DNA of 32,138 nucleotides, from assembly GCA_020443325.1 (NCBI GenBank), contig JAGRIK010000159.1, positions 1 through 32,138 of the forward strand. Direction: 5' to 3'. The stretch is from Halioglobus sp. GTDB lineage: Bacteria; Pseudomonadota; Gammaproteobacteria; Pseudomonadales; Halieaceae. The notes under the pieces are model-generated. The model searched no databases. It was not told where the DNA came from and saw nothing but the letters and a program-made list of their open reading frames with translations. The position numbers were made by a program, and so were the translations under genes. Of the stretch, positions 1-32,138 are shown one piece after another (the stretch's first letter is position 1; the number at the start of each line of letters is the position of its first letter).

Positions 1-20
1 CGTACCGGTTCGTCTTTTGA

Positions 21-1757
21 TCAGGCCGCCCGCGGTGCGGCCTGTGCGCCTCGAATCAGTTTGCCGGGCACTGCTCCGGTGTGTTTGCCATTTTCCATAA
101 TGACCTCGCCGCTAACGATAGTGGCGAGGTAGCCGCGAGCATCCTGGAACATGCGTCGCCCACCGGCAGGCAGATCGAAAATAATTTCTGGCGCACCCAG
201 TTGTAATTCTTCAAAGTCGATGAGGTTGAGGTCCGCCTTCATCCCGACTTCAAGCGTGCCGCGATCCTCAAGCCCAACGCAGCGCGCGGTATCGTGCGTT
301 TGCATTTTGACCACGTCCTCCAGTTTGAGCCGATGGCCGCGTTCGCGATCGCGCACGTAATAGCTGAGCATCTGCGTGGGCACACTGGCGTCGCATAACA
401 CGCCGCAGTGGGCGCCGGTATCAGCCAGGGAGAGTACCGTGCTGTCGTCCTCCAGCAGTGCCACCTGGCGCGTGAGATCGTTGGAGCCGTAGCCAAAGCA
501 GGGGAAGTAGACGACGGTTTTGCCGTCGTCCTGCATCATCAGGTCGTAGCAGTACTCCTGTGCGGAAACGCCCGCTTTGGCCGCTCTGGCGGCGATGCTG
601 TCCTCGGGCCCGGGCTCATAGTTGGGCGGTGTGCCCAGCGGGTAAAGCTTGTCATAGCCGCCAATAATAGTGTCCATGAAGGGGTCGCCCATCAGCGGCA
701 GATCCTCGGCCAGTATGGCCGCGCGAACCTCCGGTTTTTTCAACTCGGCGAGTCGCTGTTCGTGGGTCATAATCGAGAGCGGGCCGTAGTTGGCGTGAAA
801 ACTGAACGGGTTGATCGTGCCATCCCAGCTCAGCAGGATATTCACCGGGCGTGCGCCAACATGGGGGATAAGCTGTGCGCCCTCGGCCTTCGCCTTGCGG
901 CAGTAGTCGAGTTGCTTCAATACGCGATCCCAGTCAGCTTCCTCGCGGAAAAACAGGACGAAGTTGATCTGGCAGTTGTTCTCTATGGACAGGCGTTTCA
1001 TCCAGTCCATTTCCTGTTCCCAGTTGTGGAAATCCGAGACCAGCCCGAAGATCCCCTTGCCGCCCAGTTCGCCAATGGCCCTGCCTATACCCAGCAACTC
1101 GGCCTCGTCGGCGTAGGTCCCCGGCATGGCCTGGTCACCCCCTGTGGTATGCAACTCGGTGCGAGAGGTGGTGAAACCCAGTGCGCCACGCTCTATGCCC
1201 TCCCTGACGATAGCGGCCATGGCGGCCACATCCTCGGCGGTGGCCTTTTCATTGTTGGCACCGCGTTCACCCATGACGTACGTGCGCACCGCGCAGTGGG
1301 GCACCTGCGCGCCGACATCGATGGCGCGCGGGAACTTTTCCACGGCGTCGAGATATTCCGGAAAGCTCTCCCAGTCCCACTTAACCCCTTCATGCAGTGC
1401 TGCACCGGGGATATCCTCCACATCTTCGACAACCGTGATCAGTCGGGCCTGTGCCTCGGCATTGGGCTCGCAGGGTGCGAAACCGATGCCACAATTCCCC
1501 ATGACCAGTGTGGTGATACCGTGATTGGCGGCGGGGCTGCACAGCGGATCCCATGTCGCCTGACCGTCCATGTGGGAATGCACGTCTACCCAGCCGGGCG
1601 TGAGTAATTTGCCCTGGGCATCTATTTCTTTCCTGCCGGCAGCACTGATCGCTCCGATGGCAGCTATTTTCCCGTTGCTGACGGCCAGGTCACCTGAAAA
1701 AGCGGGTTTGCCGGTGCCATCCACTATGGTTGCGTTTCGAATTACCAGGTCGTACAT
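21..1757 (-). CDS. N-acyl-D-amino-acid deacylase family amidohydrolase (amidohydrolase_3)
   Basis: A zinc-dependent amidohydrolase expected to hydrolyse N-acyl-D-amino acids or a related cyclic amide in the cytoplasm. About 578 residues, a usual length for the family. The N-terminus has the strand pattern MYDLVIRNATIVDG. The metal-binding HSH follows in VDVHSHMDGQ (about residues 60-66), and a GNCGIGFAPC segment near residue 90 matches the D-aminoacylase region that carries a zinc-ligand Cys. The C-terminal amidohydrolase segment (GTLEVGMKADLNLIDFEEL) closes the barrel-flanking beta domain. The start was set by the ribosome binding site: GGGAGG lies 8 nt before the second ATG (1757) but only 2 nt before the first (1763). 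The gene stands alone and diverges from the oxidoreductase at 1970. Family confidence is high; the exact substrate cannot be read from sequence. Confidence 0.88.
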   Translation of the reverse strand: MYDLVIRNATIVDGTGKPAFSGDLAVSNGKIAAIGAISAAGRKEIDAQGKLLTPGWVDVHSHMDGQATWDPLCSPAANHGITTLVMGNCGIGFAPCEPNAEAQARLITVVEDVEDIPGAALHEGVKWDWESFPEYLDAVEKFPRAIDVGAQVPHCAVRTYVMGERGANNEKATAEDVAAMAAIVREGIERGALGFTTSRTELHTTGGDQAMPGTYADEAELLGIGRAIGELGGKGIFGLVSDFHNWEQEMDWMKRLSIENNCQINFVLFFREEADWDRVLKQLDYCRKAKAEGAQLIPHVGARPVNILLSWDGTINPFSFHANYGPLSIMTHEQRLAELKKPEVRAAILAEDLPLMGDPFMDTIIGGYDKLYPLGTPPNYEPGPEDSIAARAAKAGVSAQEYCYDLMMQDDGKTVVYFPCFGYGSNDLTRQVALLEDDSTVLSLADTGAHCGVLCDASVPTQMLSYYVRDRERGHRLKLEDVVKMQTHDTARCVGLEDRGTLEVGMKADLNLIDFEELQLGAPEIIFDLPAGGRRMFQDARGYLATIVSGEVIMENGKHTGAVPGKLIRGAQAAPRAA

Positions 1758-1765
1758 GTTCATTG

Positions 1766-1771
1766 CCTCCC
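1766..1771 (-). promoter_or_regulatory. Ribosome binding site deciding the amidohydrolase start
   Basis: GGGAGG on the minus strand. It is 2 nt from the ATG ending at 1763 and 8 nt from the in-frame ATG at 1757. The spacing favours the second ATG. Confidence 0.6.
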
Positions 1772-1969
1772 ACGAGTCATTACTTACAGTGTACTCAACT
1801 TCTGGACAGATCGGTTAGCCGGCGGTGCCAAATGGCCTAATCGGTTCAAATTTGGCGACCCACGGACGGCTGGCCGTCGTTATTGTGCTTAGCGTAAGCC
1901 GAGACAGTGCGCGCTGACTGAGCTATGGTTGGGGAACTCTGTTGAACCCATTCTCCATAGAGGCTTCCT
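1772..1969. promoter_or_regulatory. Divergent intergenic region with two short inverted repeats
   Basis: This is the shared promoter region of the amidohydrolase (-) and the Tat oxidoreductase (+). It holds a perfect inverted repeat GACGGC-TG-GCCGTC at 1865-1878 and a second, GCTTA-GCG-TAAGC, at 1887-1899. Two closely spaced dyads between divergent genes fit operator sites, but no regulator gene is adjacent and I see no convincing -35/-10 pair. Confidence 0.3.
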
Positions 1970-3067
1970 ATGAACCTGAACCGACGGGAATTTACACTGG
2001 CTTCACTCACCGCGCTGAGCGCGTTGGCAATCAGTCCGGCGCAGGCGGCAACCGACCCTACCAACCGTCGTATCGTGCTGGCCTCCAGGCCAGAGGGCAA
2101 ACCCACTGTCGCTAATTTTCGCCTTGAAACGACACCCGTTCCACAGCCCGAAGAAGGGGAGGTGTTGCTGCAGACCCGCTTCCTGTCACTGGACCCGTAT
2201 ATGCGCGGTCGCATGAATCCCGGTAAGAGTTACGCCGACAGGGTGGAACTCGGTGATGTGATGGTGGGCGGTACGGTCAGCGAGGTGATCGCATCCCGCA
2301 ACCCCGGTTTTGCGGAAGGTGACCTGGTTGCCGCCTACGCCGGGTGGCAGGACTATGCGACGTCAGACGGCGGCGATCTCATGAAACTGGACCCGCGGAT
2401 AACGCCGTCCTCCTACGCGCTGGGTGTGCTGGGTATGCCGGGGTTAACCGCGTACGTGGGTTTGCTGGATATTGGTGAGCCGCGCGAGGGTGATACGGTA
2501 GTCCTGGCGGCCGCCACCGGCGCTGTGGGTTCCGTAGTAGGGCAGATCGCCAGGCTCAAGGGCTGCAGGGTGGTGGGAATTGCAGGCGCGAAGGAGAAAT
2601 GTGCGTATGCGGTGGAGGAACTGGGCTACGACGCCTGCATCAGTCACTACGATGAGGATATGGCGACCCAACTGGCTGCGGCCTGTCCGGATGGCGTCGA
2701 TGTGTACTTTGAAAACGTGGGCGGCAGTTCCTGGGAGGCGGTGATGCCGCTGCTGAACAATTTTGCACGCGTGCCCATTTGCGGCCTGATCTCCCACTAC
2801 AACCAGACGGAGTTGCCGTCGGGACCCGACCGCATGAGCCTGCTGCAGGGACTCATCCTGCAGCGCAGTTTGAAAATGCAGGGCTTCATCGTCGGTAATT
2901 ACCGTTCGCGATATCCGGCGTTCATCGAGGATATGAGCCGATGGATAGCACAGGGGAAGATCAAGTATCGCGAGGATGTCGTCGACGGGCTGGAGAACGC
3001 GCCGGACGCATTTCTTGGCCTGTTTTCGGGTGAGAACTTCGGGAAACTCGTGGTCAAAGTCAGTTGA
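1970..3067 (+). CDS. NADP-dependent oxidoreductase (medium-chain, leukotriene B4 DH/CurA type) with Tat signal
   Basis: A zinc-free medium-chain reductase of the prostaglandin reductase/CurA/YncB type, which reduces alkenals or enones with NADPH. Family marks are SLDPYMRGRM (about 73-82), LGMPGLTAY (about 154-162) and the nucleotide-binding turn AATGAVGSVVGQ (about 181-192). Unusually, it begins with a twin-arginine leader: MNLNRREFT, then a hydrophobic stretch, then SPAQA-ATD as a likely cleavage site near residue 27. The normal cytosolic family N-terminus seems to start only after this leader (TNRRIVLASRPEG). AGAGG 6 nt before the ATG supports this start, so the leader is probably translated. 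Followed after 61 nt by the LLM oxidoreductase on the same strand. Enzyme family is sure; export is inferred from the leader alone. Confidence 0.87.
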   Translation: MNLNRREFTLASLTALSALAISPAQAATDPTNRRIVLASRPEGKPTVANFRLETTPVPQPEEGEVLLQTRFLSLDPYMRGRMNPGKSYADRVELGDVMVGGTVSEVIASRNPGFAEGDLVAAYAGWQDYATSDGGDLMKLDPRITPSSYALGVLGMPGLTAYVGLLDIGEPREGDTVVLAAATGAVGSVVGQIARLKGCRVVGIAGAKEKCAYAVEELGYDACISHYDEDMATQLAAACPDGVDVYFENVGGSSWEAVMPLLNNFARVPICGLISHYNQTELPSGPDRMSLLQGLILQRSLKMQGFIVGNYRSRYPAFIEDMSRWIAQGKIKYREDVVDGLENAPDAFLGLFSGENFGKLVVKVS

Positions 3068-3128
3068 GTCTGCGCCGTGTTGCTTGCTGCATTAGCGACT
3101 CGCTACTCCCATCGGCAGTGAAACCGGT

Positions 3129-4067
3129 ATGCCAAACGCGCTGAAGGTTGGCACTACCGCCTGGTCATGGGATGCGCTCGGCGCGGCGGACACGTTGTGT
3201 GCACAGGCTGAAAAAGCGCAGGCGCTGGGCTTTCACTCCTTCTGGTTGCCGGAGAATCATTTCGGGTCCACCGCTGCTATTCCCTCGCCACTGATGCTGT
3301 TGGCCGCCATTTCCGGACGAACACAGAACATCCGCCTGGGGTGTACTTCTTACCTGTTGCCCATCCGCAATCCCCTGCTGGCTGCCGAGGAGGTGGCGGT
3401 GCTGGACCAGTTGTGCGAGGGACGCTTAATCCTTGGCCTCGGGCGCGGGCTATCCGGTGCGATGTTCAAGGCGTTTGATGTGGCGGTAGGCGACAAGCGT
3501 AAACTCTTTCAGGCCAACCTCGATATCATGCGACGCGCCTGGCGTGGCGAGGCTCTGGGTGAAAATGAGAATGGCCAACTGATCCGCCTCGCGCCCCTGC
3601 CATTGCAGCGCCCGTCGCCGCCGCTCTGGGTGGCTGCGATCGGGCCGCTGGCACTGCAACAGGTTGCCGGCCTGGGTTTGCCGTATCTCGCATCACCGAT
3701 AGAACCTCTCGCTGTCCTGGAAGGCAATTATCAGCGCTACCATCTCGAAGTGGCCGCTGCCGGGCTGGAGGAGGTCTCGACGATTCCGATCATGCGCACG
3801 GTGTACGTTACTAATGACGAGGGAGAGGGTAGGCGGGTGCGGAATGCGCTCGCCAAAGGGGTTCCGGCGGCGATGCAGAAAAAGGATATTGGAGTGGACG
3901 ATTGGGCGATCGTGGGTGATCGACACTATGCACGCGACAAGCTGGCTGAATACGTTGACCGGTTAAGCTTAAGCCACCTGATCGTGCGGGCGGGTGTACC
4001 CGGTATTGCAGAGGAGGCGCAGCTGCGCAGTCACGAACAGCTGCTGGAGGTTGCGGTCGGGCTTTGA
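3129..4067 (+). CDS. LLM-class flavin-dependent oxidoreductase (luciferase-like)
   Basis: A luciferase-like monooxygenase or F420/FMN-dependent reductase of 312 residues, near the normal length for a single TIM-barrel LLM protein. Visible marks are the N-terminal AEKAQALGFHSFWLPENHF, the central IRLGCTSYLLPIRNPLLAAEEVAVLDQL, and LGLGRGLSGAMFKAF, where many relatives read G.GRG. A PPLWVAAIGPLALQQVAGLGLPYL segment matches the usual 'PiwvgG...a...a..Gdg' region. The substrate is not predictable. It lies 61 nt after the Tat oxidoreductase, so co-transcription is plausible. No strong Shine-Dalgarno precedes the ATG. It ends 11 nt from the convergent aminopeptidase gene. Confidence 0.85.
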   Translation: MPNALKVGTTAWSWDALGAADTLCAQAEKAQALGFHSFWLPENHFGSTAAIPSPLMLLAAISGRTQNIRLGCTSYLLPIRNPLLAAEEVAVLDQLCEGRLILGLGRGLSGAMFKAFDVAVGDKRKLFQANLDIMRRAWRGEALGENENGQLIRLAPLPLQRPSPPLWVAAIGPLALQQVAGLGLPYLASPIEPLAVLEGNYQRYHLEVAAAGLEEVSTIPIMRTVYVTNDEGEGRRVRNALAKGVPAAMQKKDIGVDDWAIVGDRHYARDKLAEYVDRLSLSHLIVRAGVPGIAEEAQLRSHEQLLEVAVGL

Positions 4068-4078
4068 AGACTCCGACT

Positions 4079-6799
4079 TCAGGGAAGTGTCCAGCTGTCT
4101 GTTCGCTGCGCTTCAACCAGCGCATTGCAGAGGTGGATCTTCTCCAAGTTCTGTAGCAAGGCCCTTTGCATTCCCTCGACCTTAGGAGCCCTGGGACTAA
4201 AGAATGCTTGAGCATCCGCATAGGCCTCCCGGCTGCACAACGCTCCGGGCAATGACGGGCTGTCGGCCAGGTAAGCCGTGGGCATCGCCAGCGCAATGGC
4301 CGCGTAGTACGTCTTAAACCAGTCGAAAGCGCGCTGTCTGTTTTTCATTTTTTCGGTATGGGATTCAAACAGCATCAGTGCTTCGTTTAGCCTGAGGATA
4401 ATCATCCAGCGCAAATCGAGCACGCGTTCGCTCAACCCGGGGTCGGAGGTTTGACCCAGCGCCCAGATCGCATCTTCACGGAAACTGGCATCGCCGGAAG
4501 CGAGGATGGTTTCGGTCAGCGCATCAAAGTAGGAGCCGCCCTCATTGATCACCGCACTGGCCATTGTGGTGGCGTACAGGTGACGGTCTATCGCCTCCGG
4601 ATTGAAGCCCGTGTCCTCACCATAGCCAATCAGTGCTTTGCCGCGTTCTGCGAGGATTGCCAGTAACGCCGGCTGTTCCAGTGTGATTGCCACCAGATTC
4701 AGAACGCGCTCACGCAACAATTGCGTTGCTACCGGCTTTTCTCTATCGGCCTGCTTGTCGGGGGCCAGTCCCAACTCGTCCAGCAGGGGCTTGTACTGCC
4801 GATACACGAAATCGGCGAGTTGAGCCTGCTGCTCCTCATTCGCTACCGTGTCCCATATTTGCTGGATTTGCACGGCAGGTTCGGTACTAACATCCCACTC
4901 CGGTTGCGCCATAATCGCTGCAATCGCGTGTAGATAGAACGGGGTATCGATGCGAGCAGCCCGGTATTCTGCCGCGAGATTGTTGGCTACCGATAATTTT
5001 TCGGCTGCACTCAATGCATCCAGGTGCTCGATAAGCGCCTGCCACTTTTCTCCGGTGAGGTTCCAGCGGTAGTATCCATCCCCGTGGTGGTTGGGCATGA
5101 TCGTATCCGGGCACTGCTCTACAGTGCGAGTGTAGTGCTCTTGACGCTCGTTCATGGTTTTGCAGATATGTGTTGAATGTCCCGCGGTTACCAGCGTCAG
5201 GCAGACTGGTATTGTCCACGTTTGATCCGCCTTCACAGGGGAGCCCACAGGCAGGTAGCGTTGCTGTTGCACCTGGATACGCAGTTCGTGGTCGCGGCAC
5301 TGCCAGTCCAGCGAGACCAGGGGTACGCCGGGCTGGTTGATGTAGGATCTGGCGATCTCTGCCACTTGCTGGCTATCAGCGGTTTCTGCCAGCGCCTGTA
5401 GCAAATCTTCTGCGGTCGCGTTGCCCCAGGCGTGCTTTCGCAGGTGCTGTTGAATCGCACGGCGAAACACCTCCGGTGTCATGATGCTCTCCAGCATTTG
5501 CAACACTGCACTGCCCTTATAGTAGGTATTGCCGTCGAACGCGTTGACGAGATCATCGTTGTTCTCTACGGGCTCCCCGACACTGCGAGAGTCTGTATAG
5601 ATATCGTCCTCCATTGCCCATTGTCCGCGTTGCAGGATTTCGCGATCGACTTCCAGGGCGGGATTCCAGCGTCGCACCGCGTTTGACGCCATCCACGTGG
5701 CAAACGATTCGTTGAGCCAGGTATCGTCCCACCAGGGCATAGTGACAAGATTGCCAAACCACTGGTGGGCGAGTTCATGCGCGTGTACGGTGGCCAGGTG
5801 CCTCAGCTGGCTGGCCGAGGGGTTTGCATCAAGCAGTATCAATGATTCCCTGTAAGTTAACAGGCCGGCGTTTTCCATCGCGCCCCAGGTGAAGTCCGGT
5901 ACCGCGACGATGTCCAGTTTGGCGTACGGATAGGGTATGTCGAAATATTCCTCGAGCGTGGTGAGTAGTGAGGCGGATTGCTCAAGTATGTAGTTGAGGT
6001 AGCGGCCTTTCCCCTGCGCTGCGATACCTCGCAGCGGAATCGGATAGTCACGGATAGCGTTGGGTGGAATGTCTGCATGCTCGACTACATCCAGTGGGCC
6101 CACTGCAAATGCCAGGAGGTAGCTGGGGAGTGGCGGCGTAGTCGCCAGCGCCAGCCGCTTGAAACCTCCCTCGATCATTTCTTCTTTTTCGATTCGGGTA
6201 TTCCCGAAGGCATTGTGATCCTGTCGGACCTCCAGGCTGATATCGTAGGGTACTTTGAAGCGGGGTTCGTCAAACAGTGGGAACGCCTGCCGGGCAAGAA
6301 TTGGCTCGAACTGGGTAAATGCATAGTTCCTGCCCTGATCTTCAACCGTGTAGAGCCCCTCCAGTTTCCTGCTGAAGGGAGCCGCAAAACGGATGTTGAT
6401 GCGGGCGTGCTGTGGCGAAATGGGGCCGGTACCGGACAGGCGCACAACCCCCGAGTGTCCCATCTCCTTGTAGTCCAGAGTGCTGACAGTGCCGTCGCTG
6501 TGTTCAAGTAGCGCGGACTGCGCGCGAATGTCCCTGCCGTGAAGCCAGATCGCGTCGACCTGCCTGAGGATATCAACATCAATTTGAACGCTGCCGCTGA
6601 AGTGACTCTGGTCCGGGTCGATACGCAGTGATAGCGTGTAATGGGTAGGTGTTACCCCGGCGGGTAACTTTCCCTGTGTGGCAAGTGCGGCCTCCCGTGT
6701 GTCGCTGTCAGTCTGCCATTGCCGCAACTGTTGCCAGATCGCCGCCGAAACCGTGACGAGAACGACAAGCAGCGCGATAAATGTGACAAACCGTTTCAC
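4079..6799 (-). CDS. M1 family zinc aminopeptidase, membrane-anchored or secreted
   Basis: A gluzincin aminopeptidase of about 906 residues that removes N-terminal residues from peptides. The exopeptidase motif GAMEN is at about 306-310. The zinc motif HELAH is at about 341-345, followed 18 residues later by the third ligand Glu in WLNESFATW (about 364), so the catalytic site is complete. An M1 N-terminal beta domain precedes it, and an ERAP1-like helical C-terminal region follows. Residues 1-25 ([21 protein letters not shown]) form a signal peptide or anchor, placing it in the periplasm or on the inner membrane. I chose a GTG start at 6799 because GGAAG lies 5 nt upstream and the leader begins there. 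The open frame upstream to 7003 is unlike any M1 protein and overlaps the palindrome at 6871-6921. Confidence 0.9.
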
Positions 6800-6870
6800 T
6801 GTCGCTTCCAGGTTGAGGGCAGCTCGGGGGTGTTGGCGGGGGGCCGGCCTGCCCCGCAGTTGGCCACAGA

Positions 6871-6921
6871 GTATCAAAAAAGGGGGGCTTATGAACTTGT
6901 TTGCTCCCGCCTTTTTGATAC
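6871..6921. repeat. Long imperfect palindrome between divergent aminopeptidase and aldehyde dehydrogenase genes
   Basis: The left arm GTATCAAAAA (6871-6880), then A and GGGGGG, pairs with the right arm CCCGCC then TTTTTGATAC (6906-6921). This gives 10 perfect outer pairs and about five more G-C pairs, with a one-base bulge, one mismatch and an 18-nt loop. It lies inside the 225-nt divergent spacer, in neither chosen coding region. It could be a regulator site, a stable RNA hairpin in the aldehyde dehydrogenase leader, or the remnant of a small mobile repeat. Confidence 0.7.
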
Positions 6922-7024
6922 GTTGCTGGTCCTGCACTTGTCTACATTCGCGGTTCTCCCTACTATTTGCAGCAGATTGAACTATATTGAAAGTCGAAGA
7001 CAACCTGCCCCAGAGGATTTGCCA

Positions 7025-8545
7025 ATGCTGTATGCCATGCCCGGGTCGAAAGACGCCCTTTTTAACTTTCGCGACAAGTACGACAACTTTATCGGGGGCG
7101 AGTGGGTCGCACCGCTTGAGGGGAAGTACTTCGAGAACATCACCCCGGTCACCGGCGCCACAATTTGTGAAGTGGCCCGATCCACCCCGGCCGATTTAAA
7201 CAGGGCGCTGGATGCGGCCCATGGCGCCGCCCCTGCCTGGGGTAAAACGGCGGTGGCGGAGCGCTCCAACACGCTGTTGAAAATCGCCGATCGTATAGAG
7301 GCCAACCTGGAGACGCTGGCTTATGTTGAGACCTGGGAAAACGGCAAGGGTATACGTGAAACGCTGAATGCCGATATTCCGCTGCTGGTGGATCACTTCC
7401 GGTATTTTGCCGGTTGCCTGCGCGCACAGGAGGGCAGTGCCAGTGATATCGATGGCAACACGGTCAGCTACCATTTCCATGAACCCCTGGGTGTGGTGGG
7501 GCAGATCATTCCCTGGAACTTCCCCTTGTTGATGGCGGGCTGGAAACTGGCGCCTGCCCTGGCAGCGGGAAACTGTGTGGTCCTGAAGCCAGCAGAGCAG
7601 ACACCCGTCTCTATCCTGGTGCTGATGGAAATGATCGCCGATCTGCTGCCACCGGGTGTGGTCAATATCCTCAATGGCTATGGCGAGGAGATCGGCCAGG
7701 CGCTGGCGAGTTCCAAACGCATAGCGAAAATCGCTTTTACCGGTTCCACGGCGGTGGGCCACCTGATCCTCGCCAATGCTGCCAAATCGCTCATTCCGTC
7801 GACAGTGGAGTTAGGCGGCAAGTCGCCCAATATCTACTTTGAGGACGTGATGGCGCAGGAGGACGAATTCGTCAGCAAATGTATTGAGGGCCTGCTGCTC
7901 GGGTTTTTCAACCAGGGCGAAGTCTGTACCTGCCCCTCGCGGGCGCTGGTGCAGGAGAGCATATACGATGATTTTATCGAACGCGTACTGGCGCGCGCAC
8001 AGCAGATCAAGCAGGGCAATCCACTCGATACCGAGACGATGGTGGGTGCGCAGGTGTCGCGCGAGCAGTTCGATAAGATTATGGGCTATATGGATATCGC
8101 GCGGTCAGACGGAGCAACATTTTTACTGGGCGGTGACAAGGCTGTCGTAGGCAGCGATATCGCCGGTGGTTTTTACGTGCAGCCCACGCTATTGCAGGGT
8201 ACCAACGATATGCGTGTCTTCCAGGAGGAGATCTTCGGGCCGACACTCGGCGTGACGACGTTCAGGGATGAAGCGGAGGCGCTGGCCATTGCCAACGCCA
8301 CGGAGTACGGCCTCGGAGCGGGTGTCTGGACACGCGACACCAACCGGGCGTTTCGCATGGGCCGCGGTATCCAGGCGGGACGGGTGTGGATGAACTGCTA
8401 CCACGCCTATCCGGCACACGCGGCGTTTGGCGGCTATAAAAAATCGGGTATCGGCCGTGAAACCCACAAGATGGCGCTGGAACATTACCAGCAGACCAAG
8501 AACCTGCTGGTGAGTTATGATACCAGCCCACTTGGGTTTTTCTGA
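7025..8545 (+). CDS. NAD-dependent aldehyde dehydrogenase (ExaC/AldB-like)
   Basis: Oxidises an aldehyde, probably acetaldehyde or another short aldehyde, to the acid with NAD(P) in the cytoplasm. The 506-residue length is typical. The start [10 protein letters not shown] and the following [20 protein letters not shown] resemble ExaC-type acetaldehyde dehydrogenases. Visible marks are [10 protein letters not shown] (about 161-170), FTGSTAVG (about 238-245), the catalytic base Glu in VELGGKSPN (Glu about 262) and the catalytic Cys in [11 protein letters not shown] (first Cys, about 301). AGAGGA lies 7 nt before this ATG. The frame is open further upstream to 6719, but that part runs through the palindrome and the opposite gene's leader and has no family similarity. 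Confidence 0.92.
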
Positions 8546-8593
8546 GTGAGTCAGCCATAAAACAGATGCCCGACAGCGATGTCAGGAGGCCAG

Positions 8594-9523
8594 ATGAAAA
8601 CGATCCGCTTGCTGTTCCTGCTTCTCATAGCCTCCCAGTGGCTTGTTGCGTGCAGCGACAATCAGGCCATGAACAAGATTGTGCAGAATGGCGGCACGAT
8701 TCTTATCTCCCTGGGTTCGCATGAGGAACTGGGGCATGTGAACCTTTCCACCGCCGCCCTGACCGCTACGGTGACCGATGCCGGCAGCGTCCAGGCAGCG
8801 GTGACCGTCAGGGAGGTGTTTCCACTCAATGTGGACAAGACCAGCGAGCTGAACCACATCACGATACTGGGAGAAGATGGCTACAGTGGCTTCTGGTTTG
8901 CGGCTGTTGACCTGGTAGACCCCAACTCGGGTCTGGCGACGAATCTGGCACAGGGTACCGCTACACTCGAGATCCAGGGGCTGGCTTCGGCAATGACCCG
9001 ATCGGTGGAAATACTGCCGGGAGTGGGATCGATCAATCCCATCATGTCTTTTGGCAATCTGCACGCGCTGAGTGTTTTACGCCCCGCAGCGCAGGTCAAA
9101 TATGTACTCAGTGATCCCCAGGTGGTATTTACCGAGCAAAACCTGTTAGGTGCTATCGAATTTCGCTTCGAATACCCCACCAGCGCTGTCGATGGCCTGC
9201 CACCGGCGCAATGGCCACGGGGAGTCTCGGCCAGTAACAATGAGCACCTGCAGATCCAGAGTTTCACCCGCTCGGAGGGTGGGACGAATACACTCCATAT
9301 CGTCGTTCTCAACCCGGCGGGTATCGGTGCGGTGTCTGCACAGAGCGCCGCCACGCCCCAGTTTTACCAGGCGAGCAACGTGCGGGCGGTGCGTTTCAGC
9401 GTTGTCTACCCCCCGCAGGTCAGTGCCTCACAATTCGCGAGTGCCAGCGATGTCACTGGCTATGGTATCGACGGGGCAGAGCTTAATATCGATGACCTGG
9501 TGATATCGACACCGACTATCTGA
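8594..9523 (+). CDS. Lipoprotein of unknown function
   Basis: I do not recognise this protein. It begins with a lipoprotein signal peptide: MKTIRLL, a hydrophobic core, then lipobox LVAC with the lipidated Cys at residue 20, followed by SDNQ. Ser at +2 favours the outer membrane by the E. coli rule. The mature part, about 290 residues, is rich in beta-strand-like alternating segments, Thr, Val and Gly, with no Cys or enzymatic motif seen. It ends in an acidic DGAELNIDDLVIS segment. The start has a perfect AGGAGG 4 nt upstream. That site is partly inside a hairpin (arms 8569-8575 and 8580-8586, 7 positions with one mismatch), so translation could be modulated. Lies 48 nt after the aldehyde dehydrogenase and may share its transcript. 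Confidence 0.75.
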   Translation: MKTIRLLFLLLIASQWLVACSDNQAMNKIVQNGGTILISLGSHEELGHVNLSTAALTATVTDAGSVQAAVTVREVFPLNVDKTSELNHITILGEDGYSGFWFAAVDLVDPNSGLATNLAQGTATLEIQGLASAMTRSVEILPGVGSINPIMSFGNLHALSVLRPAAQVKYVLSDPQVVFTEQNLLGAIEFRFEYPTSAVDGLPPAQWPRGVSASNNEHLQIQSFTRSEGGTNTLHIVVLNPAGIGAVSAQSAATPQFYQASNVRAVRFSVVYPPQVSASQFASASDVTGYGIDGAELNIDDLVISTPTI

Positions 9524-9533
9524 ACTGCAATGA

Positions 9534-10472
9534 CTACTCCATACCGCGCGTGAAGGCTTCCCGAAGGAACTGAATGCGCTCCTGCATTGATCGCTGGGAG
9601 ATACTGCTTTTGGCATTGCCATCGTAGCCGTGGATGGTTTGCCGGGTTTCGTTGACGGTAACCTCGATATTCTCCGCCTGTAATGCGGCGATGTAATTCA
9701 GGCCCTCATCCCTCAGTGGATCAAATTCTGCGGTCTCCACATAGCTCGGGGGAAGGTTCTGCAACTGGCCGTGTCCCGGCGCCGCGTAGGGCGGCGTTTC
9801 CCCGTGGCGGTCGCCACTGAGGTACATCTCCCACATGCGACGATTGGAGATTGCATTCCACAGCGGTACGTCGACAAACTCTGTCGCGGAGGCCGTTGTG
9901 CAGCTGTTGTCCAGTACGGGGTAAACCAGAAGTTGCGCGCAGAGCGAAACAAGCTGCTCGTCCCGCGCCTTCTGCGCCACGCCGGCTGCCAGCGCGCCCC
10001 CTGCACTGTCGCCACCTACAGCAATCCGCGAGGGGTCGATACCGAGCTTGCCGCTCTCTCGCACAACCCACTCAAGTGCTGCGTAGCAGTCGTCAAAGGC
10101 GCAGGGGAAAGGGTGCCGGGGGGCAAGCCGATAATCGACAAAGACGACCACGCAGCGCGCTTCATTGGCATAGCGCGCGCAGCTTTCGAGATGATTGCTT
10201 GCATAGGTCAACGCAAACCCGCCGCCGTGGTAATACAGTAGCGCGGGAGCAGGCTTGTCGAGGCCGTGGGGTGTCATCACGAATACATTGAAGCGACTGT
10301 CGTCGGCACTGAGGAGCGTATGGGTTGTAATCTCAAGGTTGAATGAGCGTCCGGCCAGCCAGCGCGTCACCCTGATCAGCAGGTTCATCAGCCACACGAT
10401 GGGTGTGCTGAACCTGAATGTGAATACAGGAAACCTGGCGAAGTCAGGGTGGATGTTGTATTTCCTGGACAT
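9534..10472 (-). CDS. Alpha/beta hydrolase fold-3 esterase (hormone-sensitive-lipase family)
   Basis: A serine esterase or lipase acting on short acyl esters, family IV/HSL. The oxyanion motif HGGGFA is at about 82-87 and the nucleophile motif GGDSAGG at about 153-159 (Ser about 156). The acid is in EFDPLRDEG and the catalytic His in IHGYDG near the end, so the triad is complete. At 312 residues it is of usual size. I prefer the ATG at 10472 (MSRKYNIHPDFARF), which fits the usual '.hP.....' N-terminus. An in-frame ATG at 10526 and a TTG at 10532 would add about 20 residues, and none of the three has a convincing Shine-Dalgarno. The nucleoside transporter ends 134 nt upstream on the same strand. 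Confidence 0.88.
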   Translation of the reverse strand: MSRKYNIHPDFARFPVFTFRFSTPIVWLMNLLIRVTRWLAGRSFNLEITTHTLLSADDSRFNVFVMTPHGLDKPAPALLYYHGGGFALTYASNHLESCARYANEARCVVVFVDYRLAPRHPFPCAFDDCYAALEWVVRESGKLGIDPSRIAVGGDSAGGALAAGVAQKARDEQLVSLCAQLLVYPVLDNSCTTASATEFVDVPLWNAISNRRMWEMYLSGDRHGETPPYAAPGHGQLQNLPPSYVETAEFDPLRDEGLNYIAALQAENIEVTVNETRQTIHGYDGNAKSSISQRSMQERIQFLREAFTRGME

Positions 10473-10606
10473 AGGTCTTGTCGGCCTCTCGCGGGTGGAT
10501 AAACAGGGTAGCAAATGCCCGGGCATCGACAACTCATTTTTTTAGGCGCAGCGTGGCAATGGTCGATGCGCGGTCGCCAGGCGGGTCTTTGACGCAGTGC
10601 CTCTTT

Positions 10607-11842
10607 TTACAGGATCAGGCCGACGATACAGCCGGTCATGCAGGTGGCCAGTAACCCCGACCAGATCGCGCGCGGTGCCAGGCGCAGGATATCGGCCGTG
10701 CGTTCCGGGCACATCGCCGTCAGTCCGCCAATCATGATGCCGAGGCTGCCGAAGTTCGCGAAACCGCATAATGCGTAGGTCATGATCAGCCGGCTGTGTG
10801 CGCTGAGTACACCCGATTCCAGTGCCGCCAGGTCCAGGTAGGCGACCAGTTCATTGATAAATACCTTGGTGGCAATCAATTCACCGGCTGTGTTTGCCTC
10901 GGCCCAGGGGATGCCTATCAGCCAGGCCAGCGGTGTCAGCAACTGTCCGAATAGCCCGACCAGTGTCAGCGGTGCGCCACCCGTGGGGATCAGGCCTAGC
11001 AGGGCATCGGCCAGGTACACGAGAGCGACAAACACAATCAGCATACCAATAATATTGGCCAGCAGGCGCAGTCCCTCGCCGGTGCCGCTGACCAATGCAT
11101 CCATGCTGCCGCTGTAATGTGACTGCATATTGATCGGCGCGTCGTGATTGCCCTCGCCAGGGGGGAGCATAACGGCCGCGAGCATGATCGCAGCGGGTGC
11201 GCTGATTAGCGAGGCCACCAGAATGTGGCTGAGTGCCGTGGGCAGTGTGTTGGCGAGAATGCCCGCGTACAGCCCCATTACCGTGCCGGCCACCGTGGCC
11301 ATGCCACAACTCATCAGCATGAAGAGCTCGCTGTTGGACAGGGTTTGCAGATGCGGCCTGATCAGCAGGGGAGACTCCACCATTCCCACGAATATTGAGC
11401 TGGCACCGCCCATGCTGACCGCACCCCCAAGTCCCATGGAATGCCGCAGCAGGCGCGCCAGCCCCGCAATGGCCACCGGGATTATCCGCCAGTGCCAAAG
11501 CAATGCGCTGAGCGCGGCGAACACGATCACAATTGGCAGCGCGCGAAAAGCCAGTACGAAGCTGTGCTGCGGCCCGGTAATTTCAAAAGGGGCCGGTGCC
11601 CCGCCGAGGAAACCAAACACCATCGCCGTGCCTTGTCCGGTAGCCGCTTCCAGCGTCAGTACCAGTCGATTTACCAGTAGGAGGGCATCCTGCAGCAGGG
11701 GCACTTTAAGGAACAGTGCGGCCAGCACAAACTGTGCAAGCAGGCCGGCAATGACCAGTCGCAGCGGAAACTGGCGACGATTGCTGCTGCTCAGCCAGGC
11801 GAGCAGGATGATACCGGGAAGGCCTAACAGGGCCTGGGACAT
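10607..11842 (-). CDS. Concentrative nucleoside transporter (CNT/NupC family)
   Basis: An inner-membrane, cation-coupled nucleoside importer of about 411 residues, the usual bacterial CNT length. Multiple hydrophobic segments run through the protein. CNT signatures are a GGASSIFVGMVESPLLI stretch followed by SCGMATVAGTVMGLYAGIL in the gate region, and FINELVAYLDLA in the C-terminal domain. The start at 11842 (MSQALLGLPGIILLAW) places the first membrane helix at the N-terminus as in relatives, with GAGG about 9 nt upstream. The longer open frame back to 12061 lacks family similarity. It diverges from the gene at 12051, leaving a spacer of about 208 nt, and may be co-transcribed with the esterase. 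Confidence 0.9.
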   Translation of the reverse strand: MSQALLGLPGIILLAWLSSSNRRQFPLRLVIAGLLAQFVLAALFLKVPLLQDALLLVNRLVLTLEAATGQGTAMVFGFLGGAPAPFEITGPQHSFVLAFRALPIVIVFAALSALLWHWRIIPVAIAGLARLLRHSMGLGGAVSMGGASSIFVGMVESPLLIRPHLQTLSNSELFMLMSCGMATVAGTVMGLYAGILANTLPTALSHILVASLISAPAAIMLAAVMLPPGEGNHDAPINMQSHYSGSMDALVSGTGEGLRLLANIIGMLIVFVALVYLADALLGLIPTGGAPLTLVGLFGQLLTPLAWLIGIPWAEANTAGELIATKVFINELVAYLDLAALESGVLSAHSRLIMTYALCGFANFGSLGIMIGGLTAMCPERTADILRLAPRAIWSGLLATCMTGCIVGLIL

Positions 11843-12050
11843 GGGAAGCGCCTCACACCGGGGAAATGCCTGACGGTAGAGCAGGGCGCCGGAAAAGTCC
11901 ATTGCCACACGGTATCCCCCGTTAAAGCGTGGCAGCGATACCGCGGGGTTTGAATTAGTATACGCGGGCACGGTGATTCCCCTCGCGGCTTGTTGACGAG
12001 GGAAATGTAGTTCATGCTGGCCTGCCATAACATTCGGGAGTGTTCCTGCC

Positions 12051-13178
12051 ATGCTATCCAAGTTTGATGATTACCCGATTCACCAGACCGCTGAACCGGT
12101 CTTTCACACCGCATCCAGCGATCGGTTTTTCTATGATCGCTACTGGTATAACGGTCACGCCCAGGACGGCAGTTTCTATTTCGGCGTGGCGATGTGCCGC
12201 TATGCCAATCTCGGCATCCTGGATTGCAGCCTGAGCCTCGCCATCGACGGACACCAGTACGCGTTCCACGGTTCTCGCCGTGCGCCGCATGAGCCTACGG
12301 ATACAACGGTGGGGCCTTTCGCCTTGCAGATTCTGGAGCCCATGGGGCGCCATCGCGTGGTGATAGCGCCCAATGAGACAGGTATCGAGTGCGATCTCGT
12401 GTTCACTCCCCGCACCGCCTGCATTGAAGAGGGTCGCCAGACGCTGCGCAACGAACGGCATATTGTGATGGACGCCACCCGGCTGGATCAGTTTGGCTTC
12501 TGGGCCGGCTGGATACGCTATGACGGCAAGGAAGTAAAGGTCGACGGACGAACCACCTATGGCCTGAAGGATCGCTCATGGGGGATTCGCCCGGTCGGTG
12601 ATGCCTATACAGGCGGCGCGCCACTGGCCGAATACCAGGCGGTGCATTTTAACTGGATGCCGATCAACTGGGAGGATGAGTGCAGCCTCGCCGGTTGGTT
12701 TGAAGACGAAGCCGGTCGGCAGTGGCACACGGATCAGGTCTTTCTGCCTCATTATCCCAGTGTTGATGATATTCCAGGTACGGTCGATCCCAGCGCCCGG
12801 GTGTGGAAGGGCGAGGTGGAACACAAACTGACAATGATTCCGGGCACGCGGCGTGCCAGCTCGGCCATCGTTACGATGCATGACCGCTCTGGCGAGAGTA
12901 TGGAGGTCCACCTGGAGCCGGTTCTGGTACACCGCATGAAGGGCCTGGGATACCAGCACCCGCAGTGGGGCCACGGGAAATGGCAGGGTGAACTCGCTAT
13001 CGCGGGCGAAAGCTGGAAGGACAGCGATCTCGACCCGCTGGCGCTGGAAAACCTCCATATCCAGCAAATTGTCAAAGCGACTTGTGGCGACAAAGTGGGC
13101 CACGGCGTGCTGGAACAGATGCATATCGGGCCGTCGACCAAGTTGGGATTCGAGGACTGGTTCGACGGGGCCAAATAG
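12051..13178 (+). CDS. Conserved protein, probably AttH/CrtC-like (lipocalin-like) fold
   Basis: I do not know a function for this 375-residue protein. There is no signal peptide or membrane helix. The sequence is rich in Trp, Tyr, Arg and Gly, with strand-like segments such as RYANLGILDCSLSLAIDGHQ and AFHGSRRAP (about 71-79), and a mid-protein RNERHIVMDATRLDQFGFWAGWI. A conserved-looking TYGLKDRSWGIRPVG follows. Duplicated beta-barrel proteins with a DRSWG-type motif are common in the AttH/hydroxyneurosporene-synthase-like (CrtC) group, often near lipid or terpenoid catabolism genes. That assignment is from motif memory only. CGGGAG lies about 10 nt before the ATG. ThuA follows 82 nt downstream on the same strand. 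Confidence 0.7.
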   Translation: MLSKFDDYPIHQTAEPVFHTASSDRFFYDRYWYNGHAQDGSFYFGVAMCRYANLGILDCSLSLAIDGHQYAFHGSRRAPHEPTDTTVGPFALQILEPMGRHRVVIAPNETGIECDLVFTPRTACIEEGRQTLRNERHIVMDATRLDQFGFWAGWIRYDGKEVKVDGRTTYGLKDRSWGIRPVGDAYTGGAPLAEYQAVHFNWMPINWEDECSLAGWFEDEAGRQWHTDQVFLPHYPSVDDIPGTVDPSARVWKGEVEHKLTMIPGTRRASSAIVTMHDRSGESMEVHLEPVLVHRMKGLGYQHPQWGHGKWQGELAIAGESWKDSDLDPLALENLHIQQIVKATCGDKVGHGVLEQMHIGPSTKLGFEDWFDGAK

Positions 13179-13260
13179 CCAATTCCGGCGAGACAGTGCA
13201 AAATAGGCGCTCGCGGCAAAATGCTTTGTCGAGCGTGAGTGACCAGCGGAGTAGTACGCT

Positions 13261-14157
13261 ATGGCCAGACCAAGAAGCTTGTTGTCCAAAATCCTTAGAA
13301 TGCTGCTGTTCCTGGGTGTTATCGGGGTCGCGTTGTCACTGGCAGCCATCTGGAAAATCGGCGCCTGGAATCTGGTGTTCCCCAACACGAGCCACGATAC
13401 CGTGGCACCGGCGATTCCTGCGAGCCTCGCCACTCCGGCGGTTCTGGTGTTTTCCAAGACGAATGGCTTTCGCCATGTCGAGGGTATCGCCGGTGGCGCA
13501 AAAGCACTGGAGTCGATCGCAAGCACGCATAAGTGGGGGATGTTCCACACGGAAAACGGCGCGGTATTTAATGAGCGGGACCTGGCGCGGTTCGATGTGG
13601 TGGTGTTTCTCAACGCGTCGGGCGATATGCTCAGTGACGAGCAGGAGAGCGCTTTCCAGTCCTGGCTAACCGCCGGTGGCGGGTGGCTCGGCATTCATGC
13701 GGCAGGCGATTCCTCACACCTGGATTGGCAGTGGTATCGCGACAATTTGATCGGGGCGACGTTCACAGCCCATATCATGGGCCCACAATTCCAGACGGCT
13801 ACAGTGGTGCTGGAAAATCACGACCATCCAGCCCTACAGGGCTTGCCGAATGTCTGGCAGCACGAGGAGGAATGGTATTCCTGGGAGAAAAGCCCGCGCG
13901 TTGAGGGTTTTAAAGTGCTCGCGACGCTGGATGAAAACTCCTATGTGCCCGTGGCGGACTTCATGGGAACGAAAACAGACCTGAGTATGGGTGATCACCC
14001 CGTTGTCTGGACCAATTGTATTGGCGCTGGCAAAAGCATCTACGCGGCGATGGGACACAGGGCGGAAGCCTTCGAGCAGCCGCAGATTCGCCTCCTGCTG
14101 GAAAACGCCCTGACGTGGCTCATCGACACGCGCGGGGAGGCCTGCGCTCCGCAGTAG
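13261..14157 (+). CDS. ThuA domain-containing protein, membrane-anchored
   Basis: A 298-residue protein with an N-terminal membrane anchor (about residues 11-31, RMLLFLGVIGVALSLAAIW) and a ThuA/class-I-glutamine-amidotransferase-like domain after it. ThuA marks are VLVFSKTNGFRHVEGI (about 63-78), FDVVVFLNASGDMLSDEQ, GGGWLGIHAAGDSSHLDWQWY, TVVLENHDHPALQGLP, and the EEEWYSW segment with MGDHPVVWTNCIGAGK near the end. ThuA is named from trehalose utilisation in rhizobia. Its biochemical role in most bacteria is unsettled, and no sugar genes lie here. GGAG is about 9 nt before the ATG. It ends 5 nt from the convergent gene at 14163. Confidence 0.85.
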   Translation: MARPRSLLSKILRMLLFLGVIGVALSLAAIWKIGAWNLVFPNTSHDTVAPAIPASLATPAVLVFSKTNGFRHVEGIAGGAKALESIASTHKWGMFHTENGAVFNERDLARFDVVVFLNASGDMLSDEQESAFQSWLTAGGGWLGIHAAGDSSHLDWQWYRDNLIGATFTAHIMGPQFQTATVVLENHDHPALQGLPNVWQHEEEWYSWEKSPRVEGFKVLATLDENSYVPVADFMGTKTDLSMGDHPVVWTNCIGAGKSIYAAMGHRAEAFEQPQIRLLLENALTWLIDTRGEACAPQ

Positions 14158-14162
14158 GCGGA

Positions 14163-15347
14163 TCAGGACAGCGTGATCACCTCGGTTTCCAGTGGCGGGA
14201 TGTCCCCTTCCGGTAACTGAAACCGCCAGAACATGATGCCGTAGGGGCGACCCTCGGTGTCCAGCCAGTTGGGGCGACCGGGGTCGCGGTGTGCCAGGAT
14301 CATTTCGAAGTTACCCTCTGCATCCAGCACGGTTTGCGCCCGGTTCAGTGAAACGCTGCGCTCCTCATAATCCAGCGTCTGCAGAAAGCGGTTGAACAGC
14401 ACCACGTTTGAAAAACGACACTCGGGGAAGCGGCCCCGAATCAGCAGCGCCTGGTCCGGGCCGAGAACAAAAGGTGCCATGCTGTAGACGTTGTCGCGGG
14501 CGGCGTAGGTAATCGCCTCGTGACTATCGTCTTTTTTCGGCGGGACAAACTGGTTCGGCACCCGCGATACCCAGGATGGGCTGTTTTCGTTGGTCATGGT
14601 AATAACATTGCCCTTCACAAACGTGGTGACGCGACGAATGCCGGCGGCGATATCGCTATCGTTGGGGGTGCGTCTCGGAGGTACCTGCTCAAGGTTTTTG
14701 ATGTCGATGGGTATATGGTGCAGCCGGTCGTTGTTGATCGGCTGTTCGCGCTCGTAGTAATGGCGTGTGGTGATGCTGGAAGCGCCTTTGGTCATCGGCA
14801 ACCAGTTCCCCTCCGCTTTTTCTGCGCTCAGGATAATCTCGTAGTCACCATTGGCATCCGCTGTGAACTGCGTGTCGTTGAGTGTCGAGCCGATGCCGTC
14901 GCCATCCGTTCCAGCGCCCAACTCGATCGTAAAACTGGTGTAGGTGGCGCCGGCCAGGTTGCCGCGAATACGGTAGCTGTGCTGGTCGTCAATCACGGCG
15001 GTGTAATAGCGCGCATCCGGGTTGTCACCCAGCAGTTTTTTATGCTGGTTGATAAACGAGGTAAAGAACGGCCTGGCGGGGTCTGCCTCCAGCCAGCTTT
15101 GCAGGCCGTGCATCAGCGCGTGCAACATCACTCGCCTGGCCTCGGCGTAATCCTGGGGGGTGCGAAGTTTCCACTCGGGGCTGGCGAATGCCAGTTCGAG
15201 ATCATCCAGCGCCTGTTGTAGTTCCGCCAGCGCCTTTGCGGCCTCGCTGTCGGCCCTGTCCTGCGCAGCCAACGTTATGCTCGGCGCCAGGAGTGTTCCG
15301 ACCAGGCTGCTGAGGGCGGCGCCCTTTAATAATTCGCGACGATGCAT
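14163..15347 (-). CDS. Tat-signal protein, DUF1214-like
   Basis: An exported protein of 394 residues without assigned function. The N-terminus is a twin-arginine type leader (MHRRELLKGAALSSL, hydrophobic core, SITLAAQ). An N-terminal helical region (about 35-95) follows, then a beta-rich part. The segment TNENSPSWVSRVPNQFVPP and the C-terminal region LPEGDIPPLETEVITLS recall DUF1214/DUF1254 envelope proteins, whose role is unknown. RHYYEREQ in the middle is also typical of such proteins, but this match is from memory. A strong AGGAGG with about 7 nt spacing precedes the ATG, so the start is well supported. Convergent with thuA, and upstream of arfB in the opposite orientation of transcription order. 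Confidence 0.7.
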   Translation of the reverse strand: MHRRELLKGAALSSLVGTLLAPSITLAAQDRADSEAAKALAELQQALDDLELAFASPEWKLRTPQDYAEARRVMLHALMHGLQSWLEADPARPFFTSFINQHKKLLGDNPDARYYTAVIDDQHSYRIRGNLAGATYTSFTIELGAGTDGDGIGSTLNDTQFTADANGDYEIILSAEKAEGNWLPMTKGASSITTRHYYEREQPINNDRLHHIPIDIKNLEQVPPRRTPNDSDIAAGIRRVTTFVKGNVITMTNENSPSWVSRVPNQFVPPKKDDSHEAITYAARDNVYSMAPFVLGPDQALLIRGRFPECRFSNVVLFNRFLQTLDYEERSVSLNRAQTVLDAEGNFEMILAHRDPGRPNWLDTEGRPYGIMFWRFQLPEGDIPPLETEVITLS

Positions 15348-15372
15348 CGTGGCTCCTCCTGGGTCAGGTTGT

Positions 15373-15789
15373 TTATAGTTTTACACGGCCCCGCTGGGAT
15401 TTCAGCTGGCCGTGCTTGGTTTTGCTGTCCATGCGTTTTTGCTGGCTGCTGCGGCTGGGTTTGGTGGGCTTTCTTTTTTTTCGCGTTGCGCCTGCCGCGC
15501 GGACCAGAGCCGCCAACCGGTCGAGAGCGTCCTCTCGATTCTTGTCCTGGCTGCGAAAGCGCTGTGCCTTGATGACGATAATGCCCTCGTCAGTGATGCG
15601 CTGGTCACTGAGTTTGCGCAGGCCTTCCCTATAGGCTTCAGGCAGCGAGGACGCATCGATGTCGAAGCGCAGGTGTACGGCGGAGGACACCTTGTTCACA
15701 TTCTGCCCGCCCGCGCCCTGTGCGCGGATGGCCTGGAACTGGATTTCCGACAGCGGGATGGAGACGTGGCTGGAAATTTTAAGACTCAT
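15373..15789 (-). CDS. arfB: Alternative ribosome-rescue factor / peptidyl-tRNA hydrolase ArfB (YaeJ)
   Basis: Releases stalled ribosomes by hydrolysing peptidyl-tRNA in the A site. 138 residues, as in E. coli YaeJ (about 140). The catalytic GGQ sits in IRAQGAGGQNVNKVSSAVHLRFD (GGQ about 27-29). The C-terminus is a long basic tail (RKKRKPTKPSRSSQQKRMDSKTKHGQ and on) that in the family enters the empty mRNA channel. The start MSLKISSHVSIP matches the family; the frame is open further upstream but that part overlaps the HMG-CoA reductase gene. It begins 22 nt after the HMG-CoA reductase stop, so the two genes are probably co-transcribed. Confidence 0.93.
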   Translation of the reverse strand: MSLKISSHVSIPLSEIQFQAIRAQGAGGQNVNKVSSAVHLRFDIDASSLPEAYREGLRKLSDQRITDEGIIVIKAQRFRSQDKNREDALDRLAALVRAAGATRKKRKPTKPSRSSQQKRMDSKTKHGQLKSQRGRVKL

Positions 15790-15811
15790 AGAAGAATCCG
15801 GCGCTGTGGGC

Positions 15812-16996
15812 TCAGCGATTGCGCCCGAGCCGCTCGTGCGCATCCACCCACTCGTTGGTGCGAGTCTCTTTGTCGATCTTGGCCGCTGCCCCCAGTGAAA
15901 GTTCGCCTGCAAGTGCCAGCGATGCGGCAATCTCTGCGAGCTTCATGACTTTGCCCGGGCCGAAGCAGTCCATAATCTGCAGGCACTCGCGTTGCGTTGG
16001 CAGGGCGGTGCCGCCGCCATAAGTGGCCAGAATCAGTGCCGGCAGGGTAATGGAAAAATAGTAATCCCCGTCCCGCGTTACCTTGTTATACGTGGTGCAC
16101 TGGTTGGACTCGCCGATGTTGGCGATATCCTGCCCGGTCGCCAGGTAGAGCGCAGCGAGCCCATTCGCGGGGTGAGCGGCATTGTTGGAGGAACTGGACA
16201 GGAAGGCACTCAGGGTGCTGATGCCCTGGCCATAATGCATCTGTTGCGGAGAGATACGCAGGTTCTTGATCATCACGTCGCGGGGGATGGTGATCTCGGC
16301 GGTGACGCGCCGGCCGCGCCCCTTGAGCATATTGACGGACGAGGTCTTTTTCTCCGTATCGAAATTACCCGACAGGAGGTAGTGGGAGATGCCCTTGAAC
16401 TCCTTGTTAATCCACTCGCAGGCAAAGAAGGTGGCCTTGCTCGTCATGTTCTGGCCGGCGGCGTCGCCAGTGCTGTAGTCGAAACGCGTGAAGACCATAT
16501 TATGCGCGTGGTAGTGCTCGATTTCATTCAGCTTGCCCACTGAGGTGGTGGACTCTGCAATTGCCTTGATGCGGTCGAAGTGTTCGTCCAGCCAGAGACC
16601 GAAATCCCGCGCTTCCCTGGCGCTGGGAAAAACAAACACGGGGGCCCGTTGCATCGCATCGCCGGAGACTGTGGTGATCACGCCGCCGCTCTCCCGGATG
16701 ACGCGCATGCCCCGGTTGTAGCTGGCCAGCATGGTACCCTCGACAGTGGCCATCGGCACATAGAATTCGCCCTTCGCGTGCTCACCGTTGATCAACAGCG
16801 GGCCTGCCAGGCCAATGGGCACCTGCGCCACCCCAAACAGATTCTCGATATTGCCCGACATCTCCGCCGGATCGAACGAGAACTGCTTTGTGTGATCCAG
16901 CTTTGCGGGGGTGTTCTGCTCGATAAACGCCTGGCGCTGGGCAATGATATCCAGGCTGTAATCGTCGTCGTTGGAGCGGGGAATTTTTTTACTCAC
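15812..16996 (-). CDS. Hydroxymethylglutaryl-CoA reductase, class-I-like
   Basis: Would reduce HMG-CoA to mevalonate with NADPH. All four catalytic residues of the class I enzyme can be placed: Glu86 in PMATVEGTMLAS, Lys187 in GQNMTSKATFF, Asp290 in ATGQDIANIG, and His387 in the C-terminal DAHERLGRN, which aligns with the class I SH...NR end. ENLFGVAQVPIGLAGPLLING (about 51-71, motif ENxxGxxxxPxGxAGPL), TGDAAGQNM and LAGELSLGAAA are also class-I-like. 394 residues, without membrane anchor. The start is GTG with GAGG 7 nt upstream. No other mevalonate-pathway gene is in the window, and gammaproteobacteria usually use the MEP route, so its role here is open. ArfB follows 22 nt downstream. Confidence 0.88.
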   Translation of the reverse strand: MSKKIPRSNDDDYSLDIIAQRQAFIEQNTPAKLDHTKQFSFDPAEMSGNIENLFGVAQVPIGLAGPLLINGEHAKGEFYVPMATVEGTMLASYNRGMRVIRESGGVITTVSGDAMQRAPVFVFPSAREARDFGLWLDEHFDRIKAIAESTTSVGKLNEIEHYHAHNMVFTRFDYSTGDAAGQNMTSKATFFACEWINKEFKGISHYLLSGNFDTEKKTSSVNMLKGRGRRVTAEITIPRDVMIKNLRISPQQMHYGQGISTLSAFLSSSSNNAAHPANGLAALYLATGQDIANIGESNQCTTYNKVTRDGDYYFSITLPALILATYGGGTALPTQRECLQIMDCFGPGKVMKLAEIAASLALAGELSLGAAAKIDKETRTNEWVDAHERLGRNR

Positions 16997-17025
16997 GGGG
17001 ATGCCTCATAAATGATGAAGCACTG

Positions 17026-17054
17026 AAACTACCCGCTTAGCAAGCGTGGGTCAA
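17026..17054 (-). promoter_or_regulatory. Candidate promoter of the HMG-CoA reductase/arfB operon with dyad in the spacer
   Basis: On the minus strand, TTGACC (17054-17049) is followed after exactly 17 nt by TAGTTT (17031-17026), about 30 nt before the GTG start. The -35 is good and the -10 weak. The spacer contains a perfect CGCTT-GCT-AAGCG dyad at 17034-17046, placed where a repressor would block polymerase. No regulator gene is adjacent. Confidence 0.4.
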
Positions 17055-17101
17055 TCCATTGTCCGACGGGGCAGAAACTGAAGCACGATTAATTGCCGAC
17101 T

Positions 17102-17110
17102 TGTGGATAA
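17102..17110 (-). other. Consensus DnaA-box match (TTATCCACA)
   Basis: TGTGGATAA on the plus strand is the reverse complement of a perfect TTATNCACA box. It lies between the recQ stop codon and the HMG-CoA reductase promoter. A single match of this length can occur by chance; it is noted because of the pair at 23607-23638. Confidence 0.35.
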
Positions 17111-17127
17111 ATACAGCTACGACTACG

Positions 17128-18918
17128 TTAAAGGTATTCGTTAATAGCGCGCAAGAACGCAGCGCCGTATTTGTCCAGTTTGCGCTCCCCCACGCCAGTG
17201 ATATACGAAAATTCCTCCGGCGTTCGCGGCAGCACCGTACACATCTCCTTCAGGCTGCGATCATGAAAGATCACATAGGGCGGCACACCCTGCTCTTCGG
17301 CCAACAGGCGCCTGCACTCGCGCAAGGCCTCCCACAACCCGACATCGATATCGGCGGGGAGCACGGATTTCGTTTGCTGCCTGGTCGTGTTGCCGCCGAC
17401 ATCGCGGCGCAGCTGGATGTCCTGCTCTCCGCGCAGTAGCGGCCGGCATTGTTCTTCCAGTCGCAAGGCGCCAAATTGTGCGAGATCCACACTCGTATAG
17501 CCGCGCGCTACCAATTGCCTGAACACGGAGCGCCACTGCGTATTGTCCAGTTCTTTGCCCACGCCGTAGGTGGGCAGTTGCTGGTGGTCAAATTGCTTGA
17601 TCTTGTCGTTGCTCGCGCCGCGCAGAACGTCGATCAGGTGGTTGACGCCAAAGCGTTGGCCGGTGCGATAGACCGCGCTCAGGGCCTTGCGGGCGGCTTC
17701 TGTGCCGTCCCATGTGTCCACGGGTTCCAGGCAGGTGTCGCAGTTCCCGCAGGGTTGGGGCAGGGTGTCACCAAAGTATTTCAGCAGGCTCTCCCGGCGA
17801 CACGTGGTGATCTCGCACAGCCCCAGCATCGCATTCAATCGGTGCTGTTCCGCCCGCTTGTGTTCTTCGCTGCCCTCCGAGTTGGCCATCATCTGGCGCA
17901 GTTTGATCACATCCTGCAGCCCGTAGATCATCCAGGCGTTTGCCGGTTCCCCATCGCGCCCGGCGCGTCCGGTCTCCTGGTAATAGGACTCAATGGTTTT
18001 AGGCATATCCAGATGGGCGACAAATCGGACATCCGGCTTGTCTATGCCCATACCGAAGGCAATGGTCGCGACGATGATGACGCCTTCCTCGCGCAGGAAC
18101 CGGGCCTGGTGATCCGCGCGCAGTGCAGGAGGTAGACCCGCGTGGTAAGGCAGGGCATTGAACCCCTGCTGCTGCAGCCAGAGCGAAATTTCTTCCGTCT
18201 TTTTGCGCGACAGGCAGTAGACGATGCCGGCGTCCTTCGCATGTTCGTCCTTCAGGAAGCGCAGTAGCTGCGCCCTTGGGTTGGTTTTGAGTGCGATACG
18301 GTAGCGGATATTGGGACGATCAAACCCCGCAATAAATTGCTCGGCCTGTGCCAGGTCAAGTCGCAGAATAATCTCGGCCCGTGTGCGCTCATCTGCCGTC
18401 GCAGTGAGTGCGATACGCGGAACCGCCGGAAAGCGCTCGTGTAACAGGGATAATTGCAAATAGTCGGCGCGAAAATCGTGACCCCATTGCGAAACGCAGT
18501 GTGCCTCGTCAATCGCAAACAGCGCGATGCTGGCCTGCTCCAACAGGGAGAGGCACCGACCCTGCGTCAGTCGCTCGGGCGCAATATAGAGGAGGTCAAG
18601 CTCGCCCGAGAGTAGTTCCCGCTCCACTGTGCGCGCTTCTTCTGCGTCCAGCGTCGAGTTTAAATAACTCGCCCGCACGCCCAACTGGCGCATCGCGCTG
18701 ACCTGGTCCTGCATCAGTGCGATCAGGGGTGAGATGACAATGCCGCAACCGGGCCTGGCGAGGGCTGGAATCTGGTAGCAAAGCGACTTCCCCCCGCCGG
18801 TAGGCATCAATACCAGTGCATCACCGCCGGCGATGACGGTCTGGATAATGGCGTCCTGCGGCCCTCGAAAGGCTTCGTAACCGAAAACGGATTGTAGGAT
18901 TTGCTGGGCGTTGTTCAT
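17128..18918 (-). CDS. recQ: ATP-dependent DNA helicase RecQ
   Basis: A 3'-5' superfamily 2 helicase of the RecF recombination route. 596 residues, close to E. coli RecQ (about 610). Walker A is [16 protein letters not shown] (about 38-53) and the DEAH box is in [16 protein letters not shown] (about 135-150). The helicase C domain has [18 protein letters not shown] and the [10 protein letters not shown] motif VI. The RecQ zinc-binding Cys set is in [17 protein letters not shown]...CGNCDTC. A winged-helix region and a C-terminal HRDC domain (LREC...[23 protein letters not shown]) complete it. The start is [13 protein letters not shown]. No Shine-Dalgarno is present, and a TATACT hexamer lies only 8 nt upstream (18927-18932), which would give a nearly leaderless mRNA. 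The GGDEF-EAL gene ends 90 nt upstream. Confidence 0.95.
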
Positions 18919-19008
18919 CGCGACGCAGTATACCCCAGCACTACCCATGTAGCGGAACAATCGATCGGAAGTGACGGTAAATGGCGGGGCAGGCCGGTGT
19001 GGGGTGGG

Positions 19009-21327
19009 TCAGCGAGCGTTCAGCTGGGCAATCTGCTCCTTGAAATAGCCCGGCGCCAGCAGGGTTTTCAACTCCTCGAACGGCACGGGCTTGCTGAACA
19101 GGTAACCCTGGATAACACTCGCGCCATTGTTGCGCAGGAAGTGGTATTGCTCCTGCGTTTCCACACCCTCGGCCACCAGTTGTAAGCGCATGCTTCTCGC
19201 CATGGCGATGATGGCTATCACCAGGCTCGCATCGTTTTGGCTCTTGTCAAAATCGATGACGAAGCTGCGATCAATCTTCAGTTCGTCCAGTGGGAATCGG
19301 CTGAGATAGCTCAGGGAGGAGTAACCTGTACCAAAATCATCAATGGATAGCTGCACACCCTGATCCTTGAGGTCGGCAAGGGAGCGTGCCGTATCCTCAT
19401 GGTTATCCATCATAATGCCCTCGGTCAGTTCCAGTTGCAGGCGCCTTGGGCGCAGTCCGGTAGTCGCCAGAATGTCGGACACACGCGTGATGAAGCTCTG
19501 CGTGAACTGTAGCGCGGAGACGTTGACAGAAATTTTTGGCAGTTCCAGGCCCAGGGACTGAAGCTCGACCATCTGCCGGCAGGCCTCTTCCAGCCCCCAC
19601 TCGCCCAGTGCGCCGATCAGTCCCATTTCTTCCGCCAGGGGGATAAACTTGAAGGGCGGCACCATCCCCAGGGACTCATGCGGCCAGCGCATCAGGGCCT
19701 CGGCGCCGGTCACCGTGCCAGTCAGTGTGTCCACCTGGACCTGGTAATGTAGTGACAGGCCCTTGTTTTCAAGCGCTTTGCGCAGTTCGTTTTCCAGTTC
19801 GAGCCGTTCCACGCCGGCGGCATCCATGTCGGTCCGGTAGAACATATACTTGTTCTTGCCGGTGGACTTGGCGTGGTACATGGCCGTATCGGCTGCTTTG
19901 AGCAGATCCTCTACTGTCTCTGTATCCGCCTGCGCGATGGCAATGCCGATACTGGGGGTCACGACAAGGTCGTGTCCCTCGATCTTGATGGGTTGCGCGA
20001 GTATATCGAGCAGACGCTGCGCGACCATACCCGCGGAATCGGCACTATCGAGCTGATTGAGGACAACGGTAAATTCATCTCCGCCGAGTCGTGAGACATC
20101 GATTTGCGAGCTCGGCTCCACGTAGTGCGCGATAACGTCGCTGCCCCGGACACACCTGGCAAGCCGCTTTGCAACCTCGCGCAGCAATAAATCCCCGGAG
20201 CTGTGTCCCAGCGAGTCATTGATGCGCTTGAAATTGTCCAGATCGAGAAACAGCAGTGCCAGCATTTCCTTGTTGCGCTTTGCCAGCCGCAGCAGCAGGT
20301 CCAACTGTTCGGTAAACAGCCGGCGGTTGGGGAGCCCCGTAAGGCTGTCGTAATACGCCAGTTTGCGCAGGCGGTCCTTGGTTTCGGTGACCTGCTTTAC
20401 AGCCTCACTCAGTTCCTCATTCCGTTTGGATAATTGTGAGGTGCGCTCTTCCACTTTCATGCTCAACAGCTGGTGATCGACATCCATCCGGGTCTTGTAG
20501 GTGTTGAGCCCCTCGATGATGGTGTTGAGAAGGAGGACGACTTCCTTGAACTCGCCGCTGCTTTCGAGCCCGCGAGGCTGCACGGCGGTGCCCGACGAAA
20601 TATCGTCTGCCATCCGCTTGATCATGGAAAAGGGTGCGGTAATCCTGCGCGCCATATGCCTGCTGAAGATGCTGCACAGGAGGATGAATACCATTGCGAT
20701 TCCCATCACTGCCAGAATGGTGGGAAGTATTTGCTGTAATAACAGCGCGCGGCTGATCCCGATTTGCACATAACCGACCACATACAGGCTGCTGGCCGAG
20801 CGCGCACTTGCCAGCGCTGCCCCCAGCGCGTCGCGCCCTACATTCTGGTGGAGTGGGTTTAGCACCGATAGCACTGGAACCGTCAGGTCCCAGACGAGGT
20901 CGCCTCCAGGCAGATTCCAGGAACTTGTGGTATCTGCCATGGAAAAGCTGCCGCGGCGCGGTGTCAGGCTCGTCTCTACCACCGAGGTACTTCCGCGAAT
21001 AAGGTCAAATGGCGTGGATTCGTACTCCAGCGTGTCGGGCTGTTGTATGCGGTTTAGCTCAAGTCCATTCTGGTCGCGGGCAATGGCGTACAGGATCGTG
21101 GTTGAGGACTCAAGGATGTCCTGGAGCGTTGCCTGTAACTCGCTGGTATCTGCGAGGTATATCGCAACCTGCAACTGCGGTTGGCTTTGCACAAGGTTGA
21201 CAGATTGCTTGATGAGACGCTCTTTGGCAGAGGAGTATTCGAGCTGGAGCACGATGGCAGTGAGAATACAGCCTGCGGCAACCGCGATGGATATCACCAG
21301 GGCATTGATTTTGCCGGCAATCGTCAT
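19009..21327 (-). CDS. Membrane-bound GGDEF-EAL protein (c-di-GMP synthesis/degradation)
   Basis: A 772-residue signalling protein. Membrane helix 1 is at about 9-28, followed by a periplasmic sensor region of about 165 residues. Helix 2 is at about 199-221, then a HAMP-like segment (about 222-280) and a coiled linker (KVEERTSQLSKRNEELSEAVKQV). The GGDEF domain (about 325-500) has an intact GGDEF at 415-419, with DLDNFKRINDSLGH. The EAL domain (about 515-765) has EAL in GAEALMRW (about 543-545) and DDFGTGYSSLSYL (about 663-675), so both activities look possible. The usual RxxD inhibitory site just before GGDEF is displaced by about 12 inserted residues: RGSD is at 394-397 and SQID occupies the normal place. 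Located beside exopolysaccharide genes, consistent with c-di-GMP control of their products. Confidence 0.92.
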   Translation of the reverse strand: MTIAGKINALVISIAVAAGCILTAIVLQLEYSSAKERLIKQSVNLVQSQPQLQVAIYLADTSELQATLQDILESSTTILYAIARDQNGLELNRIQQPDTLEYESTPFDLIRGSTSVVETSLTPRRGSFSMADTTSSWNLPGGDLVWDLTVPVLSVLNPLHQNVGRDALGAALASARSASSLYVVGYVQIGISRALLLQQILPTILAVMGIAMVFILLCSIFSRHMARRITAPFSMIKRMADDISSGTAVQPRGLESSGEFKEVVLLLNTIIEGLNTYKTRMDVDHQLLSMKVEERTSQLSKRNEELSEAVKQVTETKDRLRKLAYYDSLTGLPNRRLFTEQLDLLLRLAKRNKEMLALLFLDLDNFKRINDSLGHSSGDLLLREVAKRLARCVRGSDVIAHYVEPSSQIDVSRLGGDEFTVVLNQLDSADSAGMVAQRLLDILAQPIKIEGHDLVVTPSIGIAIAQADTETVEDLLKAADTAMYHAKSTGKNKYMFYRTDMDAAGVERLELENELRKALENKGLSLHYQVQVDTLTGTVTGAEALMRWPHESLGMVPPFKFIPLAEEMGLIGALGEWGLEEACRQMVELQSLGLELPKISVNVSALQFTQSFITRVSDILATTGLRPRRLQLELTEGIMMDNHEDTARSLADLKDQGVQLSIDDFGTGYSSLSYLSRFPLDELKIDRSFVIDFDKSQNDASLVIAIIAMARSMRLQLVAEGVETQEQYHFLRNNGASVIQGYLFSKPVPFEELKTLLAPGYFKEQIAQLNAR

Positions 21328-21573
21328 GGTTCTGGGAAACTCTCTCCGCCTGCGTATGGCGCGACAGCGGCTTCGAATGTTGCCATTAGTTACATCCCGG
21401 TCTGTGGAACTAACCGCTGGTGTTTCGCCTGTGTGTCAGGTTGGCATTCAAACAAACGGATAGATTATTATCTAAAACAATAACTTGCAGTGAAAATAGC
21501 ATGAGTTCGATAAGGTGTGCAATGCTGGCGCGGCAATACCCGGCCAGTGCGGGCTGCGAGCAGGGCAGTGGCG

Positions 21574-21843
21574 TCAGTTTGTCATCCGCCTGTCGGGAAG
21601 GATACGCCGGTCGTTGGCGATCAGGATACTGTTGACGGTAAGGGGAAATGTTACCGGCCTGCCGCTGCGCCGGTCGCCGGGCTTGCGTGCAACCTGTTCG
21701 CGAGGTTGCTTGTCGGCTGAACTTCGCCTGAGTTGCTCATGGTCATCGGAGACATAGGTTCGGGCTGCCACGGTAAACACATAGGTGGATACCACGACGG
21801 CACCCAAACCCGATAGTCCGAGGATGATCAGTATCACATCCAT
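21574..21843 (-). CDS. Small membrane protein of unknown function
   Basis: I do not recognise a family for this 89-residue protein. Residues 1-27 are a membrane helix (MDVILIILGLSGLGAVVVST, continuing YVFTVAA). The rest is a charged, Arg-rich cytoplasmic-type tail with three DRR repeats: GDRRSGRP, NDRRIL and PDRR-MTN. The reading frame shows normal third-position GC and the helix-plus-basic-tail layout looks designed rather than random. AGAGGA lies upstream at about 12 nt, a loose spacing. It sits 205 nt downstream of the sugar transferase and upstream of the GGDEF-EAL gene, all on the same strand. It could be a small regulator of the polysaccharide machinery, but that is only position-based. 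Confidence 0.6.
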   Translation of the reverse strand: MDVILIILGLSGLGAVVVSTYVFTVAARTYVSDDHEQLRRSSADKQPREQVARKPGDRRSGRPVTFPLTVNSILIANDRRILPDRRMTN

Positions 21844-21879
21844 GACAAAAACAGTCCTCTAGCCCGCCGAAACAGAAAG

Positions 21880-21896
21880 TGCAATTGATATGCAAT
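21880..21896. repeat. TGCAAT direct repeat with 11-bp period
   Basis: TGCAAT occurs at 21880-21885 and again at 21891-21896, exactly one helical turn apart, upstream of the small membrane protein gene. A perfect palindrome CAAGCGCTTG lies at 21931-21940 in the same spacer. Both could be protein-binding sites; neither matches a regulator I can name. Confidence 0.3.
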
Positions 21897-22048
21897 ATCC
21901 GCGCCTATTTGGTTAGTAGTTGGTACTTTACAAGCGCTTGCGGGATGTTAGCGTCAGAATCCGATGCCAACAACAGGAGTGTGTAAATTTTCCTGACACA
22001 TTTGGGTCACCGTGCCAGGGGCCAGTCGGGTATTTTATTCGTTCGAGT

Positions 22049-23461
22049 CTAGCGGGCGCCTTTCCCGAATAGAACGACCTCGACTGTGCTGAGTGTGACC
22101 ATCAAATCGAGGAACAAACTCTGGTTTTTCACATAGTACAGATCAAATTGCAGTTTCTGCCTGGCATCGTTTTCCGATGCGCCATAGGGATAACACAGTT
22201 GTGCCCAGCCGGTGATGCCGGGCTTTACCGCATGGCGGGAGTTGTAGTATGGGATTTGTTCCGCCAACTGCTTTACGAACTCGGGACGCTCCGGGCGGGG
22301 GCCGATAAACGCCATCTCCCCGGACAGTACATTGAATATCTGCGGAAGTTCGTCGATACGGGTGCGGCGGATAAACGCCCCCACCTTGGTGACCCGGCTG
22401 TCATTCAGGGTGGCCCAACGCGCTTTGCCATCCCCTTCGGCGTCGATACTCATGCTCCTGAACTTGAGGACCTGGAAGGCTTTGCCATTGAGACCTACTC
22501 GCTGCTGGCTAAAAAAGATCGGCGCTTTAAAACCGTCTTCCATCCAGATGGCCAGAGCTGTCAGTAGCATGATCGGCCAGGTAGACATCAGCAGTATAAA
22601 GCTCGCAAAAATATCGAAACTGCGCTTCGTTATGCTGCTGGGCGCGCTGCTGCGCAGGTCTTCGGTGAGCGTCATCCACCCCGGGGTGGCAAAGTCCACC
22701 AGTATTTTGCCCGCTTCCCGTTCAAAAAAGTTCACCAGGTTCATGACTTTAATGCCCTGCAGGCGACATTTGAACAACTCATCGGTGGGCGTCTGGTCGC
22801 GTTTGTTGTCCAGTGCAACGACAATCTGGTCAATCTCGGTCTGTTTGGCGTACTCAGCCAGTGGTTGGCGCAGGTTGATCACCCGTTCTCCGGACACTTT
22901 GGGATCTTCGTCGTCTACCCTGACAAACCCTACGATGGTGAACCCCTGTCGATCCGTTTTGCGTCGCATGGCGCTGGTGATCGTAGCGGCGGCAGAGCCG
23001 GAGCCGTAGACCAGCACCCGGCTTTTGAACTGTTCCAGGTCTGTCAGGTTGATGAATACGATGCGGCTGATCAGGTTGGCACTAAAGGACAAGAGCACCG
23101 CGTATAATAGTATGCTGCGCCATTGCTGGACATCCGGGAGGAGCATAAAGACGCCGGCGGTGAGCAGGCTGGCCGTCGTAAACCCACCCAGGGTTCGCAC
23201 CAACACGCCCGATCTGCCCTCGCGCATGCGCGGTTCATAGAGCCCCATCGCAAACAGGCAAATCACTGCAATCGCCGAGTAGATCAGCGCGCGGTTGGGA
23301 ATCTCGGGAATCATGGCCTGGAAGCTGCCGGGGTGAAGGGCGACAAGACTGTGGATGTAAGCGCCGGCATACAAAGCCATAACGAAAAGCGCCGCGTCTA
23401 CCAGGGCTAGCCAGTAAAACGATGTATGAACATGGTGGTTGAATACTCTGACCGTAGCCAT
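22049..23461 (-). CDS. Undecaprenyl-phosphate sugar phosphotransferase, PEP-CTERM/XrtA-associated (TIGR03013-like)
   Basis: Starts exopolysaccharide repeat-unit synthesis by moving a sugar-phosphate from a nucleotide sugar to undecaprenyl phosphate in the inner membrane. 470 residues. The N-terminus has four to five hydrophobic helices (about 15-135). A nucleotide-binding-like region follows (VLVYGSGSAAATIT, then FTIVGFVRVDDE). The C-terminal bacterial sugar transferase domain (about 275-470) has KRSFDIFASFILL, VLKFRSMSIDAEG, RIDELPQIFNVLSGEMAFIGPRPERPEF and KPGITGWAQLCYPYGAS. The ending YYVKNQSLFLDLMVTLSTVEVVLFGKGAR is the style of the PEP-CTERM/XrtA-system transferases rather than of WcaJ. 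AAGGA is about 7-8 nt before the ATG. The next gene upstream on this strand is the decarboxylase, 414 nt away. Confidence 0.93.
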   Translation of the reverse strand: MATVRVFNHHVHTSFYWLALVDAALFVMALYAGAYIHSLVALHPGSFQAMIPEIPNRALIYSAIAVICLFAMGLYEPRMREGRSGVLVRTLGGFTTASLLTAGVFMLLPDVQQWRSILLYAVLLSFSANLISRIVFINLTDLEQFKSRVLVYGSGSAAATITSAMRRKTDRQGFTIVGFVRVDDEDPKVSGERVINLRQPLAEYAKQTEIDQIVVALDNKRDQTPTDELFKCRLQGIKVMNLVNFFEREAGKILVDFATPGWMTLTEDLRSSAPSSITKRSFDIFASFILLMSTWPIMLLTALAIWMEDGFKAPIFFSQQRVGLNGKAFQVLKFRSMSIDAEGDGKARWATLNDSRVTKVGAFIRRTRIDELPQIFNVLSGEMAFIGPRPERPEFVKQLAEQIPYYNSRHAVKPGITGWAQLCYPYGASENDARQKLQFDLYYVKNQSLFLDLMVTLSTVEVVLFGKGAR

Positions 23462-23606
23462 TCCCCAATCCTTTCTGCCACTTTAATCGCAGGTTTCGCC
23501 GCCTGCTGCGCCAGTGGGTTGATGCTCCACCGGGGGCGACTTGTCTCCGACTCACTGTTTGATATGTCGCCGCCCCGACCCGCTGCCTTATGTCGACAGC
23601 TGGCAA

Positions 23607-23638
23607 TTATGCACAGCGAGTAACCATACTTATCCACA
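23607..23638 (+). other. Pair of perfect DnaA boxes
   Basis: TTATGCACA at 23607-23615 and TTATCCACA at 23630-23638 both match TTATNCACA exactly, in the same orientation, 23 nt apart start to start. A degraded inverted copy (TGTGGAGTAA, 23647-23656) follows at once, making a near-palindrome with the second box. An AT-rich stretch follows. A further perfect box lies within the decarboxylase gene at 24195-24203. Confidence 0.5.
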
Positions 23639-23813
23639 TACGAATCTGTGGAGTAAATAAAAGTAGCACGGCTTATTTATAGCTGCCCAAATTCTTGCCA
23701 AAAATGTGATCTTATTCCCGACTTTACTGTCTTGCTGTTACAGCGGCGTGACAGTTTGCTCGCGGTTGCCGCGCCACGCCAGTCGCTGTACCCTGTTTTC
23801 TGGAAAAATACCT

Positions 23814-23844
23814 AATAAAAACAACGGCTAATGGGCGAAGTTGT
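23814..23844 (-). terminator. Weak candidate terminator after the decarboxylase gene
   Basis: On the minus strand ACAAC (23844-23840) pairs with GTTGT (23825-23821), followed by TTTTATTA. The stem is only 5 bp with a 14-nt loop, so this is tentative. It is supported mainly by its place about 30 nt after the stop codon. Confidence 0.25.
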
Positions 23845-23875
23845 GGGTTGCTCCCGACGGGGGATGTCCACTTCT

Positions 23876-25126
23876 CTAGACCAGGATTTCCCCGGGGTGT
23901 GGGTGACCCAGAAAATTGACTGGGCTGGCGGTAAGACCGTACGCGCCCGACTGGAATACGACCACCAGGTCGCCCACCTCAGCCACAGGCAGGCTGACCC
24001 GGCTTCCCAGGATATCCAGTGGTGTGCACAGGGGGCCAACCACGTTCACCAGCTCGAGCGTATCGCCTGATACCCGGTTTCCCAGGCACAGGGGATAGTT
24101 CTTGCGGATGACCTGTCCGAAGTTGCCGGAGGCGGCGAGGTGGTGGTGCAAGCCGCCATTGGTGACTAGGAAGGTTTCCCCGCGCGAGACTTTTTTATCC
24201 ACAACCTCACAGACATAGATTCCGGCTTCCGCCGTGAGGTAACGGCCGAGTTCGAGTACGATTTCCACGCCAGGCAACTGTTGTGCAGCTTTTCGGGCCA
24301 GGCCTGCCAGATTGCTGGCAATGGGCGACAGGTCCAGGTGCTGCTCACCGGGAAAGTAGGGTACACCCAGCCCGCCACCGATGTTCAGCCAGCGTACCGG
24401 GGAGGGGGCGGACTGGCTGAGGCGGAAGGCGAGTTCGAAGGTCTTTGTTTGCGACTCGATGATGGCCTGGGGACGCAGGTTTTGAGAACCGCTGAAAATG
24501 TGGAACCCCATAAACTCCAGAGGCAGGGATGACATCGCCTCCAGCATGGCGGGCACCTGCTCCGCATCCACACCAAAAGGCTTGGGACCGCTGCCCATTT
24601 TCATGCCCGCTGACTTGAGTTCAAAGTCAGGATTGACTCGAATAGCCACTCTGGGGCGGATGCCGGTGCTTTCGGCCAGTGCCGCGATACGCTGCATCTC
24701 TCCCGCAGACTCCATATTGATAATTACACCGCTGGCTACCGCCGCGTCGAGGTCTTCTGCGGACTTGCCCGGCCCCGCGAAGCTGATACTGCCTGGCGCT
24801 ATGCCGGTTGCCAGCGCGAGGCGCAGTTCGTTTGCAGAGGCGACGTCCAGCCCGTCGGTCATCGCGGCCAGGTGGTTAACCACCTCTGGCATAGGGTTCG
24901 CCTTCACGGCATAGTGCAGGTGAACGCCGGGGGGAAGGGCGTCACGCAGAGTTTTGACCCGGTCGTTCATCACCTGGCGGTCATAGGCGTAGAAAGGTGT
25001 TTTTCCAACGGCTCTGGCCAGATCGGGAAGAGACTGCCCGCCGATCTGCAGGCAGTTACCTGCCACCGCAAATTGGTTCATCTTCGCGTGCTGTGGCGCG
25101 TCGGTGGAGCCCTGGGTATGACTCAT
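23876..25126 (-). CDS. PLP-dependent decarboxylase, exosortase A system-associated (TIGR03099-like)
   Basis: A fold-type III PLP enzyme related to diaminopimelate and ornithine decarboxylases. 416 residues. The Schiff-base Lys is in HYAVKANPMPEVV (Lys about 75). GGGLGVPYFPGEQHLDL binds the PLP phosphate region, and ELGRYLTAEAGIYVCEVVDKK and GPLCTPLDILG supply the partner-subunit active-site residues. The ending NFLGHPHPGEILV is the style of the exosortase-A-associated subfamily. Its start overlaps the stop of the acyl-CoA ligase by 4 nt (ATGA), so the two are translationally coupled. In exosortase A loci this pair is thought to help make a lipid- or sugar-linked component of the exopolysaccharide system; the true substrate is unknown. 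Confidence 0.92.
   Translation of the reverse strand: MSHTQGSTDAPQHAKMNQFAVAGNCLQIGGQSLPDLARAVGKTPFYAYDRQVMNDRVKTLRDALPPGVHLHYAVKANPMPEVVNHLAAMTDGLDVASANELRLALATGIAPGSISFAGPGKSAEDLDAAVASGVIINMESAGEMQRIAALAESTGIRPRVAIRVNPDFELKSAGMKMGSGPKPFGVDAEQVPAMLEAMSSLPLEFMGFHIFSGSQNLRPQAIIESQTKTFELAFRLSQSAPSPVRWLNIGGGLGVPYFPGEQHLDLSPIASNLAGLARKAAQQLPGVEIVLELGRYLTAEAGIYVCEVVDKKVSRGETFLVTNGGLHHHLAASGNFGQVIRKNYPLCLGNRVSGDTLELVNVVGPLCTPLDILGSRVSLPVAEVGDLVVVFQSGAYGLTASPVNFLGHPHPGEILV
24195..24203 (+). other. Consensus DnaA-box match inside the decarboxylase gene
   Basis: TTATCCACA, a perfect match, about 560 nt from the intergenic pair. It is inside coding sequence, over the codons for VDKK, so it could be coincidental. 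Confidence 0.3.
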
Positions 25127-26727
25127 GCCGGCGCTACCTGGAAGGTGTCCTTGTACTCCTCGAGGAGCAGGCGCCGGTCGATTTTGCCATTCTGGTTGAG
25201 CGGGAGAACGCTGCGCACGACGATTATGCTCGGTACCATAAAATTGGGTAGTTCACGGCGGCAGTGCGCGAAGACAGCCTCCTCAAGATCCTTGCCGGCC
25301 GTGCTTTCTGCCCCGGGTGTCACCAGCAGCAGGATGGCCTGTCCCAACCCTGCATGCGGCAGGCCAACCGCAGCCGCGGCGGCAACAAGGCCAGAGGCAT
25401 AGGCGCTTTCCTCCACCTCGGTCGGGCTTACCCGGTAACCGGAGGTTTTAATCATTTCATCCTTGCGGCTGATGAAGTACAGATACCCTTCCTCGTCTTT
25501 CATGACTTGATCACCTGACCAGACCGCCAGTTCAGTATTGGGTATTTGCGGTGGCTGCACGGGACAGGGTTTGAAGCGCTCAGCCGTTTTTTCCGGATCG
25601 TTCCAGTATCCCAGGCTCACCAGCGCGCCGCGATGGACCAGTTCACCGGGTTCGCGCGGCGCGCACTCCCGACCGTCCTCATTTATTACCAGGATTTCTG
25701 CATTGGGTATGGCTTTGCCCATTGAATCCGGCCGCACGTTGACCTGGTCGGGCGGCAGGAAGGTCGAGCGGAACGACTCGGTGAGGCCGTACATCAGGAA
25801 AATAAGGGTATGCGGCAGCGTTCGCTGTAGCGCGTGGGTGGTGGAAACCGGCATGGCGCCACCCGTATTCGTAATATAACGCAGCGACTGCACTGCCTCA
25901 GGTGGCCATTCGAGGTCCTTCAACTGGTTCCAGAGTGGAGGTACTGCCGCCAGGCCGGTTATGCCGTAGCGCACGACTGCCCGGATGACATCGCGCGGCA
26001 GGAGGTAGTCCATCAGGACAACAGAGGCGCCGACGGTAAAAGCGGTGGTGAGCTGGCTGAGGCCGGCGTCAAAGCTCAGGGGCAAGACCGCCAGTATGCG
26101 GTCATCCGCCACATTGCCCAGATAGCTGGCGACACTGCATGCACCAGCCACCATATTGCGGTGGGACAACACCACGCCCTTGGGGTTGCCCGTGCTGCCA
26201 GAAGTATAAAGGATGGCCGTCATATCGGTATCGATGCGGCGGTGAGGCTGGCACGGGGCAGTCGCTGAACCACAGAACGCCTCGTAAGTGAGCAGCGTTT
26301 GCGGGATGTCCGGCACACTGTCCGGCAGTCGTTCATCCACCACCACGATCGTCTGCAAATCCGGGCAGGTCCCCACGACCTCGGAGAGTAATTCCAGGCG
26401 CGTGATCGAGGTGATCAGTACCTTCACATTGCAGTGCGGCAGGATGTGCGCCAGTTGGCGAGGTTTCAGCAGCGGGTTTATAGGCACAAAGCACGCCCCG
26501 GCCGCTGCGGCGCCAAACAGGCCGAATACCACTTCAGGCTGCTTGGGGAGATAAATCGCTACCCGTTCCCCCGGCCCAATTCCCAAACCCAGCAGTGCAT
26601 TGGCACAGGCCTCCACCTGATGTTGCAATTGGGCATAACTAAAGCACTTTTCTTTGTACAGCAGTGCGGGCGCATCGGGCGAGGCCTGCGCACTTTGGGA
26701 GATACACTCGTGAATCAGGTCTGGCAT
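25123..26727 (-). CDS. Acyl-CoA ligase (AMP-forming), exosortase A system-associated (TIGR03098-like)
   Basis: An ANL-superfamily enzyme of 534 residues that activates a carboxylic acid as acyl-AMP. The AMP-binding P-loop is TAILYTSGSTGNPKG (about 170-184). A second core motif is YGLTESFRSTFLPP. The C-terminal hinge is YFISRKDEMIKTSGYRVSPTEVEE, and the catalytic Lys is in NQNGKIDRRLL (about 518). Whether the acyl group goes to CoA or to a carrier protein cannot be told, and no acyl carrier protein gene is nearby. It overlaps the decarboxylase start by 4 nt and is first in this two-gene operon. No clear Shine-Dalgarno precedes the ATG. It diverges from the protease gene across about 140 nt. 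Confidence 0.93.
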   Translation of the reverse strand: MPDLIHECISQSAQASPDAPALLYKEKCFSYAQLQHQVEACANALLGLGIGPGERVAIYLPKQPEVVFGLFGAAAAGACFVPINPLLKPRQLAHILPHCNVKVLITSITRLELLSEVVGTCPDLQTIVVVDERLPDSVPDIPQTLLTYEAFCGSATAPCQPHRRIDTDMTAILYTSGSTGNPKGVVLSHRNMVAGACSVASYLGNVADDRILAVLPLSFDAGLSQLTTAFTVGASVVLMDYLLPRDVIRAVVRYGITGLAAVPPLWNQLKDLEWPPEAVQSLRYITNTGGAMPVSTTHALQRTLPHTLIFLMYGLTESFRSTFLPPDQVNVRPDSMGKAIPNAEILVINEDGRECAPREPGELVHRGALVSLGYWNDPEKTAERFKPCPVQPPQIPNTELAVWSGDQVMKDEEGYLYFISRKDEMIKTSGYRVSPTEVEESAYASGLVAAAAAVGLPHAGLGQAILLLVTPGAESTAGKDLEEAVFAHCRRELPNFMVPSIIVVRSVLPLNQNGKIDRRLLLEEYKDTFQVAPA

Positions 26728-26865
26728 CGTGATGAGGCTAATCGGTTGCGGTTCGTGGGTGGAAGGGTGGTATTGTAGCCCAAATCATTGCTGGCTCCGC
26801 ATAGATTGTGCGATGAATACGGGATGGGGACAATGAGGACAATGACGAACTGTGAGCAATTGCAC

Positions 26866-27660
26866 ATGAAGGTCCATTTAGCGTTTCTTCGAGTGAGCGC
26901 GATGATCTGCCTGATGATCGCGCCGTCGGCCTGGTCTGCCAGCCTGCCGGATCTCATAGATAAAATCAGGCCCGGCGTGGTCGGGGTGGGCACGGCGTAC
27001 CCACCACGGCAGCCGAATGTCAAAGGCGAGCGCGTGGTCTACCTCGCGACGGGTTTCGTGGTGGGCGATGGGCGACATATCGTTACCAATGCGCACGTCA
27101 CCGGTTTGGACCTGGATTCGGATAACAACCAGACGCTGGCGGTATTCACCGGTCGCGGGGTGAACGCCACTGCACACCCGGCGCAGGTAGTGCGTGAGGA
27201 TAAAGAGCACGACCTCGTACTCCTTGAGATCCAGGGGTCGCGCTTACCGGCATTGCAACTGGGGAATTCTGACGCGGTGCGGGAGGGGCAGGATATCGCG
27301 TTCACCGGGTTTCCGCTTGGGATGGCGCTGGGGCTTTATCCGGTGACACATCGCGGTATGGTTGCTGCCATCACACCCGCAGCACAGCCCTCGGCAGACT
27401 CGGATAAGTTGAACTCAGTGAAAATCGCGCGCATGCGGGCCGGGTTTGATGCGTTTCAGCTCGATGCCACGGCTTACCCCGGGAACAGTGGCAGTCCGGT
27501 GTTCGAACTGGGCAGCGGGCGGGTGATAGGGGTAATAAACAGCGTCCTGGTGAAGGAGACGAAGGAGACAATGCTGGCCAGGCCATCCGGCATTACCTAT
27601 GCAATTCCCTCCAGATATATTAAACCCCTGCTTTCCGGCCTGGAGACGGCCCGCCCCTGA
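26866..27660 (+). CDS. Secreted trypsin-like serine protease (S1 family), no PDZ domain
   Basis: A predicted periplasmic serine endopeptidase of about 264 residues. The triad is visible: His in VTNAHVTG (about 77), Asp in EHDLVLLEI (about 116) and Ser in AYPGNSGSPVF (about 208). A signal peptide covers about 1-25 with a likely cut after SAWSA. Unlike DegP/HtrA it stops after the protease domain. I placed the start at 26866 (MKVHLAF) because the signal peptide begins there. ATGs at 26833 and 26842 with G-rich upstream sequence are possible and would lengthen the n-region by 8-11 residues. The gene stands between the exosortase-associated ligase/decarboxylase pair and the phosphatase/acyltransferase operon, so envelope or matrix protein processing is a fair guess. 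Confidence 0.87.
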   Translation: MKVHLAFLRVSAMICLMIAPSAWSASLPDLIDKIRPGVVGVGTAYPPRQPNVKGERVVYLATGFVVGDGRHIVTNAHVTGLDLDSDNNQTLAVFTGRGVNATAHPAQVVREDKEHDLVLLEIQGSRLPALQLGNSDAVREGQDIAFTGFPLGMALGLYPVTHRGMVAAITPAAQPSADSDKLNSVKIARMRAGFDAFQLDATAYPGNSGSPVFELGSGRVIGVINSVLVKETKETMLARPSGITYAIPSRYIKPLLSGLETARP

Positions 27661-27683
27661 GCAGCGGAAAATGTCTCCGGATA

Positions 27684-27704
27684 TGCGCTGCAGCGCACGT
27701 TTTT
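27684..27704 (+). terminator. Candidate intrinsic terminator after the protease gene
   Basis: TGCGC-TGCA-GCGCA at 27684-27697, itself a 14-nt perfect palindrome, followed by CG and five T. It lies 24 nt after the stop codon. The 5-bp GC-rich stem and short U-tract make a modest terminator that would separate the protease from the phosphatase operon. Confidence 0.45.
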
Positions 27705-27825
27705 GACGTAAACCCTGGGTTATTACCGCATTATTGCGAGGCCTCCTGGCTGCGCTACGGATTGAATGTCTGGTAGCATGTGCGGCGAACTCGTGCGGCA
27801 ATCCGCTTCGCGGTCCGCTCCCCCC

Positions 27826-27830
27826 GGAGG
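27826..27830 (+). promoter_or_regulatory. Ribosome binding site for the TTG start of the phosphatase
   Basis: GGAGG is 7 nt before the TTG at 27838. The in-frame ATG at 27778 and the start at 27766 have no such site and would add residues with no family similarity. Confidence 0.65.
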
Positions 27831-27837
27831 CTTTTGC

Positions 27838-28329
27838 TTGACCCTGTTTCAGCGCAAGACCCGCATTTTGTTGGTCTGTACGGAGAATATTTGTCGATCG
27901 CCCATGGCTGAAGGATTGCTTCGCCATCATCTACAGCAATCCGGGCTGCGTAGCAGGGTGGAAGTGAGTTCGGCGGGCACCCGAAGTTCGCTCCCCGGCT
28001 GCCGGCCCGATCAGCGCGCACAAAAAGTTGCCGCAGCGCGGGGTATTGATCTCACCGGAATCAAGGCGCGCCGGGTGACTGAGCGCGATTTGGAGCGCAG
28101 CGATTTTGTGTTCGCCATGGATGAAGCGAATATGCGGGATTTGCGGGAACTGTGTCCCGTCGAACAACACGACAAGCTCTCGTTTCTACTCAGTCACCAG
28201 GCCGGACAGTCGCTGGTCGAGGTTCCCGACCCCTATTTCGGCAGCGCCGAGGGTTTCGAGCGGGTTTTTCAAATCATTGACGATGCAATGGGCGGCCTGA
28301 TTTCCTATATTCAGGGCAGGATCGAGTGA
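27838..28329 (+). CDS. Low-molecular-weight protein tyrosine phosphatase (Wzb-like)
   Basis: A cytoplasmic phosphatase of about 163 residues, the usual size. The active-site loop is CTENICRS (Cys14 to Arg20, CX5R), and the general acid Asp131 is in VPDPYFGSAEGF. Homologues beside polysaccharide genes dephosphorylate a BY-kinase (Wzc type) controlling export; no such kinase is in the window. The start is TTG, selected by a GGAGG 7 nt upstream and by the conserved beginning KTRILLVCTENICRSPMAEGLL. It follows the protease after a candidate terminator and precedes the acyltransferase by 100 nt, so it may open the rightward operon. Confidence 0.9.
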   Translation: MTLFQRKTRILLVCTENICRSPMAEGLLRHHLQQSGLRSRVEVSSAGTRSSLPGCRPDQRAQKVAAARGIDLTGIKARRVTERDLERSDFVFAMDEANMRDLRELCPVEQHDKLSFLLSHQAGQSLVEVPDPYFGSAEGFERVFQIIDDAMGGLISYIQGRIE

Positions 28330-28429
28330 GCAGCGACTTTACTCAATATCGGCTTGGCGCTACTGTGCAGGTTACAGAGGCGTGTACAGCAAACGACAGT
28401 CGCTTTGCGCGGACACGCGGGTGAGTATT

Positions 28430-29194
28430 ATGGAGAATACGAGGGTGTCGCTGGTCGAGGATTTTCAACGGTATTTCAGTATCGAGCAGGTGACCACTCC
28501 TGCACAGTTGGAGAGCGTATACCGGGTACGGTACAGGGTGTACTGCGAAGAGTTCCACTATGAACCCACCGATGCCTGCCCGAATCAGCTGGAGACAGAC
28601 GAATTCGACGTCCACGCCGTGCATAGCCTCGTGGTTCACAGGGCCTCGGGTATGCCCGCCGGGTGTGCAAGACTGGTCCAGGCCGATGAGCAGCGGTTGA
28701 TGCCCATGGAGAAGTTTTGTTCTGCGGCGATTGACCAGGACATCCTGCGGTCATTCGATGGCCGGCGGGATACGGTTTGCGAATTTTCCAGGCTGGGAGT
28801 CGATGGCGCCTTCCGCCGCAGGCCCGGTGAGCACGAATCGCGGTTCGGGGAAATTTCCGCACTGGAATTGTGTAGTCGAGAGCAGCGTACCTTCCCACTG
28901 GTTGCGATGGCAACAATCCTTTCAGCGCTCGCCCTGAGTGAAGTGATAGGCCGGCCCAACTGCTTTGCGATGATGGAGCCCTTTCTCCCTCGCCTGCTGC
29001 GGCGATCCGGACTTCTGGCGCGTCCCGCCGGCGACCAGATCGAATACCACGGTACTCGGTCGCCATTTTATTGGGAGACGCGCGAGGGAGTCAGTACTCT
29101 GGGGGATGAGTTCAGGGAGTTCTACGATACGATTCTCGCCGATTTTACCGGGTCGACTTCGTCCGGTCAGCGCAGTGCGATTGTGAGCCCCTGA
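28430..29194 (+). CDS. PEP-CTERM/exosortase system-associated acyltransferase (LuxI/GNAT-like)
   Basis: An N-acyltransferase of about 254 residues, resembling the exosortase-associated family TIGR03694 and more broadly autoinducer synthases and FeeM-type N-acyl amino acid synthases. The LuxI-like signature is readable: RVRYRVYCEEFHYEP (about 32-46) then ETDEFDVHAVHSLV (about 55-68), corresponding to the conserved R..V....W and E.D..D of LuxI. A later VCEFSRLGVDGAFRR resembles the E-SR segment that binds the acyl donor. It probably joins an acyl chain from acyl-ACP or acyl-CoA to an amine. The ATG at 28430 is preferred over an upstream GTG (28382), which is only 1 nt from its AGAGG. It abuts the ThiF-nitroreductase gene with no gap. 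Confidence 0.87.
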   Translation: MENTRVSLVEDFQRYFSIEQVTTPAQLESVYRVRYRVYCEEFHYEPTDACPNQLETDEFDVHAVHSLVVHRASGMPAGCARLVQADEQRLMPMEKFCSAAIDQDILRSFDGRRDTVCEFSRLGVDGAFRRRPGEHESRFGEISALELCSREQRTFPLVAMATILSALALSEVIGRPNCFAMMEPFLPRLLRRSGLLARPAGDQIEYHGTRSPFYWETREGVSTLGDEFREFYDTILADFTGSTSSGQRSAIVSP

Positions 29195-31159
29195 ATGTCC
29201 TTTGATTACCACGAGGCGTTTTCCCGCAACCTGGGGTGGGTGACTGAGACGGAGCAGGAAGTCCTGCGCAATAAGCGCATTGCTATCGCGGGTATGGGAG
29301 GCGTTGGCGGCAGTCACCTGCTGACCCTGACGCGACTCGGCATTGGGAAGTTCAGCCTCGCTGATTTTGACCAGTTTGAACTTGCCAATTTCAATCGCCA
29401 GGCAGGGGCCAGCACCGCCCACCTGGGGAGAAACAAACTCGAGGTGATGGTGGAGATGGCCCGTGGGGTCAACCCGGGCCTGGAGATCGAGCAGTTTCCG
29501 GCTGGAGTAGACGCCGGGAACCTGGATGCTTTTTTGGCAGGAGTCGACCTCTATGTGGATTCCCTCGATTTTTTTGCCCTCGATATTCGCCGGGCGGTAT
29601 TCGCCGCCTGCTATGCAAAGGGAATTCCCGCTATCACTGCTGCACCTCTGGGGATGGGGGCCGCGTTACTGTGTTTCTTCCCCGGGCAAATGAGTTTTGA
29701 AAATTATTTCCTGCTGGAAGGCCAGCCACGGGAGGAGCAGGCCCTGCGATTTATGCTGGGCCTGGCACCCAATCCCCAGCAACTGGCTTATCTGGCGGAC
29801 GACAGCAGGGTCGACCTGGCGGCTGGAAAAGGCCCCTCAACGCCGATGGCCTGTGAACTCTGCGCGGGGTTTGCGGGGACTTACGCGCTGAAAATCCTGC
29901 TCGCCCGGGGCCGTGTGCCGGCGGCGCCGCGGGGCATACACTTTGATGCCTACCGCAACCGACTGGTCACCACATGGCGCCCGTGGGGCAACGCCAACCC
30001 TATCCAGCGGCTCGGACTGAAAATCGCGCGCAAGCGGATCAGGTCAGGCCTGCGTGGTGCCGAGGTGGACGGCAAGCTGCGCACGCGGCCGATTGAACGA
30101 ATTCTGGATCTCGCGCGCTGGGCGCCCAGCGGTGACAATGAGCAGCCCTGGCGTTTTGAGATTGTCGATGACCACCATGTGGTGATTCATGGGCGTGATA
30201 CCCGGGATTGGTGTGTTTACGATCTCGACGGTACCTCCAGCCAGATTGCGCTGGGCGCACTGCTCGAAACCCTGCGAATTGCCGCATCTGCGGAGGGTCT
30301 GCGAGCGGAGCCTTTGCTGCGTCCGGACTCCCCGGAAGATGCGCCGCGGATCGATGTCAGGTTGATCCCGGACGCCACTGTGTTGCCCGATACCCTGGCG
30401 CCCTTTATCACCTCAAGAGCCACGCAGCGCAAGCCGTTTTCCACAAGATCGTTGACCGACCACCAGCAGCAGGTGCTCGAGCAAGCGGTGGGAGAGGGAT
30501 TCAGCGTGCGCTGGATCGACGGTGCTGCGGGTCGCCGCAAGATGGCAAGGCTGCTCTTTCACAACGCCCATATTCGCCTCTCGACGCCAGAGGCCTACGA
30601 GGTCCATCGACAAAACATTGAGTGGGGTGTGCAGTTCAGCGAACGGCAAATCCCTGAAGGTGCGCTGGGCCTGGACTTGCCAACACGCAAGATCATGCGC
30701 TGGGCACTGAAAAGCTGGGGACGCGTGCGCTTCCTGAACCGTTTTCTTGCCGGGACCTGGTTGCCCCGGCTGCAGATGGATTGGCGCACCGCACTGGGTT
30801 GTGCGGCGCACTTCGTCATTGTCGCCGATAAGCCCCTGATAACCGTTGAGGATTATTTGGCTGGCGGAGGCGCTGTGCAGCGTTTTTGGCTGGAAGCCAC
30901 CCGGCTGGGGTTGCAGTTGCAACCGGAAATGACCCCGCTTATTTTTTCCCGTTATGTGGCGCAGTCACGAACATTCACCTCGGTCGCTGCGGAGCAGTCG
31001 CTGGCCGGGAAACTGGCTGGTGAGTTGGATAACCTGGCCGGCGCCGCAGGGGATTATCGCCAGCGGGTCTATATGGGAAGGATCGGCTTCGGCCCAGCGC
31101 CCCAATCCCGCTCGGTGCGCCCACCACTGGAAACCCTGCTCGTCGACGCGCCGGGCTGA
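29195..31159 (+). CDS. ThiF/E1-like adenylyltransferase fused to a nitroreductase-family domain
   Basis: A 654-residue two-domain protein. Residues 1-270 are an E1/MoeB/ThiF-like adenylating domain: GMGGVGG (33-39) binds ATP, DFDQFELANFNRQ (57-69) has the conserved Asp, Asn and Arg, and Lys81 follows in GRNKLEV. VDSLDFFALD (121-130) matches the MoeB DCTDN region. There is one CxxC (about 220-223) and no second CxxC, so the usual zinc site is incomplete. Residues about 298-640 are an FMN-dependent nitroreductase-like domain: RWAPSGDNEQPWRF (308-321), then LDGTSSQIALGALLETLRIAA, and LEATRLGLQLQPEMTPLIFSR. The start codon directly follows the acyltransferase stop, and the glycosyltransferase follows after 4 nt, so all three are one operon. 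No ubiquitin-like or sulphur-carrier protein is nearby; the substrate is unknown. Confidence 0.9.
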   Translation: MSFDYHEAFSRNLGWVTETEQEVLRNKRIAIAGMGGVGGSHLLTLTRLGIGKFSLADFDQFELANFNRQAGASTAHLGRNKLEVMVEMARGVNPGLEIEQFPAGVDAGNLDAFLAGVDLYVDSLDFFALDIRRAVFAACYAKGIPAITAAPLGMGAALLCFFPGQMSFENYFLLEGQPREEQALRFMLGLAPNPQQLAYLADDSRVDLAAGKGPSTPMACELCAGFAGTYALKILLARGRVPAAPRGIHFDAYRNRLVTTWRPWGNANPIQRLGLKIARKRIRSGLRGAEVDGKLRTRPIERILDLARWAPSGDNEQPWRFEIVDDHHVVIHGRDTRDWCVYDLDGTSSQIALGALLETLRIAASAEGLRAEPLLRPDSPEDAPRIDVRLIPDATVLPDTLAPFITSRATQRKPFSTRSLTDHQQQVLEQAVGEGFSVRWIDGAAGRRKMARLLFHNAHIRLSTPEAYEVHRQNIEWGVQFSERQIPEGALGLDLPTRKIMRWALKSWGRVRFLNRFLAGTWLPRLQMDWRTALGCAAHFVIVADKPLITVEDYLAGGGAVQRFWLEATRLGLQLQPEMTPLIFSRYVAQSRTFTSVAAEQSLAGKLAGELDNLAGAAGDYRQRVYMGRIGFGPAPQSRSVRPPLETLLVDAPG

Positions 31160-31163
31160 TCGC

Positions 31164-32138
31164 ATGGTTGCGCCTGCACCGGGTTCGCGCAGGATACGCA
31201 TCCTGTTTATCGCTGAGGCGGTGACACTCGCGCATGTAGCACGGCCTGTTACGCTTGCCCGCTCGCTGGATCCGGAGCAATTCGAGGTGCATCTGGCGCA
31301 CCATCCGCGTTACCGGGAACTGATGGGTGAACTTGCCCTCGTAGAGCACGAGATTCATTCAATCACCCCGCAACAATTCATGCAGGCCCTGGCATCCGGC
31401 CGCCCTGTTTACGACCTGCAAACGCTGAGAGATTACGTCGAGGAAGATCGCAGGCTCATCGCTGAAGTGCAGCCGGATATCATCGTGGGTGATTTCAGGC
31501 TTTCCCTGGCGGTGAGCGCGGAACTCGCAGCGGTGCCCTATGTCGCGCTGAGCAATGCCTACTGGTCGCCCTTTAGTAAGCAGGGTTATAGAGTTCCCGA
31601 ATTGCCGCTGACAAAAGTGCTCGGGAGCACCCTCGGCCAGTGGGTATTCTCCCTCGGGCGGCCAATTGCCTTTGCGTTGCACTGTCTGCCGATGCATCGC
31701 CTGCGGCGCGACTATGGCCTGCCAAGCCTGGGGTTCAACCTGCGGCGGGTCTATACACACGCCGACTACACGCTGTACGCCGATGTCCCCGGGCTCTACC
31801 GTATTCAAAGTATGCCATCGCACCACCGTTTTATCGGTCCTGTTGTCTGGTCACCCGCCGACCCTCACCCGGACTGGTGGCAGGATATTCCACAGGATTC
31901 CCCCATCGTGTACCTGACGCTGGGCAGTTCGGGTAACGCCAGCCTGCTGCCCCGATTGATCGCCGCGCTGGGTGAGGTCAATGTCACTGCACTGGTGTCC
32001 ACTGCCGGCACTCCACTGCCCGGGCGTGTGCCTGCCAACGTCTACCTGGCGCACTATTTGCCTGGAGAGGAGGCGGTTAAACTGGCCAGCCTGGTGATTT
32101 GCAATGGCGGCAGTCCCGGTACGCACCAGGCGCTGAAG
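31164..32138 (+). CDS. UGT/MGT-type glycosyltransferase (family 1-like), 3' end outside window
   Basis: An open frame of 325 codons without stop to the right edge. The N-terminus RRIRILFIAEAVTLAHVARPVTLARSL is the acceptor-domain start of UGT-like enzymes, with the His of LAHVARP at the usual catalytic-His place. AEVQPDIIVGDFRLSLAVSAELAAVPYVALSNAYW follows the usual 'pDlvi.D' pattern. The donor half begins at IVYLTLGSSGNASLLPRL, and LASLVICNGGSPGTHQAL is the sugar-nucleotide-binding signature with NGG in place of the common HGG. The last tenth or so of the protein is missing. It starts 4 nt after the ThiF-nitroreductase stop and is presumably cotranslated. It likely transfers a sugar onto a lipophilic small molecule. 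Confidence 0.9.
   Translation, partial: MVAPAPGSRRIRILFIAEAVTLAHVARPVTLARSLDPEQFEVHLAHHPRYRELMGELALVEHEIHSITPQQFMQALASGRPVYDLQTLRDYVEEDRRLIAEVQPDIIVGDFRLSLAVSAELAAVPYVALSNAYWSPFSKQGYRVPELPLTKVLGSTLGQWVFSLGRPIAFALHCLPMHRLRRDYGLPSLGFNLRRVYTHADYTLYADVPGLYRIQSMPSHHRFIGPVVWSPADPHPDWWQDIPQDSPIVYLTLGSSGNASLLPRLIAALGEVNVTALVSTAGTPLPGRVPANVYLAHYLPGEEAVKLASLVICNGGSPGTHQALK

Follow-up and report, generated by a model that had tools for sequence, protein, structure and literature searches.

N-acyl oxazolones are made in Pseudoalteromonas by OxzA with the ThiF-nitroreductase fusion OxzB and in mycobacteria by TrzA with the fusion TrzS, and TyzACB also yields such compounds (PMC10404671, PMC12856293). According to the available parts of these papers, cyclisation of an N-acyl amino acid falls to the ThiF domain and O2-dependent desaturation to the nitroreductase domain (PMC10404671, PMC12856293); in TrzS, ATP-dependent cyclisation precedes O2 desaturation, and the oxazolone ring is opened by acid and alcohols (PMC12856293). 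The authors of the tryptazolone work see a major unresolved question in what oxazolones do physiologically (PMC12856293). The 32,138-nucleotide stretch of Halioglobus sp. DNA analysed here (the window) ends with three predicted genes that can be set beside these systems:

28430..29194, + strand: N-acyltransferase (NAT; TIGR03694 / PF13444 / FeeM-like), ATG at 28430, assigned by profile matches
29195..31159, + strand: ThiF (E1-like) cyclase fused to a nitroreductase-superfamily flavin-dependent oxidase (FDO), 654 aa
31164..32138, + strand: GT-B glycosyltransferase (GT) of the natural-product (CalG1/EryCIII/UGT-like) type, 325 aa, open at the contig end

The initial annotation described three plus-strand reading frames separated by 0 and 4 nt, which we recovered: the TGA of the NAT is directly followed by the ATG of the fusion, and the GT begins (ATG at 31164) 4 nt after the fusion. 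The GT frame is still open at 32138 and, as the window is the entire contig (G000:C86), the GT is truncated. This truncation had been missed, and the earlier description of the operon was also incomplete in that an acyltransferase and exporter found in relatives lie beyond the window's view. The NAT could alternatively start at a GTG at 28382.

Architecture of the acyltransferase and the fusion

The NAT scored 189.7 bits on the NCBIfam profile TIGR03694 (cut-off 111.95), 60.3 bits on PF13444 and 30.2 bits on PF21926 FeeM (cut-off 27). A LuxI-type signal synthase proper was rejected, with PF00765 at 19.3 bits under its cut-off of 24. The fusion is laid out as a ThiF domain (approximately residues 1-285), a linker (~286-295) and a nitroreductase domain (~296-650). 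It matched Pfam ThiF over residues 10-261 (137.6 bits) and gave a short match to Pfam Nitroreductase (30.7 bits, cut-off 23.5; best stretch residues 300-327). Its score on PRK08223 was over the cut-off (424.7 against 266 bits), and on PRK14851 it stayed under (426.1 against 1170 bits), outside that subfamily. With 189.1 bits on the Rv1355c-family model (NCBIfam PRK07877 equivalog, cut-off 476), the fusion is, by sequence, related to the Rv1355c family and outside the equivalog.

Aligned with MoeB/ThiF, the fusion carries the ATP-site residues GMGGVGG (33-39), D57, N67-R68-Q69, K81 and D125. The last of these corresponds to the MoeB/ThiF Asp and did not vary across sets of 10 and of 19 sequences; the equivalent Asp of TrzS is reported as D217 (PMC12856293), to which D125 was matched by way of ThiF, in an alignment without the TrzS sequence. 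The predicted structure of the fusion resembles ThiF (1zud; TM to target 0.79-0.80) and Acg (2ymv; 0.71), and its C-terminal half matched Acg by fold and by sequence. For TrzS, too, the available text names 2ymv as the nearest FDO homologue of solved structure (PMC12856293). Ubiquitin-like conjugation was rejected: no Ubl, E2 or JAB-like family was found among the window genes scanned, and the kin of the fusion are ThiF-FDO enzymes.

The locus thus has what marks the OxzAB/TrzAS type, that is, a NAT beside a ThiF/FDO gene, intact ThiF ATP residues and a fused Acg-type FDO, and the predicted NAT and fusion have the architecture of the characterised acyl-oxazolone synthases (OxzAB, TyzACB, TrzAS). 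Of the candidate system proposed in the initial annotation, the biosynthetic operon stands; the NAT/ThiF/nitroreductase combination is not new, as the same pair makes N-acyl oxazolones (PMC10404671, PMC12856293). OxzAB of Pseudoalteromonas rubra (acyl-tyrazolone/phenazolone), also from a proteobacterium, likewise pairs a NAT gene with a single gene for a ThiF-nitroreductase fusion, but the available text mentions no GT, exporter or acyltransferase beyond OxzA (PMC10404671, PMC12856293), and the P. luteoviolacea fusion (L168), 49% identical to that of the window, has no GT within 21.9 kb. TrzA-TrzS (Rv1356c-Rv1355c, N-acyl tryptazolone) shares the NAT upstream of a ThiF-FDO fusion and the Acg-like FDO, whereas the string 'glycos' never occurs in PMC12856293. 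The TyzACB, thalassotalic acid, kyonggic acid and stieleriacine clusters also bring NAT, ThiF and nitroreductase functions together, but the latter two are separate genes there, the tailoring discussed in the text available is methylation, and 'glycos' is absent from the text of PMC12479983 and PMC10404671. As far as these sources extend, the GT goes beyond the published oxazolone pathways compared (OxzAB, TrzAS, TyzACB).

Homology with the characterised enzymes makes the first three steps very likely. The NAT would attach a fatty acyl chain to an amino acid, probably an aromatic one, at its amine; the ThiF domain would adenylate this N-acyl amino acid on its carboxylate and close the oxazolone ring; and the nitroreductase-type flavin domain would use O2 to desaturate the alpha-beta bond. 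The first product is likely an N-acyl oxazolone or an N-acyl-dehydroamino acid. Domain content agrees with the earlier proposal of an operon that acylates, activates a carboxylate, carries out redox tailoring and glycosylates. As to their order, cyclisation before desaturation accords with TrzS (PMC12856293), whereas we only infer the point at which glycosylation occurs.

The glycosyltransferase and its linkage to the fusion

Overall, we consider it rather likely that the operon makes a glycosylated oxazolone-pathway lipid, which, judging from relatives, would be exported. The truncated GT of the window had no Pfam match and scored weakly on TIGR01426 (32.1 bits); a full orthologue reached 67.8 bits, and with both scores under the cut-off of 260 we rejected macrolide GT as a family label. 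The full-length orthologue in L021 matched EryCIII-like_C (PF06722; 61.7 bits, cut-off 31.7). The window GT is 82% identical to the full-length GT of L099 and retains the EAVTLAH, DFR, GSSG and NGGS motifs, its C-terminus being missing. In the L099 orthologue, H23 and NGGS, both also present in the window copy, are invariant and D337 and Q338 near-invariant; we take H23 to be the catalytic-side His and NGGS/D337/Q338 the donor-side motif. The GT model (pLDDT 90.3) resembles antibiotic-tailoring GTs and UGTs (elaiophylin GT, CalG1, OleI, YojK, UGT202A2). The best 50 of 517 fold matches (E <= 0.001) read as small-molecule GTs, and a polysaccharide GT, absent from these 50, was rejected. Judged on the L099 orthologue, with its two-Rossmann GT-B fold, the GT is predicted to belong to the GT-B natural-product/UGT superfamily.

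In the family of the window, the NAT lies directly upstream of the fusion in all 9 loci having upstream DNA (L036 has none and was omitted), and the GT comes immediately after the fusion in 7 of 10 loci, or 8 of 11 counting the window. GT was found in 9/11 family genomes with the fusion vs 0/129 others (Fisher p 1.3e-12), and 9 of 10 GT genomes in the class sample have ThiF (p 8e-9), both p-values ignoring relatedness. TIGR03694 was over its cut-off in 30 of the 40 ThiF-bearing class genomes. The initial annotation had held that the link would be weak if the genes were rarely neighbours elsewhere or the acyltransferase and fusion occurred independently; these counts speak for the link. GT and fusion/ThiF are on separate contigs in G416 and in five further class genomes (G209, G220, G339, G449, G453), and G125 and G042 have the fusion and no GT.

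A wider set comprised the best 80 of 540 candidate fusion loci, 47 of them with full flanks, and is therefore biased to fused, close relatives. With HMMs at thresholds of our own setting, built partly from counted loci (L127, L129, L140 and kin of the window), GT was detected in the flanks of 26/80 loci, in 21/75 after removal of the close kin L099-L103, and in 17/47 with full flanks. The fusion stop overlaps the GT start by 4 nt in Marinobacterium L127 and three Ectothiorhodospira loci (L136, L140, L143); such gaps and overlaps depend on start codons picked by a simple gene caller, which missed a GT placed in L192 by the class-sample search. A first ThiF tree had 77 rows, made up of 72 loci from the set of 80 plus four family loci and the window; on it, the GT label needed 15 changes, at least 12 of them forced. 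As this tree scored short-flank loci as GT-less, we prefer a tree built from the 40 of 47 full-flank loci that yielded a ThiF domain: it requires 8 label changes, of which at least 4 are forced, so the fusion-GT linkage is not one inherited accident. Many genes of the window are closely packed, and the gene order could in principle be a coincidence of tight packing at an exosortase locus. This is hardly credible, being already contradicted by GT co-occurrence in the family, the class sample and the 80 loci, by the conserved fusion-GT order and by the forced label changes. Because the same order is found again in relatives as well as distant taxa, the arrangement is not due to chance, and the earlier claim of conserved neighbours holds.

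A stronger competitor, though still an unlikely one, is that the oxazolone made by NAT and fusion stays free, as in Pseudoalteromonas, and that the GT acts on another product of the exosortase locus, be it exopolysaccharide, PEP-CTERM glycoprotein or a different lipid. GT occurs with PrsT or PEP-CTERM-like genes and no fusion in six of the eight loci L190-L197 (L190, L191, L193, L195, L196, L197). G425 has three GT matches and a NAT with no oxazolone-type ThiF (best 72.9 bits; assembly 85% complete), so the GT can serve something else. At the threshold used, 31 of the 40 ThiF-bearing class genomes have no GT, and glycosylation is therefore optional. Against a separate role, GT genomes in the class sample carry ThiF more often than a TIGR03694 NAT (7/10), only 1 of 17 genomes with NAT and without ThiF has GT, the stop-start overlaps recur in distant taxa, and the fold kin named above are small-molecule GTs. 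On this linkage, action of the GT on an oxazolone-pathway substrate is somewhat favoured: it would add a sugar to the N-acyl oxazolone or the ring-opened N-acyl-dehydroamino acid, the simplest site being a tyrosine phenol.

Acyltransferase and export genes in relatives

Among the 80 loci, counted with the same HMMs, a hexapeptide acyltransferase occurred only alongside GT (13/26 GT loci vs 0/54 GT-less); in L095, which is not among the 80, such a gene lies near ThiF with no GT in the locus. A LolA-like carrier was present in 21 loci and a barrel in 17; LolA was accompanied by at least one LolCDE-like ABC gene in 12 and by an HAE3-like pump in 7. Recurrent neighbours of the GT thus include a LolA-like carrier, a barrel protein of the outer membrane and either of two transporters unrelated to each other. 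In Marinobacterium L127, the RND, LolA, barrel, fusion, GT, PrsT and hexapeptide genes are all on one strand.

We term the transporters '-like' because their scores are under the NCBIfam cut-offs: 85.3 (partial protein) and 138.8 bits on TIGR00921 for the RND pumps (cut-off 351.9), 229.7 bits for LolD-like (307.75), and 104.5 and 122.5 bits for LolCE-like proteins (362.45). The Halieaceae and Marinobacterium barrel proteins had no Pfam match, and their putative DUF1302 link rests on homology to the L129 protein. The same three transporter types (HAE3 RND, LolA-superfamily protein, DUF1302 barrel) occur in AmeABCD of Castellaniella, which is tied to monoterpene metabolism and, in the text available, is not described with a ThiF-NAT pair (PMC6394551). 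In the Halioglobus assembly itself we found no genes for sugar acylation or export: when its DNA was searched with the downstream stretch of L021, the GT and nothing else matched, and PF17131 had no match. PF17131 is present in at least 176 of 369 class genomes, too common for a co-occurrence test, which leaves only its nearness to the fusion as potentially informative.

Linkage in these relatives tentatively points to two further steps, which we hold to be possible. The hexapeptide enzyme would probably acylate the sugar, and the LolA-like carrier and barrel, with an HAE3-like RND pump or LolCDE-like ABC transporter, could carry the product to the outer membrane. If true, many Gamma- and Betaproteobacteria would pass through the oxazolone on the way to a surface glycolipid that they export, and the GT, possible sugar acyltransferase and LolA-like route would make the question of the oxazolone's role testable.

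Exosortase context

Upstream of the operon, the window carries the following predicted genes:

22049..23461, - strand: XrtA/PEP-CTERM system sugar-phosphate transferase EpsB_2 (TIGR03013, 538.8 bits, cut-off 393.35)
23876..25126, - strand: PLP-dependent decarboxylase, exosortase A system-associated (TIGR03099, 605.9 bits, cut-off 478.45)
25123..26727, - strand: acyl-CoA ligase, exosortase A system-associated (TIGR03098, 753.1 bits, cut-off 592.35)
26788..27660, + strand: trypsin-like serine protease (Trypsin_2, 96.6 bits)
27766..28329, + strand: low-molecular-weight protein tyrosine phosphatase (LMWPc, 133.1 bits)

With these XrtA-associated genes nearby and exosortase A elsewhere in the genome (TIGR03109, 343.7 bits, G000:C106), the window is an XrtA/PEP-CTERM system locus. 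Of the 19 genomes in the family that carry ThiF or the fusion, 16 also have exosortase A, which bears out the exosortase link proposed earlier. N-acyl amino acid synthases associated with XrtA/PEP-CTERM (TIGR03694), reportedly described by Craig et al. in 2011, have the NAT family and the exosortase link in common with the window.

The decarboxylase and acyl-CoA ligase could make an amine-bearing lipid, and the oxazolone ring is open to attack (by acid and alcohols; PMC12856293). The fusion product might then be a transient acyl donor, the electrophilic oxazolone acylating an amine of a protein or aminolipid and the GT modifying the conjugate. We regard this as improbable: in the known pathways, as far as the sources describe them, the oxazolone itself is the product, no acceptor was identified, and the sequence does not demand one.

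Within the preferred reading of a glycosylated oxazolone-pathway lipid, the 16 of 19 genomes make the cluster a possible handle on the XrtA/PEP-CTERM system, and it may hint at what that system attaches to or works with. We know of no surface acceptor of the exosortase A system. It is conceivable, if a long shot, that a glycosylated, acylated N-acyl-dehydroamino acid lipid carried out by the LolA-like route is this acceptor, with PEP-CTERM proteins attached to the lipid or arranged about it. Such a role would account for the recurrent association of NAT, ThiF fusion, GT, PrsT, PEP-CTERM and lipid exporter genes.

Elsewhere in the window, an 89-aa protein (21574-21843) had no Pfam or NCBIfam match at the thresholds used, and Rfam and tRNA scans were empty. 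In the available description of trzAS, c-di-GMP genes adjoin the pair, and the window has a GGDEF-EAL gene ~7 kb from the operon. The phosphatase and protease are upstream neighbours of the NAT both in the window and in several relatives from the genus.

Genomic setting of the gene trio

The right end of the window carries three + strand genes spaced by 0 and 4 nt, confirming the tight arrangement described in the initial annotation. Family-model search placed the first product in the exosortase-associated N-acyltransferase family TIGR03694 (NAT). The second gene encodes a 654-aa protein in which a ThiF/E1-like domain is joined to a nitroreductase-superfamily domain (the fusion), and the third a UGT-like glycosyltransferase (GT), whose window copy is truncated at 325 aa, where the contig ends. 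Among the best 80 of 540 candidate fusion loci, hereafter the named loci, the closest relative by fusion protein was that of Halioglobus japonicus BC5_1 (L099; 89% identity), which marks the organism as a Halieaceae-like gammaproteobacterium.

Genes of the window discussed in the text
15812-16996, - strand, HMG-CoA reductase (PF00368, 382.1 bits)
19009-21327, - strand, GGDEF-EAL protein, ~7 kb from the trio
21574-21843, - strand, 89-aa protein beside the EpsB_2 gene
28430-29194, + strand, NAT
29195-31159, + strand, fusion
31164 to contig end, + strand, GT
upstream of the trio, acyl-CoA ligase (TIGR03098), above cut-off
upstream of the trio, decarboxylase (TIGR03099), above cut-off
upstream of the trio, EpsB_2 (TIGR03013), above cut-off

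Judged by their family matches, the acyl-CoA ligase, decarboxylase and EpsB_2 genes are components of an XrtA/PEP-CTERM system. The window comprises all 32,138 bases of contig G000:C86 from a 4.7-Mb, 90% complete assembly, and exosortase A of this organism (TIGR03109, 343.7 bits) is encoded on another contig. Across 140 genomes of the family, XrtA scored above cut-off in 33, including 16 of the 19 with a ThiF or fusion match (p = 1.7e-9); the remaining three were G118, G042 and G021. In four genomes (G128, G126, G122 and G012) xrtA shared a contig with the ThiF or fusion gene, at distances of ~11 to 37 kb.

Several neighbouring genes were also noted. EAL/GGDEF relatives occur near the fusion at three further loci (L024, L027 and L028), and c-di-GMP genes adjoin trzAS in Mycobacterium, according to the accessible part of PMC12856293. 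The 89-aa protein, with relatives at L021, L028 and L032, had no Pfam or NCBIfam match at the thresholds used. The host of the HMG-CoA reductase gene is a gammaproteobacterium.

The NAT-fusion pair and acyl-oxazolone synthases

In Pseudoalteromonas rubra, N-acyl tyrazolones and phenazolones are made by OxzA together with OxzB, a ThiF-nitroreductase fusion (PMC10404671, accessible part), and the mycobacterial TyzACB and TrzAS systems yield N-acyl tyrazolones and tryptazolones; TrzS, a fusion of ThiF to a flavin-dependent oxidase (FDO) domain, performs ATP-dependent cyclisation first and O2-dependent desaturation second (PMC12856293, accessible part). Variants of TrzS are reported to uncouple these two activities. 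The window protein shares with OxzB and TrzS the joining of ThiF and nitroreductase/FDO-type domains in one chain. In its ThiF half, the nucleotide-binding glycines, D57, N67-R68-Q69, K81 and D125 align with MoeB and ThiF, and an alignment of 19 fusions showed these residues to be invariant. Structure prediction for the whole protein gave a pLDDT of 84.8 and a pTM of 0.57, the latter leaving the packing of the domains uncertain, and the model matched ThiF in its first half and the Acg fold (2ymv) in its second. On the Rv1355c-family model the fusion scored 189.1 bits, under the cut-off of 476, and is therefore a relative rather than a member of that equivalog. By sequence and model, the window fusion thus fits the characterised oxazolone-pathway enzymes. 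The pair would then act by N-acylation through NAT, ATP-dependent ring closure and O2-dependent desaturation, as homology with assayed enzymes and the conserved residues suggest.

The fold search with the ThiF half (29195-30050) also matched AclA of Tenacibaculum discolor (9egb), a ThiF-fold enzyme solved with substrate. At four loci from other genera of the family (L030, L031, L033 and L034), a separate nitroreductase-like gene, its identity confirmed by family search at L030, is divergent from the ThiF gene, indicating that fusion is not required.

Linkage of the glycosyltransferase to the fusion

NAT directly precedes the fusion at all nine family loci with upstream DNA, and at 7 of 10 the GT gene directly follows it on the same strand, with gaps of -17 to +6 nt; including the window, the fusion-GT order holds at 8 of 11. 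Using a custom HMM (at least 200 bits, within the flanks covered), we found a GT homologue flanking the fusion at 26 of the 80 named loci; of the 47 whose flanks were complete, 17 had one. A 4-nt overlap of the fusion stop with the GT start joins the two genes in Marinobacterium sedimentorum (L127) and in three Ectothiorhodospira (L136, L140 and L143, L140 being E. lacustris); the shared bases are TTGA in L136 and ATGA in the others. Members of the GT family share sharply defined motifs (E-A/S/C-V-T/S-L-A-H, D-F-R, N-G-G-S). The GT model (pLDDT 90.3) resembles small-molecule glycosyltransferases such as the elaiophylin GT, CalG1 and UGT202A2, a likeness that favours a small lipid over a polysaccharide as the probable acceptor.

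The two-domain fusion was present in 11 of the 140 family genomes, G118 being counted by a C-terminal part at a contig end, and the ThiF part alone matched in eight more. GT orthologues occurred in 9 of the 11 fusion genomes versus 0 of 129 others (Fisher p = 1.3e-12, relatedness ignored). In a class sample of 369 genomes, ten had GT, and nine of these had a ThiF or fusion match (40/369 overall; p = 8e-9, relatedness ignored) versus seven with the NAT family; GT thus tracks ThiF more closely than NAT. Six of the nine class genomes that carry both had GT on a contig other than that of ThiF or the fusion. The main rival explanation is that GT acts on a different product of the exosortase locus, and the class-sample exception, G425, has three GT matches and NAT without an oxazolone-type ThiF. 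Of its three GT copies (L190, L195 and L198), two lie near PEP-CTERM-like genes, and one adjoins a hexapeptide transferase gene. On a ThiF-domain tree of full-flank loci (40 rows, 14 with GT), the GT label needs 8 changes, at least 4 forced by well supported branches. A larger tree including short-flank loci gave 15 changes, at least 12 forced, some of its GT absences reflecting DNA beyond the flanks rather than true absence; the drop from 12 to 4 left our confidence unchanged, and the phyletic counts and overlaps stayed the same.

Glycosylation of the NAT-fusion product by GT is therefore proposed as a fourth step, suggested by linkage and by the relatives of GT; the simplest guess for the sugar attachment site is the phenolic oxygen of dehydrotyrosine. 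The linkage, the kept gene order and the exosortase association support in part the earlier reading of the trio as a biosynthetic operon, of which the NAT-fusion part is already known as an oxazolone pathway. Beyond the published pathways consulted, that pathway would be lengthened by a GT that recurs across loci and, among relatives, also by an acyltransferase and an exporter, with glycosylation, acylation and export as predicted functions. In the accessible text of three papers on oxazolones and N-acyl tyrosines (PMC10404671, PMC12856293 and PMC12479983), neither 'glycos' nor 'exosortase' occurs, and neither a glycosyltransferase nor an RND transporter is mentioned. The titles listed from the literature searched, with subscription papers including that on OxzAB outside its scope, included none on a glycosylated oxazolone, and ThiF and exosortase were mentioned together only in a paper on IHF in Geobacter.

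Acyltransferase and possible export partners in relatives

A hexapeptide-repeat acyltransferase gene was found at 13 of the 26 GT loci versus 0 of the 54 other loci among the best 80 of 540; among 20 further loci (L079-L098), L095 has one near ThiF with no GT in the locus. In eight of the 13 copies MRKIT stands at the N-terminus or close to it, and the hydrophobic segment after it resembles, by eye, a membrane anchor. Within the same 80 loci, a LolA-like periplasmic protein adjoins the cluster at 21 and a DUF1302-related barrel protein at 17; the LolA-like protein is accompanied by an HAE3-like RND pump at 7 and by at least one LolCDE-like ABC transporter gene at 12. Two unrelated inner-membrane motors paired with a common set of periplasmic and outer-membrane components suggest a shared cargo, a lipid en route to the outer membrane. 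In relatives, glycosylation would be followed by acylation of the sugar and then export, as the linkage there suggests. An HAE3 pump, a LolA-superfamily protein and a DUF1302 barrel are likewise combined in Castellaniella (PMC6394551, accessible part), and in Mycobacterium the tyz genes have mmpL9 beside them (PMC10404671, accessible part).

A DNA search of the window's own 90% complete assembly with the downstream stretch of L021 matched GT only, and PF17131 had no match there; the proposal of an acyltransferase and an exporter is therefore drawn from relatives. G416 has the fusion separated from the GT, hexapeptide transferase and barrel genes, which share a different contig. In Marinobacterium, the RND, LolA, barrel, fusion, GT, PrsT and hexapeptide transferase genes all lie on one strand. 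At L129, the one LolCDE-like locus that was annotated, the LolD-like ATPase (13506-14489, - strand) bears an FHA domain at its N-terminus and has two LolC/E-like permeases and one LolA-like protein as neighbours; this set is a possible phospho-regulated lipid exporter.
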